From Frigoribacterium faeni (GTDB lineage: Bacteria; Actinomycetota; Actinomycetes; Actinomycetales; Microbacteriaceae): 64,000 nucleotides of DNA. Below, in pieces: positions 1 to 64,000 of the stretch. The stretch spans positions 1,240,781 to 1,304,780 of the forward strand of contig NZ_JAAOYW010000001.1 in the NCBI RefSeq assembly GCF_011761235.1, in the 5' to 3' direction. A program made the position numbers and the translations under genes. Position 1 is the first letter of the stretch. Each line of letters begins with the position of its first letter. The notes below the pieces were generated by a model. It worked only from the letters and a program-made list of their open reading frames with translations. It had not been told where the DNA came from and ran no database searches.

Positions 1-3000
1 GTCCAGCTACCAGGGCCTGCGGTTCTGGTGGTACGCCTCCCAGGCCAACAACCCCGCCTCGCCCACCGCGGGCGCCGACGTCAAGGTCGAGATCAAGGAC
101 GGCGACCCGGCCGGCGGCGGCGACACCGCCGAGACCAGCGAGCTCTGGGCGGCCACGTTCAAGGACAACTGGGGCAGCAGCACCAGCCGCTGGAAGCTCG
201 TCGAGCTGCCGTTCTCGTCGTTCACGCCCTCGGGCTACCAGCCGGGCGACGCCGCCACCACGAACGGCACGCTCGACCTGACGGCCGCGTTCGGCTACTC
301 GATCACCTTCACCCCGGGCACGCCCGCGCCCGTCGGCTGGGCGATCGACGACACCCAGATCTGGGGCACCCCGGCCACCGCCGCGTCGGTCACGGTCGCC
401 TCGCCGCAGGACGTCTGGCTCGTCGACGCGGGGCAGACCGCCGACGTCGCGCTGACGCTGTCGACCGCGGGCGACGAGCCGCTCACCTCGGACGTCGTCG
501 TCGACTGGGCGACCGCCGACGGCACCGCGGTCGAGGGCGTCGACTACGACGCGGCCTCGGGCACGGCGACGTTCCCGGCCGGCTCGCCCTCGGGGACGGT
601 GCAGACGGTCGGCGTGACGACCCGCGCCTCCTCGGGTCCGGCCGAGTCGAGGCAGCTGCAGGTGACGCTCGCGTCGACCACGGCGAAGGTCGGCGACGGC
701 CCCCGCGTCGTCATCGGGGCGCACGACCTGCCCTACCTCGACGCGTCGCTGCCGACCGCCGACCGCGTCGCCGACCTGCTGGGCCGCATGACCCTCGAGG
801 AGAAGGTCGGGCAGATGGCGCAGGCCGAGCGCCTCGGCCTCACGTCGACGAGCGACATCAGCGACCGCGCGCTCGGCTCGCTGCTGAGCGGCGGCGGCTC
901 GGTGCCCGAGGGCAACACCGCCGTGGCCTGGGCCGACATGGTCGACGGCTACCAGCGCGAGGCCCTCTCGACGCGCCTGCAGATCCCGATGATCTACGGC
1001 GTCGACGCCGTGCACGGCCACAGCAACGTGGTCGGGGCGACGATCTTCCCGCACAACACCGGCCTCGGCGCGACCCGCGACCCGGCCCTCGTCGAGCAGA
1101 TCGCCCAGGTCACCGCGAAGGAGGTGCGCGCCACCGGCGTGCCGTGGACCTTCGCGCCCTGCCTCTGCGTCTCGCGCGACGAGCGCTGGGGCCGCAGCTA
1201 CGAGTCGTTCGGCGAGGACCCCGACCTGGTGCGCACCTTCGCCGCGCCCTCGGTGACCGGCCTGCAGGGCGACGACCCGACCGACATCGGCGGGGCCGAC
1301 GAGGTGCTCGCGACCGCGAAGCACTGGGCCGGCGACGGCGGCACGAGCTACGACGAGTCGGTGGTCGGCACCGGGGCGTACCCGATCGACCAGGGCGTCA
1401 CCCACGCCGACTCGCTCGAGGACTTCACCCGCCTGCACGTCGACCCCTACCTGCCGGCCCTCGAGGCCGGGGTGGGCACGATCATGCCGTCGTACTCGGC
1501 GGTCGACCTCGGCGACGGCCCCGTGCGGATGCACGAGAACGGCGCCCTGAACACCGACCTGCTGAAGGGCGACCTCGGCTTCGGCGGGTTCCTCATCAGC
1601 GACTGGGAGGGCATCGACAAGCTGCCCGGCGGCACCTACTCCCAGAAGGCCGTCCGCTCGGTGAACGCCGGGCTCGACATGGCGATGGCGCCCTACAACT
1701 ACGGCGACTTCATCGACAGCATCGTCGCCGCCGTGCGCAAGGGCGACGTCACGCAGGCACGGGTCGACGACGCCGTGCGGCGCATCCTCACGCAGAAGTT
1801 CGACCTGAACCTGTTCGAGCAGCCCTTCGCCGACCGCACCAACGTCGACGGCGTCGGCAGCGCCGAGGACAGGGCGGTGGCCCGCCGGGCCGCGGCCGAG
1901 TCGCAGGTGCTGCTGAAGAACGACGGAGGCGCGCTGCCGCTCGCGAAGGAGGACGCGGACCTCTACGTGGCCGGCTCCACCGCCGACGACCTCGGCCGTC
2001 AGATGGGCGGCTGGACGATCAGCTGGCAGGGCGGGTCGGGCGACACGACGACCGGCACGAGCATCGCCGAGGGCATCCGCCAGGTCGCTCCCGACGCGAC
2101 CGTCACCGTCAGCCCCGGGGCCACCGAGCCGATCCGGACCGACCAGACCGGCGTCGTGGTCGTCGGCGAGCGGCCGTACGCCGAGGGTCAGGGCGACGTC
2201 GGCAACAACGGCTCGAGCCTGTCGCTCACGCCGGACGACCAGGCGATCGTCGAGAAGGTGTGCGCCGCGACCGAGTCGTGCGTCGTGCTCGTCGTCTCGG
2301 GCCGGCCGCAGCTGCTCGGCGACGTCGTCGGCCTCGCCGACGCCGTGGTCGCGTCGTCGCTGCCCGGCTCGGAGGGCGCCGGCGTGGCCGACGCGCTGTT
2401 CGGCGTCCGGCCCTTCGCCGGGCGGCTGCCCGTCACCTGGGCGGCCGATGCCGACCAGGTGCCGATCAACGTGGGCGACGCCGACTACGAACCGCTGTAC
2501 CCGTACGGCTGGGGACTGCGCACCGACGGTGCGCGCGACCGGCTGGAGGCGCTGGTCGCCTCCCTGCCCGCCGGCGCGGCCCGCGACGCGGTGCAGGAGG
2601 TGCTCGACGGCGACGTCTGGGCAGCCGACGGGACCGTGACGGACGACGGCACGGAGCGCCTCCTGCGGCTCCTGCTGGAGGCGGCGGCCCCGTTCACGGG
2701 GACCGACCTCGCCGCGATGGGCCCCGCCGACGACCTCGTCTCGGTCGCGCGCGACCTCGCGCAGGCCGCGATGGTGGACGGCACGGCGGCCACGGGGTCG
2801 GCGGCGCTGTCGGCCGAGGCCGAGAACGCGCTGCAGCGGGGGCTGCCCGACGTGGCGCTCGCACGCCTCGCCGCAGTGCTCGGCATCGACCTCGGCGTCG
2901 TCGAGTCGGCGAAGACGATCGTGCCGGGCACGCTCTCGCCCGCCTCGGCGCGGCCGGGCGACACCGTGTCGATCACGGCGACGGGCTTCGTCGCGGGCGA

Positions 3001-3463
3001 GCCGCTCGCCGGGACGGTCTTCTCCGAGCCGCAGTCGATCGGCGACGCCGAGGCCACCGTGGCGGGGGTGGGCGTGCTCCGGTTCGTCGTGCCGGCCGAC
3101 CTCGAGCCGGGAGCGCACGTGGTCGAGCTCGAGGGCGCCGGGCAGATCGCCCGGGCCACGCTGACCGTGCTCGCGGCGGCCGCGCCGGGCGAGCCCGGCG
3201 GGGGCGACCCGGGCACGGGCGACCCGGGCGCGGGCACGCCGGGCGGCGGTTTGCCGGGTGCCGGCACGCCGGGCGGCTCGGGCGCTCCGGGCGCCGGAGC
3301 GGGCGGCTCGGGGTCGGGCGGCGCGGTCGCCGTGGCGGCGGGCCGGGACGGCCTCGCCTTCACCGGCTCGGACGCCTGGGTCGGCATCGCCGGCACGGCC
3401 GTGCTGCTGATCGCGCTCGGGGCGTGGCTGACGCTGCGCCGTCGCCGCCCCGGCGCCGAGTAG
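1..3463 (+). CDS. Secreted multidomain GH3 beta-glycosidase, 5' truncated by the window edge
   Basis: The frame is open from the first bases, so the N-terminus lies upstream. The visible order is a beta-sandwich carbohydrate-binding-like segment (SSYQGLRFWWYASQ to WAIDDTQIWG, bases 2-370), a Calx-beta-like segment (VDWATADGTAVEGVDYD, about 500-690), the GH3 N-domain from ADLLGRMTLEEKVGQM, the GH3 C-domain, an Ig-like domain and a G/P-rich stalk. The GH3 nucleophile is Asp in LISDW (codon 1601-1603), and AKHWAGDGGT is the conserved KH region. The protein ends in LAFTGSD, a hydrophobic helix and RRRR, like the giant protein at 50726-57664. This suggests sortase-type anchoring on the cell wall. 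Likely role is extracellular release of beta-linked glucose or xylose from plant glucans; substrate is not determinable. An ATG at 599 is internal and not the start. Confidence 0.9.
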   Translation, partial: SSYQGLRFWWYASQANNPASPTAGADVKVEIKDGDPAGGGDTAETSELWAATFKDNWGSSTSRWKLVELPFSSFTPSGYQPGDAATTNGTLDLTAAFGYSITFTPGTPAPVGWAIDDTQIWGTPATAASVTVASPQDVWLVDAGQTADVALTLSTAGDEPLTSDVVVDWATADGTAVEGVDYDAASGTATFPAGSPSGTVQTVGVTTRASSGPAESRQLQVTLASTTAKVGDGPRVVIGAHDLPYLDASLPTADRVADLLGRMTLEEKVGQMAQAERLGLTSTSDISDRALGSLLSGGGSVPEGNTAVAWADMVDGYQREALSTRLQIPMIYGVDAVHGHSNVVGATIFPHNTGLGATRDPALVEQIAQVTAKEVRATGVPWTFAPCLCVSRDERWGRSYESFGEDPDLVRTFAAPSVTGLQGDDPTDIGGADEVLATAKHWAGDGGTSYDESVVGTGAYPIDQGVTHADSLEDFTRLHVDPYLPALEAGVGTIMPSYSAVDLGDGPVRMHENGALNTDLLKGDLGFGGFLISDWEGIDKLPGGTYSQKAVRSVNAGLDMAMAPYNYGDFIDSIVAAVRKGDVTQARVDDAVRRILTQKFDLNLFEQPFADRTNVDGVGSAEDRAVARRAAAESQVLLKNDGGALPLAKEDADLYVAGSTADDLGRQMGGWTISWQGGSGDTTTGTSIAEGIRQVAPDATVTVSPGATEPIRTDQTGVVVVGERPYAEGQGDVGNNGSSLSLTPDDQAIVEKVCAATESCVVLVVSGRPQLLGDVVGLADAVVASSLPGSEGAGVADALFGVRPFAGRLPVTWAADADQVPINVGDADYEPLYPYGWGLRTDGARDRLEALVASLPAGAARDAVQEVLDGDVWAADGTVTDDGTERLLRLLLEAAAPFTGTDLAAMGPADDLVSVARDLAQAAMVDGTAATGSAALSAEAENALQRGLPDVALARLAAVLGIDLGVVESAKTIVPGTLSPASARPGDTVSITATGFVAGEPLAGTVFSEPQSIGDAEATVAGVGVLRFVVPADLEPGAHVVELEGAGQIARATLTVLAAAAPGEPGGGDPGTGDPGAGTPGGGLPGAGTPGGSGAPGAGAGGSGSGGAVAVAAGRDGLAFTGSDAWVGIAGTAVLLIALGAWLTLRRRRPGAE

Positions 3464-3503
3464 CCCGGGCGGCTGCCCGCCGGCGCCGGCGCCCCTCCCC
3501 CCG

Positions 3504-3561
3504 CACCCCGGAGTGGACGATGAACCCCGTAACGACGGGGTGCATCGTCCACTCCGGGGTG
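3504..3561. repeat. 58-bp palindromic element, family 1, copy 1
   Basis: A perfect 19-bp inverted repeat (arms 3504-3522 and 3543-3561, starting CACCCCGGAGTGGACGATG) encloses an inner 7-bp stem ACCCCGT/ACGGGGT, so the whole can fold as a cruciform or RNA hairpin. It lies 40 bp after the GH3 stop codon. A near-identical copy is at 7080-7137 inside the aztC reading frame. This makes it a dispersed element rather than an ordinary terminator, although here it may also stop transcription. Confidence 0.9.
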
Positions 3562-3751
3562 TTCCGCATCCGCACACCGCCGGCGCAGACGGGGGCACGC
3601 GAGGCGGACGCAGCGAAGGAGGCGGCAGGTGCGTCCCGGGGGCGCGCCCACCGCCTCCTAGATCACGGTCAGGTAACGCACCAAACCCATCCAGCATCGG
3701 CGGCGAACCCCTGTCAACTCCCCACCGGGAACCACAGACAAGGAGAACCCC

Positions 3752-4459
3752 ATGAACATCTCACGCAAGACCATCACCAAGTCCGCCTTCGGCATCGTCG
3801 CCTCCGGCGCCCTGATCTTCAGCCTCGCCGCCTGCTCCTCCAGCGACGCCGGCTCGACCTCGTCGTCCTCCGCCGCCCCGTCGTCGTCGTCGTCGGCCGC
3901 GTCCACCGAGCCCCTGGCCTCGCTCCCCGACCTCTCCGGCGGCGTCGACACCCAGGTCGCCGTCGACGCGTCCTTCGTCGAGGCCCTCGGCACCCTCGGC
4001 CTCACCCCCGGAGTCGTCGGCACCGCCGCCTTCGACAGCACCACCGGCACCTTCTCCTTCCCCATCACCGGCGGCAACGTCGATTACTACGACCCCTCCA
4101 GCGACGTCCGCCCCTACGTCCAGGGCGAGATCGACCACGACGGCTCCGGCCTGTCGCTGACCGCCGCCGACGGCACCGTCGTCGAGCTCACCGACTTCCG
4201 CATCGACCCGGGCGAGAGCAAGCTCTACGGCACCGTCACCGCCAACGGCGAAGTCGCAGCCGAGGGCGCCTACCTGTTCAACCTCTACGGCGGCACCCTC
4301 AAGCCCCTCCAGATGGAGGGCACCAACGCCGTCCTCGAGGGCACCACCGTGCACATCAGCCCCGACGCGGCCGCGCTGCTGAACCAGACCTTCAACACCG
4401 ACGCCGTCCAGGACGAGATGCTCGTCGGCGTCGCGAAGATCACCGTCGCCACCGAGTAG
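3752..4459 (+). CDS. Secreted lipoprotein of unknown function
   Basis: A 235-residue protein with signal peptide and lipobox (IFSLAAC, Cys about residue 27), then a Ser-rich linker of about 25 residues and a beta-rich globular domain of about 180 residues (TLGLTPGVVGTAAF, VRPYVQGEIDHDGSGLSL, IDPGESKLYGTVTANG). AAGGAG lies 7 bases before the ATG and fixes the start. I do not recognise the domain. The alternating G-x-[VI] pattern is faintly like HtaA/haem-binding beta domains, but that is only an impression. The gene stands alone between a palindromic element and a strong terminator cluster, and its codon use uses C-ending codons almost exclusively, as expected for a well expressed gene. Confidence 0.85.
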   Translation: MNISRKTITKSAFGIVASGALIFSLAACSSSDAGSTSSSSAAPSSSSSAASTEPLASLPDLSGGVDTQVAVDASFVEALGTLGLTPGVVGTAAFDSTTGTFSFPITGGNVDYYDPSSDVRPYVQGEIDHDGSGLSLTAADGTVVELTDFRIDPGESKLYGTVTANGEVAAEGAYLFNLYGGTLKPLQMEGTNAVLEGTTVHISPDAAALLNQTFNTDAVQDEMLVGVAKITVATE

Positions 4460-4484
4460 GGCCTTCCCGGCTCGAACGGCGACG

Positions 4485-4517
4485 ACACCGGCCCCGACCC
4501 TGCACGAGGGCCGGTGT
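4485..4517 (+). terminator. Rho-independent-like terminator of the lipoprotein gene
   Basis: Perfect 10-bp stem ACACCGGCCC/GGGCCGGTGT with a 13-base loop, 25 bp after the stop codon, followed by TT but no long T tract, as is common in high-G+C actinobacteria. Confidence 0.75.
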
Positions 4518-4528
4518 TCCCGGTGGGG

Positions 4529-4558
4529 CCCCGTCCCGCGCTCACGCGCGGGGCGGGG
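4529..4558 (+). terminator. Second G+C-rich hairpin after the lipoprotein gene
   Basis: CCCCGTCCCGCGC pairs with GCGCGGGGCGGGG across TCAC with one G-T pair, and is followed by TT. It is a tandem back-up terminator to the hairpin at 4485. Confidence 0.6.
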
Positions 4559-4590
4559 TTCTCGCACGTCCGGGGGCGGCTGTCGCGACC

Positions 4591-4622
4591 GTTCAGGAGG
4601 TGCCGACCCGCGCCTCCTGAAC
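4591..4622. repeat. Short TTCAGGA-type inverted repeat
   Basis: GTTCAGGAGG and CCTCCTGAAC form a perfect 10-bp inverted repeat around a 12-base spacer. The ends match those of the larger elements at 46219, 46481 and 50543, which begin CGTTCAGGA and end TCCTGAACG, so it may be a minimal or decayed relative. The right arm also carries the GCGCCTCCT motif. Confidence 0.6.
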
Positions 4623-4651
4623 GAGGAGAGCCCCCCGCCCCACGCGCAGGT

Positions 4652-4705
4652 GAGAGGCCGCAGATCGACGCTCCCCCGACGGGGAAGGTCGATCTGCGGC
4701 CTCTC
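4652..4705. terminator. Bidirectional terminator or palindrome between convergent genes
   Basis: A perfect 18-bp inverted repeat (GAGAGGCCGCAGATCGAC and its complement, 4652-4669 and 4688-4705) encloses a small TCCCC/GGGGA inner stem. It lies 29 bp from the stop of the leftward aztD-like gene and faces the rightward lipoprotein gene, so it can stop transcription from both sides. Confidence 0.75.
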
Positions 4706-4733
4706 GCCGTGCCGGCGACGCCGGCGACGCCGG

Positions 4734-6092
4734 CTAGCCGGTGACCACCGCGATCTCGTTGGCCTCGACGCCGAGGTCGGCCGTGGCCGTCACCTCGCCG
4801 GTCGCGACGTCGACCGCGTGGATCGCGCCCGCCGCGGGGTCGGTCACCCACGCCGTGTCGCCGACGACCGACAGGCTCGAGTGCGAGTCCTGCCACTCGG
4901 CGGGCCCCTCCCAGGCGTCGATCACCGGGTACGAGGCGCCGAACGAGCCCGTCGCGACGTCGAGCAGGTGCAGCGCCCCGTCGGTGCCGAGCACGAGCGC
5001 GTCGTCGTCGGCGGTGCGGCCGACGCCCTTCCACGTGTAGGAGACGCCCGCGGGCAGGTCCAGCACCTGCGAGGTCGCCGCCGCGGTGTCGACCTTCGTG
5101 AGCTGCGTCAGCTCGTACCCCTCCGAGTCCGGGTCGCTGTTGTAGTCGCCCAGCATGACGGACGACGAGTCGGTCACGTAGGCGTTGCCGGTGCGGCCGT
5201 ACTCGTCCGCCGCGGCGATCTTCGTGAAGGCGCCGTCGTCGTAGAGCAGCACGCCGTCGCTGCAGCCGAACACCGCCACCTCGTCGGCCGTGGTGCCCTC
5301 GCCGTGCACGGACGGGCACTCCTCGCTGCGGGCGGTCTCCTGCCCCTCGGCGTCGAGGGCGCGCACGCCGACCCGCGACTCCGAGTCGCCGATCGTCGTG
5401 AGCAGGGTGCCGTCCTCGAGCTCGATCGACACGCCGTGGTGCGCCTCGGGCGACGAGATCGTCTCGGTCGCGGGCAGCTCGCCGGTCTCGGAGACGTCGA
5501 GCAGGTCGGCCGTCTCGAACACGGTCGTGTCGCCGGTGCCGTCCGAGAACAGGATCGTCTTGTCGCCGTGCCGCACGACGTGGCCGGGCGTCGGCGCCTC
5601 GAAGACGAGGTCGGTGAGCTCGGGCTCGGCGACGTGGTGCGTGCCGCCGGTCGTCCAGGCCCCGGTGTCGAGCACCCGGAACCCCTCCTCGGTCGAGACG
5701 AGCACGTGGCGTCCGTCGCCGGCCGGGTTCACCCGGTTGAAGCCGGCCAGCTCGACGTCGGCCACGGTCTCGAGGGTCGTCGCGTCGAGCACGAGCACCC
5801 CGCCGTCGTAGGTGGCCGCGATGCGGGGCTGCGCCGAGGAGGCGGTGGTCGCGCCGTTCCCGGAGGCCGCGCCGGCCGCGTCGTCGGCACCCGCGCCTCC
5901 TGCGCCTGCCGTGCCTCCCGTGCCTGCCGTGCCGGAGCACGCCGTGAGGGCGAGCGCGGCGGAGGCGGCGAGCGCGAGGCCGGCGAGGGTCGTCGCGCGG
6001 CGTCGCGGGGCGGGCTGGCGCGGGGTCTGCTGTCGCGGGGTCTGCTGTCGCGGGGTCTGGGGCTGGGTCCGGGTCTGGTGTCGCTGTGTCAT
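4734..6092 (-). CDS. aztD: Zinc metallochaperone AztD-like lipoprotein, copy 1
   Basis: A 452-residue secreted beta-propeller-like protein. Motifs are typical of AztD, the extracytoplasmic zinc chaperone that loads the binding protein AztC: GGVLVLDATTLE, FNRVNPAGDGRHVLVST, TTGGTHHVAEPELTD, HVVRHGDKTILFSDGTG, SSPEAHHGVSIELEDG and the terminal TADLGVEANEIAVVTG. His pairs in THHVAEPE and EAHHG are candidate zinc ligands. The signal sequence ends in a lipobox (ALALTAC). The N-region is lengthened by about four near-identical QTPRQ units from a 15-bp tandem repeat. It is the last gene of aztB-aztD2-aztC-aztD1, 40 bp after aztC. It is closer to the classic AztD pattern than copy 2, so it is the more likely chaperone; assignment is by motif memory, not alignment. 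Confidence 0.85.
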   Translation of the reverse strand: MTQRHQTRTQPQTPRQQTPRQQTPRQPAPRRRATTLAGLALAASAALALTACSGTAGTGGTAGAGGAGADDAAGAASGNGATTASSAQPRIAATYDGGVLVLDATTLETVADVELAGFNRVNPAGDGRHVLVSTEEGFRVLDTGAWTTGGTHHVAEPELTDLVFEAPTPGHVVRHGDKTILFSDGTGDTTVFETADLLDVSETGELPATETISSPEAHHGVSIELEDGTLLTTIGDSESRVGVRALDAEGQETARSEECPSVHGEGTTADEVAVFGCSDGVLLYDDGAFTKIAAADEYGRTGNAYVTDSSSVMLGDYNSDPDSEGYELTQLTKVDTAAATSQVLDLPAGVSYTWKGVGRTADDDALVLGTDGALHLLDVATGSFGASYPVIDAWEGPAEWQDSHSSLSVVGDTAWVTDPAAGAIHAVDVATGEVTATADLGVEANEIAVVTG

Positions 6093-6132
6093 GTGGTCCG
6101 TTTCCGTGTCGTGTTCGGGTGGGGGTGGCCGG

Positions 6133-7182
6133 TCAGGGAGACAGGCCGGTCGCGATGAGCTGCCCGTTCGAGCGCATCATCTCGAGGTAGGTCTCGGCTC
6201 CCCCGCCGGGGGCGCTGAGCGATTCGGTGTGCAGGGCGACGACGTCGACCTCGACGTCGGCCTCGTCGGCGAGCACCTGCACCAGGCGGTCGGGCTGGGA
6301 GGCGTCGGCGAAGATCGTCGCGACCCCCGCCTCCTCGATCGCCTCGGTGAGCCCGGCGAGGTCGGACGCGCTCGGCGCGGCCAGCGTCGTGCCGCTCGGC
6401 AGCACGGCCCCGACCACCCGGAACCCGTAGCGCTCGGCCAGGTAGCCGAAGACGTGGTGGTTCGTCACGAGCGCGCGGCGCTCGGCCGGGATCGCGCCGA
6501 AGCTCGCCTCGAGGTCGGCGTCGAGCTGCACGAGCTGCTGTCGGTAGGAGGCGGCGGCCGCCTCGAGCGCACCGGCGTCGAGGCCGTCGACCTGCGTCGC
6601 CAGCTCGTGCTCGAGCCCGTCGACGACGTCGAGCACGCGCGCCGGGTCGGTCCAGAAGTGCGGGTCGGGCTCGCCCTCGGCGTCGCCCTCCGCGTAGGCG
6701 AGGGGCTCGATGAGGTCGCCGGCCTCGACGACGGGGACGCCCGCCGCGGCCGCGGAGTCGACGTGCTGCCGCAGCCCCTCCTCGAGGCCGAGGCCGTTCG
6801 CGACGACCAGGTCGGCCTCGCGCAGGTCGGCGGCCTCGCGGGCCGAGATCTCGACGCTGTGCGGGTCGGCTCCCGGGGGCATGAGCGTGACGACCTCGGC
6901 CTGGTCGCCGACCAGCTCGCCGACGACGTCGCCGAGGATGTTCGTCGTCACGACGACGCGCGGGGCGGCGGTGTCGGTGGTGCCGGTGGTGCCGGTGCGT
7001 GCGCCGCCGGTGTCGTCGCCGAGGGCGGAGCAGCCGACGGCGACGAGCAGCAGCGCGGCCGCGGTCGTCACGGCTGCGGCACCCCGGAGTGGACGATGAA
7101 CCCCGGAACGACGGGGTGCATCGTCCACTTCGGGGTGCGAGAGGCGGGCGGCGGCGCGCGGGGCCCGGCGGGCGGCGCTCAT
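6133..7182 (-). CDS. aztC: Zinc ABC transporter substrate-binding lipoprotein AztC/ZnuA-like
   Basis: A 349-residue cluster A-I metal-binding protein (ZnuA/AztC/TroA fold). Candidate zinc ligands are visible in ADPHSVEIS, PDPHFWTDP, TNHHVFGYLAERYG and TIFADASQPDR. The expected order of beta-alpha domain, long helix and second domain is kept. The start ATG overlaps the stop of the upstream aztD2 (ATGA at 7179-7182), which fixes it. The oddity is residues 16-34 (HPEVDDAPRRSGVHRPLRG), which are encoded by the 58-bp palindromic element at 7080-7137. It sits between the basic n-region and the hydrophobic core that ends in VAVGC, giving an unusually long, partly acidic n-region. A GTG inside the element (codon V19) is a possible alternative start. 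The protein should still be exported as a lipoprotein and hand zinc to AztB. Confidence 0.9.
   Translation of the reverse strand: MSAARRAPRAAARLSHPEVDDAPRRSGVHRPLRGAAAVTTAAALLLVAVGCSALGDDTGGARTGTTGTTDTAAPRVVVTTNILGDVVGELVGDQAEVVTLMPPGADPHSVEISAREAADLREADLVVANGLGLEEGLRQHVDSAAAAGVPVVEAGDLIEPLAYAEGDAEGEPDPHFWTDPARVLDVVDGLEHELATQVDGLDAGALEAAAASYRQQLVQLDADLEASFGAIPAERRALVTNHHVFGYLAERYGFRVVGAVLPSGTTLAAPSASDLAGLTEAIEEAGVATIFADASQPDRLVQVLADEADVEVDVVALHTESLSAPGGGAETYLEMMRSNGQLIATGLSP
7080..7137. repeat. 58-bp palindromic element, family 1, copy 2, inside the aztC frame
   Basis: It matches copy 1 at 3504-3561 except for two bases: one in the inner stem and one in the right arm (CACTTCGGGG for CACTCCGGGG). 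It lies fully within aztC and is translated as 19 in-frame residues of the signal-peptide region. Intergenic and coding copies of one palindrome in the same window show that it is mobile or was mobilised. Confidence 0.9.
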
Positions 7183-8546
7183 CGGCCCGTCTCCACGACG
7201 AGGCGGCCCGGCAGCGACAGCGTGCGGGCGACCCGCGCCGAGTCGGCGTGGTCGATCTCGTGCACGACCCCGGCCGACGGCGAGTTCAGGTAGCTGCGCG
7301 AGGCGTCGACCTCGAGCACGACGCCCGCGGGCAGCTCGGGCCCGTCGGCGCCGGCGACGAGGTCGGCGGCGACGAGCGGCTCGGTCTGCGCCACGACGCC
7401 CTGGGGCGAGAGCACGACGACGCGGCCCGAGGCGTCGACGGCGACCACGGTGCCGTCGGCGTCGCCGACCGCCGTCGCCCGCAGCAGCGGCTCGGGAGTC
7501 TCGATCAGGGTCCAGGCGCGGGCACGCGTGTCGAGCAGCCAGGCTCCCCGGTCCCCCGCGACGGAGGCGACGGCCGGGCGACCGGGACGGGCGGCGAACG
7601 AGGTGGCCGCCTCCGAGGCGGTCGGCGCCGCGTCGGCCGGGTACGGGATCCGCTCGAGCTCGGCGTGGCCGGCCGCGTCGACGGTCGCGAGCACGGCGCC
7701 GTCGGAGCAGCCGACGACCACGCCGACCCGGGTCGCTGCCGCGCCCCGCAGGTCGGGGCAAGGGGCCTCGAGGCCGTCGACCGGCTCGCCGTCGGCGGTC
7801 GTGACGACGACCGTGTCGGCGCGGCGCCGCGGCCCGTCGGCGCCCGCGGGCCCGTCCGTGACGCTTCCGTCCGTGGCGCTCCCGCGGACGACGCTCGCCA
7901 CCACGTGGTCGCCGAGCGGCACGAGCACGCCGTCGTGCGGCGTCCCCTCGACGCGGCCGACCTCGTCCACCTCGCCGTCGGCCAGGGCGTCGCCGTCGAG
8001 CACGAGCCCCGTGCCCGTGGTCGGCCAGAAGGCGGCGGTGAGGGAGGCGCTGGAGGCGACCCGCACCTCCTGCGCTCCGTCGTCGGAGGACGGGACGGCG
8101 TCGCCGGTCTCGACGTCGAGGTCCCCGGGCTCGGCGACGACCCGCGGCTCGGCGAGGTAGTAGTGCGAGTGGTCGCCGTGGGGCACCGTCCAGGCGCCTC
8201 CGTCGACGATCGTGAGCGCGCCGTCCGGGCCGGCCGCGAAGAGGTGGCGACCGTCGGTGGCGAGCGAGGAGGCGTCGCCGAGCGCACCTCCCGACGCGAG
8301 CTCGACGGTCTCGCCGGTGGCGGGGTCGAGGGCCGTGAGCACGTCGCCGTCGAGGGCGACGAGGCGGAGCTGCGGCTCCTGGAGCTCACGGGCCCCCTCG
8401 ACGTACCCGTGCGGCACGGCGGTCTCGTCGGCGGAGGCGGCGTCGTCGGGTCCGGTGCCGGCACGGGTGCCGTCCGCGCTGCAGGCCGTGAGGGCGAGCA
8501 GGGCGGCGAGGGCGGCGGGCAGCAGGGCTGTGGTTCGTCTGGTCAC
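7179..8546 (-). CDS. AztD-like zinc metallochaperone paralogue, copy 2
   Basis: A 455-residue lipoprotein (lipobox LLALTAC). It is a diverged AztD-type propeller: LRLVALDGDVLTALDPATGE, ATDGRHLFAAGPDG and the His cluster VPHGDHSHYYLAEPRV, which is richer in His than copy 1 and a likely zinc site. GTG is the start; it overlaps the stop of aztB (GTGA, 8543-8546), and the gene overlaps aztC by ATGA at its end, so translation is coupled across three genes. The EAHHG motif of copy 1 is missing and the propeller is more degenerate, so it may be a specialised partner or scavenger. Having two AztD-type genes flanking one aztC is unusual. Confidence 0.8.
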   Translation of the reverse strand: MTRRTTALLPAALAALLALTACSADGTRAGTGPDDAASADETAVPHGYVEGARELQEPQLRLVALDGDVLTALDPATGETVELASGGALGDASSLATDGRHLFAAGPDGALTIVDGGAWTVPHGDHSHYYLAEPRVVAEPGDLDVETGDAVPSSDDGAQEVRVASSASLTAAFWPTTGTGLVLDGDALADGEVDEVGRVEGTPHDGVLVPLGDHVVASVVRGSATDGSVTDGPAGADGPRRRADTVVVTTADGEPVDGLEAPCPDLRGAAATRVGVVVGCSDGAVLATVDAAGHAELERIPYPADAAPTASEAATSFAARPGRPAVASVAGDRGAWLLDTRARAWTLIETPEPLLRATAVGDADGTVVAVDASGRVVVLSPQGVVAQTEPLVAADLVAGADGPELPAGVVLEVDASRSYLNSPSAGVVHEIDHADSARVARTLSLPGRLVVETGR

Positions 8547-9553
8547 GGGTGCGAGGGCTCTTCCTGTCGGGCGGAGGGGGCGGGGTCGGGGCGCGTGGAG
8601 GGCGCAGGGCCGCGGGCGAGGTGCATCGCGGTAGAGCGCACAGCGGTCGAGCGCTCGGCGGTCTTGCGCACGGCTGTCGACCGCACGGCTGTCGACCGCA
8701 CGGCGCCTGCGCGCCCGGGCGTCGAGGCCGAGGAGGCGCGGCCCGAGACCACGGCACGCGCCGCGGCCGACAGCCCGGCCAGCCCCACCGCGCACGCGGC
8801 GATGCTCGCGCCGGCCGCCGTCGAGGCGTGCCACGAGACGAGCAGCCCGAGGAACACGGCGACGGCGCCCACCCCGGCGGCGGCGGCCATCGTGGTGGGG
8901 ATGCGACGGGTCCACCGGGCTGCGGCGACCGCCGGGGCGAGCAGCAGCCCCACGACGAGCAGGCTGCCCACCGCCTGGTACGACGCGACGACGACGAGCG
9001 TCACGAGGCCGACGAGCACGACGTGGGCCACGCCGGGGCGCAGGCCTGAGGTGCTCGCGACGCGCGGGTCGAAGGCGAGCGCGACGAAGGGGCGGTGGAA
9101 CGCGGCCGTGACCGCCACGCCCACGACGACGGCGACCGCGATGGAGACGAGGTCGTCCTGGTCGACGGCGAGGACGTCGCCGAACAGCACGGCGGTGAGG
9201 TCGGTCGCGAACGAGCGCGACCGTGACACGATCACGACGCCGACGCTGAGCATCGCGACGTAGAGCAGGCCGATCGCGGTGTCGGGCGAGACCCGCGAGC
9301 GGCGCGTGACGAGGCCGACGCCGGCCGTCATCATGGCGGCGCTGACGGCCGCGCCGAGCACGGCGGGGAGCCCCACGAGGGAGGCGACGGCCACCCCCGG
9401 CAGGACCCCGTGCGCCATCGCCTCGCCGAGGAACGCCGTGCCGCGGACGACGACCCAGGTGCCGACGACGCCGCAGAGCACGGCGACGAGCACGCCGCCG
9501 ACGAGGGCTCGGAGCATGAACGCGGTGCTGAACGGGTCGAGGAGGAAGGCCAC
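8543..9553 (-). CDS. aztB: Zinc ABC transporter permease AztB/ZnuB-like
   Basis: A 336-residue ABC-3 family permease with about eight membrane segments (VGGVLVAVLCGVVGTWVV, GVLPGVAVASLVGLPAVL, VAHVVLVGLVTLVVVASY, SLLVVGLLLAPAVAAA). GTG at 9553 is chosen because it gives LLDPFSTAFMLRAL, the usual family start just before the first helix, and leaves room for the divergent promoter. Residues after about 285 form an extra tail, with STAVR repeated several times from a 15-bp tandem repeat (about 8635-8710). Family members normally stop before it, so the tail is probably dispensable. It pairs with AztA and AztC to import Zn2+. Confidence 0.88.
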   Translation of the reverse strand: MAFLLDPFSTAFMLRALVGGVLVAVLCGVVGTWVVVRGTAFLGEAMAHGVLPGVAVASLVGLPAVLGAAVSAAMMTAGVGLVTRRSRVSPDTAIGLLYVAMLSVGVVIVSRSRSFATDLTAVLFGDVLAVDQDDLVSIAVAVVVGVAVTAAFHRPFVALAFDPRVASTSGLRPGVAHVVLVGLVTLVVVASYQAVGSLLVVGLLLAPAVAAARWTRRIPTTMAAAAGVGAVAVFLGLLVSWHASTAAGASIAACAVGLAGLSAAARAVVSGRASSASTPGRAGAVRSTAVRSTAVRKTAERSTAVRSTAMHLARGPAPSTRPDPAPSARQEEPSHP

Positions 9554-9569
9554 GAGGCACGACCATACA

Positions 9570-9591
9570 TGAAAACGATTATCAGTATGAT
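9570..9591. promoter_or_regulatory. Zur-like zinc operator in the aztA/aztB divergent promoter
   Basis: TGAAAACGATTATCAGTATG has the A/T-rich TGAAAA-N-GATT-N-TCA layout of actinobacterial Zur boxes, and is a strongly A/T island in a 73% G+C region. It overlaps the aztA -10 hexamer and lies 17 bp from the aztB start, so zinc-loaded Zur could repress both directions. Confidence 0.75.
9586..9591 (+). promoter_or_regulatory. -10 hexamer of leaderless aztA
   Basis: TATGAT ends 6 bases before the aztA ATG at 9598, so transcription should start at or next to the A of ATG. There is no ribosome binding site before the ATG, consistent with a leaderless mRNA. Confidence 0.65.
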
Positions 9592-9597
9592 CTAGCC

Positions 9598-10284
9598 ATG
9601 GACACCGCCGCCGACCCTGCTCCGCCCTCGCTCGACGTCGCCGCACCGGCCTCGGGGACGCTCGCGCGCCTCCTCGGGGTGACCGCCCGACACGACGGCC
9701 ACACGGCCCTCGACACCGTCGACCTCGACGTGCGGCGGGGTCGGCTGACGGTGCTCGTCGGCCCGAACGGCTCGGGCAAGTCGACCCTGCTCGGCGTGCT
9801 CGCGGGCACGCACCGCGACCTGGCGGGGCAGGTGGAGCTGCCCGCCCCCGGGTCGACCGCGGTCGTCGTGCAGCGCAGCGCGGTCACCGAGCGCCTGCCG
9901 ATCACGGTCCGCGAGACGGTCGCGATGGGGCGCTGGGCGTCGCTCGGGCCGTGGCGGCCGCTGCGCCGGAGGGACCGCGCCGTCGTCGACGAGTGCCTCG
10001 AGGCGCTCGACGTCGCCGACCTCGCCCGGCGGCCGCTCGCGGCGTTGTCGGGCGGGCAGCGGCAACGCGTGCTCGTCGCGCAGGGGCTGGCACGGCGAGC
10101 CGACCTGCTGCTGCTCGACGAGCCGACCGCCGGGGTGGACGCCGCGGCGACGGCGCTCATCCGGGCCGCGGTCGCCGCCGAGCTCGCCCGGGGAGCCACG
10201 GTGGTCGAGGCCACCCACGACCACGAGCTCCGCGGGCCCGGGGTCGACGTCGTGCACCTGGTCGACGGCCGCCGCGTCGCGTGA
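9598..10284 (+). CDS. aztA: Zinc ABC transporter ATP-binding protein AztA-like
   Basis: A 228-residue ABC ATPase. Walker A is GPNGSGKST (residues 55-63), followed by the Q-loop in VVVQRSA, signature LSGGQRQR, Walker B LLLLDEPTAG and the H-loop in ATHDHE. Its size and the MGRW segment after the Q-loop fit metal-uptake ATPases of the ZnuC/AztA group. The ATG follows a -10 hexamer by 6 bases (leaderless). It diverges from aztB across a 44-bp region with a Zur-like box, so AztA, AztB and AztC should form one importer induced by zinc starvation. Confidence 0.9.
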   Translation: MDTAADPAPPSLDVAAPASGTLARLLGVTARHDGHTALDTVDLDVRRGRLTVLVGPNGSGKSTLLGVLAGTHRDLAGQVELPAPGSTAVVVQRSAVTERLPITVRETVAMGRWASLGPWRPLRRRDRAVVDECLEALDVADLARRPLAALSGGQRQRVLVAQGLARRADLLLLDEPTAGVDAAATALIRAAVAAELARGATVVEATHDHELRGPGVDVVHLVDGRRVA

Positions 10285-10307
10285 GCGGCGGGTGCTTGGA
10301 TGGCCCG

Positions 10308-10727
10308 ATGACGCCGGACCTGCCGCCCGACCTCCCGCCCGTCGAGTTCGCGTTCCCCGGGCCCCTGCGCGACGCGATCGTCGCCGCGGTCCTGGCGGGC
10401 GACAAGACGTCGACGAGCTCGCTGCTCCGCGAGTACGAGCGGGCCGACGAACCGCTGCCGGCCGTCGGCGACCGGGGCGTCGTGCTCGACTCCGAAGGAG
10501 GCGCGGTGGCGGTCATCGAGACCACCGCCGTCAGCGTCGTCCCCCTGCACGCGGTCGACCTCGACCACGCCGTCGCGGAGGGCGAGGGCTACGCCGACGT
10601 CGCCGCCTGGCGCCGGGGCCACGAGCGCTTCTGGCGGTCGGACGAGATGCGCGCCGAGCTCGGCGACGGGTTCGAGCTCGACGACGACACGCAGGTCGTG
10701 CTCGAGCGGTTCGCGGTGGTCCGGTGA
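10308..10727 (+). CDS. ASCH domain-containing protein
   Basis: A 139-residue protein of the ASCH/YqfB-like fold. Motifs are EFAFPGPLRDAIVAAVLAGDKTSTSSL, a central VGDRGVVLDSEGGAVAVIETTAV strand pair and the acidic DLDHAVAEGEGYADVAAWRRGHERFW stretch that is characteristic of this group. ASCH proteins are thought to bind RNA or hydrolyse modified nucleosides such as N4-acetylcytidine; the specific role here is unknown. The ATG is 23 bp after aztA and in the same direction, so it is probably co-transcribed, but I see no functional link to zinc. Confidence 0.85.
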   Translation: MTPDLPPDLPPVEFAFPGPLRDAIVAAVLAGDKTSTSSLLREYERADEPLPAVGDRGVVLDSEGGAVAVIETTAVSVVPLHAVDLDHAVAEGEGYADVAAWRRGHERFWRSDEMRAELGDGFELDDDTQVVLERFAVVR

Positions 10728-10743
10728 CGCGCGGCGTCGCTGC

Positions 10744-10817
10744 GCCGCGACACCCCGGACGCCGCACCACACCCCGATCGATCCGGGTGTCGTGCGGCAC
10801 ACGGGGTGTCGCGCGGC
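10744..10817. repeat. Imperfect 74-bp palindrome
   Basis: GCCGCGACACCCCG through ATCGAT to CGGGGTGTCGCGCGGC is an imperfect inverted repeat with arms of about 34 bp centred on ATCGAT. It starts 17 bp after the ASCH stop codon and may end aztA/ASCH transcription. No second copy was seen in the window. Confidence 0.65.
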
Positions 10818-10920
10818 CATGAGCTCGCCGGACGATCCCGCCGGCGTGCGGGGCACGGGGTGCCGCGCAGCGCGCTGGCCGATCTTGCTCGCAGCGCGTC
10901 GGGCACGACCAGCCGCCCCT

Positions 10921-10982
10921 GACACCGCCGAGTGAACGGAACACCGCCGAATTACGCCGTGTTCCGTTCACTCGGCGGTGTC
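10921..10982. repeat. Perfect 24-bp inverted repeat with 14-base loop
   Basis: Arms 10921-10944 and 10959-10982 (starting GACACCGCCGAGTGAACGG) are exactly complementary. Size and layout match the other intergenic palindromes of the window, but the sequence is distinct, so this is a further family. It sits in a 429-bp gap between convergent genes. Confidence 0.85.
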
Positions 10983-11106
10983 GAAGCGGGGTCGGAGCGT
11001 GGGGCGCGGCGGTGGCCGACGCGTGCAGCCGCGCGGCGAGCACGACCGCGCGGCGGGCACGGCGGCGCGACGGCGCGACGTGCGGCGGGCGCCGCGCGAA
11101 CGACGG

Positions 11107-11137
11107 ACGCCCCGCCGCCGGGTCGGCAGCGGGGCGT
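11107..11137 (-). terminator. Hairpin downstream of deoC
   Basis: ACGCCCCGC and GCGGGGCGT form a perfect 9-bp stem around a 13-base loop, 20 bp after the deoC stop on the minus strand. There is no T tract. The rest of 10983-11106 is G+C-rich with no gene or other signal that I can support. Confidence 0.6.
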
Positions 11138-11156
11138 CTCGACGACGACGCGTCGG

Positions 11157-11855
11157 CTAGTACGAACCGGACCCCGTGGAGGCGGCACCCGCGCCGCCGA
11201 GCAGCGCCCGCGACCCCGAGACGCCCAGCCGCGTGGCTCCCGCGGCGACGTAGGCCTGCGCGTCGGCCAGGCTGCGGACGCCGCCCGACGCCTTGACGCC
11301 GAGGCGTCCGCCGACGGTCTCGGCCATCAGCCGGACCGCGTGCTCGGACGCGCCCCCGGCCGGGTGGAAGCCCGTCGACGTCTTGACGAAGTCGGCACCG
11401 GCCGACTCGGCCGCACGGCACGCGCCGACGATCGCGTCGTCGCTCAGCGCGGCCGACTCGATGATGACCTTGAGCACCGTCGGGGCGGGCACGGCCTGGC
11501 GGACGGCGGCGATGTCCTCCTCGATCGAGGCGAAGTCGCCCGCGACCGCGGCGCCGACGTCGATGACCATGTCGACCTCGTCCGCGCCGGAGCGCACGGC
11601 CTCGGCGGCCTCGGCGGCCTTGACGGCGGAGGTGTGCTTGCCGCTGGGGAACCCGGCGACCACGGCGACCTTGAGGTCGGAGCCCTCGGGCAGCACCAGA
11701 GGCAGCATCGACGGCGAGACGCACACCGAGTAGGTGCCGAGCTCGATCGCCTCGGCCACCAGGGCGTCGACGTCGGCACGGGTGGCCTCGGGCTTGAGCA
11801 GGGTGTGGTCGATGAGGCGCGCCACGTCGGCGCTGGTCAGGGTCGTCTCGGTCAT
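11157..11855 (-). CDS. deoC: Deoxyribose-phosphate aldolase
   Basis: A 232-residue DeoC that cleaves 2-deoxyribose-5-phosphate to glyceraldehyde-3-phosphate and acetaldehyde in deoxynucleoside catabolism. The Schiff-base lysine is Lys158 in FVKTSTGF, the proton-relay lysine is Lys188 in GVKASGG, and the active-site Asp is in DMVIDVGA. Full length for the short bacterial class. The ATG overlaps the stop of the GMC oxidoreductase (ATGA, 11852-11855), so it is the last gene of a coupled three-gene operon. That pairing with a flavoprotein dehydrogenase is unusual, because deoC normally sits with nucleoside phosphorylases. Confidence 0.95.
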
Positions 11856-13471
11856 GACACCAGGGTACGGCGGTCGGCCGACTCGGACTGCGCGTCGGCG
11901 GCGCCCGCCGTCGCGGAGGCGGTCGGGTGCTGCGCCAGGAACCGATCGGCCGTGCGCAGCGACATCGCCATCTGCAGCAGCGCCGGGTTGGCGACGACCG
12001 CGCTGGGGAACGTCGAGTTGTCGCACACCCACAGGTTGGGCACGTCGAAGCTGCGCCCGTCGGGGTCGACGACGGCCTGGGTCGGGTCGTCGCCCATGCG
12101 GCAGGTGCCCAGCGTGTGGGCGGTGCGGGCCAGGACGCGGATGTCGGTGCCGCCGGCGGCCTCGACGATCGACGTCATGGTGCGGACGGCGTGCTCGTCG
12201 ATGGCCTGCTCGTTCGGGCCGGCCGTGAACGAGATGCGGGCCTTCGGCACGCCCACCTCGTCGAGCTCGTCGGAGAGCACCAGACGGTTGTCGTCGCTCG
12301 GCAGGCACTCGGCGTTGATGCCGATGCCGGCGAGGTGACGGTAGCCGCCGACGACGTCGGCGAGCTCGTCGCCCCACAGGCCGCCGCCGCGCACGAGCGT
12401 GGTCGCGAGCGTCAGCGGGGGCACCCCGAGGCTCTGGATGAGGTAGCCGCCGACGAAGTCGGCGTCGGCCGGCGCCCGCAGGTCTTCGGTGATGATCGAC
12501 GACGGGTAGCCGCGGTGGCCGCGCATCTCGCCCTCGAAGGTGGCCCAGACCTGGGTCGCGCCGTGGCACATGAAGTTGCGGCCGACCTGGCCGCTGCTGT
12601 TGGCCAGGCCCGTGTGCAGCAGCAGGCGCGGGGTCTCGACTCCGCCGGCGCAGAGGAACAGCGCCGCGGTGCGCTGACGGTGCTCGACCCCGTCGTGCAC
12701 GTAGACGACCGCCGTGACCTCGCCGTGCTCGTCGACGTCGATGCCGGTCACCGTCGAGTCGGGCCGGATCTCGGCCCCGTGCGCGACCGCGCTCGGCAGG
12801 TACGTGACGTCCATGCTGACCTTGGCGCCGTTGCGGCAGCCCTGGTGGCAGCTGCCGCAGCTGACGCAGGCGTGGCGCAGGCCCACGTGCTCCTGCTGGT
12901 GGTCGTGCGTGATGAGCGCCTCGGGCGCGTCGGCGGTGCGGATGCCGACGGCGTCGCAGCCGCGGACCATCATGTCGGCGGCGGCGTTGCGCCCGGCGGG
13001 CGGGTACTCGTAGCGCCGCGAAGGATCCCACGGGTAGTCGCTCGGGCCGGAGACGCCGACGAAGGCCTCGACCTGCTCGATGTAGCCGGTCACCTCGGCG
13101 GAGTCGACGGGCCAGTCGACGCCCTGGCCGGTCTCGCTCTTGAGGTGCAGGTCGCGCTCGTCCGGGCGCGGCACGAAGGCGCCCCAGTGCAGGGTGGAGC
13201 CGCCGACGCCCTTGCCCGAGTTGTTCGGGCCGAAGGCGTTCGGGTCGTCGCCGTCGCTGAGGCGCTCGTCCATCCAGTTGATGGCGGTGCCGGCGTCCTC
13301 GTCGTTCGTGAACTGCTCGGGGTCGAAGTTCGGCCCCGCCTCGATCGCGACGACGCGCAGGCCCGCCGCGGCCAGCTTCGCCAACAGGGGCGCGCCTCCC
13401 GCGCCGGTGCCCACGACGACGGCGTCCACGATCTCGTCGTGGCCGTAGGTGGTCATGCCGTCGAGCTTCAT
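11852..13471 (-). CDS. GMC family FAD-dependent oxidoreductase
   Basis: A 539-residue glucose-methanol-choline family flavoprotein. The FAD-binding Rossmann motif is [19 protein letters not shown] (residues about 17-35), followed by [18 protein letters not shown]. The Cys-rich [11 protein letters not shown] is typical of the bacterial dehydrogenase branch that passes electrons on through a gluconate-2-dehydrogenase-type subunit. The catalytic His is in HTLGTCRMG and the conserved Asn in [15 protein letters not shown]. It has no signal peptide. The start ATG overlaps the stop of the upstream fusion gene (ATGA, 13468-13471), whose C-terminal half is the matching small subunit. The substrate, probably a polyol or sugar, cannot be named. 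Confidence 0.9.
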
Positions 13472-14850
13472 CGTGTTGCCTCCATGGTCGGTTCCCAGGC
13501 TTCTCGGGCATCGGCGGCCAGCAGCTGGAAGCCCTGGAAGCGCGGCCCGTCGCCGCCGTTCGCGTAGCCGTCGTAGCCGATGCGCGACATCGTCGCGGGG
13601 TGCGAGAGCCAGGTGCGCACGAGGTCGACCCGGCAGTCCTCGAACCAGAGGGTCATCTGCTCGGCGGTGAAGTCGTCTGCTCGGGGCTCGTGCTCGCCGG
13701 CGATGACCGCCGTGACGAGGGCGTCCTGCTCGGCCCGCGGGAGGTCGCCGAAGCCGGCCAGCTCGTCGAGCCCGCGGCGGTACGCCTCGGGGTCGGGCGG
13801 CAGGGCGGCGTTGCGCCAGCCGTCGCCGCGGCCGGAGCCGACCTGGGCGTCGACCCGGGCGGCGAGGTCGATCGCCTGCCGCGGCTCGGGCGCCCGCTGC
13901 GGCACGACGCGGTCGCTCAGCTCGCGGAGGGTCTGGAGCTGCGCCTCGTCGAGCGCGACGGGGCGGTAGCGGGGGTCGTCGGCGAGGACGCGACGGGCGT
14001 GCAGCGCCCGCGTCTGGGTGCTGACGCGCGAGGAGGCGAGGGTGCGGACCACGTCGACGGGCACGACCGGGCCGGTGCCGGCCTCGTCGCGCCAGAACGC
14101 GCGGATCGCCTCGGCGACCTCGTCGGGGCGCTCGAGCGGCAGGAGGTGCCCGGCACCCTCGAGGACCTGCACGCGGGCCCGCGGGTAGACCGGCCCGTTG
14201 AGCTGGCGCTGTGCCGACTCGCCGAGGTCGCCGTCGCTGCCGCCGGCGAGGACGACGGCGGGCACGTCGAGCACGCCGACCGTCGCGGACCAGTCTTCGC
14301 GGCTGCCGCGGTCGAACCACGCCGTCCAGGCCTCGGCCGAGGCGCGCTGCACGTCGGCGACCGCGACGGAGTCGGACGCCGGGTCGAGCGGCGCCCCCAC
14401 GTTGGCGTCGACGAACGACCGGGCCGACCCGGCGTCGAGCGCGCCGCCGTCGGCCATGGCGCGCTTCTCGGCGCGGTCGTCGTCGCTCATCGGCTCGGGC
14501 GTCGGGGGCGACGCCGCGAGCAGCACGACGCCGCTCAGGCCGAACAGGCCGTGCTCGCCGGCGAGGGCCCGCGACGCCACGACCGACGCGACCTTGCCGC
14601 CCATGCTGTGGCCGACGAGCAGCCAGCGGGCGGGCGCGTGGCGCCGCACCTTGCGCACGACGAGCGCGGCCATGTCGGCCACCGAGACGCCGGAGGCGGC
14701 GCTCGCGTCGCCGAAGCCGGGCAGGTCGAGCGCGACCACGTCGGCCGTGTCGGCGAGCCGGGCGGCGACGCCGTCGAACTCGCGCGCGCTCATGCCGAGG
14801 GCGTGCAGGAAGAAGATCGTCGGACGGGCGGGGTCGACGGCAGTGGTCAT
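13468..14850 (-). CDS. Alpha/beta hydrolase fused to a gluconate 2-dehydrogenase subunit 3-like domain
   Basis: A 460-residue two-domain protein. Residues about 10-265 are an alpha/beta hydrolase with nucleophile elbow GHSMGG, an oxyanion-side FFLHALGMS and the catalytic His in [12 protein letters not shown]. Residues about 280-460 match the small subunit of gluconate-2-dehydrogenase-type complexes ([74 protein letters not shown]). The start at 14850 is preceded by GAGGAGCCACCC; a longer version starting at 14910 lacks such a site. It overlaps the GMC gene by ATGA. The two domains are usually separate proteins, and no stop or frameshift divides them here. The hydrolase may prepare an ester or lactone for the dehydrogenase; this is inference. 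Confidence 0.88.
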
Positions 14851-14988
14851 GGGTGGCTCCTCGCAGGGCCTCGGCGCGGTGCCCCCGGACGGCGGGGGCT
14901 CGACGGACACTACGAGGCACCGCCGACACTACGAACGCGCGGCTGACCGGCCTCCCAGCGGGCGCCTCCTCGCGGGGTACGTCCCGCG

Positions 14989-15064
14989 GGTCGAGGGCGG
15001 GCGTTCCGGGCCGAGGGCGGGTGGCCGCCGACCCGCCCTCGGCCCGGAATACCCGCCCTCGACC
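14989..15064. repeat. 76-bp palindromic element, family 2, copy 1
   Basis: Arms of 34 bp (14989-15022 and 15031-15064) starting GGTCGAGGGCGGGCGTTCCG are complementary except for two bases, around an 8-base loop. Each arm itself contains CGAGGGCGGG twice. A second copy lies at 28348-28423. It sits between the hydrolase-fusion gene start and the MMPL stop. Confidence 0.9.
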
Positions 15065-15095
15065 GAGACGCCCGGGCCGCGGCCCGGGGCCCGGG

Positions 15096-17717
15096 TCACG
15101 CCCGGTGGACGCCGTCCCCGTGGTGCCGGGTCGCCGTGTCGGCGTCGACCGGGGCGTCGGCCGCCACGTGCGAGACGTGCCCGTGCGCGTGCCCGTCGCC
15201 CTCGCCCTCGCCCGCCCCGTGCCCCGCGCCGTCGCCGGCCGGCTGCGAGCGCTCGAGCGACGCGCCCTCCACGTCGACGTCGGGCAGGATGCGGTCGAGC
15301 CACTTCGGCAGCCACCAGGCGGCGTCGCCGAGCAGGTGCATCACCGCGGGGATGAGCAGCAGGCGCACGACGAACGCGTCGACGAGCACGCCGAGGGCGA
15401 GCCCCAGGCCGATCGACTGGATCATCACGGAGTTCGAGAACACGAAGCCCGAGAACACCGCCGCCATGATCAGCGCCGCCGCGATGACGACGGTGCGTCC
15501 GGCGTGCACGCCGCGCTGCACGGCGAGGCGCGCCGGCGACCCGTGGGCGTACGACTCGCGCATGCCGCTGACGAGGAACAGCTGGTAGTCCATCGCGAGC
15601 CCGAAGAGCACGCCGACCATGAGGATCGGCAGGAAGCTCAGGATGGGCCCGGGGTCGTGCACGCCGAAGACGGGCGCGAGCCAGCCCCACTGGAACACCG
15701 CCGTCACGCCGCCGAACGCGGCGAACAGCGAGAGCACGAACCCGAGGGTCGCCGTCACCGGCACGAGGATCGACCGGAACACGAACACCAGGATGATCAG
15801 CGACAGGCCGACGACGACGAGCAGGTACAGCGGCAGGGCCGCGGCGAGCTTCTCGCTGACGTCGATGTTGCCCGAAGCGTTGCCGGCCACGCCGAGCGAC
15901 GAGACGCCCTCGACGTCGAGCGCGCGCAGGTCGCGCACGAGCTGCTCGGTCGACTCGGCGGTCGGCCCGCCCTCGGGCACGACCTGGAACGCGAGCAGGG
16001 TGTCGTCGTCGGACGCGCCGATCGGGGCGATGGCGGCGACGTCGTCCTGCGCGGCCAGCTCGGTGCCGACGCGCACCTGCTCGGCGACGAGCTCGTCGTC
16101 CGACACGGCCTGGTCGAGGTCGGCGACCACGAGCAGCGGCCCGTTGACGCCGGCGCCGAACTTGTCCTCGACGATCTTGTAGGCCTTGTAGGCGCTCGAG
16201 TCGACGGGCTCGGACGACCCGGCGGGCAGGCCGAGGCGCATCGACAGCGCGGGGATCGCGATGATCAGCAGCACCGCCACGCCGGCGACGAGCGTGAGCA
16301 CGGCACGACCGGTGCCCATGGGCTTCGACGGCACCTTCACGGCACCGGTGCGGCCGACGGCCGCGCGCGCCTTCTTGGTGAGGATGCGCGGGCCGACGAG
16401 GCGCAGCAGCGCCGGGGTCAGCGTGATGGCGATGAGGATGGCGACGAAGACGCAGACCGCGCCGACGGTGCCCATCAGGCCGAGGAACGGGATGCCCGTC
16501 AGGTTCAGCGCGAGCAGCGCGATGAGCACGGTCGAGCCGGCGAAGACGACCGCGTTGCCCGACGTGCCGTTGGCCAGCCCGATCGACTCGTGCAGCGGCA
16601 CGCCCGCCTTGAGCTGCGTGCGGTGCCGGTTGAGGATGAACAGCGAGTAGTCGATGCCGACCGCCAGGCCGAGCATCACCCCCAGCACCGGCGTGACCGA
16701 GAGCATCTCGACGGCGCCCGAGAGCGACAGCGAGGCGAGCACGCCGACCCCGACGCCGATCAGGGCGTTGAGCAGGGGCAGGCCGGCGCCGATCAGGGTG
16801 CCGAGCATGACGAAGAGCACGATCGCGGCGATGACGACGCCCGCGACCTCGCCCGGGCCGAGGATCTCGGGGATGGTGGCGGCGATGTCGTTCGAGACCT
16901 CGACCTCGACGCCCGCGATGTCCGCGTCCTCGAGGTGGGCGACCACCGCCTCCTTCGCCTCGCTGGGCACGAGGTTCAGCGCCTTGTCGAACTGGATGGT
17001 GGCGACGGCCGTGGTGCCGTCCTCGGAGACCTGGCGGATGCCGGACGAGAGGGCGAGCAGCGAGGCGCCGTCCTCGAGGGTCGACTCCTGCGTCTCGAGC
17101 TCGGTGCGGCTCGAGTCGAGCGTGGCCTGCTGGGCGTCGAGCTGCTGCTGGCCCGCGGTGATCTGGGCCTGCTGGGCGTCGAGCTGCGCCTGGGCGACCG
17201 CGAGCTGGCCGGCGGCCTCGGCCTGGGCACGGGCCGCGTCGAGCTGCTGCTGGCCGGCGGTCAGCTGGGCCTGCGCGGCGTCGATCTGCTGCTGGCCGGA
17301 CTCGAGCTGGGCACGGCCGGCGCTGATCTGCTGGCGGCCCGACTCGATCTGCGTCTGCTGGTCGGCGAGCTGCGCCTGGGTGGCGAACGGGTCGACCGTG
17401 GCCTTGACGTCGTCGAGCTCGGTCGTGCTGTCGAGCAGGTCGACGACGTCGGCCTGCTGGTCGGCGGTGAACGCGCTGTCGTCGCTCGTCGTGAAGACGA
17501 CCGACCCGGTGCCGCCGCTCGCCTGCGGGAACTTCTCGGCGAGCTGGTCGGAGACCTCCTGCGTCTTCGTGCCGGGGATGCTCACGGCCGAGGTGAGCGT
17601 GCCGCCGAAGAGGGCGAACGAGCCGCCGGCGAGGCCGAGCACGACGACCCACGCGGCGATCACCACCCAGGCGCGTCGGGCCGCGAGCCGGCCGAGTCGG
17701 TAGAGCAGGGATGCCAT
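15096..17717 (-). CDS. MMPL family RND-type exporter
   Basis: An 873-residue MMPL protein with the standard two blocks of membrane helices: one helix near the N-terminus, about six at residues 255-390 and five at 595-760. The loop motifs GIDYSLFILNRHR and AMDYQLFLVSGMRE carry the Asp-Tyr pairs of the proton path. The first external domain is replaced in part by a Gln/Ala-rich coiled coil (residues about 115-215, repeats of QAQLTAGQQQLDA). The C-terminus ends in a Gly/His/Asp-rich tail (GHGAGEGEGDGHAHGH). GGAGGACGACC precedes the ATG. A TetR gene lies 110 bp upstream in the same direction, which suggests TetR-controlled export of lipids or toxic compounds. Confidence 0.93.
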   Translation of the reverse strand: MASLLYRLGRLAARRAWVVIAAWVVVLGLAGGSFALFGGTLTSAVSIPGTKTQEVSDQLAEKFPQASGGTGSVVFTTSDDSAFTADQQADVVDLLDSTTELDDVKATVDPFATQAQLADQQTQIESGRQQISAGRAQLESGQQQIDAAQAQLTAGQQQLDAARAQAEAAGQLAVAQAQLDAQQAQITAGQQQLDAQQATLDSSRTELETQESTLEDGASLLALSSGIRQVSEDGTTAVATIQFDKALNLVPSEAKEAVVAHLEDADIAGVEVEVSNDIAATIPEILGPGEVAGVVIAAIVLFVMLGTLIGAGLPLLNALIGVGVGVLASLSLSGAVEMLSVTPVLGVMLGLAVGIDYSLFILNRHRTQLKAGVPLHESIGLANGTSGNAVVFAGSTVLIALLALNLTGIPFLGLMGTVGAVCVFVAILIAITLTPALLRLVGPRILTKKARAAVGRTGAVKVPSKPMGTGRAVLTLVAGVAVLLIIAIPALSMRLGLPAGSSEPVDSSAYKAYKIVEDKFGAGVNGPLLVVADLDQAVSDDELVAEQVRVGTELAAQDDVAAIAPIGASDDDTLLAFQVVPEGGPTAESTEQLVRDLRALDVEGVSSLGVAGNASGNIDVSEKLAAALPLYLLVVVGLSLIILVFVFRSILVPVTATLGFVLSLFAAFGGVTAVFQWGWLAPVFGVHDPGPILSFLPILMVGVLFGLAMDYQLFLVSGMRESYAHGSPARLAVQRGVHAGRTVVIAAALIMAAVFSGFVFSNSVMIQSIGLGLALGVLVDAFVVRLLLIPAVMHLLGDAAWWLPKWLDRILPDVDVEGASLERSQPAGDGAGHGAGEGEGDGHAHGHVSHVAADAPVDADTATRHHGDGVHRA

Positions 17718-17827
17718 GTGGTCGTCCTCCAGGTGGTGCGGTGGTGCGGTGCGGTGGGCCGGTGGTCGGTCCGGGGGGAGCCTCGCGTCGCGTCGTCGAG
17801 AAGGAGGTGGGGGTCGGGTCGGGCGGG

Positions 17828-18493
17828 TCAGGCGGCCGGTGGGGAGGCGGTCGGCGCGTAGCCGGTGCGCACGCTCGTCACGAGGCGGTCGAGCAGCTCG
17901 GCCCAGACGGCCCGGCCCTCGGCGTCGAGGGCGCCGTCGGTACGGCGGACCCAGTGCTCGGCGATCACGGCGATGCCGTGCAGCAGCGAGCTGACGAGCA
18001 GCTCGACGTCGAGCTGGTCGACGTCGATGCTGCGGCGGGCGGCGTCGGCGGCGAGGTGCTCGGTGGCGCGCGAGAAGACGTCCTGCACGCCCTTGTTGGC
18101 GCCGTTCGCCTCGGCGTCGCCGTCGAGCACGCGCCAGAGGTAGGCGACGACCGCGGGCAGGTCGATGCTGCGCAGCGCGAGCACCACCTCGTCGAACAAG
18201 GAGGAGCGGGTGCCGGCCGCGGCCGTGGTCGCGACGGCCGTCGTGGCCGCCCGGAACTCGTCGATCGCGTCGGTGAGCGCCGCGGTGCAGAGCGTCATCA
18301 CGACCTCGTCGAGGCCGGCGAAGTGGTTGAAGATCGTGCGGCGCGACACGTCGGCGCGCTCGGCCAGCTCGTCGACGCCGAACCGCGGGGCGCCCCGCTC
18401 GGCGATCAGCGCGTCGGCGGCGTCGAGGATCGCCTGACGGTGCCGGGCCTTGAGGGCGGCGCGGCGGTCCGGGGCGGGAGCGGTCGAGGGCAC
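17828..18493 (-). CDS. TetR family transcriptional regulator
   Basis: A 221-residue TetR protein. The N-terminal HTH is ILDAADALIAERGAPRFGVDELAERADVSRRTIFNHFAGLDEVV (split across two helices and the recognition helix VSRRTIFNHF), followed by an all-helical ligand domain. The GTG start follows TAGTGT by 6 bases, so the mRNA is probably leaderless. A dyad AGTGC-N6-GCACT lies directly upstream of that hexamer, which suggests autorepression. It is followed by the MMPL exporter and probably controls it. Confidence 0.92.
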   Translation of the reverse strand: MPSTAPAPDRRAALKARHRQAILDAADALIAERGAPRFGVDELAERADVSRRTIFNHFAGLDEVVMTLCTAALTDAIDEFRAATTAVATTAAAGTRSSLFDEVVLALRSIDLPAVVAYLWRVLDGDAEANGANKGVQDVFSRATEHLAADAARRSIDVDQLDVELLVSSLLHGIAVIAEHWVRRTDGALDAEGRAVWAELLDRLVTSVRTGYAPTASPPAA

Positions 18494-18499
18494 CTGCCT

Positions 18500-18521
18500 A
18501 CACTAAGTGCAGCGACGCACT
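18500..18521 (-). promoter_or_regulatory. Leaderless tetR promoter with overlapping dyad operator
   Basis: On the minus strand, TAGTGT (18505-18500) stands 6 bases before the GTG start. Immediately upstream is the dyad AGTGC-gtcgct-GCACT (18521-18506), placed in the -10/-35 spacer where a TetR dimer could block RNA polymerase. Confidence 0.55.
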
Positions 18522-18588
18522 CGGTGCACGCCCGCCAGGTGGGGAATAGCTGGGAGATGCGCGGGGCATGCCCGCACCCGCCGCGACC

Positions 18589-21063
18589 TCAGCGCCCGAG
18601 CGCGCGCGCCAGGTACGGCGCCGTCCGGCTCTCGGCCGAGGCGGCGACGTCGCGCGGCGAGCCCGTGGCGACGACCTGCCCGCCCGCGTCTCCCCCGCCC
18701 GGTCCGAGGTCGATCACGTGGTCGGCCGCGGCGACGACGTCCATCGCGTGCTCGACCACGACGACCGTGCTGCCGGCGTCGACGAGCCGCTGCAGCTGCG
18801 CCACGAGCAGCTCGACGTCGGCGGGGTGCAGGCCGGTCGTCGGCTCGTCGAGCAGGTAGAGGGTGTGGCCGCCGCGCATGCGCTGCAGCTCGGTGGCGAG
18901 CTTGATGCGCTGCGCCTCGCCGCCCGACAGCTCGGGCGCCGGCTGCCCCAGCCGCAGGTAGCCGAGGCCGACCTGGCGCAGCGTCGACAGCGCGCGGGAG
19001 GCGGCCGGCACGTCGGCGAGGAACCCCTCGGCCTCGTCGACGGTCATGCCGAGCACGTCGGCGATGGTCGCCCCGTGCCAGGTCACCTCGAGGGTCTCGG
19101 CGGTGTACCGGGCGCCGTGGCACTCGGGGCAGGGCGCCCAGCTGCCGGGCAGGAACAGCAGCTCGACCGTGACCGAGCCCTCGCCCTGGCAGACCTCGCA
19201 CCGGCCGCCGACCACGTTGAACGAGAAGCGCCCCGCGCCCCAGCCGCGGGCCCTGGCCTCGTCGGTGGCCGCGAAGGAGGCGCGGACCGCGTCGAACAGG
19301 CCGGTGTAGGTCGCGAGGTTCGAGCGCGGGGTGCGCCCGATGGGAGCCTGGTCGACCTGCACGACGCGGTCGACGAGCGGGTGCTCGGTGGCCCGCTCGG
19401 CGAGCACGCCGCCGACCAGGCTCGACTTGCCGGAGCCGGAGACGCCCGTGACGGCGGTGAGCACCCCGAGGGGCACGTCGACGTCGAGGGCCCGGAGGTT
19501 GTGACGGGCGACGTCGCGCAGCTCGAGCCACGCGGTCGGGACGCGGGCGGCGCTCTCGGCCGAGCGCGCCTCCTCGGCCCCCGCGTCGCCGCGGGCAGAC
19601 GCGCCGCGAGCGGAGAGGAACCGCCGGGTGACCGACGCCTCGACGTCGGCCAGCCCCGCGACGGGCCCGCTGTAGAGCACCTCGCCGCCGCCGGAGCCGG
19701 CGCCCGGCCCCACGTCGACGACCCAGTCGGCCCGCCGCACGATCTCCATGTCGTGCTCGACGACGAAGACGCTGTTGCCGCCGGCGCGCAGGGCCTCGAG
19801 CACCTCGACGAGCGACTCGGCGTCGGCGGGGTGCAGCCCCGCGCTCGGCTCGTCGAGCACGTAGACGACGCCGAACAGGCCGCTGCGCAGCTGGGTGGCG
19901 ATGCGCAGCCGCTGCATCTCGCCCGGGGACAGCGTCGGGGTCGCCCGGTCGAGGCTGAGGTAGCCGAGCCCGAGGCCGGTGAGCACCTCGACGCGGGACA
20001 GCAGGTCGCGGGCGATCGTGACCGCCACCTCCGTCCGCTCGCCCGACGACGCGCGCGACGTCGCCGCCGTCGCCGTCGTGAGCTCGGCGGTGGGCCGCAG
20101 CACGTGGGCGACCTCCGACAGCGGCAGCCCGTTCAGCTCGGCGATCGTGCGGCCCGCGAAGGTCACGGCGAGCGCCGCCCGCGTGAGCCCGGTGCCGCCG
20201 CAGAGCGAGCAGGGCCCGGACTCGACGTACTGCAGCACCTTGGTGCGCTGCGTCTCGCTCTGCGAGTCGGCGAGGGTGTGCAGCACGAAGGCGCGGGCGC
20301 TCCAGAACCGGCCCTTGTACGGCTTGGCCACGCGGTCGCGCTGCGGCACGACCTCGACGACGGGCTGCTCGTCGGTGAAGAGCAGCCAGTCGCGGTCGGC
20401 CTTCGGCAGCTCGCGCCACGGCCGGTCGATGTCGTGGCCGAGCACGGCCGTGACGTCACGCAGGTTCTTGCCCTGCCAGGCCCCCGGCCAGGCGGCGATG
20501 GCGCCCTCGCGGATGCTCAGGGAGTCGTCGTGCACGGCGGACGCCTCGGTGACCTCGTGCGCGGTGCCGAGGCCGTGGCAGCGCGGGCAGGCGCCGGCGA
20601 CGGTGTTCGGCGAGAACGAGTCCGACTCGAGGCGCTCGGCGCCCTCGGGGTAGCTGCCGGCGCGCGACCAGAGCATGCGCGTCGAGTTCGACAGCGTGGT
20701 GAGGGTGCCGACGGTCGAGCGCGAGCTGGGGGCGCCGCGCCGCTGCTGCAGGGCGACGGCGGGCGGCAGGCCGGTGATCGAGTCGACGTGCGGGGTGCCG
20801 CCCTGGGCGATGAGCCGGCGGGCGTAGGGGGCGACCGACTCGAGGAACCGGCGCTGCGCCTCGGCGAAGACCGTCCCGAACGCGAGCGACGACTTGCCCG
20901 AGCCGGAGACGCCGGTGAACGCGACGATGCGGTCGCGGGGCACGTCGACGTCGACGTCGCGGAGGTTGTTCTCGCGGGCGCCGCGCACGCGCACGAAGCC
21001 GTCGGGGAGCTCGCCGGGGTCGACGGCGGGGGACGAGGAGGTGCGGGTGCGGGAGGCGGGCAT
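18589..21063 (-). CDS. UvrA2-like excinuclease ATPase (class II UvrA)
   Basis: An 824-residue tandem ABC ATPase of the UvrA family. Walker A motifs are GVSGSGKSSL (residues 51-60) and a second GVSGSGKSSL in the C-half. The signatures are LSPGEMQRLRIA and LSGGEAQRIKLA, and the Walker B motifs are VYVLDEPSAGLHP and LYLLDEPTTGLHP. Zinc-finger Cys pairs CPRCHGLG, CSLCGGTG, CEVCQGEG and CPECHGAR are present. At about 820 residues it is shorter than UvrA1 (about 950) and lacks most of the UvrB-binding insertion, as in UvrA2/DrrC-like proteins linked to DNA-damage tolerance and drug resistance. ATG at 21063 follows TACCAT by 7 bases, so it is likely leaderless; longer upstream starts are less likely. 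Confidence 0.9.
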   Translation of the reverse strand: MPASRTRTSSSPAVDPGELPDGFVRVRGARENNLRDVDVDVPRDRIVAFTGVSGSGKSSLAFGTVFAEAQRRFLESVAPYARRLIAQGGTPHVDSITGLPPAVALQQRRGAPSSRSTVGTLTTLSNSTRMLWSRAGSYPEGAERLESDSFSPNTVAGACPRCHGLGTAHEVTEASAVHDDSLSIREGAIAAWPGAWQGKNLRDVTAVLGHDIDRPWRELPKADRDWLLFTDEQPVVEVVPQRDRVAKPYKGRFWSARAFVLHTLADSQSETQRTKVLQYVESGPCSLCGGTGLTRAALAVTFAGRTIAELNGLPLSEVAHVLRPTAELTTATAATSRASSGERTEVAVTIARDLLSRVEVLTGLGLGYLSLDRATPTLSPGEMQRLRIATQLRSGLFGVVYVLDEPSAGLHPADAESLVEVLEALRAGGNSVFVVEHDMEIVRRADWVVDVGPGAGSGGGEVLYSGPVAGLADVEASVTRRFLSARGASARGDAGAEEARSAESAARVPTAWLELRDVARHNLRALDVDVPLGVLTAVTGVSGSGKSSLVGGVLAERATEHPLVDRVVQVDQAPIGRTPRSNLATYTGLFDAVRASFAATDEARARGWGAGRFSFNVVGGRCEVCQGEGSVTVELLFLPGSWAPCPECHGARYTAETLEVTWHGATIADVLGMTVDEAEGFLADVPAASRALSTLRQVGLGYLRLGQPAPELSGGEAQRIKLATELQRMRGGHTLYLLDEPTTGLHPADVELLVAQLQRLVDAGSTVVVVEHAMDVVAAADHVIDLGPGGGDAGGQVVATGSPRDVAASAESRTAPYLARALGR

Positions 21064-21070
21064 CCGGGCG

Positions 21071-21076
21071 ATGGTA
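21071..21076 (-). promoter_or_regulatory. -10 hexamer of leaderless uvrA2-like gene
   Basis: On the minus strand TACCAT is followed by 7 bases and then the ATG at 21063, with no ribosome binding site between. Confidence 0.5.
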
Positions 21077-21139
21077 GGCGGTGCGGCCGACACCGGTGCG
21101 CCCCTGCCCGGCAGCTCGCTGCGAGAGAGGCGGACAGCC

Positions 21140-21168
21140 TTGTCTGCCCGGCCCGCCCTGGCTACCGT
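21140..21168 (+). promoter_or_regulatory. Vegetative-type promoter for the leader peptide and SGNH/GAF gene
   Basis: TTGTCT (21140-21145), 17 bases, TACCGT (21163-21168). The predicted start near 21174 leaves an 80-base leader containing a hairpin and a short open reading frame. Confidence 0.6.
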
Positions 21169-21173
21169 GGGAG

Positions 21174-21196
21174 GGCGGCGCCGTGCTGGCGCCGCC
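21174..21196 (+). promoter_or_regulatory. Hairpin at the 5' end of the leader
   Basis: GGCGGCGCC, loop GTGCT, GGCGCCGCC: a perfect 9-bp stem placed at the predicted transcript start. It may stabilise the mRNA or take part in leader control. Confidence 0.55.
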
Positions 21197-21255
21197 CGCG
21201 AGGCAGCACCGCTGCACACCGGATCGCGGGCTCCGCCGGATCAGGGAGGCACGCG

Positions 21256-21303
21256 ATGGCCAGGACGAGGCCCGCCGACACGACCGACCGGGCCGCCCCG
21301 TGA
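21256..21303 (+). CDS. 15-residue leader peptide overlapping the SGNH/GAF gene
   Basis: ATG at 21256 has the best ribosome binding site in the area (CAGGGAGGCACGCG just before it) and encodes MARTRPADTTDRAAP. Its TGA overlaps the GTG of the next gene (GTGA, 21300-21303). The main gene has no site of its own, so its translation probably depends on reinitiation after this peptide. The peptide has no runs of a single regulatory amino acid, so classic attenuation is not indicated. Confidence 0.55.
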   Translation: MARTRPADTTDRAAP

Positions 21304-22553
21304 ACGCCGCCGGCCGCCTCCTCCGCTCCCCCGCCTCCGCCGCGCGCCTGGCCCTGCTCTCGGCCCGCGCGACCTCGACGCCGCGGCCCCACGACGTGCC
21401 GTTCGGCGCGGGCGCCGGCGTCGACCCCGACCGGGTGCTCGTCGTCGGCACCGGCCCCGCGGTCGGCTGGGGCACCACCTCGCACGAGCTCGCGCTGCCG
21501 GGCAGGGTCTCGCGGCGGCTGGCCCGCCGCACGGGACGCGGCTCGCACGTGGCCGTCCTCGCGGAGCCCAGCCACCGCCTCCCCGCGATCCGCGACGCCC
21601 TCGACAGCGTGTTCCTCGAGAACTGGGACGTCGTCGTCGTCACCGTCGGCGCGGCCGACGCCGTCCGCCTGCGCTCGCCGCGGGCCTGGGCCCGTGACCT
21701 CGACGCCCTGCTCACCTCGCTCGTGCCGCGCCTGCGGCCGTGCGCCCGCGTGGTGGTCGCGTCGGCCCCGCTCGACGACGCGCTGAGCGCCTTCGGGCTG
21801 CGCGCCTCGCCCTCGGCCGAGCACCACGCGCGGCTGCTGCGCGACGTCGCCGACCAGGTCTGCGGCGAGCACGCGCGCGTCACCCACCTGGCGCTGCCCG
21901 CCGTGCCGTCCGCGTCGCCCGCGACCCCCGCGGCCGGGCCCGGTGCCGCCGCGCACCCGGGGTCCGTGCCCGTCGGCGTCGACGACCCCGTCGAGCGGCT
22001 CTACGACGCGTGGGCCGAGGCCGTCACCGAGCACGTGGCCCCGCTGCTGCACGCCCAGCGGGCGCGCGTCGACTCGCCGCAGCGGGCCCGGAGCGCCCCG
22101 CAGGACGAGCGCACCCGCCTCGAGGCCATCGCCGCCTCCGGCCTCGTGCAGCCCGAGCCGGAGGCCGCCTTCCGCGAGATCGCGGACCGTGCCCGGGCGG
22201 CGTTCGCGACCGACGGGGCCGCGTTCGACCTCGTGCTCGACGACCACCAGTGGGCCGTCGTGAGCACGCTCGGGTCGAGCCGTGCCCTGCCGCTCAGCGA
22301 GTCGTTCTGCGCCACGACGATCCGCTCGGACGAGCCGTTCATCGTCGCCGACGCCTGGCAGGAGGGGCTCGACGTGCCCCGCACCGACATCCGCTTCTAC
22401 GCGGGCTGGCCGGTGCACACCTTCGACGGCACCCGCATCGGGGCCCTCTGCGTCTTCGACCCGCGGCCCCGCGACGTCGCCGACCTGGCCGTCGAGACCC
22501 TGCGCGAGTTCGCCCTCGACATCGAGCGCGAGCTGCAGCGGCGGGTCGCGTAG
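21300..22553 (+). CDS. Degenerate SGNH-hydrolase-like domain fused to a C-terminal GAF domain
   Basis: A 417-residue protein with two parts. Residues about 35-205 have an SGNH/GDSL-like order of motifs (VLVVGTGPAVGWG, VVVVTVGAADAV, RVVVASAP). The catalytic Ser block is GTGPAVG rather than GDSxxxG, so hydrolase activity is doubtful. Residues about 265-415 are a GAF domain (RLEAIAASGLVQPEPEAAF, LPLSESFCATTI, RFYAGWPVHTFDGTRIGALCVFD), of the type found in actinobacterial sensor proteins that bind small ligands. No kinase or output domain is present. Initiation is GTG coupled to the leader peptide. The role is probably sensing or lipid-surface related, but I cannot name it. Confidence 0.75.
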   Translation: MNAAGRLLRSPASAARLALLSARATSTPRPHDVPFGAGAGVDPDRVLVVGTGPAVGWGTTSHELALPGRVSRRLARRTGRGSHVAVLAEPSHRLPAIRDALDSVFLENWDVVVVTVGAADAVRLRSPRAWARDLDALLTSLVPRLRPCARVVVASAPLDDALSAFGLRASPSAEHHARLLRDVADQVCGEHARVTHLALPAVPSASPATPAAGPGAAAHPGSVPVGVDDPVERLYDAWAEAVTEHVAPLLHAQRARVDSPQRARSAPQDERTRLEAIAASGLVQPEPEAAFREIADRARAAFATDGAAFDLVLDDHQWAVVSTLGSSRALPLSESFCATTIRSDEPFIVADAWQEGLDVPRTDIRFYAGWPVHTFDGTRIGALCVFDPRPRDVADLAVETLREFALDIERELQRRVA

Positions 22554-22605
22554 GAGGCGCGGGTCGGCTCCCCGACGCCCGCCCGGCACCCGGTCGCGCG
22601 CCTCC
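22553..22605 (+). terminator. Hairpin after the SGNH/GAF gene
   Basis: GGAGGCGCG (22553-22561) and CGCGCCTCC (22597-22605) form a 9-bp stem that starts at the last base of the stop codon. Both arms are copies of the abundant GGAGGCGC motif. The long loop makes it a weaker terminator candidate. Confidence 0.4.
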
Positions 22606-22656
22606 CGCGTCCCGTGGCGGGCGCCCGCCGCCCCATGCCGAGCGTTCGTCACGTCC

Positions 22657-22662
22657 TAGACT
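22657..22662 (+). promoter_or_regulatory. -10 hexamer of leaderless L,D-transpeptidase gene
   Basis: TAGACT is followed by GACCCC and then the GTG start at 22669, with no Shine-Dalgarno sequence between them. Confidence 0.6.
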
Positions 22663-22668
22663 GACCCC

Positions 22669-23427
22669 GTGCTCCGTCGCCTCGTCCCCGTCACCGCCGT
22701 CGTCCTCTCCGCCGTGCTGCTCGCCGGGTGCTCCGCGCCCGAGGACGAGCCCGAGCGCCCGACCCCGACGGCGAGCGCGACGCCGTCGGCCAGCGCACCG
22801 GCCCCCACGCCGACGCTGAGCGCCGACCCCGCCGTGCCCACGTCGTCGACGATCGCCAGCGCGACCGGCGGCTCGGTCGAGGTGCACGACGGCCCCGACG
22901 GCGCCGTCGTGACGACGCTGTCGAACCCCCAGCCCAGCGGAGCGCCGCTCGTCCTGCTCGTGGTCGGCCAGGAGGGCGACTGGGTGAACGTCGCCCTCGC
23001 CCAGCGGCCGAACGGCAGCACGGGCTGGGTGCCGGCCTCCGCGGTGTCCCTGACCACCACCTCCTACTCTCTCGTCGCGTCGACGAGCACCAACACCCTC
23101 GTGCTGTACGACGCCGGGGTCGAGAAGAAGTCGTTCTCGGTCGCCACCGGCACGGGCGGCACCCCCACGCCGACCGGCTCGTTCTACCTGACCGAGCTGC
23201 TCGCGCCCACGAACCAGGGCTACGGCCCCTACGCGTACGGCCTCTCAGCCTTCTCGGACGCGCTGAACTCGTTCGGCGGCGGCCCGGGCCAGATCGGCCT
23301 GCACGGCACGGACGACGAGTCGAGCATCGGCCAGGCCGCGAGCCACGGCTGCATCCGGCTCTCGAACGCCGACATCAGCGAGCTCGCGGGCATGCTGCCG
23401 CTCGGGACGCCCATCACCATCACCTAG
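22669..23427 (+). CDS. L,D-transpeptidase lipoprotein (YkuD domain)
   Basis: A 252-residue lipoprotein: GTG start, signal peptide with lipobox LLAGC, a Pro/Thr/Ser-rich linker, an SH3-like domain (VEVHDGPDGAVVTTL to GSTGWVPASAV) and a YkuD catalytic domain. The active-site motif HGTDD ... SHGCIRLSN places the nucleophile at Cys228. Such enzymes make 3-3 cross-links in peptidoglycan or attach proteins to it, acting on the outer face of the membrane. The next gene is 62 bp downstream behind a hairpin and its own promoter, so this is a single-gene unit. Confidence 0.93.
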   Translation: MLRRLVPVTAVVLSAVLLAGCSAPEDEPERPTPTASATPSASAPAPTPTLSADPAVPTSSTIASATGGSVEVHDGPDGAVVTTLSNPQPSGAPLVLLVVGQEGDWVNVALAQRPNGSTGWVPASAVSLTTTSYSLVASTSTNTLVLYDAGVEKKSFSVATGTGGTPTPTGSFYLTELLAPTNQGYGPYAYGLSAFSDALNSFGGGPGQIGLHGTDDESSIGQAASHGCIRLSNADISELAGMLPLGTPITIT

Positions 23428-23440
23428 CGCGGGCCGGGGC

Positions 23441-23456
23441 CCCTGCTCTCGCAGGG
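23441..23456 (+). terminator. Short hairpin after the L,D-transpeptidase gene
   Basis: CCCTGC, loop TCTC, GCAGGG, 14 bp after the stop codon. The stem is only 6 bp, but it is extended partly by flanking G+C pairs. Confidence 0.45.
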
Positions 23457-23476
23457 ACGCGCCACGTCACATCTGA

Positions 23477-23482
23477 TATGTT
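23477..23482 (+). promoter_or_regulatory. -10 hexamer of leaderless HExxH-protein gene
   Basis: TATGTT, part of the A/T-rich CATCTGATATGTT, is followed by 6 bases and the ATG at 23489. Confidence 0.6.
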
Positions 23483-23488
23483 CCGCGC

Positions 23489-24634
23489 ATGACTGCGAAG
23501 AGAGCCCGTCGGTCCCCCTGGCGCATCGTCCGTCGAGTCGTCGGCGGCGCCCTCGTCCTCGCCCTGGTCGTGGTCGCCGGCGTCGTGACCTGGCGCCTGG
23601 TCGGCCCGTCGCCCGACAGCTGGGAGGCGATGGACGACCTCGACCACGAGGTCCTCACCCAGCTCGCCGAGCAGTACGAGGTCACCGCGGCCGATCCTGC
23701 GGCGATCTGGACCGCCTCCTACCGGTACGAGGACCAGCCCGTGGTGCTCCTGCACGTCGCCACGACGGGCGCCCTCGACTGGTCGTACGCGATCCTCGTC
23801 AACATGAGCGGCGTCGTCGACACCTCGGGCATGGCGCACGTCACCGTGCCCGATGCACCGCTGCTGGACGACGTCGTGGTCAGCAAGCGCTTCGGCGTCG
23901 GCGACTGGAAGGCCCACCTGCCCGGCAACTTCTCGGTGAAGCAGATCGACGGCGTCGAGGTGCTGGTGATGCGGTACACCGACGAGCTGCTCGCCGACGG
24001 GCCGGGCAACGGCCAGTCGTTCCCGGCGTTCCTGTTGCACGAGAACTTCCACGTCACCGTGCAGGGCGTCGAGGTGGCCCCGCGCTCCGGGCCGCGGTGG
24101 GACTTCGACGCCGGCGGGTTCCTCGAGGACTACCCGCACACCGACGACCACCGCAGCCTGCTGCGCGCCGAGCTGTCCGTCCTCGACGAGATGATGGCGA
24201 CGACCGACCCGACCGAGCTGAGGTCGCTCGCGACGGACTTCGCCGTGCTGCGGCAGGAACGCCTCGCCCGCTGGCCCCAGCTCGCGCCCACGAACGACAT
24301 CGAAGCGATCGAGGGCTCGGCGACCTACGTCGAGAAGCGCTACGACATCGCCGGCGACGCCGCCGCCAAGCCGACCATCAGCTTCGTCGAGGGCATCGAC
24401 ACCTACTGGGACGACCCCGAGCAGCAGCGCCTCTGGACCCGCGACCTCATGTACAGCACGGGCGCGTTCCTCGAGCTCGCGCTCGACCGGCTCGACGTCG
24501 GCTGGAAGACGGCGGCCGAGCCCGCCCCCGTGGGCAGCTCCACCACCCCGTTCGACAGCCTGGCCGCGGCGGTCGGGGTCGAGGGGCGCCCCGACCCCGC
24601 GACCCTCCAGGCGGTCCTCGACCGTCACCCGTGA
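23489..24634 (+). CDS. Membrane-anchored protein with HExxH motif, putative metallopeptidase
   Basis: A 381-residue protein: basic N-terminus, one membrane helix (GGALVLALVVVAGVVTW, residues 19-35) and a large outside domain. HENFH (residues 184-188, in FLLHENFHVTVQG) is a zinc-binding HExxH motif. About 95 residues later EGSATYVEKRYD could supply the third ligand, as in many HExxH peptidases with an E-G-x-A-x-Y signature. I do not recognise a named family. The N-terminal 120-residue region (WTASYRYEDQPVVLLHV, WSYAILVNMSG) is of unknown fold. It is probably a secreted-side hydrolase acting on protein or peptidoglycan; activity is unproven. Confidence 0.7.
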   Translation: MTAKRARRSPWRIVRRVVGGALVLALVVVAGVVTWRLVGPSPDSWEAMDDLDHEVLTQLAEQYEVTAADPAAIWTASYRYEDQPVVLLHVATTGALDWSYAILVNMSGVVDTSGMAHVTVPDAPLLDDVVVSKRFGVGDWKAHLPGNFSVKQIDGVEVLVMRYTDELLADGPGNGQSFPAFLLHENFHVTVQGVEVAPRSGPRWDFDAGGFLEDYPHTDDHRSLLRAELSVLDEMMATTDPTELRSLATDFAVLRQERLARWPQLAPTNDIEAIEGSATYVEKRYDIAGDAAAKPTISFVEGIDTYWDDPEQQRLWTRDLMYSTGAFLELALDRLDVGWKTAAEPAPVGSSTTPFDSLAAAVGVEGRPDPATLQAVLDRHP

Positions 24635-24681
24635 GCCGCGTCGTGGGCGTCGGGCACGTCAGAGCGTGAGGGGCGGGCCCG

Positions 24682-25047
24682 TCAGAGGACGACGAGCACG
24701 ACGACCACGGCGGCCGCCACGGCGACCTCGAGCACCGCGTCGACGAGCACGCGACGACGCGACCGGCCCGGCCGGAGCCACGGCAGGCCCGGCCAGCGCA
24801 GCACCGCCCCGGACACGCCGGCGGCGACGAGCAGCACCGGCAGCAGCCAGAGCGCCACGGGCACCGAGCTCCACGGCGCGAGCTGGTGCAGCACCACGAG
24901 GGCAACGACCGAGGCGAGCGCCCCGGTGAGCAGGTCGACGCGGCTCCGCGAGCGGAGCGCCGCCCTGTCCGCCCAGGCCGACACCGCGAACGACCCGGTC
25001 ACGACCAGCACGACGAGGCCGACCACCACCGCGGACAGCGCGGTCAC
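24682..25047 (-). CDS. Small multi-pass membrane protein
   Basis: A 121-residue protein with four predicted membrane helices (AVVVGLVVLVVTGSFAVSAW, LTGALASVVALVVL, VPVALWLLPVLLVAAGVS, VAVAAAVVVVLVVL). GTG at 25047 overlaps the stop of the upstream serine hydrolase gene (GTGA, 25044-25047), which sets the start and implies coupled translation. No recognised family; it may assist or anchor the hydrolase. Confidence 0.75.
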   Translation of the reverse strand: MTALSAVVVGLVVLVVTGSFAVSAWADRAALRSRSRVDLLTGALASVVALVVLHQLAPWSSVPVALWLLPVLLVAAGVSGAVLRWPGLPWLRPGRSRRRVLVDAVLEVAVAAAVVVVLVVL

Positions 25048-26201
25048 GAGGCGTCCTCGAGCAAGGCGAAGGCGAGGTCGTCGAGGCTGACGGCCGAGCT
25101 GCTCAGCACGACCACGGCGCGGTCCGCGTCGCGGTCGAAGCCGACGAAGCTCGCGTAGCCCCCGGTCATCCCGTTGTGCCAGGTCACCGGGCCGGCGTCG
25201 CCCTCGCCCGGGGTCGTCTGCCAGGCCCAGCCGATCTCGCCCCCGCCGTCGCCCGCCTCGACGAGCGGCTCGGTGGCGATGCCGCCGGGTGCCCGCTCGT
25301 CGCGCTGGGCGACCGTGTAGGTCAGCATGTCGTCGAGGGTCGAGCGGACGCCGCCCGCGGGTCCGTAGGCGTGCAGGGTCCACGCGTCGGCGTGCCGGCC
25401 GGCGGCGGTGACGCCCGTCGGGGCGCCCGGGCGCAGCCCCTCGGGGTCGCCCGGCGCGTACGTGTCGACCAGGCCGAGCGGCTCGGCCACGCGGTCGGCG
25501 ACGAGCTGCTCCCACGGGGTGTCGGCCGCCGCGGCGAGCGCCTGGCCGAGCAGGGCCATGCCGAAGTTCGAGTACGCGTAGGGGTGCTGGTCGTCGACCG
25601 TGGACCGCGACGCCCGGTCGACGAGCGTCTCGACGTCGTCGGTGTACGGATCGGCACCGGTCAGGTTCGCGAGCAGCACGCGTCCTGTGAAGGACAGGTC
25701 GGCGGGCAGCCGCGGCAGTCCGCCGTGCTGCGTCGCGAGCTGCTCCAGGGTGATCGACGCGGCGTCGCCCGTGACCCCGAGCGTCTCGCCGAGGGTGCTG
25801 TCGCGCTGCACCTCGCCCCGCTGCAGGGCGAGGGCGTACAGGGAGGCGGTGATCGTCTTCGTCACCGACCCGATCTCGAACTCGGCGGCGCCCGGGCCCG
25901 TGGCCGTGCCGAACTCGGCGCGGGTCACCTCGTCGCCGTCGACGACCGCGACGGCGAGCCGGTCGTGGGCCCCGGCGGGCAGGCCGTCGCGCACCCGCTC
26001 GATCAGCGCCGGGTCGCCGGTCGTCTCGGTCGAGAGCGACGGGGGCCGCGGGACAGCGCCGGCTCCGACGCCGAGCACGGCCACGCCGGCGAGGACGGCG
26101 ACGGCGACACGGCGGCGGCTGCGGATGCGGCTGCTGTCCGCGCGCGTCGCGGGGCCCGCAGGCGTCGCGGGCCTCTCAGGGGTCGCCTCCGGCCCCCTCA
26201 C
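25044..26201 (-). CDS. Class C beta-lactamase-like serine hydrolase, secreted
   Basis: A 385-residue protein of the beta-lactamase/D-alanyl-D-alanine-carboxypeptidase fold. It has a long Arg-rich n-region, a hydrophobic signal or anchor (VAVAVLAGVAVLGVGAG) and then the catalytic motifs: SVTK (S-x-x-K nucleophile, in EIGSVTKTITASLYA), YSN (PYAYSNFGMALLG) and the third motif in HNGMTGGYASFVG. GTG at 26201 overlaps the stop of the wHTH gene by GTGA. It may act on peptidoglycan or small esters; it need not be an antibiotic-resistance enzyme. The middle gene of a three-gene coupled operon. Confidence 0.9.
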   Translation of the reverse strand: MRGPEATPERPATPAGPATRADSSRIRSRRRVAVAVLAGVAVLGVGAGAVPRPPSLSTETTGDPALIERVRDGLPAGAHDRLAVAVVDGDEVTRAEFGTATGPGAAEFEIGSVTKTITASLYALALQRGEVQRDSTLGETLGVTGDAASITLEQLATQHGGLPRLPADLSFTGRVLLANLTGADPYTDDVETLVDRASRSTVDDQHPYAYSNFGMALLGQALAAAADTPWEQLVADRVAEPLGLVDTYAPGDPEGLRPGAPTGVTAAGRHADAWTLHAYGPAGGVRSTLDDMLTYTVAQRDERAPGGIATEPLVEAGDGGGEIGWAWQTTPGEGDAGPVTWHNGMTGGYASFVGFDRDADRAVVVLSSSAVSLDDLAFALLEDAS

Positions 26202-26776
26202 GACGCCCGCCCCGTCGCCCCGAGCACCACGAGCAGCGGCACGACGCGCTCGGGCGGCACCGCGTAGCGGCCGCGGCCGGCGGCCACGAGCCAGCCGGTC
26301 GCGACGAGTTGGCCGAGGTGGTGGTACAGCTGCCCGGTCGAGCCCAGCCCGCCCTCGGCCGAGATCTGCGCGACCGTGTCGGCGCCTCCCACGACCGCCT
26401 GCAGCAGGCCGAGGCGCGTCGCGTTGCCCAGGGCCGCCAGCGACGGGGCCGACTGCGCCCAGTCGGCGGCGAGCAGGCCGTCGGTCGGCAGGGTGATCTG
26501 CCAGTCGACGGGCCCGGCCGGCACGGCGACCGAGCCGGCGAAGACGACGCCCCCGGGCGGGTCGAGGCGCTGCTTGACGCCGTCGAGCACCCAGAAGACG
26601 TCGGCGGACGAGGGGGCGGCAGGAGCCGAGGAGGCGGGGGACGGGTCGGCGGGACGGCCGGCGGCGAGGCTCTGCTCGAGAGCGTCGAGGCGGGCCAGGG
26701 CCCCGGCGAGGGAGTCGCGCAGCTCGTCGAGCTCGCCTCGGAGGGGGTCGGTGACGCCGGGGTCGGATGCGGTCAT
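26198..26776 (-). CDS. ArsR-like winged-helix regulator with N-terminal coiled coil
   Basis: A 192-residue protein. Residues 10-45 form an amphipathic coiled coil (ELDELRDSLAGALARLDALEQSL). After a Pro/Ala/Ser linker, the C-terminal winged helix is LAALGNATRLGLLQAVVGGADTVAQISAEGGLGSTGQLYHHLGQL (split as helix, turn and recognition helix), close to ArsR/MarR-type repressors. AGTGGAGGA precedes the ATG. The dyads just upstream suggest autoregulation of the operon with the serine hydrolase and membrane protein. The regulator-beta-lactamase order resembles inducible penicillin-sensing loci only in outline; no BlaR-type sensor is present. Confidence 0.8.
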   Translation of the reverse strand: MTASDPGVTDPLRGELDELRDSLAGALARLDALEQSLAAGRPADPSPASSAPAAPSSADVFWVLDGVKQRLDPPGGVVFAGSVAVPAGPVDWQITLPTDGLLAADWAQSAPSLAALGNATRLGLLQAVVGGADTVAQISAEGGLGSTGQLYHHLGQLVATGWLVAAGRGRYAVPPERVVPLLVVLGATGRAS

Positions 26777-26784
26777 TCCTCCAC

Positions 26785-26809
26785 TCTAGCTAGAATCACC
26801 GAATGATTC
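26785..26809 (-). promoter_or_regulatory. Probable operator of the wHTH/serine hydrolase operon
   Basis: Two A/T-richer dyads lie 9-33 bp before the ATG: TCTAGCTAGA (26785-26794, perfect 10-bp palindrome) and GAATCA-ccgaa-TGATTC (26793-26809, perfect 6-bp arms). Their position over the likely promoter fits autorepression. Confidence 0.55.
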
Positions 26810-26835
26810 CGCAACTCTGGAGTGCCGCGAGGCGC

Positions 26836-27135
26836 TCAGGGGTGCGACGTTCCCTGCGACCGCACGTGGGCCACGATCGCGGTCGCGTGGCCGTGCCCGA
26901 GTCCGTGCTCGGCCTTGAGCCACGACACGATCTCGCCGTGTCGAGAGACCGGGGCGGCACGCACCACGGCGAACCAGTGCTCCATCGGCTGCCCGTAGGT
27001 CTTCTCGATCGACGGGAAGTAGCTGGCAGGACCCTTCACCCTCGCGGAAGGCGTCCCTCCGCCGTTCCCGGCCGGCCCCGAACTCGCGCCTGCATCCGCG
27101 TCCACCACGGGGGCTCCTCTCGACGCGACCATCAT
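26836..27135 (-). CDS. DUF4287 domain-containing protein
   Basis: A 99-residue protein whose C-terminal two thirds match DUF4287: SYFPSIEKTYGQPMEHWFAVV, HGEIVSWLKAEHGLGHGHATAIV. The N-terminal 35 residues are low-complexity Ala/Gly/Pro. Two adjacent ATG codons (27135 and 27132) could start it; there is no clear ribosome site. The family is a small helical domain of unknown role, often found beside DUF5655 in actinobacteria. It stands alone. Confidence 0.75.
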   Translation of the reverse strand: MMVASRGAPVVDADAGASSGPAGNGGGTPSARVKGPASYFPSIEKTYGQPMEHWFAVVRAAPVSRHGEIVSWLKAEHGLGHGHATAIVAHVRSQGTSHP

Positions 27136-27201
27136 GGCGCGGAGCCCGTCTCCGCACCAGGCCTGCCGCCCCCGCCTGGCAGGGGCCCCGGGGCCGGGGC
27201 G

Positions 27202-27207
27202 TACGCT
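27202..27207 (+). promoter_or_regulatory. -10 hexamer of leaderless small acidic protein gene
   Basis: TACGCT is followed by 7 bases and the ATG at 27215, with no ribosome binding site. Confidence 0.5.
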
Positions 27208-27214
27208 CGCGCCC

Positions 27215-27499
27215 ATGACCAACGACGATCGCAGCACGACTCCGTCCGACGCGACGACGGACACCGACGACCCCACGAACGACTTCCCGCGCAGCGAGGA
27301 GACGACCGACGAGATGCAGTCGTCGCCCGTCTCCGACTCCCCCGCGGTCGACGACGACATCGACGAGGACGCCGTCCAGACCCTGCCGGGCACCGGCGGC
27401 CCCGACGACGTCGGCACCGTGGAGGTCGACCCCGCCGACCTGAACATGTCGGGCGACTCGATCCCCGGGCACCCCAAGCCGGGCCCGCCCAAGCACTAG
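27215..27499 (+). CDS. Small acidic hydrophilic protein, unknown
   Basis: A 94-residue protein very rich in Asp, Thr, Ser and Pro (TTPSDATTDTDDPTND, VDDDIDEDAVQTLPGTGG) with no membrane segment, and ending HPKPGPPKH. It appears intrinsically disordered. The ATG follows a -10-like TACGCT by 7 bases. Codon use is typical for the region, and it is followed by a strong palindromic terminator, which supports a real gene. No function can be suggested. Confidence 0.65.
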   Translation: MTNDDRSTTPSDATTDTDDPTNDFPRSEETTDEMQSSPVSDSPAVDDDIDEDAVQTLPGTGGPDDVGTVEVDPADLNMSGDSIPGHPKPGPPKH

Positions 27500-27536
27500 C
27501 ACCGGCGTCGGCCGCCGCTCCCGCGGCCAGCTCCGT

Positions 27537-27604
27537 CGAGACCCCTCGGGACCGCCGAGATCGCCGTGCACGCACGGCGGCGGACGCGGCACCGAGGGGT
27601 CTCG
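27537..27604. terminator. Bidirectional terminator between convergent genes
   Basis: A perfect 13-bp outer inverted repeat (CGAGACCCCTCGG at 27537-27549 and its complement at 27592-27604) encloses an inner hairpin CGCCGTGC-AC-GCACGGCG. It separates the rightward acidic-protein gene from the leftward DUF2071 gene. Confidence 0.75.
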
Positions 27605-27620
27605 TCGCGCCCGGAGCCCG

Positions 27621-28316
27621 TCAGCCGCGCGAGTACCGCACCACGACGCCGGGCGACCATGTCGTGAGGTCGGGCTCGCGGTCGACCAGCCCGGGCAGGC
27701 CCGCGGCCGCCAGCAGCTCGTCGTCCAGCCGGGTCACAGTCGCGGCGCGCAGCGGCCAGGGCTCGTGGGCGCGACGCCACCAGCGGGTCGATCCGAAGGA
27801 GGCGGCGTGCACGCCCCAGCGCTCGGTCAAGAACTCGCGGGCGGGGCTCGGGGCGACCGCCTCGTCGGTCGGGGCGACGCGCACGAGGCTGCCCGCGCCT
27901 CCTCGGTGCCGCTGCGTGCGGTGGGCGACGTCGCCCGGACGCACCCGGGAGCCCGCCCGCGCCCACACGTAGGGCAGGCCGATCGTGCGCGCCGCGAGCA
28001 CGGCAGGGAGGTGCTGCGTGTCGATGGAGCGGTAGGCGATGCCCTGCCGACCTCGGGCGTCGACGGTCGCGATCTGCACCACGATCTCGGTCATCGTGCC
28101 GAGCCGTCCGAGCCGGGGCAGCGGCGGCACCGTGCTGTCGACGAAGCGGTAGGCCACGAGGCTCGTCCACGCCGCGCCGTCGTGCTCGTCGGGCCGCGTG
28201 CCGGGCGGCACGAGCGGGGCGACCCGGTCGGGCTCGACCCGCCAGTGCAGGCCGACCACCTCGCGCCAGTCGTGCTGCGTGACGGGACGGTGCGGCAGGG
28301 GCGGGGCGGCGGACAC
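27621..28316 (-). CDS. DUF2071 (YqjF-like) protein
   Basis: A 231-residue protein of the DUF2071 family, related to the acetoacetate decarboxylase-like fold: VTQHDWREVVGLHWRVEPDRVAPLVPPGT, AWTSLVAYRFVDST, TEIVVQIATVDARGRQGIAYRSIDTQHLPAVLAAR, GLPYVWARAG and LTERWGVHAAS. The function of the family is unknown. The GTG start follows TAGAAC by 6 bases, so it is probably leaderless. It is flanked by palindromes on both sides and appears to be a single-gene unit. Confidence 0.85.
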   Translation of the reverse strand: MSAAPPLPHRPVTQHDWREVVGLHWRVEPDRVAPLVPPGTRPDEHDGAAWTSLVAYRFVDSTVPPLPRLGRLGTMTEIVVQIATVDARGRQGIAYRSIDTQHLPAVLAARTIGLPYVWARAGSRVRPGDVAHRTQRHRGGAGSLVRVAPTDEAVAPSPAREFLTERWGVHAASFGSTRWWRRAHEPWPLRAATVTRLDDELLAAAGLPGLVDREPDLTTWSPGVVVRYSRG

Positions 28317-28322
28317 GGGTCC

Positions 28323-28328
28323 GTTCTA
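28323..28328 (-). promoter_or_regulatory. -10 hexamer of leaderless DUF2071 gene
   Basis: On the minus strand TAGAAC is followed by GGACCC and then the GTG at 28316. Confidence 0.5.
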
Positions 28329-28347
28329 CGCCGCCGCGCCTCCCGGC

Positions 28348-28423
28348 GGTCGAGGGCGGGCGTTCCGGACCGAGGGCGGGTCGGCGCGGACCCGCCCTCG
28401 AGCCGGAAGACCCGCCCTCGAGC
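28348..28423. repeat. 76-bp palindromic element, family 2, copy 2
   Basis: Same size, 8-base loop and arm sequence (GGTCGAGGGCGGGCGTTCCG at the left end) as the copy at 14989-15064, with a few changes in the right arm that weaken pairing. It lies in the spacer between the DUF2071 start and the SDR stop. Confidence 0.88.
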
Positions 28424-28498
28424 AGGCACGGAGGCGCGGGTCGCGCGGCCGGGAGCGGGTGCGGCCGGGCGACGGCGCAGGCTCGCCGGCCGGGCGGG

Positions 28499-29299
28499 TC
28501 AGTACTTCGCGGACTGCCCGCCGTCGATCGGAACGACGGCGGCGTTGACGTAGGCGGCGTCGTCCGAGAGCAGGAACGCGACGACCGACGCGATCTCGGG
28601 CGCCTCGCCGTAGCGCTTCGTCGGGTTGCCCTGGATGAACTCCTCGGCGGCGCCGCGGGGGTCGTCCGCGCTGATCTGCTTCATCGACGCCTCGACCATC
28701 GGGGTCCAGATGGCGCCGGGGGCGATCGCGTTGATGCGGATGCCGAACTGGCCGTACTCGACGGCCGAGTTGCGGGTCAGGCCGACGACGCCGTGCTTGG
28801 CGGCGGCGTAGCCGGACTGGTTGCCGACGCCGCGGATGCCGCCGACGCTGGCGGTGTTGACGACCATGCCGGAGCCCTGGCGGCGCATCACCGCGAGCAC
28901 CTTCTCGAGGCCGAGGAACACGCCGCGCAGGTTGATGGCGACGACCTTGTCGAACTCGTCGGCGGTGAAGTCCTCGGTGAGGTTCTGGCGCCCCTCGATG
29001 CCGGCGTTGTTGAAGAAGCCGTCGATGCGGCCGAAGCGCTCGACGGTGGCGGACACGTACGAGTCGACCTCCGCCTCCTTCGACACGTCGGCGACGACCG
29101 TCAGCACCTCGGCGCCGGGCGTCGACGAGGTGACGGCCTCGACGCTGTCGGCGAGGCCCTTCTCGCTCACGTCGACGAGGGCGAGCCGGGCGCCCTCGGC
29201 CGCGAGGCGGACGGCGGCGGCACGGCCGAGGCCGGAGCCCCCGCCCGTGATGAGGACGACCTTGTCGGTGAAGCGGGCGGTGGTGGCTGAGGTGGTCAC
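28499..29299 (-). CDS. SDR family NAD(P)-dependent oxidoreductase (classical)
   Basis: A 266-residue classical short-chain dehydrogenase/reductase. The cofactor motif is TGGGSGLGRA, the structural NNAG is in FFNNAGIEG, and the catalytic Ser-Tyr-Lys are in NTASVGG and SGYAAAKHG. Asp at the end of beta 2 (LALVDVSEKG) favours NAD. The end is the typical IDGGQSAKY. AGGAGACTCCC precedes the GTG at 29299 and sets the start. The substrate is unknown. It is a single-gene unit. Confidence 0.92.
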   Translation of the reverse strand: MTTSATTARFTDKVVLITGGGSGLGRAAAVRLAAEGARLALVDVSEKGLADSVEAVTSSTPGAEVLTVVADVSKEAEVDSYVSATVERFGRIDGFFNNAGIEGRQNLTEDFTADEFDKVVAINLRGVFLGLEKVLAVMRRQGSGMVVNTASVGGIRGVGNQSGYAAAKHGVVGLTRNSAVEYGQFGIRINAIAPGAIWTPMVEASMKQISADDPRGAAEEFIQGNPTKRYGEAPEIASVVAFLLSDDAAYVNAAVVPIDGGQSAKY

Positions 29300-29453
29300 G
29301 GGAGTCTCCTGACTTCGACGATGAAGGGCTCGGAGCGGTGCGGTGCGGCGAGTCCCGACTCCATGCAACCGCACGAAGTCGGCGTCCAGGCTACACCTGT
29401 CGCCATGCGCGTCGCCCGTTGCCTAGGCGCCGTCCGGGGTCAGGAGCCCCCGG

Positions 29454-30191
29454 TCAGCGCTCGGGGAGCGCCACCCCGGTCGCCTGCTCGAGGGCGGCGA
29501 GCAGGTCGTCCTGGAACGCCTCGTCGAGCGCCGCCGCCTCGGGCTGCTGGCGCCGGTCGTGGTGCCAGTGCGCGCCGCTGACGTCGGACTCGGGCCCCTC
29601 GCCCACGGCCAGCCGGTCCTGCGTGCGGTGGCCGAGCTCGAAGTCGTCCGGGGCGGACGGGCCGCCCATCTTGGTCGCCACCCAGCCGGGGTCGACGGAG
29701 GCGGTGAACAGGCCGGGCGAGCGGCGCGCGACCGCGGCCGACAGGGCCGTGACCAGCAGCTTGCTGTCGGCGTAGGTGCCGGTGGCGCGGTCGCCCGTCC
29801 AGTCGATGCTGTCGAGCGAGGCGGTGCCGCTGCGGTGCATGCCGCTGCTGAGGTACACGTGCCGCGTCGGGTGCTCGAGCAGGGCGGTGAGCAGGTAGGG
29901 GGCGACCACGTTGACCGGGATCAGCGGCGCGCCCGAGTAGACGCCCGCGTTGTGCACGACGGCATCGAGCGCCCGGCCCTCGTTCAGCTCGCGAGCGGCT
30001 CGGAGGACGTCGTCGCGCACCCCGAAGTCGGCGACGAGCAGGCCCGCGCCCCGCTCGACGAGCTCGGCCACCGCCTCCCTGCGCTGCTCGCCCCGGACGT
30101 GCACGACGACGTCGTGCCCCTGGTCGAGGAGGGCGGCGGAGGAGCCGTGCCCGAGGCCGTCGGAGGAACCGGTGACGAGGAGGTGTGCCAT
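29454..30191 (-). CDS. SDR family oxidoreductase (WW-oxidoreductase/retinol-DH-like)
   Basis: A 245-residue SDR of the large-substrate type: TGSSDGLGHGSSAALLDQG cofactor loop with VHVRGEQRREA (Arg after beta 2 favours NADP), VVHNAGVYSG, and the catalytic YLSSGMHRSG and GTYADSKLLVTAL. WTGDRATGTYADSK has the spacing of retinol-dehydrogenase-like members. ATG 30191 is chosen; another in-frame ATG is at 30200. The substrate is unknown. Confidence 0.88.
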   Translation of the reverse strand: MAHLLVTGSSDGLGHGSSAALLDQGHDVVVHVRGEQRREAVAELVERGAGLLVADFGVRDDVLRAARELNEGRALDAVVHNAGVYSGAPLIPVNVVAPYLLTALLEHPTRHVYLSSGMHRSGTASLDSIDWTGDRATGTYADSKLLVTALSAAVARRSPGLFTASVDPGWVATKMGGPSAPDDFELGHRTQDRLAVGEGPESDVSGAHWHHDRRQQPEAAALDEAFQDDLLAALEQATGVALPER

Positions 30192-30255
30192 GCGTCCCAT
30201 GATGCACCCGGCCCCCGTCGGGGGGCGGTCGAGGACGGACCCGGGCCGGGGAGAC

Positions 30256-30288
30256 GGCGCGGGCGGGACCACGTGCCCCGCCCGCGCC
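30256..30288. terminator. Strong hairpin between GH43 and SDR genes
   Basis: GGCGCGGGCGGG (30256-30267) and CCCGCCCGCGCC (30277-30288) form a perfect 12-bp stem with a 9-base loop, 9 bp downstream of the GH43 stop on the minus strand. It is the likely end of the sugar locus A operon. Confidence 0.7.
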
Positions 30289-30296
30289 TCCTCAGC

Positions 30297-31376
30297 TCAG
30301 CAGCGCTGCTGCAGCGCCTCGTCGTAGCCCGCGGAGCCGGTCGGGGTGCCGAAGGCCGGTGTCCCGTCCGCGGCCCAGGGCACCGGCTGCGCGAAGACCT
30401 TGCGGTCGTCCCAGCCGTCGGCCGACGAGGTCTTCGCGTGGTAGACGTTCCAGTTGACGCCGTTCGCCCCGGGCACCGGGATCGACTCGCCGCCGGGGCC
30501 GTACACGCCGCCGCCCGACGAGAAGACCGGGCCGCGCTTCGTGTAGGACAGGTAGGTCGTCAGGTCGCCGCCCTTGTAGACGAGCATGCCGAGCGCGTAC
30601 GACGAGGTCCACGAGGCGTTCGCGTTGTACACGATCGACAGGGTGCCGTTCGGGCTGATCCAGGCCTCAGGGCCCTCCATGATCGCCTGCCGGCTCGTCT
30701 CCCAGGTCTGGTCCGGGTTGCCGATGAGGCGGCGGTGGTCCTGGTCGATGTGCAGCGGGTCGCTCATGTGGGCGATGTAGATCTGCTGCGGCGCCCGGCC
30801 GCCGTTGCCCGTGGGCGTGCCCGACCAGAGCATCCACCAGCTGTCCTGGTAGCGGAACACAGTGCCGTCGATGGCCCACTGGTCGGTCGAGTCGGCGATC
30901 TTGCCGGCGAACGACCACGTGCCGAGCGGGTCCTGGCTGTTCGCCGTGATGGCGAACATGCGGTGGGTGTCGTTCGTCGCGTCGAACGAGCCGCGCTCGG
31001 TCGCGGCGGCGTAGTAGACGATCCACCGGCCGTCGAGGTACTCGAGCTCGGGCGCCCAGGTCTGGGCGCTGTGGTCCGTGCCGGTCGGCGCGGTGAAGAT
31101 CGTGCGCGCCGTCGCGGTCGAGAGCCCGCCGAGGGTGCGGGACGCCTTCAGCGAGATGGACCTCGCCCCGTCGGACTGGGCGAGGTAGTAGACCCCGCCG
31201 CGGTACCAGACGGAGGGGTCGGCGCCGTTCGAGATCGGGTTGGCGAGGGTGCACGCGGCGGCGGCCTCAGCGGGGGCGCCCGGCGCCGTCGCGAGGGGCA
31301 CGGCGAGCCCGACGGCGAGGAGCAGGGCTCCCGCGCCGGCGAGCGCCGCTCGGATGATCCTGGGTCGTGTCTTCAT
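30297..31376 (-). CDS. Secreted GH43 family glycosidase (arabinofuranosidase/arabinanase-like)
   Basis: A 359-residue exported protein: signal peptide ending in APAEAAAA, then a five-bladed propeller of GH43 type. The catalytic base region is NPISNGADPSVWYRGG, the pKa-modulating Asp lies in the QWAIDGTVF area, and the acid is Glu in IMEGPEAW; TWAPELEYLDGRW is also diagnostic. GGAGGCGGGCCCACC precedes ATG 31376. It is the last gene of the operon with a sugar ABC transporter, separated from it by three hairpins. It likely frees arabinose or related sugars from plant cell-wall arabinan or arabinoxylan outside the cell. Confidence 0.9.
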   Translation of the reverse strand: MKTRPRIIRAALAGAGALLLAVGLAVPLATAPGAPAEAAAACTLANPISNGADPSVWYRGGVYYLAQSDGARSISLKASRTLGGLSTATARTIFTAPTGTDHSAQTWAPELEYLDGRWIVYYAAATERGSFDATNDTHRMFAITANSQDPLGTWSFAGKIADSTDQWAIDGTVFRYQDSWWMLWSGTPTGNGGRAPQQIYIAHMSDPLHIDQDHRRLIGNPDQTWETSRQAIMEGPEAWISPNGTLSIVYNANASWTSSYALGMLVYKGGDLTTYLSYTKRGPVFSSGGGVYGPGGESIPVPGANGVNWNVYHAKTSSADGWDDRKVFAQPVPWAADGTPAFGTPTGSAGYDEALQQRC

Positions 31377-31402
31377 GGTGGGCCCGCCTCCTCGCGGGCG
31401 TG

Positions 31403-31476
31403 CCCCGGTCTCCGTCGACCGGGGCGGACCTGCCCGACGACGGGCAGGCACGCTCCCCCGGGCCCGTGGGCCCGGG
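31403..31476 (-). promoter_or_regulatory. Three consecutive perfect hairpins between permease and GH43 genes
   Basis: On the transcript, 5' to 3': CCCGGGCCC/GGGCCCGGG (31457-31476), CCTGCCCG/CGGGCAGG (31429-31448) and CCCCGGTC/GACCGGGG (31403-31424). All stems are perfect and loops are 2-6 bases. They fill the 103-bp intercistronic gap and could partly end transcription, protect the upstream mRNA end or set the ratio of transporter to enzyme. Confidence 0.7.
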
Positions 31477-31479
31477 TCG

Positions 31480-32391
31480 TCAGCCCTTCACGCCCGAGGC
31501 CGCGACGCTGTCGACGATCTGACGCTGGGCGAGGGTGAAGAGCACCAGCACGGGCACCGAGGCGATGACCGCCCCCGCCATCACGATGCCGAAGTGGGTC
31601 GAGTAGGCGCCCGACAGCACGGAGAGCCCGGGCTGCAGGGTGAGGTTCTCGGGGCTGAGCAGCACGTAGACCGGCCAGAGGAAGTCGTTCCAGTTCGACA
31701 GGAAGCTCAGCACGGCGAGGGTCGCGAGGGCAGGGCGGGACAACGGGATGACGATCTGCGCGAAGATGCGGAGGTCGCCGGCGCCGTCGAGACGGGCCGC
31801 CTCCTCGATCTCGGTCGGGAGCCCGACGAAGAACTGCCGGAGGAAGAAGATGCCGAACGCGCCGGCCGAGCCGGGCACGGTGATCGCCCAGATGGTGTCG
31901 AGCCAGCCCAGGTTCTGCACGATGAGGTAGTTCGGGATGAGGAAGATGACCGGCGGCACGAGCAGGGTCGCGACGATCATGCCGAAGACGACCTTCTTGC
32001 CGCGGAACTCGAGCCGCGCCAGCGCGTAGGCGCCGAGCGAGGCCGTGACGAGGATGATCACGGTCTGCAGGGCACCGGCGGCGAGGCTGTTGAGGAACCA
32101 GCGGAAGATGGGCTGCTGCCCGCTCGACAGGGTCTGGTAGGCCTCGACGGTGAACGGGTCGGGGATCGGCGACGCCGGCCGGCTGATGGCATCGAAGTCG
32201 GTCTTGAACGAGGTCAGCACGATCCAGAGCAGGGGCAGCACGATGGCCAGCGTCATGATCGACAGCACCACGTAGAGGGCCGCCGTCGGCAGGCGGCGGT
32301 GCCACGGCCGGCGACGCGGCTCGGCCGTCGACGCCGGGACAGGGGGCTGCGGGGCGGCGGCGGGCAGGCGTTCGGGAGCGAGCTGCGTCAT
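31480..32391 (-). CDS. Carbohydrate ABC transporter permease (MalG/CUT1 type)
   Basis: A 303-residue inner-membrane permease with six helices. The EAA loop that contacts the ATPase is EIEEAARLDGAGDLRIFAQIVIPLSRPAL (within residues about 195-222). LVPPVIFLIPNYLIVQNLG and SFLSNWNDFLWPVYVL are typical of the MalG side. The start overlaps the stop of the partner permease by one base (TGATG). No ATPase is in the locus, so a shared MsiK-like ATPase is expected, as known in actinobacteria. Confidence 0.94.
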   Translation of the reverse strand: MTQLAPERLPAAAPQPPVPASTAEPRRRPWHRRLPTAALYVVLSIMTLAIVLPLLWIVLTSFKTDFDAISRPASPIPDPFTVEAYQTLSSGQQPIFRWFLNSLAAGALQTVIILVTASLGAYALARLEFRGKKVVFGMIVATLLVPPVIFLIPNYLIVQNLGWLDTIWAITVPGSAGAFGIFFLRQFFVGLPTEIEEAARLDGAGDLRIFAQIVIPLSRPALATLAVLSFLSNWNDFLWPVYVLLSPENLTLQPGLSVLSGAYSTHFGIVMAGAVIASVPVLVLFTLAQRQIVDSVAASGVKG

Positions 32392-33326
32392 CACGCCTTC
32401 TCTCGTTGGATGCGGAAGTTGACGACGCTGATGACGGCCAGCACGGCGAAGAGCAGGTAGCTCATCGCCGAGGCGGCGCCCATGTTGCCCTGGGCGAGCC
32501 CCTGGTCGGCGATGTACATGATCGCAGAGCGCGTCTCGTTGCCCGGCCCGCCCTGGGTGAGCAGGAACGACTGGCCGAACATGTTGGCCGAGGCGAGGAT
32601 CGTCGTCGTCGTGACGAAGACCATGACCGGCCGCAGCCCGGGCAGGGTGACCGAGGTGAACTTGCGCATCGTGCCTGCCCCGTCGAGCGAGGCCGCCTCG
32701 TAGAGGTCGGCGTTGATGCCCTTGAGGCCGGCGAGCAGGATGACCGTGTTGAGGCCCGCCGTCCACCAGATGGTCACGCCGACGAGCGAGAACCAGGCCC
32801 AGGGCACGTCTACCGTCCACGGGGTCCGGTCGGGCAGGCCGACCAGGCCGAGGAGGTGGTTGACGACCCCGGCCTGCGGGTCGAGCAGGTACTTCCAGAT
32901 GACGCCGATGACGGCGACGCCGAGCACGTACGGCGCGAAGAAGACGCCGCGGAACACGGTCGTGCCCTTGAGGTTCTGGTTCAGCAGGACTGCGGCGAGG
33001 AGCGGCACGACGATGAGGAGGGGCACGCTGAGCACCGTGAAGATGCCGGTCGCGCGCATGCTCGACCAGAAGTCGGCGAAGGTGAGCGACCCGGGGGTGA
33101 CGAGGTCGAGGTAGTTCTGCAGCCCGACGAACGGGTGCACGGGCACCAGGGAGTTCCACCGGTGGAGGCTGATGACGAGGCCGTAGACGGCGGGCGCGAC
33201 CACGAACACGGCGAAGAGCACGAGGAACGGGGCCAGGAACGCGTAGGCGGTGAGGTCGCGACGGGGCGCGCCCGGCCGCGCGGACCGTGAGGTCCGCGCG
33301 GCCGGGGTGAGGAGCGTGTCAGCCAC
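32391..33326 (-). CDS. Carbohydrate ABC transporter permease (MalF/CUT1 type)
   Basis: A 311-residue permease with six membrane helices (AFLAPFLVLFAVFVVAPAVY, TVLSVPLLIVVPLLAAVL, GVFFAPYVLGVAVIGVIW). The EAA loop is LYEAASLDGAGTMRKFTSVTLPGLRPV, and FLLTQGGPGNET is the usual MalF-side motif. The GTG start overlaps the end of the binding-protein gene by 8 bases (33319-33326), so expression is coupled. Confidence 0.94.
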   Translation of the reverse strand: MADTLLTPAARTSRSARPGAPRRDLTAYAFLAPFLVLFAVFVVAPAVYGLVISLHRWNSLVPVHPFVGLQNYLDLVTPGSLTFADFWSSMRATGIFTVLSVPLLIVVPLLAAVLLNQNLKGTTVFRGVFFAPYVLGVAVIGVIWKYLLDPQAGVVNHLLGLVGLPDRTPWTVDVPWAWFSLVGVTIWWTAGLNTVILLAGLKGINADLYEAASLDGAGTMRKFTSVTLPGLRPVMVFVTTTTILASANMFGQSFLLTQGGPGNETRSAIMYIADQGLAQGNMGAASAMSYLLFAVLAVISVVNFRIQREKA

Positions 33327-34632
33327 CGTAGGTCTGCGCGTTCTGCTCCAGGATCTTGTCGACCTTCGTCGCCGCGTCGTCGAGGGCGTCCTGCGGCGAC
33401 TTCTTGCCGAGCACGGCCTCGCCGACCGCGGTGGTGATCTCGGCCGACGCGGCGCTGATGCCGGGCGAGACCGTCTCGTAGTGGGCGTAGGGCAGCTGCT
33501 CGAGGAACGGCGCCAGGTTCGGGTACTCCTCGACCAGCGCCGGGTCGTCGCGCACCTCGTTGGCCGCGGGCAGCTCGCCGGTCTCGGCCCAGCCGGCCGA
33601 GTTGTCGTTCATCCACTTGACGAACGTCGCGGCGGCCGAGGTCTCGTCGGCGCTCTGCCCCTTGTTGCTCGGGAAGATCCAGTCGGTCGAGCTCGACCAC
33701 ACGGCCTTCTCGGTGCCGATCTGGGGCACGGGGGCGACCGAGAAGTCGACGTCCTGCAGCGCCTCGTTCGTGGTCTGCCAGACGCCGTTCCAGTTGTAGG
33801 CGTTCTCGCCCTTGACGAGGGCGTTGAAGTTGCCGTCCTGCGGCACGTTCTCGGGGCTGTAGCCCTTCTCGATCTGGTCGACCATGTGGGTCAGCGCCTT
33901 CACGCCCGCCTCGCTGTTGAAGGTCGCCTTCGTGACGTCGTCGTCGTAGAGGTCGCCGCCGAACTGCCAGAGGAGGCTCTGGAACTCGAAGGTGCCCGTG
34001 AACACGTAGCCGTCGACCCACTCGCCCTGGACCCCGGCCGCCTTGAGGGCCGCGAGGCTCGCCTCGTACGACTCGGCGTCGGTGGGGATCGTCGTGTCGA
34101 CGCCGGCCGCCTTCAGCACGTCGTTGTTGACGTAGAGCCCCAGCGGGGTGACGCTCCACGGGATGCCGTACTGGGTGCCCTGGTACTGGTTGCCCTCGAA
34201 GAGCCCCTCGGGGAAGTCGTCGGCGGTGTAGCCGAGGCCGTCGACGATGTCGCCGCTGTCGAGCAGCAGCCCCTGGGCGGCGTACGTGGCGACGTCGTCG
34301 CCGTGCGCGACGGCGACGTCCGGCCCCTTGCCCGCCTTGATGGCAAGCGGCATCTTCGCGGCGATGTCGGCCCACTCCATCGGGACGCTCTTGACGACGA
34401 TGTTGTCGTGCTCGCTGTTGAACTGCTCGACGAGCTCGGGGACGATCTTCGGCGCGGCGCCGCCGGTCCAGCCGTTCCAGAAGTCGATGGTCACCTTCGG
34501 GCCCGTGTAGTCGGCGCCCGAGACGCTGCCGGAGGAGTCGGACGCGCCGCCGGCGCTGCAGCCGGCGAGCGAGGCGCCGAGGCCCACGGTCGCGGCGACG
34601 GCGACCATCCGGGTGACGAGGGATCTGTTCAT
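33319..34632 (-). CDS. Sugar ABC transporter substrate-binding lipoprotein, locus A
   Basis: A 437-residue family 1 extracellular solute-binding protein. Lipobox LAGC (ASLAGCSAGG), then VTIDFWNGWTGG, PDVAVAHGDDVATYAAQGLL, GIPWSVTPLGLYVNNDVLKAAG and a C-lobe with SSSTDWIFPSNKG. AAAGGAGAGCACCCC precedes ATG 34632. First gene of the operon binding protein-MalF-MalG-GH43, with the LacI operator in its promoter. The linked GH43 and GH2 enzymes suggest an arabinose-, xylose- or galactose-containing oligosaccharide as ligand. Confidence 0.93.
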   Translation of the reverse strand: MNRSLVTRMVAVAATVGLGASLAGCSAGGASDSSGSVSGADYTGPKVTIDFWNGWTGGAAPKIVPELVEQFNSEHDNIVVKSVPMEWADIAAKMPLAIKAGKGPDVAVAHGDDVATYAAQGLLLDSGDIVDGLGYTADDFPEGLFEGNQYQGTQYGIPWSVTPLGLYVNNDVLKAAGVDTTIPTDAESYEASLAALKAAGVQGEWVDGYVFTGTFEFQSLLWQFGGDLYDDDVTKATFNSEAGVKALTHMVDQIEKGYSPENVPQDGNFNALVKGENAYNWNGVWQTTNEALQDVDFSVAPVPQIGTEKAVWSSSTDWIFPSNKGQSADETSAAATFVKWMNDNSAGWAETGELPAANEVRDDPALVEEYPNLAPFLEQLPYAHYETVSPGISAASAEITTAVGEAVLGKKSPQDALDDAATKVDKILEQNAQTYGG

Positions 34633-34712
34633 GGGGTGCTCTCCTTTGAGTACGACCACGCCGCCGTGCCGGAGCACGCTGTCGGCGACGGTGCCGTTGT
34701 TGGGTGATCGTA

Positions 34713-34741
34713 TTTGTACAGCGCTGGAAACACGGCGTCAA
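34713..34741 (-). promoter_or_regulatory. Promoter and LacI-type operator of sugar locus A operon
   Basis: On the minus strand, TTGACG (34741-34736), 17 bases, then TACAAA (34718-34713). The spacer contains TTTCCAGCGCTGTA, whose palindromic core CAGCGCTG is shared with the site at 35809. The pair points to binding by the LacI protein encoded between them. Confidence 0.7.
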
Positions 34742-34785
34742 CCCCGTGCCCTAAGGTCGGGGACACCGATGCGAGGAGGTGAGCC

Positions 34786-35808
34786 ATGGCGAGGGCCAGA
34801 CTGCAGGACGTGGCCGAGGTCGCGGGCGTCTCGATGAAGACGGTGTCGAACGTCGTGCGCGGCTACGTGCACGTCTCGGCGAGCACGCGGGCCAAGGTGC
34901 AGCGCGCCATCGACGAGCTCGAGTACCGGCCGAACTCGACGGGCCGCAGCCTCGCGACGGGTCGCACCGGGCTGCTCGCCCTGGCGTTCAGCGACATCAG
35001 CATCCCCTACTACTCGGAGCTCGCCCGCTGCGTCTCCGACCTGGCGCGGCAGCGCGGGTACCGCCTGCTGCTCGAGCAGACCGACGGCACCCTCGACGCC
35101 GAGCGGGCGATCGTCTCCACGTCCGAGGCGGGCCTCGTCGACGGCGTGCTGTTCCAGCCGTCGGTGCTCGACTCGTCCGAGATCGCCCGGCACCGCGGCG
35201 ACGTGCCCGTCGTGCTCCTCGGCGAGGCCAGGGCACCGCTGAGCGTGGACCACGTCATGATCGACAACGTGGCCGCCGCCCGCACGGTGACGCGCCACCT
35301 GGCGGATCTCGGCGCCCGGCGCATCGCGTTCCTCGGGCACGAGCGCACGGCGCTCAGCCCGACCTCGCGAGTGCGGCTCGAGGGCTACCAGGAGGGGCTC
35401 GAGGCCGAGGGCCTGCCGCTCGACATGGGCCTCGTCATCCCGAGCGCCGCCGTCTCGTCGGCGAGCGCCGCCGAGGCGGTGACCGCGGCCCTCGAGGCCG
35501 GCGTCCGCTTCGACGGGCTGGTCTGCCGCGACGACCTGGCGGCCATCGGCGCGCTCCGGGCCCTGGGCGACGCGGGCGTCCGCGTGCCGGACGACGTCGT
35601 GGTCACGGGCTGGGACGACGTCGCCATGGCCTCGTTCACCCAGCCGGGCCTCACGACGGTGCGGCCCGACCTCGTCGCGCTGACGACGAGGGCCCTCGAC
35701 ATGCTCGAGGAGCGCATCGCCGGCTTCGACGAGCTGGGCCGGCACGTGCTCGTCGACTTCGAGGTCGTCCACCGCGGCAGCGCCCCCGCGCTGCCCCTCC
35801 ACGCCTGA
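34786..35808 (+). CDS. LacI family transcriptional regulator, locus A
   Basis: A 340-residue LacI-type repressor. The HTH and hinge helix are LQDVAEVAGVSMKTVSNVVRG and YRPNSTGRSLATGRTG. The periplasmic-binding-like effector domain has LLALAFSDISIPYYSELARC, DHVMIDNVAAARTVTRHL, GARRIAFLGH and VVVTGWDDVAMASFTQPGLTTVRPD. GAGGAGGTGAGCC precedes the ATG. It sits between the transporter operon and the GH2 gene, and both promoters carry the same CAGCGCTG operator, so it most likely represses the whole locus until the sugar is present. Confidence 0.94.
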   Translation: MARARLQDVAEVAGVSMKTVSNVVRGYVHVSASTRAKVQRAIDELEYRPNSTGRSLATGRTGLLALAFSDISIPYYSELARCVSDLARQRGYRLLLEQTDGTLDAERAIVSTSEAGLVDGVLFQPSVLDSSEIARHRGDVPVVLLGEARAPLSVDHVMIDNVAAARTVTRHLADLGARRIAFLGHERTALSPTSRVRLEGYQEGLEAEGLPLDMGLVIPSAAVSSASAAEAVTAALEAGVRFDGLVCRDDLAAIGALRALGDAGVRVPDDVVVTGWDDVAMASFTQPGLTTVRPDLVALTTRALDMLEERIAGFDELGRHVLVDFEVVHRGSAPALPLHA

Positions 35809-35837
35809 TTTACAGCGCTGGACATTTCCGGCACACT
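35809..35837 (+). promoter_or_regulatory. GH2 promoter with LacI-type operator, leaderless
   Basis: TTTACA (35809-35814), 17 bases, CACACT (35832-35837), then 6 bases to the GTG at 35844. The operator TACAGCGCTGGACA overlaps the -35 end and spacer and shares 10 bases with the site at 34713-34741. Confidence 0.7.
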
Positions 35838-35843
35838 GTCCGC

Positions 35844-37718
35844 GTGACGACTTCACCGGGCGACGACGCCCCGACCCCGATCCGCGCCTCGCTGCAGGAC
35901 GGCACCCACCCCCGGCCGCAGCTGCTCCGCCGCGACTGGACCGACCTCTCCGGCCCGTGGGGCTTCGCGGTCGACGACGACGACGTCGGCGAGCACGAGG
36001 GCTGGCACCGCCGCCCGGTCGGCCCGCGCTCCATCGAGGTGCCGTTCCCGCCCGAGTCCCCCGCGTCGGGCATCGGCGACACCGGGTTCCACCCCGTCGT
36101 CTGGTACTCGCGGTCGGTCAGCCGGGACGAGCTCGACCGGACCGGCCTCGACGAGGCCGCGCCGCGCCTCCTCGTGCACCTCGGCGCCGTCGACCACCGC
36201 GCCCGCGTCTGGCTCAACGGCGTGCTGCTCGGCGAGCACGAGGGCGGGCACACCCCGTTCACCCTCGACGCCACCGAGGCCCTCGACCCCGAGAGCGACG
36301 AGCAGCTGCTCGTCGTGCGCGCCGAGGACGACCCCTCGGACGTGACCCAGCCCCGCGGCAAGCAGGACTGGCGACTCGACCCGCACGTCATCTGGTACCA
36401 CCGCACGACGGGCATCTGGCAGCCGGTCTGGCTCGAGGCGGTGCCCCGGACGTCGATCCGCTCGCTGACGTGGACCACCGACCTGCCGCACGCGACCGTG
36501 GGGCTCGACGTCGAGCTGCGCGGGCCCGTGCCCGCCGCGGGCCGCGTCGAGGTCGTCGTCTCGCACGACGGCCGCGAGCTGGCCCGGGCGGGCGTCGCCG
36601 TGTCGTCGCGGCACGTGCCCGTGCGGCTCGTGCTGCCCGACCAGCGCAACGGGCAGTCGTACGAGGAGCTGCTCTGGTCGCCCGAGTCGCCGACGCTGCT
36701 CGACGCGACGGTGACGCTGTCGCCGGCGGGCGCGCCGGACGCCGGAGGCGCGGGCGGCGCGGGAGCGGGCGCCGCGACCGACGTCGTCGCGTCGTACCTC
36801 GGCCTGCGCTCGGTCGCGGTCGCCGAGGGCGCCTTCGTGCTGAACGACCGCCCGTACCACGTGCGCAGCGTGCTCGCGCAGGGCTACTGGCCCGAGTCGC
36901 ACCTGGCGGCCCCGAGCGCCGAGGCGCTGCGCGTCGAGGTCGAGCTGGTCAAGTCGCTCGGCTTCACGGCGGTGCGCGTGCACCAGAAGGTCGAGGACCC
37001 CCGGTTCCTCTGGTGGGCCGACCGCCTGGGGCTGCTGGTGTGGGGCGAGATGGCGGGCGCCTTCGAGTTCTCGCCGACCGCCGTCGCCCGCCTCGCCGCC
37101 GAGTGGACCGAGGCCGTGCGGCGCGACGTCTCGCACCCGTGCATCGTCACCTGGGTGCCGGTCAACGAGAGCTGGGGCGTGCAGCACATCGCGCACGACC
37201 CCGCGCAGCAGGCCTTCGCCCGGTCGATGGCCGACCTGACGCGGGCCCTCGACCCGTCCCGGCCGGTCGTCTCGAACGACGGCTGGGAGCACGTCGCGTC
37301 CGACATCGTCTCGGTGCACGACTACGAGGCGGACCCCGAGGTGCTCGCCGAGCGGTACGGAGCCGGGGAGGCGCGCCGCCGGCTGCTGGACGGCTTCGGC
37401 CCCGCAGGCCGCCGGGTCCTCCTGCCCGGCACGACGAGCCCCGACGCCCCCGTGATGCTCACCGAGTTCGGCGGCATCCGCTACGACACGTCGGAGGGCG
37501 GCACCGAGGGCGCCTGGGGCTACTCGAGCGCCGGCAGCCCTGAGCAGTTCGCCGAGCACCTCACCGGGGTGCTCGGGGCGGTGACGGCGAGCCCGTTCCT
37601 CGCCGGCTTCTGCTACACGCAGCTCACGGACACGCGGCAGGAGGCCAACGGCCTCCTCGACGAACGTCGCCGACCGAAGATCCCGGTCGAGGTCGTGCGG
37701 GCGGCCGTGCGCGGCTGA
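35844..37718 (+). CDS. GH2 family glycoside hydrolase (beta-galactosidase/glucuronidase-like)
   Basis: A 624-residue cytoplasmic GH2 enzyme. It has the N-terminal sugar-binding jelly-roll domain (FHPVVWYSRSVS, LVHLGAVDHRARVWLNGVLLGEHEGGHTPFTLDAT), an Ig-like domain and the TIM barrel. The acid/base Glu is in WVPVNESWGVQ, and the nucleophile Glu in VMLTEFGGIRYD. RVHQKVEDPRFLWWADRLGLLVWGEM is the usual barrel signature. It has no signal peptide, so it acts on imported oligosaccharides. The GTG start is leaderless with a LacI operator just upstream. The short form without domains 4-5 is typical of non-LacZ members; exact linkage is not determinable. Confidence 0.93.
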   Translation: MTTSPGDDAPTPIRASLQDGTHPRPQLLRRDWTDLSGPWGFAVDDDDVGEHEGWHRRPVGPRSIEVPFPPESPASGIGDTGFHPVVWYSRSVSRDELDRTGLDEAAPRLLVHLGAVDHRARVWLNGVLLGEHEGGHTPFTLDATEALDPESDEQLLVVRAEDDPSDVTQPRGKQDWRLDPHVIWYHRTTGIWQPVWLEAVPRTSIRSLTWTTDLPHATVGLDVELRGPVPAAGRVEVVVSHDGRELARAGVAVSSRHVPVRLVLPDQRNGQSYEELLWSPESPTLLDATVTLSPAGAPDAGGAGGAGAGAATDVVASYLGLRSVAVAEGAFVLNDRPYHVRSVLAQGYWPESHLAAPSAEALRVEVELVKSLGFTAVRVHQKVEDPRFLWWADRLGLLVWGEMAGAFEFSPTAVARLAAEWTEAVRRDVSHPCIVTWVPVNESWGVQHIAHDPAQQAFARSMADLTRALDPSRPVVSNDGWEHVASDIVSVHDYEADPEVLAERYGAGEARRRLLDGFGPAGRRVLLPGTTSPDAPVMLTEFGGIRYDTSEGGTEGAWGYSSAGSPEQFAEHLTGVLGAVTASPFLAGFCYTQLTDTRQEANGLLDERRRPKIPVEVVRAAVRG

Positions 37719-37745
37719 CCCCCGGCGCGTGACGGGGGCGCTCGG

Positions 37746-37751
37746 TACGGT
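37746..37751 (+). promoter_or_regulatory. -10 hexamer of leaderless YezG-like gene
   Basis: TACGGT is followed by GGGGCC and the GTG at 37758, so this gene has its own promoter only 27 bp after the GH2 stop. Confidence 0.5.
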
Positions 37752-37757
37752 GGGGCC

Positions 37758-39227
37758 GTGCACCCCCTCGAGAAGACCGTCGTCGACCTCGCCCGCGCCG
37801 CGGCGGCCCGCGTGCCGTGGGACGGCCTGGACGCCGTGTTCGGCGAGGTCGCGGGCATCACGACCTGCCGCGTCTTCGTCTCGCACCCGCAGCACGGGCG
37901 CCGGCTCGTGCCCGCGCCGGCCGAGCTGCGCTCGACCTTCGTCGAGCTGCGCAACGAGACCGCCGACCCCGAGCGCGGCGCGTGGTTCGTCGCCTCCCTC
38001 CACATCAGCCGGCACCTCACCGGCGAGACGGTGCACGAGACGTTCACGTACGACCACGACGGCCGCCCGGCGTTCCTCGCCCACAGCGCCCGCGAGGGCG
38101 TGCGGCCGGTGCCGGCGCTCCCCTACGACACCGACTTCGTGCTCGACCTCGCCGACCACCCGCGGTCGCGCCGGCACACGCCGGCCTGGCTGGCGAGCGC
38201 GGTCCGCCGGCCGCAGACCCACGACGACGAGCTGCTCGAGCCGGGAGCGCGCGGCGAGGCGCGCCTCCTCGTCCGGCAGCTGGCGATGGACGTCGTCGAC
38301 GCCCACCGCGGCGTGACGTGGTCGCGCGCCGACCACGAGTTCGTCGTCCTCGACCGGTGGGCCTCGGTCACGAGCAGCACCCTGCTGCAGGACGGCACGC
38401 TCTGGCAGGGCGGCCCGCTGCTGCCCGACCGGGCCGTCGACCTCGTGCGCGAGCTGCGCGAGACCACGACCGATCCGCAGCGGGGCGCGTGGCTGAGCGC
38501 CCTGTTCACGGTGCTGCCGGACGCCTCCTTCGACCTGCGCCTCAACGCCGACGTGCGGCCGTACACGAACGGGCCCGACCGCTGGCGCGCCCCCGAGCCC
38601 CCCGAGGCCGCGACGCCCGGCGACGCCGCCTGGGTCGCCGACCTCGAGACCCACCCCCGGGCGCCCGAGCACCTGCCCGCCTGGTGGGCCGCGGTCGTCG
38701 AGTCCGAGCGGCAGCGGGCCGAGCGGCACGCGTCGACCCCGTTCGCCGAGACGCGGATCGGCGCCGCCGTGGCGGCTCCCTCCCCGGGCCTGGCCCCGAC
38801 GCTCGCGGACCTGGCCGACGAGCCCTCCTGGCGCGTGCTCTTCGCGTACGTCGAGCCGTGCCTGCTGCACGAGCTGCGCACGGGCTCGTGGGAGGCGCTC
38901 GACGAGCCCGACGAACGGTGGCTGTGGCCGCGCACCCTCGAGGCCCTCGTGCCCGTCGTGCTCGGCGACGTCGAGGACGCCCTGGCCCGCGACGGCCACC
39001 GGGTCGGGCTGCTCGCCGACGCCGCGGACGCCCTGGGACGGCACGGCCGCGGCCCGGCCGGCCTCGACGAGGTCCTCGCCGAGCCGGTCGACCGCGACGA
39101 GCCCGTCGGCCCCGACATGTCCGAGCCCGCGGACGAGCTCTTCTTCGCCCTCGGCGACGTGCTCGCCGAGGCGATCGGCGCCCAGGTCGACGCGAGGTTC
39201 CCCGGCGTGCGGGCCGAGCTCGGCTGA
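37758..39227 (+). CDS. YezG/DUF600-like protein with tandem repeats, unknown
   Basis: A 489-residue soluble protein. Two related segments are visible: FVELRNETADPERGAWFVASLHIS ... ETFTYDHDGRPAF ... FVLDLADHPRSRRHTPAWL (about 60-150), and VRELRETTTDPQRGAWLSALFTVL ... RLNADVRPYTN ... WVADLETHPRAPEHLPAWW (about 235-315). They resemble the YezG/DUF600 immunity-protein pattern, in which a Phe-containing strand pair precedes a P-x-W motif. The C-terminal 170 residues are helical and acidic. No toxin gene is adjacent, so an immunity role is only a suggestion. GTG is preceded by TACGGT at 6 bases. It converges with the GH3 gene across a stop-codon palindrome. Confidence 0.6.
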   Translation: MHPLEKTVVDLARAAAARVPWDGLDAVFGEVAGITTCRVFVSHPQHGRRLVPAPAELRSTFVELRNETADPERGAWFVASLHISRHLTGETVHETFTYDHDGRPAFLAHSAREGVRPVPALPYDTDFVLDLADHPRSRRHTPAWLASAVRRPQTHDDELLEPGARGEARLLVRQLAMDVVDAHRGVTWSRADHEFVVLDRWASVTSSTLLQDGTLWQGGPLLPDRAVDLVRELRETTTDPQRGAWLSALFTVLPDASFDLRLNADVRPYTNGPDRWRAPEPPEAATPGDAAWVADLETHPRAPEHLPAWWAAVVESERQRAERHASTPFAETRIGAAVAAPSPGLAPTLADLADEPSWRVLFAYVEPCLLHELRTGSWEALDEPDERWLWPRTLEALVPVVLGDVEDALARDGHRVGLLADAADALGRHGRGPAGLDEVLAEPVDRDEPVGPDMSEPADELFFALGDVLAEAIGAQVDARFPGVRAELG

Positions 39228-39278
39228 GCTCGACCGCACACCGGGCCCCCGACCCGCCTGCCGGCCTCAGCCGAGCTC
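39216..39278. terminator. Palindrome spanning both stop codons of convergent genes
   Basis: GAGCTCGGCTGAG (39216-39228) and CTCAGCCGAGCTC (39266-39278) are a perfect 13-bp inverted repeat. Each arm encodes the last residues (E-L-G-stop) of one of the two convergent genes, so both proteins end in ELG and the arms form a bidirectional terminator stem that includes the stop codons. Confidence 0.65.
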
Positions 39279-41753
39279 GACCGCGACGCCCACCACGCGC
39301 TCGTCGTCGAGGCCGACGAGGTGCACCGGCCCGGTCAGGGCGACCTGCGCCTCCGTCTCGCGCCGGTCGCACGAGGCGCCGACCCAGAGGTCGACGGCGC
39401 CGGGCTCGACGACGCGGCGCATCCGACGGTCGCTGAACGCGAGGCGCGGGGTCGGCACGCGGAAGGCGACCCGCGCCTCCTGCCCCGGCTCGAGCGCGAC
39501 CCGGGCGTAGCCGAGCAGCTGCGCCACCGGACGGGTCACCGAGGCGACGACGTCGTGGGCGTAGAGCTGCACCACGTCGGTGCCCGCCCGGGCGCCCGTG
39601 TTCCGCACCGTCACGGTCGCCGTGAACGCGCCTCCTGCGGGCACCTCGGCGGGCGCGCCGGACGCGTCGTCCGCGCCGCCTGCCCCGTCGGCGCCGCCCG
39701 TGACCGTGAGCTGCGACCGCTTGAAGGTCGTGTACGACAGGCCGTGGCCGAACGGCAGCACGGGCGTGCTGTCGGCGCTCGTGACCTCGCTGGGCCCGCC
39801 GAGCGGCGGGTGCAGGTACGAGAACGGCTGCGCCCCCGCCGAGCGCGGCAGCGAGACGGGCAGCCGGCCCGACGGCACGACGCTGCCCGAGAGCACGCCG
39901 GCGATCGCGGGCGCGCCCTCCTCCCCCGGGAAGAACGCCTGCACGACGGCCCCGGGAGCCCCGGGCCCCGAGATCGCCCAGCCGATCGCGTAGGGACGAC
40001 CCGACAGCACGACCAGCACGACCGGCGTGCCGGTAGCGACGACCGCCTCCACGAGGTCGCGCTGCGCACCCGGCAGCTCCAGGCTCTCGACGTCGTTGCC
40101 CTCGCCGACGGTGCCCCGGCCGAAGAGCCCGGCGCGGTCGCCGACCACGACGACGGCGACGTCGGACGCGGTCGCCTCGCGGACGGCCTCGTCGATGCCG
40201 GACCGGTCGTCGCCCTCGACCTCGCAGCCGCGCACGACGACGAGCTCGGCGTCGGACAGCTCGGCCCGCAGCGCCTCGGCCACCGTCGGCACGGCGATGC
40301 CCGTGGGCACGCCGGGGTGGTGCGCCAGCACGTGGTTGACGAACGAGTAGCAGCCCATCAGCGCCTCGGTGCTGTCGGCGTTGGGGCCGATCAGCGCGAC
40401 GCGGGCGGGCGCGGCGAGCGGCAGCGTGCCGTCGTTCGTGAGCAGCACGACCGACTCGTCGGCCAGGCGGCGCGCCACGGCGCGGTGCGCCGGGCTGTCG
40501 AGGTCGATCTCGGTCGGCGGGCCGTCCGGGGCGGCGTCGCCGTCGCGGCCGGCGTCGCGGGCAGCGTCGCGGTCACCGTCGCCGTCGCGGGCGGCCTCGC
40601 CGTCGTGGTCGCCGACGCCCTCGAGCAGGCCGAGGTCCTCCTTCTGCGTGAGCACCCGGGCGACCGCGAGGTCGACGAGCGACTCGTCGACCAGGCCGGC
40701 GCGCACGCGCTCGGCGAGCGGCGCCAGATAGGCGTCGCCGGTCGGCAGCTCGACGTCGATGCCGGCCCCGAGCGCCAGCGCGGCGGCCTCGCCGCGGTCG
40801 GCCGCGACGGCGTGCATCACCTCGAGGAACGCCACCGAGAAGTAGTCGGAGACGACGACGCCGTCGAAGCCCCACTCGCCGCGCAGCAGGTCGGTCAGGT
40901 GCTCGGGCGTCGACCCGACGGGCACGCCGTCGATCTCGGCGTACGAGTTCATCACCGAGCGCACCCCGCCGTCGCGCACCGCCATCTCGAACGGCGGCAG
41001 CAGCACGTCGGCCAGGTAGCGCGGCCCGACGTTCGCGGGCGCGTGGTTGCGGCCCGCGTCCGACAGCGAGTACCCGACGAAGTGCTTCAGCGTCGCGTGC
41101 ACCCCCGCCGACTGGAGGCCGCGCACGTAGGCGGTGCCGATGGTGCCGACGACGTACGGGTCCTCGGCGATGCACTCGTCGACGCGTCCCCAGCGCGGGT
41201 CGCGGATCACGTCGAGCACCGGGGCGAGCCCCTGGTGCACGCCGAGCTCGCGCATCGAGCCGCCGATCAGGGCCGCCATCTCGTGCACGAGGTCGGGATC
41301 GAAGGAGGCGCCCCACGCGAGGGGCGTCGGGAACGTCGCGGCCTGCCACGCGGCGAGCCCCGTGAGGCACTCCTCGTGCACGATCGCCGGGATGCCGAGA
41401 CGGGTCTCGGTGCGCAGGCGGCGCTGCTCCTCCCAGAGCCACGCGGCACGCTGCACCGGGTCGACCGGTCGCGTGCCGTAGACCCGCGTGAGGTGGCCGA
41501 GGCCGTGGGCCGTCGCGGCGTCGTAGTCGCCGTTGGGGGCCATGTCGCCCTGCATCGGCGCCACGGCGCCGCCGCCCTGGTCGACCCACCAGCCGACCAG
41601 CTGGGCGAGCTTCTCGTCGAGCGACATGTCGTCGAGGAGGCGGCGGACGCGGTCGCTGAGACCGACGCCGGTCCAGCGCGTGCCGGCCCCCGCCTCCTCG
41701 GGTCCGCCCTCGTCGCCGTGGCGACCGTCCGTGTGCTGCATCTCGATGGTCAT
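39267..41753 (-). CDS. Cytoplasmic GH3 family beta-glycosidase
   Basis: An 828-residue GH3 enzyme without signal peptide: N-domain (RVRRLLDDMSLDEKLAQLVGWW), the nucleophile Asp in GVVVSDYFSVAF, KHFVGYSLSDAGRNHAP, a C-domain (VALIGPNADSTEALMG, VVVVGDRAG) and a fibronectin III-like domain (GTDVVQLYAHDVVASVTRPVAQLLGY, split across two strands). It is close to the beta-xylosidase/beta-glucosidase branch. A 30-residue Asp/Arg/Gly-rich insertion (DGEAARDGDGDRDAARDAGR), coded by short direct repeats near 40510-40610, separates the domains. ATG overlaps the stop of the permease gene by ATGA. It hydrolyses the oligosaccharide brought in by the locus B transporter. Confidence 0.93.
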   Translation of the reverse strand: MTIEMQHTDGRHGDEGGPEEAGAGTRWTGVGLSDRVRRLLDDMSLDEKLAQLVGWWVDQGGGAVAPMQGDMAPNGDYDAATAHGLGHLTRVYGTRPVDPVQRAAWLWEEQRRLRTETRLGIPAIVHEECLTGLAAWQAATFPTPLAWGASFDPDLVHEMAALIGGSMRELGVHQGLAPVLDVIRDPRWGRVDECIAEDPYVVGTIGTAYVRGLQSAGVHATLKHFVGYSLSDAGRNHAPANVGPRYLADVLLPPFEMAVRDGGVRSVMNSYAEIDGVPVGSTPEHLTDLLRGEWGFDGVVVSDYFSVAFLEVMHAVAADRGEAAALALGAGIDVELPTGDAYLAPLAERVRAGLVDESLVDLAVARVLTQKEDLGLLEGVGDHDGEAARDGDGDRDAARDAGRDGDAAPDGPPTEIDLDSPAHRAVARRLADESVVLLTNDGTLPLAAPARVALIGPNADSTEALMGCYSFVNHVLAHHPGVPTGIAVPTVAEALRAELSDAELVVVRGCEVEGDDRSGIDEAVREATASDVAVVVVGDRAGLFGRGTVGEGNDVESLELPGAQRDLVEAVVATGTPVVLVVLSGRPYAIGWAISGPGAPGAVVQAFFPGEEGAPAIAGVLSGSVVPSGRLPVSLPRSAGAQPFSYLHPPLGGPSEVTSADSTPVLPFGHGLSYTTFKRSQLTVTGGADGAGGADDASGAPAEVPAGGAFTATVTVRNTGARAGTDVVQLYAHDVVASVTRPVAQLLGYARVALEPGQEARVAFRVPTPRLAFSDRRMRRVVEPGAVDLWVGASCDRRETEAQVALTGPVHLVGLDDERVVGVAVELG

Positions 41754-42685
41754 CCCTTCACCGCCCCGGTCAGGCCGCCGACGATGCGGCGCTCGAACAG
41801 GCTGAAGAAGATCAGCGCGGGCAGCATCGACAGCGCCGTGAAGGCGAGCACCCTGGCCGTGTCGACCGAGTACTGCGACGAGAACGCCTGCACGCCGAGC
41901 GGCAGGGTGAACGTCGACGGGTCGTTGAGGATGAACAGCGGCAGCAGGTACGAGTTCCAGGCGCCGATGAAGGCGAGGATGCCGACCGTGATCACGCCGG
42001 GCAGCGACAGGCGCACCACCATGCGGAAGAAGAAGCCGAGGCGGCTGCAGCCGTCGATGAACGCGGCCTCCTCGATCTCGTCGGGGATGGCCCGCAGGAA
42101 CGGCACGAGGATGATGATCGTCGTCGGCAGCGCGAACGCGATCTGCGGCAGGATCACCCCCGCGAGCGAGTTCGTCAGGCCGAGGTCGCGGATCACGAGG
42201 TAGAGCGGCGTGATCGCGACGGTCATCGGGAACATCAGCCCGGCGGCGAACAGGGCGTAGAGCACGCCGCGGCCCGCGAAGCGGTAGCGCGCCAGCACGT
42301 AGCTCGCGGCGAGGCCGAGGGCGACCGTGCCGATGGTGGTGACCCCGGCCGAGATCAGCGAGTTGCCGACCTGCCGCCAGAAGGTGCCGCCGGTGAGCAC
42401 GTCGAGGTAGTTGCCGACCTGCCAGGGGCTGGGGAACCCGGAGGGGTCGGTCGTGATCTGCGCGTTGGTGCGGAAGCCGCCGAGCACGATGAACGCGACG
42501 GGCGCGAGCATCGCCACGATGACGACCACCGCGACCACGTACGCGACGCCGCGTCCGGGGTCGGCGATGCCGCGCCTCCTGCGGGTCGGTCGACCGGCGG
42601 TCGACCGGGGCGGACGCGACTGCGCGCCTCCGCCGTCGGGGCCCGCCGCGCCGCGGGGGCGAGCGGGCAGGGTGCTCGCGGTCAT
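41750..42685 (-). CDS. Carbohydrate ABC transporter permease (MalG type), locus B
   Basis: A 311-residue CUT1 permease: Arg/Pro-rich cytoplasmic N-terminus, six helices, MFPMTVAITPLYLVIRDLGL, and the EAA loop EIEEAAFIDGCSRLGFFFRMV followed by AFIGAWNSYLLPLFIL. ATG overlaps the upstream permease stop (ATGA, 42682-42685), and its own stop overlaps the GH3 start, so the whole operon is coupled. Confidence 0.94.
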   Translation of the reverse strand: MTASTLPARPRGAAGPDGGGAQSRPPRSTAGRPTRRRRGIADPGRGVAYVVAVVVIVAMLAPVAFIVLGGFRTNAQITTDPSGFPSPWQVGNYLDVLTGGTFWRQVGNSLISAGVTTIGTVALGLAASYVLARYRFAGRGVLYALFAAGLMFPMTVAITPLYLVIRDLGLTNSLAGVILPQIAFALPTTIIILVPFLRAIPDEIEEAAFIDGCSRLGFFFRMVVRLSLPGVITVGILAFIGAWNSYLLPLFILNDPSTFTLPLGVQAFSSQYSVDTARVLAFTALSMLPALIFFSLFERRIVGGLTGAVKG

Positions 42686-43704
42686 TTCTCGTCTCCTGAG
42701 GTGGTGAGGGCCCCGGCCGTGTCGCGACGCAGCACGAAGCGCTGGTAGACGAGGGCGACGACGAGCGAGATGAGGAACAGCACGACGGCGACGGCGTTGC
42801 CGTACCCGTAGCTGCCCGAGGTGCGGCCGTTCGCGACCATGTAGGTCGCCATGGTCGAGGTGCCGGCGGTCGCGGCGATGTACTGGCCCCAGATGATGTA
42901 GACGAGGTCGAACAGCTGCAGCGAGCCGATGATCGACAGGAACGCCCAGATGCGCAGGGTCGGGCCGAGCAGCGGCAGCGTGATGCGGCGCTGGATCTGC
43001 CACCAGGTGGCGCCGTCGATGGCCGCCGCCTCGCTGAGCTCCTCGGGCACGCCCTGGAGGCCGGCGAGGAACAGGATGACGGCGAAGCCGACGTACTTCC
43101 AGGTGATGATGACGAGCAGGGTCCAGATGGCGATGCTCGGATCGGCGAGCCAGTCCTGCGCGAGCGAGCCGAGCCCGATCTTGGTCAGCAGGTCGTTCAC
43201 GGCGCCGCTGCCCTGGAGCATGAGGCTCCAGCCGGTGCCGACGACGACCTCGCTGATGACGTAGGGCACGAAGATCAGCACGCGGATCAGCGACTGGCCG
43301 CGCAGCTTGCGGTTGAGCAGCAGCGCCAGGCCGATGGCGACCGGCCCCTGCAGCACGAGCGAGAGCACGACGATGGTCGCGTTGTGCCGCAGCGCGTCGA
43401 GGAACGTCGTGTCCTGGAAGATCGTGAGGTAGTTGCGGAACCCGACGAAGTCGGTCGGGGCCCCGAAGCCGGACCAGCTGAAGAAGCCGTAGTAGGCGGC
43501 CATCACGATCGGGAAGACCACGAAGGCCAGGAAGACCACGAGGGCCGGCCCGACCAGCAGCGCGATCTCGAGGGCGCGCGCCCCACGGCCCTTCCGGGAC
43601 ACGGCCCGGGAGGCCGCCGGGGGCGACGCGAGTGCGTCGCCCCCGGCGGTGGCGTGGGGCCGCGACGGTGCGGCGGGCCGCACGGACGGTTCGCGGACGC
43701 TCAC
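42682..43704 (-). CDS. Carbohydrate ABC transporter permease (MalF type), locus B
   Basis: A 340-residue CUT1 permease with a 45-residue cytoplasmic N-terminal extension, six helices and the EAA loop EELSEAAAIDGATWWQIQRRITLPLLGPTL (residues about 215-245). AGGAGCCCGACC precedes the GTG at 43704. It lies 10 bp after the binding-protein gene. Confidence 0.93.
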   Translation of the reverse strand: MSVREPSVRPAAPSRPHATAGGDALASPPAASRAVSRKGRGARALEIALLVGPALVVFLAFVVFPIVMAAYYGFFSWSGFGAPTDFVGFRNYLTIFQDTTFLDALRHNATIVVLSLVLQGPVAIGLALLLNRKLRGQSLIRVLIFVPYVISEVVVGTGWSLMLQGSGAVNDLLTKIGLGSLAQDWLADPSIAIWTLLVIITWKYVGFAVILFLAGLQGVPEELSEAAAIDGATWWQIQRRITLPLLGPTLRIWAFLSIIGSLQLFDLVYIIWGQYIAATAGTSTMATYMVANGRTSGSYGYGNAVAVVLFLISLVVALVYQRFVLRRDTAGALTTSGDEK

Positions 43705-43714
43705 GGTCGGGCTC

Positions 43715-45004
43715 CTAGGCCTTCTTCGCGGCGGCGTCGACGGCGTCGACGAACTGCTCGGGAGTGCCGTCGCCCGAGAGCAGGTCGACCACGGCGACGT
43801 TCATCGCGTTGCCGACGTTGAGGCCGTAGACGGTGTCGAGCCACTGCGAGACGAAGGGAGCGTCGTTGTAGGCGCTGATGACGTCCTGCAGGTAGGGCTC
43901 GGTGACGGACTCCTGGGCGACCGTGTTGACCGGGGGCGCGTTGAAGGCCTTGTAGTAGGCCGTCTGCACGTCGGGGGTCGCGAGGTAGTTCAGGAAGTCG
44001 ACGCACGAGTCGGGCGCGTCGGTCGAGCACGAGTACCCGTCGACGCCGCCCATGATGGCGCCGGGCTCACCGTCGCCGCCGTCGATCTCGGGGAACGGGA
44101 ACCAGCCCAGGTCGGGCAGCGGCTTCGCGTCGGGGGTGAGCGAGGCGATGACGCCCGGGTCCCACGCGCCCATCAGCTCCATGCCGGCCTGCTTGTTGGC
44201 GATGAGGCCGGCCGAGCTGCCGGCGCCCTGCTGGGCGGCGGTGGTGAGGAAGCCCTCGTTGAAGGGCTCGGTGTCGCGGAAGTCGGCGAGGTCCTGCGCG
44301 GCGTCGACCCAGCAGGGGTCGCTGAAGTCGCGGTCGGCGGCGGCCTTCTCCAGGGTGTCGCTGCTGCAGTTGCGCAGGGCGAAGAAGAAGTACCAGTGGG
44401 CGGCGGGCCAGGCGTCCTTGCCGCCGAGGGCGACGGGCTGCGTGCCCGAGTCCTTGAGCGCGGTGACGGCGTCGTCGAGCTCGTCCATCGTCGTCGGGGG
44501 CGTCGTGATGCCCGCCGCCGAGAAGACGTCCTGGCTGTACCAGAACCCGCCGGGCAGCACGGCCACCGGCATCGAGTAGACCTTGCCGTCGATCGAGCCG
44601 GCGCCGAAGGTGCCCTCGCTGATGTCGGCGCGGGCGTCGTCCGAGATGCCGTCGGTGATGTCCTTGACCTGGCCGGCCTTGACCATGGCGTCGAGCTTGC
44701 CGCCGCCGCGCTGCAGGAACACGTCGGGGGCGTCGCCCGAGTTGAGGGCCGTCTGCAGCTTGCTGTCGAAGTCCTCGTTCTGCACGGTCTGGACGTCGAT
44801 CTTCACGTCCGGGTTGGCCTCGGTGAAGTCGGCCGCGGCCTTGACCCAGAAGTCCTGGCCGGGGCCGGTGGTCGAGTTCTGCCACAGGGTGAGGGTGCCG
44901 TCGTCGGAACCCCCGGATCCGCCTGCGCTGCAGCCGGTCAGGAGTCCTGCTCCCATGAGCAGGGCTGCGGACCCTGCCAGGAGTCGTCGGGTCGTCGTCG
45001 TCAT
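43715..45004 (-). CDS. Sugar ABC transporter substrate-binding lipoprotein, locus B
   Basis: A 429-residue extracellular family 1 binding protein. Lipobox LLTGC, then LTLWQNSTTGPGQDFWVKAA, APDVFLQRGGGKLDAMVKAG, FWYSQDVFSAAG and GGVDGYSCSTDAPDSCVDFL. Four Cys residues in the C-lobe (NCSSD, DPCW, YSCS, DSCV) may form disulphides. ATG 45004 is chosen because it starts a normal signal peptide after GGTGGCAACG; a longer form from 45109 would be basic and atypical. It is the first gene of the locus B operon. The linked GH3 suggests a beta-gluco- or xylo-oligosaccharide. Confidence 0.93.
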   Translation of the reverse strand: MTTTTRRLLAGSAALLMGAGLLTGCSAGGSGGSDDGTLTLWQNSTTGPGQDFWVKAAADFTEANPDVKIDVQTVQNEDFDSKLQTALNSGDAPDVFLQRGGGKLDAMVKAGQVKDITDGISDDARADISEGTFGAGSIDGKVYSMPVAVLPGGFWYSQDVFSAAGITTPPTTMDELDDAVTALKDSGTQPVALGGKDAWPAAHWYFFFALRNCSSDTLEKAAADRDFSDPCWVDAAQDLADFRDTEPFNEGFLTTAAQQGAGSSAGLIANKQAGMELMGAWDPGVIASLTPDAKPLPDLGWFPFPEIDGGDGEPGAIMGGVDGYSCSTDAPDSCVDFLNYLATPDVQTAYYKAFNAPPVNTVAQESVTEPYLQDVISAYNDAPFVSQWLDTVYGLNVGNAMNVAVVDLLSGDGTPEQFVDAVDAAAKKA

Positions 45005-45110
45005 CGTTGCCACCTGTTCCTCGTCGTTGAGCGGCCGTGGTCGGCCTGTGACGCAGCGCTCCGATGTGCTGCGTCGGACAAGTGTCAGAAAGTCGAGGAG
45101 GAGTGTCAAA

Positions 45111-45130
45111 CGTTTTCGAAAAGCTTTTCG
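45111..45130. promoter_or_regulatory. LacI-type operator of sugar locus B
   Basis: CGTTTTCGAAAAGCTTTTCG contains the palindromes TTTTCGAAAA and GAAAAGCTTTTC in an A/T-rich island. It lies in the divergent region between the binding-protein gene and LacI, 21 bp from the LacI start. Confidence 0.65.
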
Positions 45131-45137
45131 ACGGGTC

Positions 45138-45143
45138 TAGGCT
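45138..45143 (+). promoter_or_regulatory. -10 hexamer of leaderless lacI, locus B
   Basis: TAGGCT is followed by 7 bases and the GTG at 45151. The operator above would cover its -35 region. Confidence 0.5.
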
Positions 45144-45150
45144 CGCGCTC

Positions 45151-46170
45151 GTGAACGCCCGCCCCACGATCCACGACGTCGCCGCCGCCGCCGGCGTGTC
45201 GATGGCGACGGTGTCGAAGGCGGTCAACGGCCGCTACGGCGTCTCGCCCGAGACCGTCGCCCGGGTCATGGCCGTCGTCGACGCGCTCGGCTACGAGTCG
45301 AGCCTGGTCGCGAGCAGCATGCGCGCCCGGCGCACAGGCGTCATCGGCGTGCTCGTCGCCGACTTCGAGCCGTTCAGCTCGGAGGTGCTCAAGGGCGTCG
45401 GCACCGCCGTGCGGCAGCTCGGCGCCGAGTACGACCTGCTCGCCTACAGCGGCGCGCACCACGGCGGCGCCGACGGCTGGGAGCGCCGCTCGCTCAGCCG
45501 CCTCAGCGGCACCCTCATCGACGGGGCGATCCTCGTCACGCCCTCGGTGCTCACCACGCCGGCGAGCGTGCCGGTGGTCGCCGTCGACCCGCACAAGGGG
45601 CGCGCCGACCTGCCCAGCGTCGAGGCCGACAGCCGAGGAGGCGCGGTGCAGGCGGTCGAGCACCTCGTCTCCCTGGGGCACCGGCGCATCGGGTTCCTCG
45701 CGGGTCGGCCCGACCTGCGCTCCGCGTCGCTGCGCGAGGCCGGCTACGCCCTCGCGCTCCGCTCGGCCGGCATCACGCGCGATCCGTCGCTGACCCGCGA
45801 CGGCGACTTCGAGATGGGCGCGGCGCGCCGCGCCGCCCGGGCCCTGCTCGAGGGGGCCGCGGCCGACCGGCCGACCGCTGTGTTCGCCGCCAACGACCTC
45901 TCGGCGATCGCCGTGCTGCGCACGGCCCACGAGCTCGGGCTGCGGGTGCCCGACGACCTCAGCGTCGTCGGCTTCGACGACATCCCCGAGGCGTCGCGCG
46001 AACAGCCCGCGCTCACGACGGTGCGGCAGCCGATGCACCGGCTCGGCACCGTCGCCACGACGATGCTCTTCACGCTGCTCGAGGGCGGCGCGATCGCCCA
46101 GCCCGAGGTGCAGCTGCCGACCAAGCTCGTCGTGCGCGGGACGACGGGGCCGGTGCCCGCCGGCCGGTGA
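45151..46170 (+). CDS. LacI family transcriptional regulator, locus B
   Basis: A 339-residue LacI repressor: HTH TIHDVAAAAGVSMATVSKAVNG, hinge SSLVASSMRARRTGVIGVL, effector domain with VPVVAVDPHKG, LVSLGHRRIGFLAGRPDLRS and LSVVGFDDIPEASREQPALTTVRQPM. GTG 45151 is chosen because the HTH begins six residues later; the upstream ATG at 45064 would add a non-conserved extension across the operator. It likely represses itself and the divergent transporter/GH3 operon. Confidence 0.94.
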   Translation: MNARPTIHDVAAAAGVSMATVSKAVNGRYGVSPETVARVMAVVDALGYESSLVASSMRARRTGVIGVLVADFEPFSSEVLKGVGTAVRQLGAEYDLLAYSGAHHGGADGWERRSLSRLSGTLIDGAILVTPSVLTTPASVPVVAVDPHKGRADLPSVEADSRGGAVQAVEHLVSLGHRRIGFLAGRPDLRSASLREAGYALALRSAGITRDPSLTRDGDFEMGAARRAARALLEGAAADRPTAVFAANDLSAIAVLRTAHELGLRVPDDLSVVGFDDIPEASREQPALTTVRQPMHRLGTVATTMLFTLLEGGAIAQPEVQLPTKLVVRGTTGPVPAGR

Positions 46171-46218
46171 GGGGTGCGCCGCCGGACGGCCGGGTGCGGG
46201 TCGGGCCGTGTGCTCTCG

Positions 46219-46316
46219 TCGTTCAGGAAGCCGCGAGGCCCGGGTTCCTGATCGCTGCACGATTCAGGACGCCCGCGTCCTGAACTGTGCGACTCAGGAC
46301 GCACGTTCCTGAACGA
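46219..46316. repeat. 98-bp multi-hairpin element, family 3, copy 1
   Basis: Outer arms TCGTTCAGGAA (46219-46229) and TTCCTGAACGA (46306-46316) enclose further TCAGGA/TCCTGA pairs, including TTCAGGACGCCCGCGTCCTGAA in the middle, so it can fold into two or three stacked hairpins. Copies at 46481-46577 and 50543-50639 share the ends and the inner order. It follows the LacI stop by 48 bp. Confidence 0.88.
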
Positions 46317-46403
46317 GGGAGCGCAGGAGGTGCGGGTCGGGTCGGCCGGATCAGGTGGGACCGCGTCGGACGGGAGGGGCGGGAGCGGCTGGCGGGCACT
46401 CCG

Positions 46404-46449
46404 TCGGGGACGATGCCCGCGCCTCCTCGGGGACGGTGCCCGCGGCTCC
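46404..46449. repeat. Two tandem 23-bp direct repeats
   Basis: TCGGGGACGATGCCCGCGCC and TCGGGGACGGTGCCCGCGGC begin units 46404-46426 and 46427-46449, which differ at two positions. They lie between family 3 copies 1 and 2 in the 479-bp spacer 46171-46649, which has no gene that I can support. Confidence 0.8.
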
Positions 46450-46480
46450 TCGTGTTCGACGGCCGCACCGCTTGCTCTCG

Positions 46481-46577
46481 TCGTTCAGGAAGTCTCGGGC
46501 CCGAGTTCCTGATCGGTGCACGGTTCAGGATGCTCGCGTCCTGAACTGCGCGACTCAGGACGCGCGTTCCTGAACGA
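46481..46577. repeat. 97-bp multi-hairpin element, family 3, copy 2
   Basis: Same ends (TCGTTCAGGAA and TTCCTGAACGA) and inner TTCAGGA...TCCTGAA hairpin as copy 1, with about 85% identity by eye. The shared flanks CTCTCG before and GAGGGAG/GAGGAGAG after extend the outer stem. Differences in one arm are often matched in the other, so the fold is kept. Confidence 0.88.
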
Positions 46578-46599
46578 GGAGAGAAGGAGGGGGGACGGC

Positions 46600-46632
46600 G
46601 AAGGCCCCCGCCGCAGTGCGACGGGGGCCTTC
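46600..46632 (-). terminator. Terminator of the GlsB-like gene
   Basis: GAAGGCCCCCG (46600-46610) and CGGGGGCCTTC (46622-46632) form a perfect 11-bp stem, 18 bp downstream of the stop codon on the minus strand. Confidence 0.8.
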
Positions 46633-46649
46633 GGGTGCTGCGGGTCGGG

Positions 46650-46919
46650 TCAGCGCTTGGCGCCGCGACGACCGGTGATGAAGCCCCAGATGAGCAGGAC
46701 GACGATGGCGCCGACGATGGCGATGAGCCAGCTCTGGATGGAGAAGAAGCCCTCGTAGCCGATGCCGAACACGGCGCCGCCGATCCAGCCGCCGATGAGG
46801 GCACCGATGACGCCCAGGACGAGCGTGGCGAGCCATCCGCCGCCCTGACGGCCGGGGAGGATGAGCTTGGCGATGGCGCCGGCGATGAGGCCGAGGAGGA
46901 TGAAGGCGATGAAGCTCAT
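46650..46919 (-). CDS. GlsB/YeaQ/YmgE family stress-response membrane protein
   Basis: An 89-residue transglycosylase-associated-protein family member with three membrane helices (FIAFILLGLIAGAIAKLI, LATLVLGVIGALIGGWIGG, WLIAIVGAIVVLLIWGFITG) and the conserved LPGRQGGGW loop after helix 1. AAAGGG lies 8 bases before the ATG. The family is induced by general stress in many bacteria, but its biochemical role is unknown. A strong terminator follows it and its own 187-bp upstream region holds no other gene. Confidence 0.93.
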   Translation of the reverse strand: MSFIAFILLGLIAGAIAKLILPGRQGGGWLATLVLGVIGALIGGWIGGAVFGIGYEGFFSIQSWLIAIVGAIVVLLIWGFITGRRGAKR

Positions 46920-47094
46920 GGTGAGCCCTTTCTGAAGATGGTGAGGGGCCGCCGCCGGGTAAGGCGACCCGAGGTCGACCACCAGCTTGCTCCCAGTTCG
47001 GCGCTTTGTCCGGAATCAGTCAGGAACACCCCCTTGTGCCCCGTCCCGCCGAGGGCTAAAGAGGCGGTCCGGACACCCAGGCCGACGTGACGCC

Positions 47095-47100
47095 TACGGT
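47095..47100 (+). promoter_or_regulatory. -10 hexamer of leaderless PAP2 gene
   Basis: TACGGT is followed by GGATCG and the GTG at 47107. Confidence 0.55.
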
Positions 47101-47106
47101 GGATCG

Positions 47107-47853
47107 GTGCCCGCTTCCGACCACCGCACCGACCCCCGGGCCGGCACGCGCACCCGCGCGCTGGCCCGCCGCCTGGGTCCGCGCCGGGCGCTCGCCCTCG
47201 TCCTGCTGGTCGGGCTCGCGGTCGTGCTCGCCGCCTCCTCGTGGGTCTCGGGCCTCTACGTCGCCGTCACCGACGACGAGAGCGTCGCGCTGCTCGACGA
47301 GCCGACGCTGCGCCTCGCGACGCAGGTCCGCTCCCCCGGGCTCGACGACGCCGTGACAGCGTGGACGACCGCCGCCGGGGTCTGGGGGCTGCCCGCGCTC
47401 GCCCTCGTCGTGGTGGTCGTGCTCGCCCTGCGCGACCGGTCGTGGCTGCCCGTCGTCCTCGGGCTCGCGGCCGGCGGCGGCTCGGTGCTGATGACCCTCG
47501 TGGGCAAGCAGCTGGTCGGCCGCGACCGCCCCCCGCTGTCGGACGCCGTGCCGCCGTACGAGACGTCGGCGTCGTTCCCCTCCGGGCACACGCTGAACGC
47601 CACGGTCGTCGTCGGGATCGTCGCCTGGCTGCTGGTGCAGCGCCAGACGCGGCGCTGCCTGCGGGTGCTGACGGTCGCCTCCTCGGCGCTGCTCGCCCTG
47701 TCGATCGGGCTCAGCCGCGTGTACCTCGGCCACCACTGGCTCACGGACGTGCTCGCCGGCTGGCTGCTCGCCGCCGCGTGGCTGACGGTCGTGGTCGTCG
47801 CGCACCGGGCGTGGCTGCTGGGCCGGGAGGCCGCGGACGAGCCGAGCCCCTAG
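47107..47853 (+). CDS. PAP2 superfamily membrane phosphatase
   Basis: A 248-residue protein with six membrane helices and the three PAP2 catalytic motifs: KQLVGRDRPP, SFPSGHTLNA and SRVYLGHHWLTDVLAGW, which carry the Lys/Arg, His and His/Asp active-site residues on the outer face. It probably dephosphorylates undecaprenyl pyrophosphate or phosphatidic/phosphatidylglycerol-phosphate-type lipids. GTG 47107 follows a -10 hexamer by 6 bases (leaderless); an earlier in-frame start would add 40 non-conserved basic residues. Confidence 0.93.
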   Translation: MPASDHRTDPRAGTRTRALARRLGPRRALALVLLVGLAVVLAASSWVSGLYVAVTDDESVALLDEPTLRLATQVRSPGLDDAVTAWTTAAGVWGLPALALVVVVVLALRDRSWLPVVLGLAAGGGSVLMTLVGKQLVGRDRPPLSDAVPPYETSASFPSGHTLNATVVVGIVAWLLVQRQTRRCLRVLTVASSALLALSIGLSRVYLGHHWLTDVLAGWLLAAAWLTVVVVAHRAWLLGREAADEPSP

Positions 47854-48060
47854 GAGGCCCGTGCGTCGACGCTGACGCAGGAGCCGTGCCGAGAGTCGGG
47901 TGGGTCTCTCGGCGTCCGTCGGAGTTTCGGGCCCTCGACGGTGCGCGGCCGCGAGCCGCGCCGGGTGCCTAGGGACACCCGGGCATGTGTTCGGAGCCGA
48001 TCCCTCCCCCGTTTGGGTCACACGACGACGGGATCGCCCCGGCGCCGTCGGCAGGGTCAC

Positions 48061-48148
48061 GAGGAGGCGCGTCCAGGGTCCCGAGGAGGCGCGCGCGACG
48101 AGCCCAGGAGGCGCGCGTCACCCGCCGAGGAGGCGCCCCCTGCGAGCA
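48061..48148. repeat. Four-copy 22-bp periodic array of (G/C)AGGAGGCGC
   Basis: GAGGAGGCGC starts at 48061, 48083 and 48127, and CAGGAGGCGC at 48105: exactly 22 bp apart four times. Bases between the motifs vary. The period is two turns of the helix and not a multiple of three, so it is not coding. It lies in the 341-bp spacer 47854-48194, whose other content is a weak GGGTG/CACCC dyad near 47965 and no gene. Confidence 0.85.
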
Positions 48149-48194
48149 CGCACGCCTCGCGCGGAGCATGCTGGAGCCCTACCGAGGGGGACCC

Positions 48195-48608
48195 GTGAAG
48201 TACATCGTCTACGGCGAGAACCGCGTGATGACCGGCGACGCGATCGCCGAGGCCGTCATCGCCTACGCCGCGGCGCTCGGCCAGAACGGCACGACCGACA
48301 TCGTCGACGTGCCCACCAGCGACGAGCACGGCACGGCCACCACCGCCGAGCTGCTGCTCGGCCCCGCCAGCCAGCTCATGATCGAGAGCGCCCCCGACGA
48401 CGAGCTCGAGCCCGAGGACGACGCCCTCGTGGCCGAGCTCGTGCGCCGTGCCGCCGCCGTGGGCGGGGCCCGCTTTGTCGACGCCGCCTCGGCCGACTCG
48501 GTCGACCAGGACCAGCACGAGGCGCACTCGGCCGCCCGCGGGGCGGTGCGTCCCGGCGCGCCCGAGCCGCGCACGTCGCGCGACGACGAGGGCGACCGGC
48601 CCGCCTGA
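48195..48608 (+). CDS. Small conserved-looking protein, unknown
   Basis: A 137-residue protein: VKYIVYGENRVMTGDAIAEAVIAYAAALGQ at the start, then TDIVDVPTSDEHGTATTAELLLGPASQLMIE (mixed alpha/beta), an acidic stretch and a disordered Arg/Pro/Asp-rich tail. GAGGGGGACCC precedes GTG 48195; an in-frame ATG at 48168 is a less likely start. I do not recognise the family. Upstream is the 22-bp periodic array, which may control it. Confidence 0.7.
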   Translation: MKYIVYGENRVMTGDAIAEAVIAYAAALGQNGTTDIVDVPTSDEHGTATTAELLLGPASQLMIESAPDDELEPEDDALVAELVRRAAAVGGARFVDAASADSVDQDQHEAHSAARGAVRPGAPEPRTSRDDEGDRPA

Positions 48609-48624
48609 GGCACCTGCCGGGCGA

Positions 48625-49776
48625 CTAGACGCGCTGCTGCCGCGGCACGACGACGCGCTCGAACACGACCACGCCCGCGGTCGCGACCGGGATGGCGACG
48701 AGGGCCCCGAGCACGCCGCCGAGGGCTCCCCCGCCGAACGCCGCGACGATGACGAGCGCGCCCGGCACGGCCACGGCCTTCGACATGACCCGCGGCGTGA
48801 GCACGTAGGCCTCGACCTGGGCGTAGACGAGCAGCACGACGCCGACGACGATCGCCGTGACGGGCGACACCGTGAGGGTCGCGACGACGATGATCGCGTA
48901 GGCGACGACCGTCCCGACGACGGGGATCAGCGCGCCGAGGAACGCGAGGGTGGCGAAGAGCACCGGCACCGGCCCGCCCGCGATGCTGAGCACGACGAAG
49001 ACGAACACCGCGTTGACCGCGGCGAGCGCCACCTGCCCGGCGACGTAGCGGCCGACCGAGAGGAAGATCTCGTCCGCGATGTCCATCACGCGCTCGCGGT
49101 GGCTCTTGGGGACGGCACGGCTCAGCGACCGGAGCATCTGGGGCAGGGTCACCGCGAAGTACAGCGTGAGGATCGCCACGATGACGACCGCCGTGATGCC
49201 GTTCGTGATGCCCTGGCCGACGGCGAGCAGGCCGCCGCCGAGGGCGAGCAGCTGGTCCGGGTCGAGCAGGTACGAGCTGATGCCCGCGACGGCGTCGTCG
49301 ACGTCGATCTCGAGCCCGAGCGTCTCGACGGCCTGCTGCACCCACGGCTGCCGGGAGGCGTCCTGCAGCGCCGCGGGCGCGGTGCGGATCACGTGCCCGA
49401 CCTGCTCGACGAGCGCCGGGACGACGAGGGAGAGGATGCCGGCCACCGCGCCGACGACGAGCACGACGGTGACGACGACGCCGACCCACCGGGGCGCCCC
49501 GGCACGGGCGAGGCGACGCACCACCGGCTCGAAGGCCAGGGCGAGGAAGAACGCGAGGCCGATGTAGACGATGACCGTCGAGAGGGCCATCAGGGTGACG
49601 ATGATGCCGACCCCGAGCCCGCCGCCGAGCGTCGCGATCAGGCCGAAGCGGAACGCCCCCGACCGGGCCTGGGGGCGGGGCGGGACGTCGCCCGTGGGGG
49701 CCGTGACGACGCGGCCGGGACCGCCGGTGGACGTCGTCGAGCGGCGCACGCGGCGCGCCTGGTGGGAGAGGGGCAT
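48625..49776 (-). CDS. AI-2E family transporter
   Basis: A 383-residue membrane protein of the AI-2E/PerM family with about eight helices: GVGIIVTLMALSTVIVYIGLAF, FEPVVRRLARAG, TAVVIVAILTLYFAVTLPQM, FATLAFLGALIPVVGTVVAY (the conserved PxxG segment) and VYAQVEAYVLTPRVMSKAV. Despite its name, members also act as sodium/proton exchangers or exporters of unknown compounds. ATG 49776 is chosen. It is followed on the same transcript side by nothing obvious and converges with the gene at 48195. Confidence 0.92.
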   Translation of the reverse strand: MPLSHQARRVRRSTTSTGGPGRVVTAPTGDVPPRPQARSGAFRFGLIATLGGGLGVGIIVTLMALSTVIVYIGLAFFLALAFEPVVRRLARAGAPRWVGVVVTVVLVVGAVAGILSLVVPALVEQVGHVIRTAPAALQDASRQPWVQQAVETLGLEIDVDDAVAGISSYLLDPDQLLALGGGLLAVGQGITNGITAVVIVAILTLYFAVTLPQMLRSLSRAVPKSHRERVMDIADEIFLSVGRYVAGQVALAAVNAVFVFVVLSIAGGPVPVLFATLAFLGALIPVVGTVVAYAIIVVATLTVSPVTAIVVGVVLLVYAQVEAYVLTPRVMSKAVAVPGALVIVAAFGGGALGGVLGALVAIPVATAGVVVFERVVVPRQQRV

Positions 49777-49792
49777 TCGTCCATCCTGGCGC

Positions 49793-50452
49793 TCAGGGGC
49801 GCGGGAGGGCCGACGAGGCCGCGGCACCCTCCCGGCGGAGCCCGACGACGAGCCAGGTGACCGCCGCGACGAGCAGGGTCACGACGACGAGCACCTGGAC
49901 GCCGACGGACGCCCAGCCGCCGCCGATCGAGAGCACCAGCGAGAGCCCCGCGGCGGTCGAGAACAGCAGCACCCGCACCAGCGCGACGACGGCCCACGGG
50001 ACGAGCGCCCGGCCCGCGACGCCCGGCAGCCCGCCGGAGCGCGCGGCGAGGACCGCCCCCACGAGGGCGGCGACGGCGCCGACCACCGAGAGCACCACGA
50101 CGAGCGCCGCGACGGGACGCGACGCGAACGCCGCGCCCGTCGGCAGGGCGACGACGACGCCGACGACCAGCTGGAGCACGGCCGCCGCACGCAGGGCGAT
50201 CCGCCCCGCCGACGAGCCGACGCAGATGCCGCGCCGACCGCCCACGAGCCAGAGCGCGGCCGACGACGCGAGCACGGCGACGAGGCTCAGCACGGCGGGC
50301 ACGACGGCGAGGGACGTCCCCACCGACGCTGCGTACGCGACGGGGAGGCGCACCGCCGTGACCAGCGCCGCCAGGCCGAGCAGCGCCCCGGCGGCGACGA
50401 GCGCCCGGCGGTCGAGTGAGGCGTACGGCGGGCGGGTCACGGGATCGCTCAT
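49793..50452 (-). CDS. Multi-pass membrane protein, unknown
   Basis: A 219-residue protein with about six membrane helices (LVAAGALLGLAALVTAVRL, VVPAVLSLVAVLASSAALWL, AAAVLQLVVGVVVALPTGAAF, ALVVVLSVVGAVAALVGAVL, VPWAVVALVRVLLFSTAAGL, GVQVLVVVTLLVAAVTWLVV). No conserved family motif was recognised. The ATG follows TAGCGT by 6 bases. It ends 16 bp before the AI-2E transporter gene and may be co-transcribed with it. Confidence 0.78.
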   Translation of the reverse strand: MSDPVTRPPYASLDRRALVAAGALLGLAALVTAVRLPVAYAASVGTSLAVVPAVLSLVAVLASSAALWLVGGRRGICVGSSAGRIALRAAAVLQLVVGVVVALPTGAAFASRPVAALVVVLSVVGAVAALVGAVLAARSGGLPGVAGRALVPWAVVALVRVLLFSTAAGLSLVLSIGGGWASVGVQVLVVVTLLVAAVTWLVVGLRREGAAASSALPRP

Positions 50453-50458
50453 GCCCCG

Positions 50459-50464
50459 ACGCTA
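50459..50464 (-). promoter_or_regulatory. -10 hexamer of leaderless membrane-protein gene
   Basis: On the minus strand TAGCGT is followed by CGGGGC and then the ATG at 50452. Confidence 0.5.
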
Positions 50465-50542
50465 CCGACGGACCGTCCTGTGCGCGACCCGCCCGCCCGT
50501 GGACCCGGTCGCCCCACCCCCACCCGCGCCTCCGTCGCTCCC

Positions 50543-50639
50543 TCGTTCAGGAACACGGGTCCTGAGTCGCGCGGTTCAGGACTCGGATGTCCTGGATCGT
50601 GCAGCACTCAGGAGCGCGGGGCCGCGGCTTCCTGAATGA
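50543..50639. repeat. 97-bp multi-hairpin element, family 3, copy 3
   Basis: Ends TCGTTCAGGAA and TTCCTGAATGA, inner TTCAGGA and CTCAGGA/TCCTGAG pairs in the same order as copies 1 and 2, 4 kb away. It lies between the membrane-protein gene start and the terminator of the TIG-repeat gene. Confidence 0.85.
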
Positions 50640-50670
50640 TGAGAGCGCCTTGCACGGCTCGCGGAGACGA

Positions 50671-50707
50671 GGAGGTGCCCGTCCGGCCAGGCCGGACGGG
50701 CACCTCC
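50671..50707 (-). terminator. Terminator of the TIG-repeat surface protein gene
   Basis: GGAGGTGCCCGTCCGGC, loop CAG, GCCGGACGGGCACCTCC: a perfect 17-bp stem with a 3-base loop, 19 bp past the stop codon. It is the strongest simple hairpin in the window. Confidence 0.85.
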
Positions 50708-50725
50708 TGCATTCTGCCGAGCGGG

Positions 50726-53700
50726 TCAGCGGCGGCGCGACCTCCTCCGCAGGGTGAGGAGCCCGCCGGCCGCCATCAGCAGCAGCGCGGCGAGCAGCAC
50801 CGGGGCGGTGTCGCTGCCCGTGAAGGCGAGGGCGTCGCCGCCCGCCGTGCCGGTCCGGTAGCCGCTCGTGACCGAGCCGGCCCCGCCCGAGCCGCCGGCC
50901 CCGGCGCCGCCGGTGCCGCCGACCCCGCCCGCACCAGGCGTTCCCGCACCAGGCGTTCCCGCACCGGGCGTGCCCGCGCCGGGTCCGCCCACGGCGGGCA
51001 TGTCGACGTCGAACGTCACGGGCTCGGACGCCGCCGACTGCACGCCGTCGGGGCCGGTCTGCGTCGCCGTCAGCGTGTACTCGCCCTCGGGCAGGCCGCC
51101 GAGCGGCGAGCAGGCCCAGGTGCCGTCGGCCGCGACCACCGTGGTGCAGAGGACCCGGGCGCGCAGGAACACGCGGATCGTGTACCCCGGCGTCCCCGTG
51201 CCGGTGATGACGGGGTCGTCCGTGGTGACGACCTGTCCGGGCACCGGCGACGTGATCTCGGGGACCGCGTCGGGGTCGGCGACGACGAACGGCAGCGGCG
51301 CGCTGGTGCCGCCGGGGCTCGTCACCGTGACGGTCGTCGTGCCGGCCGGTCCGGCCGGGGTGACGAACGTCAGCGTCGTGCCGTCGGGCGAGATGGTCGT
51401 CGGCGTGATCGGGCCCGAGCCGCCGACCTGGACGGTCGAGCCGGGCGTGAACCCGGTGCCCGTCACGGTCACGACGGTGCCGCCCTCGATCGAGCCCGAA
51501 GGAGGCGTCAGCCCGGTCAGCACCGGAGCGCTCGCGGGCGCGGCCACGTACGTGAACGTCACCGGGGCGCTCGTGCCCGCGCCGCTGGTCACCGTCACGG
51601 GGACGCTGCCGGGGGCGTGGGCCGGGCTCGGGAACGTCAGCGACGTCCCGTCCGCGCTGATCGCCGTGGGCGTGATCGGCGCCCCGCCGTCGACCGAGAC
51701 CGTCGAGCCGGGCGCGAAGCCGGTGCCCGTGATCGTCACCGCCGTGCCGCCGCCGGCCGGTCCCTGGGCGGGAGCGATCGTCGTGGGCACGGGCGCCCCG
51801 GCGGGGGCCGCCAGGTAGGTGAAGGTCAGCGGCGCACTGGTGCCGCCGTCGGTCGTCACGGTCACGGGCACGCCGCCGGCCGCGTGGGCCGGGGTCGTGA
51901 CCGTCAGCGACGTGCCGTTCGCGGCGACCGACGTCGGCGTCAGGGGGGCGCCTCCGTCGATCGACACGGTGGTCGCGCCGGGACGGAAGCCCGCGCCGCG
52001 GACCACCACGACGGTGCCGCCGCCGACCGGGCCCTCGGCGGGCGTCAGCGAGGCCAGCACGGGGGCGCCGACCGGCGGGGCCGCGTAGGTGAACGGCAGC
52101 GGCTCGGAGGTGCCCGCCCCGCTGGTCACCGTGACCTGCACGGTGCCCGCGGCGTGCGCCGGGGTCGCGAAGGTCAGCGACGTGCCGTCGGCCGAGACCG
52201 CCGTCGGCGTGATCGGGCCCGAGCCGTCGACCGAGACCGTCGAGCCGGTCGTGAACCCGGTGCCCGAGACCGTGACGGCGGTGCCGCCCCCGGCGGGGCC
52301 GGTCGTCGGCGACAGGGTCGTGAGCACGGGCGCGCCGGCCGGGGGCGCCTGGTAGGTGAACGGCACGGTGCCGCTCGTGCCGGCCGGGCTGGTCACCGAC
52401 ACGTCCGCCGTGCCCGCGGCGCCGGCCGGCGTCGTGAACGTCAGCGCGGTGCCGTCGGTCGCGACCGTGTCGGGCCGGATGCCCGACGCGCCGCCGACCG
52501 TGACCGTCGAGTCGCCGGTGAAGCCGGTGCCCGTGACCGTGACGGTGGTGCCGCCTCCTGCGGGTCCGGCGGTCGGCGACAGGCTCGTCACCACCGGGGC
52601 GACGGCGGGCGGCGCCTGGTAGGTGAAGGTGAGCGGCGCGCTCGTGCCCGTCGCGTTCGTCACCGTCACCGTCACCTCGCCGGCCGGGGCCGGCGGGGTC
52701 GTGACGGTGAGCTGGGTGCCGTCCTGCGAGAGGGTGCCGACGAGGCCGGTCGCGTCGCCGATCGTGATCGTCGACCCGGGCGTGAAGCCGGTGCCCGTGA
52801 GCGTCACCGGGGTGCCGCCCGCGACCGGTCCCGCGGCGGGCGCGATGCCGGTCAGCACGGGAGACCCCACGGGAGGCGCCAGGTAGGTGAACTCGAGCGG
52901 TGCGCTCGTGCCCAGCACGCCGGTCACCGTGACCGGAGCGTCGCCCGCGGCGCCGGGAGGCGTCGTGAAGGTCAGCTCGGTGCCGTCGGCCGAGAGCTCG
53001 TCGGGCTCGATGCCCGTCGTGCCGCCGACCGTGACCGTCGAGCCCGGGAAGAAGCCCGTGCCCGTGACCACGACGCGCGTGCCGCCGCCCGCGGGGCCGG
53101 ACTCGGGCGTGAGCGACGTCAGCACCGGGGCGCCGAACGGGGCCGCCTCGTAGGTGAAGGTCAGCGGCGCGCTCGTGCCCCCGTCGGTGGTGACGGTGAC
53201 CGGCACGTCCCCGGCCGCGTTCGGCGGGGTCGTGACCGTGATCTCGGTGCCGTCGTCCGAGACGGCGTCGGGCACGATGCCCGCCGTCGCGCCGATCGTG
53301 ACCGTCGAGCCGGCCGTGAAGCCGGTGCCCGCGATCGTCAGCGTGGTGCCGCCGGCGGCCGGGCCCGAGTCGGGCGACAGCGTCGCCAGCACGGGGGCCG
53401 TGACCGGCGCCGCGAGGTAGGTGAAGGTCAGCGGCGCGCCCGTGCCGCCGGCGGTCGTGACGGTCACGGGCACGGTGCCCGCGACGTTCGGCGGGGTGGT
53501 GAACCGCAGCTGCGTGCCGTCGGCCGACACGGCGTCGGGCACGACGCCCGCCGCCGCGCCGATCGTGACCGTCGAGCCGGCCGCGAAGCCGGAGCCCGTG
53601 ATCGTCACCGGGGTGCCGCCGCCGGCCGGGCCCTCGACGGGGTCGAGGCCCGAGAGGACGGGGGCGCCGGCCGGCGGCGCGGTGTAGGTGAAGGCGAGCG

Positions 53701-56700
53701 GGGCGCTGGTCCCCGCGGCGTCGGTCACCGTCACCGTCACCGTGCCCACGGCGCCCGGGGGCGTCGTGAAGCTCAGCTCGGTGCCGTCGTCGGACACCGC
53801 GTCGGGCTCGAGGCCCGTCGTGTCGCCGATGGTGACGGTCGAGTCGTCGGTGAAGCCGGTGCCGGTCAGGGTCACCGGGGTGCCGCCTCCCGCCGGACCC
53901 TCGTCGGGGTCGATGGCGGTCAGCACGGGCGCGCCGGCCGGGGCCGGCAGGTAGGTGAACGGCACGGCGGCGCTGGTGCCGGCGCCGTTCGTCACCGTGA
54001 TGCCCGTCGTGCCCGCGGCGTTCGCGGGGGTGGTGAAGACCAGCTCGGTGCCGTCGTCGGAGATCGCGTCGGGGCGGATGCCCGTCGCGGCGCCGATCGA
54101 CACCGTCGAGCCGGGCTCGAAGGCCGAGCCCGCGACCCTGACGACGGTGCCGCCGCCGACCGGGCCCTCGGCAGGCGTGGCCGAGATGAGCACGGGGGCG
54201 TCGGCCGGGGCCGGCAGGTACGTGAACGCCAGCGGCGCGCTCGTGCCGGCGAGGCTCGTCACCGTCACGGACACCGGACCGGCGGGGTTCGCCGGCGTGG
54301 TGAACGTCAGGGTCGTGCCCGCGGGGTCGATCGCGTCGGCCGCGAGGCCGGCCGTGTCGCCGATGGTCACGGTCGAGCCGGGCAGGAACCCCGTGCCGGT
54401 CAGCGTGACGACCGTGCGTCCGCCCGCCGGCCCCTCGACGGGGTCGATGGCCGTCAGCACGGGGGCACCCGCAGGAGGCGCGGTGTACGTGAACGGGAGG
54501 GGCGCGGAGGTGCCCCCCTCGGTCGTCACGGTGACGGCGACGTCGCCCGCGGCGTGCGGCGGCGTCGTGAACACCAGGCTCGTGCCGTCGGGCGCGACCT
54601 CGTCGGGGACGAGGCCGGCGACGCCGTCGATCGCGACCGTCGAGCCCGCGGTGAAGCCGGTGCCGGTGACGGTGACGGGGGTGCCGCCTCCTGCCGGTCC
54701 CTGGGCCGGGTCGAGAGCGTCCAGCACGGGCGCGGTCGGCGGGGCGGGCAGGTACTCGAAGGCGAGCGGGGCGGACGTGCCGCCCGCGGTCGTCACCGTG
54801 ACCTGGACCGGTCCGGCGACGTGCGCCGGCGTCGTGAACGTCAGCGACGTGCCGTCGGCGGCGAGCGCCGTCGGCGTGATCGGCAGCGAGCCGTCGACCG
54901 AGACCGTCGAGCCCGCGACGAAGCCGGTGCCGGTGACCGTGACGGGGGTGCCGCCTCCTGCGGGCCCCTGGGCGGGGTCGATCGTCAGGAGCACGGGCGC
55001 CGTCGGCGGAGCCGGGAGGTACTCGAAGTCGAGCGGCTCGGACGTGCCGCCCGGGGTCGTCACCGTGACGGGGACCGTGCCGGCGACGTGCGCCGGGGTC
55101 GTGAACGTCAGCTCGGTGCCGTCGTCGGCGATCGCGTCGGGCGTGATGGGCAGCGAGCCGTCGACCGAGACCGTCGAGCCGTCGACGAAGCCGGTGCCGG
55201 TCACGGTGACGGGGGTGCCGCCTCCGGCCGGGCCCTGGGCCGGGTCGAGCTCGTCGAGCACCGGAGCGGTCGGCGGCGCGGGCAGGTACTCGAAGTCGAG
55301 CGGGGCGGAGGTGCCGCCGCCGTTCGTCACCGTGACCGGGGCCGTGCCGGCGACGTGCGCCGGGGTCGTGAACGTCAGCGACGTGCCGTCGGCGGCGATC
55401 GCGTCGGGCGTGATCGGCAGCGAGCCGTCGACCGAGACCGTCGAGCCCGCGGTGAAGGCGGTGCCGGTGATGGTGACGGGGGTGCCGCCTCCTGCGGGGC
55501 CCTGGGTCGGGTCGATCGTCAGCAGCACGGGCGCCGCGAGGGGAGGCGCGAGGTACGTGAACGTCTGCGGTGCGGAGGTGCCCGCGCCGTTGGCGACCGT
55601 GACCGCGACCGGGCCCGGGTCGTGCGCGGGCGTGACGAAGGTCAGCGCGGTGCCGGTGAGCGTGTCGGGCGTGATCGGGGCGGACCCGTCGACCGAGACC
55701 GTCGAGCCGGCGGTGAAGCCGGTGCCGGTGAGCGTGACGGGGGTGCCGCCTCCCGCAGGCCCCTGGACGGGGTCGATGCCGGTGAGCACGGGCGAGCCCT
55801 GCGGGGCCGGCTGGTAGGTGAAGGTCTGCGGCGCGCTCGTGCCGCCGCGGGTCGTCACCGTGACGGGGGCTCCGCCGAGGGCGTGGGCCGGCGTGGTGAA
55901 GGTCAGCGTCGTGCCGTCGCCGGCGACGGCGTCGGGCGTGATCGGGGCGGAGCCGTCGACCGAGACGGTCGCGTCGGCCAGGAACCCGGTGCCCGTCACG
56001 GTGACGGGGGTGCCGCCGCCGACGGGGCCCTGTGCGGGCGCGAGGCCCGTGATCGCGGGGACCGGGAGGTAGGTGAAGGTCTGCGGGGCACTCGTCCCGA
56101 CCGGGGTCGTCACCCGCACCGCCACGGGGCCGGGCGTCGCGGACGCCGGCGTCGTGAAGGTCAGCGACGTGCCGTCGGCCGAGACGGCCGTGGGGGCGAC
56201 GGGGGCGGAGCCGCCGACGGTGACCGTCGAGTCGTCCGTGAAGGCCGAGCCGGTGAGGGTCACGGACGTGCCGCCCGCGACCGGGCCCTCGACGGGCGTG
56301 ATGCCGGTCACCGTGGGCGCGGCGAGCGGGCCGGCGTTCGGCCCGACCGAGGCGGTGGCCAGGTCGACGGCGGTGTCGGCCGAGAGGCCGCCGAGCAGCC
56401 CGACGCGGAGGGCGCGCTGCGTGAAGACGCCGCCCGCCGTGGTCCGGTCGTTGGCGCGCAGCGAGACGACGCCGGTCAGGGCCGTCGCGAGCGGGGTGAT
56501 CACGGTCGCGCCGAGACCGGACACGGCCGTGTTCACGGGCGCCACCACCGTGGCGATGGCCGGGTTCAGCACGATCGCGAGGGTGGCGAGCGGCACGGGC
56601 ACGCGGGCGCCGAACGCGTTCACGGTGACGGTGATCCCGTTGATGCTGTTCGTCAGCTGCGTCACGAGGCCCTGCAGGGCGGTCGTGATCGCGGGGAGCA

Positions 56701-57664
56701 GCTGCGTGGTGAGGGCCCGGGTGACGTACGGGGCCAGCTCGGTGCCCGGCGGGAGGGAGTTGATGCTCACCCCCTGCGTCGCGAGCACCGTGGGGACGTC
56801 GACCGTGATCGCGCCCGTCTGCAGGTTCGCGGTGATCGACCCGTCGGCGCTCGTCACGGTGGTGAGCGAGTTGCCGAGGGTGGTCAGGTTCGGCACGCCG
56901 GTGACCTGCGCGGTCGGGCCGACCAGGTTCGTGATCGCCGCGGGCAGGGCGTCCACCGTGGGCTGCAGGCCCGTGAGCGTCGCCCGCAGGCCGTTGACCG
57001 TCGTCGCGAGCGCCGGGCTGGTGAGGCTCAGGTCGAGGTCGGCGATCCGGTACGCGCCCGTCTGGGCGCCGTTCGGCCCGGCGGCCTGCGAGGCCGTCGC
57101 CGAGAGCGCGCCCGTCGTGACGCGGAGGTTCTGCAGCGCCTGCGTGTTCGCGAGGCGGCTGAGGTTGAGGCTGGCGTTCGCCGCGGGCACGCCGCCCTGG
57201 CCGCCGACGCCGATCGCTCCGGTGTTCGTGACGGCCCCGGAGGCGGCGGTCGAGCTGCCGTTCGCGCTCGCCTGCGCGTATTGGCCCACGGCGCCCACCG
57301 ACAGCAGGCCGTTCGGGCCGAGCAGCTGGATGCCGCCGCCCAGGTCGGCGCGGGCCGCGTTCAGCACGGTCACGTCGAGGGGCGACGACTGCGTGACCGG
57401 AGTCGCCTGCCCCGTGTTGACCGCGGACGCGGGCTGCAGGGCGAGCACGAGGCCGAGGTCGAGGCCGAGCGCCGTCCCGTCGAGGAACCTCCCCTCGCCG
57501 ATCGAGGCCGCCGGGGCGGCCGTGGCGGGGGCTGCGGCGAGCACGCTGCCGCCGATCCCGAGCAGTGCGGCCGTGAGCACGGCCACCCCCTGCCTCGCCC
57601 TGGAGTGGTGACGGTTCGCGGTCTGTGGCCCTTTTCCGGCGCGCGCGAGTGCTTCAGTCCTCAT
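50726..57664 (-). CDS. Giant cell-surface protein: choice-of-anchor-like head, 19 TIG/IPT repeats, LAFTG anchor
   Basis: A 2312-residue exported protein. Signal peptide (VLTAALLGIGGSVLAAAPATAAP) after an AGGAGCG site and ATG 57664. Residues about 50-440 resemble the choice-of-anchor G domain (GEGRFLDGTALGLDLGLVLAL, LGGGIQLLGPNGLLSVGAVGQYAQA). Then 19 TIG/IPT Ig-like repeats of 86-89 residues, each starting PVLxxIxPxxGPAGGGTxVTVTG and ending GTSAPLxFTY. A different Ig-like domain follows (ITSPVPGQVVTTDDPVITGTG), then a Gly/Pro stalk (GAGTPGAGTPGAG), LAFTGSD, one helix and RRRSRRR. The tail matches that of the GH3 protein at the window start, so both may be sortase substrates. Neighbouring repeats (4, 5 and 6) are nearly identical. 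Likely roles are adhesion or surface layering; no enzymatic motif is seen. Confidence 0.92.
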   Translation of the reverse strand: MRTEALARAGKGPQTANRHHSRARQGVAVLTAALLGIGGSVLAAAPATAAPAASIGEGRFLDGTALGLDLGLVLALQPASAVNTGQATPVTQSSPLDVTVLNAARADLGGGIQLLGPNGLLSVGAVGQYAQASANGSSTAASGAVTNTGAIGVGGQGGVPAANASLNLSRLANTQALQNLRVTTGALSATASQAAGPNGAQTGAYRIADLDLSLTSPALATTVNGLRATLTGLQPTVDALPAAITNLVGPTAQVTGVPNLTTLGNSLTTVTSADGSITANLQTGAITVDVPTVLATQGVSINSLPPGTELAPYVTRALTTQLLPAITTALQGLVTQLTNSINGITVTVNAFGARVPVPLATLAIVLNPAIATVVAPVNTAVSGLGATVITPLATALTGVVSLRANDRTTAGGVFTQRALRVGLLGGLSADTAVDLATASVGPNAGPLAAPTVTGITPVEGPVAGGTSVTLTGSAFTDDSTVTVGGSAPVAPTAVSADGTSLTFTTPASATPGPVAVRVTTPVGTSAPQTFTYLPVPAITGLAPAQGPVGGGTPVTVTGTGFLADATVSVDGSAPITPDAVAGDGTTLTFTTPAHALGGAPVTVTTRGGTSAPQTFTYQPAPQGSPVLTGIDPVQGPAGGGTPVTLTGTGFTAGSTVSVDGSAPITPDTLTGTALTFVTPAHDPGPVAVTVANGAGTSAPQTFTYLAPPLAAPVLLTIDPTQGPAGGGTPVTITGTAFTAGSTVSVDGSLPITPDAIAADGTSLTFTTPAHVAGTAPVTVTNGGGTSAPLDFEYLPAPPTAPVLDELDPAQGPAGGGTPVTVTGTGFVDGSTVSVDGSLPITPDAIADDGTELTFTTPAHVAGTVPVTVTTPGGTSEPLDFEYLPAPPTAPVLLTIDPAQGPAGGGTPVTVTGTGFVAGSTVSVDGSLPITPTALAADGTSLTFTTPAHVAGPVQVTVTTAGGTSAPLAFEYLPAPPTAPVLDALDPAQGPAGGGTPVTVTGTGFTAGSTVAIDGVAGLVPDEVAPDGTSLVFTTPPHAAGDVAVTVTTEGGTSAPLPFTYTAPPAGAPVLTAIDPVEGPAGGRTVVTLTGTGFLPGSTVTIGDTAGLAADAIDPAGTTLTFTTPANPAGPVSVTVTSLAGTSAPLAFTYLPAPADAPVLISATPAEGPVGGGTVVRVAGSAFEPGSTVSIGAATGIRPDAISDDGTELVFTTPANAAGTTGITVTNGAGTSAAVPFTYLPAPAGAPVLTAIDPDEGPAGGGTPVTLTGTGFTDDSTVTIGDTTGLEPDAVSDDGTELSFTTPPGAVGTVTVTVTDAAGTSAPLAFTYTAPPAGAPVLSGLDPVEGPAGGGTPVTITGSGFAAGSTVTIGAAAGVVPDAVSADGTQLRFTTPPNVAGTVPVTVTTAGGTGAPLTFTYLAAPVTAPVLATLSPDSGPAAGGTTLTIAGTGFTAGSTVTIGATAGIVPDAVSDDGTEITVTTPPNAAGDVPVTVTTDGGTSAPLTFTYEAAPFGAPVLTSLTPESGPAGGGTRVVVTGTGFFPGSTVTVGGTTGIEPDELSADGTELTFTTPPGAAGDAPVTVTGVLGTSAPLEFTYLAPPVGSPVLTGIAPAAGPVAGGTPVTLTGTGFTPGSTITIGDATGLVGTLSQDGTQLTVTTPPAPAGEVTVTVTNATGTSAPLTFTYQAPPAVAPVVTSLSPTAGPAGGGTTVTVTGTGFTGDSTVTVGGASGIRPDTVATDGTALTFTTPAGAAGTADVSVTSPAGTSGTVPFTYQAPPAGAPVLTTLSPTTGPAGGGTAVTVSGTGFTTGSTVSVDGSGPITPTAVSADGTSLTFATPAHAAGTVQVTVTSGAGTSEPLPFTYAAPPVGAPVLASLTPAEGPVGGGTVVVVRGAGFRPGATTVSIDGGAPLTPTSVAANGTSLTVTTPAHAAGGVPVTVTTDGGTSAPLTFTYLAAPAGAPVPTTIAPAQGPAGGGTAVTITGTGFAPGSTVSVDGGAPITPTAISADGTSLTFPSPAHAPGSVPVTVTSGAGTSAPVTFTYVAAPASAPVLTGLTPPSGSIEGGTVVTVTGTGFTPGSTVQVGGSGPITPTTISPDGTTLTFVTPAGPAGTTTVTVTSPGGTSAPLPFVVADPDAVPEITSPVPGQVVTTDDPVITGTGTPGYTIRVFLRARVLCTTVVAADGTWACSPLGGLPEGEYTLTATQTGPDGVQSAASEPVTFDVDMPAVGGPGAGTPGAGTPGAGTPGAGGVGGTGGAGAGGSGGAGSVTSGYRTGTAGGDALAFTGSDTAPVLLAALLLMAAGGLLTLRRRSRRR
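51262..56325 (-). repeat. Array of 19 coding repeats of about 267 bp (TIG domains)
   Basis: The DNA of the TIG repeats recurs with a period of about 267 bp. Repeats around 54720-55530 (units 4-6) share long identical blocks such as GACGGGGGTGCCGCCTCC, while outer units are more diverged. This suggests recent duplication or gene conversion in the centre, and copy number could vary between strains. Confidence 0.9.
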
Positions 57665-57924
57665 GGACTCGCTCCTGATCCTTCGTGGCAGCGATGGTCG
57701 GTGTCCGGACGACGGATGGTTGGGCCGTCGCAGCGGACTCGCTACGCGGCCGAGACTAGGACATTCCGGCGAGGATCGCTCACCTCGATTCGCCGTCATG
57801 TCCCCCGATGCGGCCGGTCTGCCCCCGGACTGGGGGTGGGCGCGCGTCGGCCCGGGGCGAGGTCGAGCACGAGGAGGCGCGCGCGGCACGGTCGTGCCGG
57901 TCCCGGTCTCGCAGGCCCCCGCCG

Positions 57925-57930
57925 TAGCGT
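57925..57930 (+). promoter_or_regulatory. -10 hexamer of leaderless FMO-like gene
   Basis: TAGCGT is followed by GGACAC and the GTG at 57937. The 272-bp divergent region 57665-57936 holds nothing else that I can support except one AGGAGGCGC at 57876. Confidence 0.55.
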
Positions 57931-57936
57931 GGACAC

Positions 57937-59184
57937 GTGCACTCCCTCGACGGCCTCGGCCACGCCACGGTCACCGTCGTGGGGGCAGGCCAGGCCGGGC
58001 TGTCCGCGGCGCACCACCTGCGCCTCCGCGGGTTCGCGCCGGCCGAGGGCGGGGCTCGTCGCGCAGCGGCTGATCCGTCACGGGACGGAGCACCGCCCAC
58101 CATCGCTGATCCGTCACGAGACGGAACACCACCCGCCCTCGCTGATCCGTCACGAGACGGAGCGCCACCCACCGTCGCTGATCCGTCACGGGACGGAGCA
58201 GCGCCCACCGTCGTCGTCGTGGACGCGGGCGAGGCCCCCGGAGGCGCGTGGCGGCACCGCTGGGAGTCGCTGCGGATGGCGACCGTCAACGGCATCTTCG
58301 ACCTGCCCGGCATGCCGCTGCCCCCCGTCGACCCCACCGAGCCGAGCCGCGACGCCGTGCCGCGGTACTTCGCGGCGTACGAGGAGGCGGAGGGCCTGCA
58401 GGTGCACCGCCCCGTGCACGTCACCTCGGTCGAGGCCGTCGACGACGACCCGGCCGGCGAGCTCCGCGTGGCGAGCACCGCCGGCAGCTGGACGACCTCG
58501 GCGCTCGTGAACGCGACCGGCACCTGGGACGAGCCCGTGCTGCCCGACGTGCCGGGCGCCTCCTCGTTCTCGGGTCGGCAGCTGCACACCCGGGAGTACG
58601 TCTCGGCGGCCGAGTTCGCGGGGCAGCGGGTCGCCGTCGTCGGCGGCGGCATCTCGGCCGTGCAGCTGCTCGACGAGATCAGCCGCGTGGCGACGACGCT
58701 CTGGTACACGCGGCGCGAGCCGGTGTTCCTCGACCACGAGTTCACGTCGGGGTCGGACGGCGTCGACGTCGAGCGGCGGGTCGCCGAGGACGCGGCCCTC
58801 GGCCGTCCGTCGCGCAGCATCGTCTCGTACACGGGGCTGATCTGGACCGGCTACGCGCGCGCCGCCCGGCGGCGGGGCGCGCTCGAGCGGCGTCCGATGT
58901 TCACGGCGATGGGGCCGCGGCACGTCGTCGAGGCCGACGGCGGGGCGACGAGCGTCGACGCGGTGCTCTGGGCGACGGGGTTCCGGCCGAGCATCCGGCA
59001 CCTCGACGGGCTCGACCTGCGCGGTCCGCTCGGCGGCGTGCCGCTCGACGGGACCCGCGCGGCACGCGACCGGCGCGTCCACCTGATCGGCTACGGGCCG
59101 TCGCAGTCGACGGTGGGGGCGAACCGGGCCGGGCGGGCGGCCGCCCGCGAGGTGGCGCGCGACCAGCTCGGGCCGCGCGGCTGA
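57937..59184 (+). CDS. FMO-like FAD/NAD(P)-binding oxidoreductase with a repeat insertion
   Basis: A 415-residue flavoprotein with FAD motif VTVVGAGQAGLSAAHHLRLRG (in two parts: GAGQAG and the helix) and GGAWRHRWESL. NADPH motif VAVVGGGISAVQLLDEI, and the end motif LWATGFRP near the C-terminus, fit flavin-containing monooxygenase-like or thioredoxin-reductase-like NAD(P)-binding proteins. Between beta 1/alpha 1 and beta 2 of the FAD domain, residues about 45-92 are four copies of ADPSRDGxPPxx from a 36-bp tandem repeat. Related proteins pass directly from the helix to VVVVDAGEAPGGAWRHRW. The extra loop would point out from the fold and probably tolerates length change. GTG is leaderless. The substrate is unknown. 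Confidence 0.85.
   Translation: MHSLDGLGHATVTVVGAGQAGLSAAHHLRLRGFAPAEGGARRAAADPSRDGAPPTIADPSRDGTPPALADPSRDGAPPTVADPSRDGAAPTVVVVDAGEAPGGAWRHRWESLRMATVNGIFDLPGMPLPPVDPTEPSRDAVPRYFAAYEEAEGLQVHRPVHVTSVEAVDDDPAGELRVASTAGSWTTSALVNATGTWDEPVLPDVPGASSFSGRQLHTREYVSAAEFAGQRVAVVGGGISAVQLLDEISRVATTLWYTRREPVFLDHEFTSGSDGVDVERRVAEDAALGRPSRSIVSYTGLIWTGYARAARRRGALERRPMFTAMGPRHVVEADGGATSVDAVLWATGFRPSIRHLDGLDLRGPLGGVPLDGTRAARDRRVHLIGYGPSQSTVGANRAGRAAAREVARDQLGPRG
58069..58212 (+). repeat. 4 x 36-bp in-frame tandem repeat with internal palindrome
   Basis: Units start at 58069, 58105, 58141 and 58177, each beginning GCTGATCCGTCACG(G/A)GACGG(A). TCCGTC and GACGGA form a 6-bp inverted repeat in each unit. The unit length is a multiple of three and each encodes ADPSRDG(A/T)(P/A)P(T/A)(I/L/V). 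It resembles palindromic elements known inside genes of other bacteria. Confidence 0.92.
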
Positions 59185-59238
59185 CGGGCGCGGCGGCGGC
59201 GGGCGCGGCGACGGGCGCGGCGGCGGGCGTTCCCGGAG

Positions 59239-60924
59239 TCAGTCCCGGGCGAGCCGGAACCGCTCCGGCGCGGGCGTGCCCGTCGCGACACCGGCGAGCA
59301 GCTCGCCGAAGACGGCCCCGAACTTGAAGCCGTGCCCCGAGAACCCCGTCGCGATCGTGACGGAGCCGACGCGGTCGAGCACCGGGTCCTCGGTCGGTGT
59401 CGTGTCGTAGAGGCAGCTGATCGGGGCGAGCGTCGCGACGTCGACGCCGGGCACCCACGCGGCCACGTAGTCGCGCAGCACGGCCTGCCCTGCGGAGCCC
59501 GGCTCGTCGAGCCGCGCGTCGGGGTGAACCTCGCGGCCGGTGCCGTGCGTGCCGACCTTGACGCCCTCGCCGGGGGTGAGCAGCCCGTAGATCGTGCTGA
59601 CGCGCTGCCTCAGCGCGGGGTCGGTCGGGTGGTGGACGAAGCTCGGCCAGGCGTCGTCCGGCAGCTCCGTCGCGAAGTGGGCGGGCTCCTCCTGCGTGAC
59701 CGTGACCGGGGGCAGCGACAGCCCTGCACGGCGCACGAGGTCGCCGGCGAGGTACCGCGCCCAGGAGCCGACCGCGAGCACGACGCTCGTCGACACGACG
59801 ACCGAGGAGGCGCCTCCTGCGTCCTCGAGACGGAGCACGACGTCGTCCCCCTCCGTCTCGATCCCGGCCACGGGGGTGTCGAAGCGCAGCTCGGCGCCCG
59901 CGGCCGCGGCGCTGTCGAGCAGCGCCTCGATCGCGTCGGCGGACCGGACCCGACCGGCCTCGGCGTGGGCGAGCACGCTCGTGTCGAAGCGGAGCCCGGG
60001 CCAGCGCTCGGCGGCCTCGTCGGGGGTCAGGCGCTCGTGGGCGACGCCGCCGCGGACCAGCGCGGCCTGGATCTCGTCGAGCACGGCGGGGTCGCCGTGG
60101 TCGAGGGCCCCGGTCTGGTCGAGCAGCACGCGGCCGGTCTCGGCCTCGAGGGCGCGCCAGGCCGTGATCGCCTCGCCGGTGAGGGCGACCCAGTCGTCGG
60201 CGGTGTAGCCCCGCCGGTAGATGCGGCTCGCGCCGTGGGACGAGCCGCGGTCGTGACCGCGCCCGAACTGCTCGACGAGCAGCACGCGCGCGCCCCGGCG
60301 GGACAGGGCCCGGGCCGTGGCGGCGCCGATGACGCCGGCCCCGACGACGACGTGGTCCCAGCGTGCGGGGGCGTCGGGGGCGGGGGCGTCGTCGGCGTCG
60401 GCGGGCACGGGGCTCCTCGTGGTCGGGGCGTCGGGGTCGAGGTCCCGGTCGGGGTCGGCGGGGTCGGAGTCGGCCATCGTGCCCGTAGCGTCCGGCACGA
60501 CGCCGACTGTCGGCGACTCCTCCACGACCGGCTCGGTGTCGAGCAGCACGTGCGTGACCAGCACGGCGAGCGCGCTGAGCCCGCCCGTCCAGAGGGCGAT
60601 CGCGAGGATCGTCGGCTGCGGGGCGTCCGGGTCGTCGAAGAGCTCGAGCTGGGACGCGCAGACGATCACGGTCGACATCACGACGACGCCGGCGGGCAGG
60701 GCCGCCCGCAGGCCGGAGCCCGGCCGCCCGTTGCGGAACGCGGCGTCGAGCAGCCAGAAGACGCCGAACGCGGGGAGGCCCCCCACCACGGCCGCGCCGA
60801 ACGGCGTGGCCACGATGGCCACCAGGAACAGCACCACCAGCGCCACCGGCGCCCCGAGGCCCACCAGCAGCCCCACCACCACGGCGTGCGTCGCCGCCAT
60901 GGCGACCGGCCTCTCTCTGCTCAT
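59239..60924 (-). CDS. Fusion of a four-helix membrane domain and an MSOX/MTOX-type FAD oxidase
   Basis: One uninterrupted frame of 561 residues. Residues 1-130 hold four membrane helices (THAVVVGLLVGLGAPVALVV, AAVVGGLPAFGVFWLL, GLRAALPAGVVVMSTVIV, ILAIALWTGGLSALAVLVTH). An acidic Asp/Pro linker (residues 150-188) leads to a DAO-family flavoprotein: HVVVGAGVIGAATARALSRRG, FGRGHDRGSSHGASRIYRRGY, and ISCLYDTTPTEDPVLDRVG, where Cys matches the covalent-FAD Cys of monomeric sarcosine and N-methyltryptophan oxidases, then IATGFSGHGFKFG. GGGGAGGCGCGAC precedes ATG 60924. An internal ATG at 60477 could make the oxidase alone. No stop separates the parts, so this is a real fusion or a recent stop loss. 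Probable substrate is an N-methylated amino acid. Confidence 0.85.
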   Translation of the reverse strand: MSRERPVAMAATHAVVVGLLVGLGAPVALVVLFLVAIVATPFGAAVVGGLPAFGVFWLLDAAFRNGRPGSGLRAALPAGVVVMSTVIVCASQLELFDDPDAPQPTILAIALWTGGLSALAVLVTHVLLDTEPVVEESPTVGVVPDATGTMADSDPADPDRDLDPDAPTTRSPVPADADDAPAPDAPARWDHVVVGAGVIGAATARALSRRGARVLLVEQFGRGHDRGSSHGASRIYRRGYTADDWVALTGEAITAWRALEAETGRVLLDQTGALDHGDPAVLDEIQAALVRGGVAHERLTPDEAAERWPGLRFDTSVLAHAEAGRVRSADAIEALLDSAAAAGAELRFDTPVAGIETEGDDVVLRLEDAGGASSVVVSTSVVLAVGSWARYLAGDLVRRAGLSLPPVTVTQEEPAHFATELPDDAWPSFVHHPTDPALRQRVSTIYGLLTPGEGVKVGTHGTGREVHPDARLDEPGSAGQAVLRDYVAAWVPGVDVATLAPISCLYDTTPTEDPVLDRVGSVTIATGFSGHGFKFGAVFGELLAGVATGTPAPERFRLARD

Positions 60925-60985
60925 GTCGCGCCTCCCCTGCCACCAGGGTACTGACCGGCCGGCGCGGTCCGAGAGAGAATCCACC

Positions 60986-61156
60986 GTGGGCATCTTCGTC
61001 GTCATCATCGCCTTGTCGCTCGTCGGCATCGTCGTCAGCATCCGCACGATGCGCGACCTCGAGGCCGTCAGCCTGGCCGTGGGGCTCGTCTCCACGCTGG
61101 TGTGCGTCGTGATGTTGCTCGCCGGGATCGTGGGCTTCCTGTGGTGGGCCTCCTGA
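60986..61156 (+). CDS. Small two-helix membrane protein
   Basis: A 56-residue protein with two membrane helices (IFVVIIALSLVGIVVSIRTM and LVSTLVCVVMLLAGIVGFLWW) and GTG start at 60986. It diverges from the fusion gene and converges with the ABC exporter gene. Codon use and clean hydrophobic pattern support it. No function can be given. Confidence 0.6.
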   Translation: MGIFVVIIALSLVGIVVSIRTMRDLEAVSLAVGLVSTLVCVVMLLAGIVGFLWWAS

Positions 61157-61166
61157 CCGCGGGCGG

Positions 61167-63068
61167 CTAGGGCCCGCCCAGCGGCTCCTCGTCGGGCGCG
61201 ACGTCCTTCTGCACCGCGAACTGGGTCCGGTGCAGCTCTTCGTAGCGGCCGGCCGCGGCCAGCAGCTCGTCGTGCGTGCCTCGCTCGACGATCGAGCCGT
61301 CCTCCACGACCAGGATCAGGTCGGCGCTCCGGATCGTCGAGAGGCGGTGCGCGATGACCATCGCCGTCCGTCCCTCGAGCGCCTCGCTGAGGGCCGCCTG
61401 CACGGCGGCCTCCGACGTCGAGTCGAGCGCCGCGGTCGCCTCGTCGAGGATGACGACGCGCGGCTGGGCGAGCAGGAGGCGCGCGATCGTCATGCGCTGG
61501 CGCTCGCCTCCCGAGAGCCGGTAGCCGCGCTCCCCCACCATCGTGTCGAGCTGGTCCGGCAGCGACCGGACGAGCGGCTCGAGCCGCGCACGGCGGACGG
61601 CGTCCCACACCTCGCCCTCGGTCGCCTCCGGCCTGGCGAGGCGCAGGTTGCTGAGGATGGTCTCGTGGAACAGGTGGCCGTCCTGCGTCACCATGCCCAG
61701 GGTGTGCCGCATGGAGGCGAAGGTGACGTCGCGCACGTCCGCGCCGGCGAGGCGCACGGCCCCGCCGTCGACGTCGTACAGACGCGAGAGCAGCTGGGCG
61801 ATGGTCGACTTGCCGGCACCGGACGTGCCGACGAGGGCGACCGTCTGCCCCGGCTCGATGCGGAACGAGACGCCGTGCAGCACCTCGTCGCCGCCTCTGG
61901 TGTCGAGGGTGAAGACCTCCTCGAGGGACGCGAGGGACACCTTGTCGGCGGACGGGTACGCGAAGCGGACGTCGTCGAACTCCACGCTCACCGGGCCGTC
62001 GGGAACGGTGGTGGCGTCGGGCGCCTCCTGGATGAGGGGCTCGAGGTCGAGCACCTCGAAGACGCGCTCGAAGCTGACCACCGCGCTCATGATCTCGACC
62101 CGGGCGTTCGCGAGACCGGTCAGGGGCACGTACAGGCGGGTGAGGAGGAGCGCCAGCGTGACGACCTCTCCGGTGTCCAGCTGACCGGCGAGGGCGAGGA
62201 ACCCGCCGAGACCGTAGACCAGCGCGAGGGCGAGGGCGGAGACGAACGTCAACGCGGTGACGAAGACGAACTGCAGCAGGGCGCTGCGGACCCCGATGTC
62301 CCGGACACGGGCCGCCCGGACGCGGAACTCCTCCGCCTCCTCGTCGGGACGGCCGAACAGCTTGACGAGGGTGGCGCCCGGCGCCGAGAAGCGCTCGGTC
62401 ATCTGCGTGCTCATCGCGGAGTTGTGGTCGGCGGCCTCGCGGCGCAGGGCGGCGAGACGGCTGCCCATGCGCCGTGCGGGCACCAGGAAGAGAGGGAGCA
62501 TGACCACGGCCAGCACCGTCACGAGCCAGGAGGTGCCGAGCATGACGACCAGGGTGAGGACCAGCGCGACGACGTTGGTGACGACGCCCGACAGGGTGCC
62601 GCTGAAGGCCTGCTGGGCGCCGATGACGTCGTTGTTGAGGCGGCTGACCAGCGCACCCGTGCGGGTGCGGGTGAAGAACGCGATCGGCATCTTCTGCACG
62701 TGGTCGAAGACGGCCGTGCGGAGGTCGAGGATCACGCCCTCGCCGATCCGCGCCGAGAACCAGCGCGTCGCGAGCGAGACGCCGGCGTCGGCCACGGCCA
62801 CGACCGCGATGAGGACGGCGAGCCGGACGATCGTCGAGACCTCGCCCCGGGCGACGATGACGTCGACCACGCGGCCGGCCAGCACCGGCGTCGCGACGGC
62901 GAGGAAGGCCCCCACCACGGAGAGCGCGATGAAGACGACGAGCTTCGACCGGTAGGGCACCGCGAACGTCATGATGCGCCGCACGGACTCCCGCGAGATG
63001 CCGTGCCGGCCGTCCCTCGCGGACGAGATCTTGTAGAGCGAGCTCCAGGCCGCGCCTTCCATGCTCAT
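61167..63068 (-). CDS. ABC transporter, fused permease and ATPase (multidrug/lipid exporter type)
   Basis: A 633-residue half transporter. Six membrane helices occupy residues about 40-320 (VVFIALSVVGAFLAVATPVL, VVALVLTLVVMLGTSWLV and others), with the coupling-loop motif DLRTAVFDHVQKMPIAFFTRTRTGALVSRLNND (split). The ATPase has Walker A VGTSGAGKST, Q-loop MVTQDGHLF, signature LSGGERQRM, Walker B VVILDEATAALD and H-loop IAHRLSTI. A 14-residue insert (KVSLASLEEVFTLDTRG) precedes the ATPase core, typical of the actinobacterial MsbA-like group. AAGGAACTGCC precedes the ATG. It works as a homodimer, or with a partner outside the window, to export drugs or lipids. Confidence 0.93.
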   Translation of the reverse strand: MSMEGAAWSSLYKISSARDGRHGISRESVRRIMTFAVPYRSKLVVFIALSVVGAFLAVATPVLAGRVVDVIVARGEVSTIVRLAVLIAVVAVADAGVSLATRWFSARIGEGVILDLRTAVFDHVQKMPIAFFTRTRTGALVSRLNNDVIGAQQAFSGTLSGVVTNVVALVLTLVVMLGTSWLVTVLAVVMLPLFLVPARRMGSRLAALRREAADHNSAMSTQMTERFSAPGATLVKLFGRPDEEAEEFRVRAARVRDIGVRSALLQFVFVTALTFVSALALALVYGLGGFLALAGQLDTGEVVTLALLLTRLYVPLTGLANARVEIMSAVVSFERVFEVLDLEPLIQEAPDATTVPDGPVSVEFDDVRFAYPSADKVSLASLEEVFTLDTRGGDEVLHGVSFRIEPGQTVALVGTSGAGKSTIAQLLSRLYDVDGGAVRLAGADVRDVTFASMRHTLGMVTQDGHLFHETILSNLRLARPEATEGEVWDAVRRARLEPLVRSLPDQLDTMVGERGYRLSGGERQRMTIARLLLAQPRVVILDEATAALDSTSEAAVQAALSEALEGRTAMVIAHRLSTIRSADLILVVEDGSIVERGTHDELLAAAGRYEELHRTQFAVQKDVAPDEEPLGGP

Positions 63069-63181
63069 GGCAGTTCCTTCCGTGCACCGTGCGTGCAGGC
63101 CAGACTCGCAGACCCGCGGCCCTTGAGGCGCACATCGCCTCGACGTACGGTGGAAGGGTCGACGAGCACGGAGGGGTGACC

Positions 63182-63448
63182 ATGAACCAGAAGACGACGC
63201 CGAAGCGGGGGCGGCTCCGGCTGCAGCGGCCGACGTTCCGCGGCTCCTCCGTCGGCTGGGGCCTCGCCTCCGTCCTCTGGCTGTCCTGCGCCGTCCCCGC
63301 GGTCGTCCGCGTCGTGCACTTCGGGGGCACGTCGCCCGGCGGCGCCGTGCTCCTGGCAGCCCTCGTCGTCGCGTCGGCGGTCTGCGTCATCGGGACGGTG
63401 TCGACGATGAGGCACCCTCGCCCGGCACCTCCCGCGGTCGACTCGTGA
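63182..63448 (+). CDS. Small membrane protein, unknown
   Basis: An 88-residue protein: basic N-terminus (KTTPKRGRLRLQRPTF), two membrane helices (GWGLASVLWLSCAVPAVVRVV, GAVLLAALVVASAVCVIGTV) and a Pro-rich tail. GGAGGGGTGACC precedes ATG 63182. Its stop overlaps the start of the next gene by GTGA, so the two are co-translated. Confidence 0.7.
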   Translation: MNQKTTPKRGRLRLQRPTFRGSSVGWGLASVLWLSCAVPAVVRVVHFGGTSPGGAVLLAALVVASAVCVIGTVSTMRHPRPAPPAVDS

Positions 63449-63861
63449 CGATGGCGGGGGCAGAAGGACATGACGACGAGGCCCAGCCTTCTGACGGGCC
63501 TTCCCGGACGGAGGTCTACTTCCTGTACGGAGCGGAGTACGCGCAGAAGCGCAACCGATTCCGCGGCATGATCCCCGACGAGCTGCGTCTGCGGCTCCCG
63601 CTCGTCCACATGATGGAGGGGACCTACAGGATGGCCGTCGACGAGAACCACGGCTACGACCGGGCGAAGTTCGTCGAGCTGTACGCCGAGCTCCGACGAC
63701 GAGGAGTGCTGCGTCCTTTCAGCGAGAGCGAGAAGGACGCCGTCCGCGAGCTCGAAGCTCTCGGCCACCAGCTGGGTGGCTCCGACTCAGAGTTCGACGC
63801 CATCGACCTCGGACGACTGCGCGAGGTCTACCCTCCGGCCAGCACCGACCCGATCGTCTGA
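63445..63861 (+). CDS. Soluble protein of unknown function, helical
   Basis: A 138-residue protein. After a 20-residue acidic leader comes TEVYFLYGAEYAQKRNRFRGMIPDEL and a helical body (FVELYAELRRRGVLRPFSESEKDAVRELEALGHQLGG), ending in a Pro-rich tail. GTG at 63445 overlaps the stop of the membrane protein gene (GTGA). An ATG at 63451 is a possible alternative start. I do not recognise the family. Its codon use is less G+C-biased than neighbours (more A/T at third positions), hinting at transfer or low expression. Confidence 0.68.
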   Translation: MTMAGAEGHDDEAQPSDGPSRTEVYFLYGAEYAQKRNRFRGMIPDELRLRLPLVHMMEGTYRMAVDENHGYDRAKFVELYAELRRRGVLRPFSESEKDAVRELEALGHQLGGSDSEFDAIDLGRLREVYPPASTDPIV

Positions 63862-63965
63862 CCGGCTCCGGTCGAGGTCAGCCACAGCGCACGCTCTCGT
63901 GCGGTCGCGCGCCGACCTGACGACGGTCTCGACGCGTGGAGAAGCGTCCGGCCATATGATGCCAG

Positions 63966-63990
63966 GCCGGCACTGCCGGAGGGTGCCGGC
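63966..63990 (+). other. Hairpin at the right window edge
   Basis: GCCGGCAC (63966-63973) and GTGCCGGC (63983-63990) form a perfect 8-bp stem 5 bases after a TATGAT hexamer (63955-63960). It could be the 5' end of a transcript whose gene lies beyond the window. The rest of 63862-63965 holds no gene that I can support. Confidence 0.4.
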
Positions 63991-64000
63991 GCAGCCCGCA

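Follow-up and report, generated by a model that had tools for sequence, protein, structure and literature searches.

The aztC locus of Frigoribacterium faeni

The window (the whole 64,000-nt stretch of the F. faeni genome that was analysed) is entered from the left by a plus-strand gene (2..3463), which we take to be the GH3 gene as named in the original prediction. Behind its 3′ end, starting about 40 bp past the stop codon at 3463, lies a palindromic element of 60 nt that belongs to subfamily A (3503..3562, unstranded, 77.0 bits with the covariance model). A second 60-nt element of subfamily A (7079..7138, unstranded, 77.1 bits) lies within the frame of a minus-strand gene (6133..7182) for a periplasmic-type metal-binding lipoprotein of an ABC transporter (PF01297 ZnuA), presumably aztC, as it was earlier named. 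The gene upstream of aztC (7179..8546, minus strand), which we assume to be aztD-like, has a 4-bp overlap with the aztC start (ATGA). In addition, a 60-nt element of subfamily B occupies a convergent spacer (10922..10981, unstranded, 67.2 bits), together with a diverged, weaker element of like build (10750..10809, unstranded, 39.3 bits, E 1e-7), and the orthologous spacer of the sister genome G015 also has a B copy (C1:870673).

According to the original prediction, a 58-bp palindrome behind the GH3 gene recurs in the aztC frame with two base differences, and both copies were re-found: those at 3504-3561 and 7080-7137 have two mismatches only (3530 T vs. 7106 G; 3554 C vs. 7130 T), and each is a hairpin with 27-nt arms. 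The two 60-mers fold as RNA at −57 and −50 kcal/mol, a stability equaled by 0 of 200 shuffles. Scanning the window for hairpins whose arms reach at least about 15 nt returned 11, including both copies and ordinary terminators, vs. 0, 0, and 1 in three runs on order-2 Markov resamples, and chance palindromes were therefore rejected as an explanation. An Rfam search of window positions 3000-11500 gave ten matches, each below the gathering score and each to a microRNA hairpin model of eukaryotic or viral origin.

Four-box build of the element

The unit is a gap-free 60-mer of the form X8-Y11-X8-loop6-X8′-Y11′-X8′. Each arm carries the 8-nt box X twice, once at the outer end and once next to the loop, which makes four X boxes per element; within an arm, the step from one box to the other is always 19 nt. 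In the element at 3503, the first arm comprises X (3503-3510), Y (3511-3521), and X (3522-3529), followed by the loop (3530-3535) and by X′ (3536-3543), Y′ (3544-3554), and X′ (3555-3562) of the second arm. In a gap-free 60-column alignment of 38 elements, which we chose from roughly 79, 94% of 1026 cells are paired and 20 of the 27 pairs show changes on both sides; neither value was reached in 500 shuffles.

The agreement between outer and inner X was measured in 145 distinct elements picked blind to the inner box. At offset 19 it amounts to 7.30 of 8 positions, vs. at most 2.95 at offsets 15-18 and 20-22, and vs. 6.01 between different elements, for which 500 shuffles peaked at 6.17; in this unfiltered pick, columns 6 and 25 are identical in 263 of 290 cases. 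A pick filtered for outer-inner agreement of at least 5/8 yields 7.21 vs. 5.85 and identical columns 6 and 25 in 294 of 328 cases, figures that are biased by the filter itself. The four-box rule also holds in 13 best matches outside the genus, with agreement in 76 of 104 variable-column cells (2000 shuffles: mean 47.6, maximum 61). Given a preference for G at +4 outside the 60-mer (72%), the element ends and the insert length given here are provisional, and we thus dropped the idea that the 60-nt length by itself preserves the reading frame.

Family size and distribution

The larger genomic family that the two copies had been predicted to represent does exist: instead of two copies only, the F. 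faeni genome holds 48 copies of the two subfamilies A and B. The covariance model matches all 16 Frigoribacterium genomes examined and 28 of 299 genomes (11 of 85 genera) in a Microbacteriaceae sample, with nearly all matches exactly 60 long. Subfamily A is patchy, with 0-3 matches in 12 of the 16 Frigoribacterium genomes. A restriction of the element to a single clade was considered and rejected. At the order level, 7 of 396 genomes match at E 1e-6, four of these in Microbacteriaceae; among the loci of the other three, only L320 keeps X at 7/8, and we do not assert the presence of the element outside Microbacteriaceae. The element set used for the flank, spacer, and target-site counts below comprises 164 elements, after removal of three of 167 rows: two in L150 (one a conserved terminator, the other, 8839, possibly a real diverged element) and one poly-G artefact in L168. 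Overall, the palindrome resembles a mobile repeat of a hitherto undescribed type.

Copies within reading frames

The element at 7079-7138 sits in frame between the aztC start at 7182 and the lipobox Cys, spanning parts of codons 15-35, so that it falls, as originally predicted, between the n-region and the h-region of the lipoprotein signal and leaves the frame unbroken. The covariance model finds an element inside aztC in 4 of 16 Frigoribacterium genomes (F. faeni, G011, G012, and G015) and none at E 0.01 in the other 12, and the aligned aztC flanks of F. endophyticum (G001/L036) are separated by 14 nt only. This agrees with the expectation that element-free AztC orthologs lack the segment; an equivalent 19-residue segment is not common to all of them. 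There is an in-frame GTG inside or after the element that could be the real aztC start, and translation of the whole element at this address is therefore something that we infer.

In-frame copies were found at two further addresses, the linkers of two fused ABC-ATPase genes. The dppDF linker has an element in 5 of 16 Frigoribacterium genomes (F. faeni, G015, G011, G009, and G001), and the linker of the second gene in 12 of the 14 genomes with that gene; in both linkers the frame runs through the element. The reading phase is 2 for the copies in aztC and dppDF and 0 for those in the second ABC gene, indicating that what the coding copies share is DNA and not one peptide. Doubtful gene calls (L242, L243, and L291, 3 of 16 “inside” calls) were left out. 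The location of these copies in a signal region and in linkers bears out the claim that the palindrome is tolerated in weakly constrained protein regions. At the protein level, the element would add about 20 signal or linker residues to AztC and to both ABC-ATPase proteins.

The coding copies might instead be former intergenic copies at gene junctions, which became coding through an upstream aztC start or through fusion of the ABC-ATPase genes. Each of the three coding addresses is a junction between genes or may once have been one, the elements prefer 3′ ends and have more open frames than shuffled palindromes, and in G011 the GTG right behind the element yields a plausible lipoprotein signal. 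However, the ATGA start of aztC is also present in G001, whose aztC is element-free, and the ABC genes are fused without a linker element as well (nine dppDF linkers; the second gene in G006 and G014), which makes such an origin rather unlikely, if still worth considering.

Traces of insertion and possible mobilizers

Prokaryotic MITEs (ERIC, CIR, Correia, and QMITE) are described in PMC10969869 as non-autonomous elements with terminal inverted repeats and stable hairpin transcripts. The Frigoribacterium element likewise has terminal inverted repeats and a stable hairpin and is non-autonomous, and its dispersed copies without a gene of their own would suit a MITE derived from an ordinary insertion sequence, the transposase of which either resides in the genomes or has been lost. 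We nevertheless regard this origin as unlikely, given the near-constant length, the internal copies of the end box X at a fixed 19-nt step, and the lack of a target-site duplication signal, with counts for k = 2 to 8 in the 164 elements all within the shuffled range; we know of no parent element. The subfamily A consensus, used alone, also had no blastn match at E 0.1 among 50,697 phage and 72,556 plasmid records, and phage or plasmid cargo was rejected on this result. No transposase family was found among ten genes adjoining element clusters, the genome-wide search having covered PF01797 only. No empty site with exact borders was found, and of six alignments attempted, three had no flank match and the other three show linker or spacer divergence with no clean border.

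Placement behind genes and change among sister species

The copies lie mostly behind genes, in convergent or tandem spacers, and seldom between divergent genes. Spacers with elements are 47 convergent, 55 tandem, and 5 divergent, vs. 38, 106, and 60, respectively, for element-free spacers of the same stretches, and the divergent class is thus under-represented (Fisher p 5e-8); an alternative background, taken from a single orthologous region of four genomes, has 25 convergent, 67 tandem, and 25 divergent spacers. Of 70 elements in tandem spacers, 50 lie nearer to the stop codon before them than to the start codon after them. The gene caller took a downstream GTG in aztC, and the aztC copies of F. 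faeni and G012 were consequently counted as tandem. T-tracts (5 or more T in 8 nt) accompany the elements in 0 of 328 flanks, and we therefore rejected an intrinsic terminator.

At the same address, sister species can carry different subfamilies. The aztC address has A in F. faeni, G012, and G015 and D in G011 (29-34/60 identical), the dppDF linker has A/B in F. faeni and D-type elements in G015, G011, G009, and G001 (29-34/60 identical), and the GH3 3′ end has A in F. faeni and D in G015. When orthologous sites were compared, 44 pairs proved to share the subfamily, 9 to differ in it, and 3 to be intermediate, while a further 14 comparisons lacked an element; co-occurrence is favored here because the compared stretches were element-centered. 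Of the 9 differing pairs, one includes the poly-G artefact and another the degenerate copy L255:2139. Across 38 same-subfamily pairs at orthologous sites, 122 pair positions show one-sided and 13 two-sided changes, 6 of the latter being paired in both copies. Orthologous copies differ mainly by one-sided changes and subfamilies by compensated ones. On average, the elements are slightly more alike than their aligned flanks (91.4% vs. 89.0% identity), and changes are more frequent in the loop (47 of 228 sites) than in the stem; both observations would also fit a host function.

Such a function would make the palindromes selected bidirectional 3′-end hairpins, whether for T-tract-free termination, transcript stabilization, RNase III processing, or as gyrase or nucleoid-protein sites. 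Their position behind genes and near upstream stops, frequent conservation at orthologous sites, covariation in 20 of 27 pairs, and the more constant stem all point in this direction. Even taken jointly, however, we consider these options quite unlikely, as the flanks are free of T-tracts, copies occur inside reading frames, and subfamily A is patchy. Furthermore, two ordinary hairpins of the window keep both place and near-identical sequence in the sisters (43614 in 3 of 3 regions, 46599 in 2 of 2 with both flanks found), while orthologous elements mostly change one-sidedly.

Comparison with REP and Rickettsia palindromic elements

According to PMC3733652, REPs are short intergenic palindromes behind genes, mainly in convergent and unidirectional spacers, with occasional in-gene copies, and in all these respects the Frigoribacterium element resembles REPs and BIMEs. 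It differs in being longer (60 nt vs. 20-40 for REPs), in its four-box X-Y-X build, and in lacking both a RAYT and the characteristic GTAG/CGTC tag. The search for a RAYT, suggested with the original prediction, found PF01797 in 0 of 16 Frigoribacterium genomes, with 5 of 14 control genomes positive, E. coli among them. In 328 flanks, GTAG (1 vs. 2.0), CTAC (0 vs. 3.2), and outward CGTC (16 vs. 20.2) are all below expectation; outward GACG (equivalent to inward CGTC) is in slight nominal excess within 10 nt (31 vs. 23.0 expected). Any single tag thus occurs in at most a tenth of the flanks, and REP tags are not characteristic of them. Classical REPs mobilized by a RAYT, despite the REP-like placement and the GACG excess, are therefore largely contradicted and were rejected as a highly improbable explanation.

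In-frame palindromic repeats are best known from Rickettsia, and we know of no mobilizer of these RPEs. As presented in PMC10969869, RPEs are palindromic, occur in several families per genome and in frame in unrelated genes, and are about 150 bp long with a conserved peptide. The Frigoribacterium element is similarly palindromic, forms several subfamilies, and is in frame in unrelated protein genes (aztC and two ABC-ATPase linkers). Unlike RPEs as described (100-150 bp), it is 60 nt long, and unlike an element with a conserved peptide, it is read in at least two phases.

A probable non-autonomous mobile repeat

In our view, the palindromes probably represent a mobile, non-autonomous DNA repeat found in Microbacteriaceae, with X as recognition box and with survival behind genes or in floppy protein regions. 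This reading is based on the near-identical dispersed copies, the differences in copy number and subfamily among sister species, the in-frame copies, the location at gene ends, and the one-sided changes. Speaking against it are the missing target-site duplication signal, the failure to find empty sites or a mobilizer in the searches above, the many same-subfamily pairs at orthologous sites, the slightly higher identity of elements than of flanks with a loop more variable than the stem, and the preferred G at +4. X would be recognized by a subfamily-specific DNA-binding or recombining protein, which may copy or move the hairpin, and new copies would survive mainly where they do little harm, i.e., behind genes or in floppy regions. 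The interpretation in the original prediction is supported in the main, and to it we add two more coding genes, the subfamily differences at one address among sister species, and the four-box build.

More tentatively, the four X boxes could be the sites of a subfamily-specific recombinase or copying enzyme on the folded hairpin, with joint change of all four giving rise to new subfamilies, which on arrival overwrite residents at set gene-end and linker addresses; we think this possible but doubtful. Once folded, the strand of an integron attC site exposes two paired boxes with a constant distance between them. The folded Frigoribacterium element also presents two paired boxes at fixed spacing but, unlike in attC, its boxes are alike and in direct order.

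If such an enzyme does act on the four boxes, the element would represent a novel type of small mobile palindrome that is independent of RAYT and repeatedly adds in-frame segments to proteins. The family extends in-frame palindromic repeats to free-living, high-G+C actinobacteria, with many genomes, several subfamilies, and differing states at one address in sister species. Four matching boxes at a 19-nt step are a simple rule that gives the search for the moving enzyme a concrete starting point, and the coding copies form a natural series in which to test how a hairpin in DNA may become protein linker or signal-peptide sequence.

A Palindrome Family With a Four-Box Build

The original prediction placed the same palindrome at 3504-3561 and 7080-7137 of the window; it is present at both places, and the two copies do differ at two bases over 58 bp. 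As 60-mers (3503-3562 and 7079-7138), both fold as RNA into a long hairpin. A hairpin scan of the window returned 11 hairpins, including ordinary terminators, and the corresponding counts in three order-2 Markov resamples were 0, 0, and 1. The second copy lies, as had been proposed, in the signal region of the metal-binding lipoprotein gene aztC (6133-7182, minus strand), in frame between the ATGA start (7182) and the lipobox. The aztC product matches PF01297, and its nearest named sequences are from F. endophyticum and Frigoribacterium sp. PhB160 (82% each), Frigoribacterium being a genus of Microbacteriaceae. A protein encoded in L043, a record that its title assigns to Vibrio cholerae strain 35D, is 57% identical to the window AztC; this record is probably a mislabelled or contaminated assembly.

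A larger genomic family had been anticipated from these two copies, and 48 places (one partly masked) were found in the 3.2 Mb, five-contig genome (G000; the window is C1:1240781-1304780) with the first window palindrome and a third one (10921-10982), which has other letters and the same build, as queries. Thirty-eight elements, hand-chosen out of roughly 79, align gap-free over 60 columns with the build X8-Y11-X8-loop6-X8'-Y11'-X8'. Columns 3-5 and 22-24 (ACC), 7, 13, 16, and 26 are near-invariant, and columns 1, 2, 6, and 8 are variable.

Stem pairing couples outer X with outer X' and inner X with inner X', never outer with inner. In a set of 145 distinct elements, picked on pairing and on outer-box ACC alone, the outer and inner X of the same element are nevertheless equal at 7.30/8 positions at offset 19 vs. 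at most 2.95/8 at offsets 15-18 and 20-22; across different elements, agreement is 6.01/8 (highest of 500 shuffles, 6.17). The rule extends to 13 hits from other genera, the best covariance-model hits of 13 of the 21 matching other-genus genomes, with agreement in 76/104 variable-column cells (shuffled mean 47.6, maximum 61), and the covariance model does not couple outer with inner X columns. Kinship by descent among elements makes the shuffles overstate the significance of these figures. Most simply read, a single recognition box is used in all four positions, by a recognizing protein that we infer.

In a survey of hairpins with arms of at least 24 nt (n = 24; the window together with 1.29 Mb of fetched DNA, with overlap between some stretches), 18 of the 24 carry a repeated end motif, the offset always being 19 or 20, and 12/24 score at least 8 vs. 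0/240 shuffled arms. Palindromes with the 20-nt offset (C and F, 70-76 nt) probably represent a separate kind and were left out of the element counts. Their X is CGAGGGCGGGT or TCGGCGGGT, and they lie at 14989-15064 and 28350-28421 in the window, 11226, 12679, and 18979 in a G012 stretch (L148), and 6471 in a G011 stretch (L147), G001-G015 being further Frigoribacterium genomes. The spacer at window 14989 holds the CGAGGGCGGG type in G000 and G012; in G015 and G011 the palindrome there is of the TCGGCGGG type.

The window holds other repeats as well. At 51168-56329 a 267-bp unit, 89 codons in length, is repeated in tandem seventeen to eighteen times; the copies are about 60-80% alike, and frame 1 of the plus strand contains stops. 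Tandem 36-bp repeats of the GCTGATCCGTCACGGGACGGAGCACCGCCCACC type lie at 58033-58248, with related stretches near 845 kb in G015. An 82-bp direct repeat (46237-46318 and 46498-46579, copies 91% identical) consists of CCTGA/TCAGG boxes, another palindromic build.

Distribution and Gene Context

A covariance model built from the 38 aligned copies, with E-values that are rough because calibration was short, gave 49-141 matches per genome in all 16 Frigoribacterium genomes (E 0.001; 150 candidates scored per genome); palindromes match on both strands, so actual elements are about half as many. Across the Microbacteriaceae sample, at least 28/299 genomes and at least 11/85 genera match (E 1e-4), lower bounds given strict filters and at most 18 candidates scored; 7 of the 28 are Frigoribacterium. 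Subfamily A alone has 31-44 matches in G000, G011, G012, and G015, whereas the remaining 12 genomes have 0-3 each. A 1.35 Mb sector of G015 (C1 ~0.88-2.23 Mb; dnaA at 218.7 kb) is free of that genome's 17 known subfamily A sites, and C1:1-900 kb of G000 has no A/B match at E 0.001; from the direction in which synteny runs near the window, these are possibly the same sector.

Gene context relies on a custom codon-usage caller that used the window for training. Among 164 elements from six genomes, convergent genes flank 71, tandem genes 70, and divergent genes 6; another 16 were called as intragenic, and 1 is at a stretch edge. In the element-centred stretches, spacers with and without elements number 47 and 38 (convergent), 55 and 106 (tandem), and 5 and 60 (divergent), giving a divergent deficit (Fisher p 5e-8) and a convergent excess (p 4e-6), with orthologous spacers non-independent. 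The upstream stop is the nearer neighbour for 50 of the 70 tandem-spacer elements, and none of the 48 A/B copies in G000 was called in a divergent spacer. The same placement is reported for REPs (PMC3733652).

Copies Within Coding Sequences

The aztC element belongs to subfamily A in G000, G012, and G015 and to D, at the same place, in G011. The aztC interior of the other 12 of the 16 genomes gave no covariance-model hit; at the G009 site an imperfect palindrome can be seen by eye, and element-free G001 also has the ATGA start. In a fused ABC-ATPase pair (PF00005 twice), here named dppDF, the linker carries an A/B copy in G000 and D-type copies in G015, G011, G009, and G001; the remaining 11 of the 16 genomes gave no covariance-model hit there (nine of the 11 linkers inspected; G002 and G014 fell outside the motif filter).

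A second fused ABC-ATPase gene has in-frame linker elements in 12 of the 14 genomes having the gene (E 1e-90), one to three each and all in phase 0, the G003 copy being weak (25.5 bits). No element was found at E 0.01 in G006 and G014, and G000 and G007 gave no match to the gene itself. Several outgroup species have this element in a decayed form that is still alike at the protein level, and it is therefore old there. Nearly identical in-frame linker copies, three in G005 (L298) and two in G004 (L307), have similar flanking residues, which points to local duplication of an element-bearing part of the linker. The dppDF and aztC elements are read in phase 2. On average, elements hold more open frames than shuffled palindromes, a loose comparison given that the copies are related.

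Mobility and Relation to Known Repeats

The RAYT raised in the original prediction did not emerge: the RAYT (Y1 transposase) profile PF01797 matched 0/16 genomes, with 5 of 14 controls positive. Ten genes adjoining element clusters belong to metabolic or transport families or had no match. No target-site duplication was found at the elements, and REP tags are not characteristic of 328 flanks (GTAG 1, 2.0 expected; CGTC 16, 20.2; GACG 31, 23.0). A base preference at +4 outside the 60-mer hints at either a target preference or slightly longer element ends.

Titles and abstract starts of open-licence papers gave, among the matches listed, no description of this Microbacteriaceae/Frigoribacterium family; the searches covered palindromic repeats in Microbacteriaceae, Frigoribacterium, and Curtobacterium/Clavibacter, actinobacterial dispersed repeats, RPEs (Rickettsia palindromic elements), and REP/RAYT placement. 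The words actinobacteri, Clavibacter, and Microbacter are absent from PMC3733652. The Frigoribacterium palindromes work similarly to RPEs and REPs, yet tests of membership place them in neither.

Orthologous comparisons among four close genomes, drawn from fetched stretches only and so sampled in favour of co-occurrence, gave 44 cases of the same subfamily, 9 of different ones (two doubtful), 3 intermediate, and 14 without an element. Clear differences at one address are those in aztC, in the dppDF linker, and at the GH3 3' end (A at 3504 in G000, D at 881932 in G015). Orthologous copies of the same subfamily were compared in 38 pairs: one-sided changes affect 122 pair positions and two-sided changes 13, of which 6 are paired in both copies. 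Loop changes affect 47/228 sites, and mean identity was 91.4% for elements vs. 89.0% for aligned flanks. Between subfamilies, 20 of 27 stem pairs differ on both sides. Compensated differences thus accompany the origin and spread of subfamilies, and resident copies mostly change on one side. By contrast, the hairpins at 43614 and 46599 keep their place and a near-identical sequence in 3/3 sister regions and in 2/2 having both flanks, respectively. Selection on the hairpin at each site would less easily produce the pattern of change in the elements, though the stems have diverged so little that some constraint may be acting. Mostly one-sided change in residents vs. compensated change between subfamilies is what mobile repeats would be expected to show.
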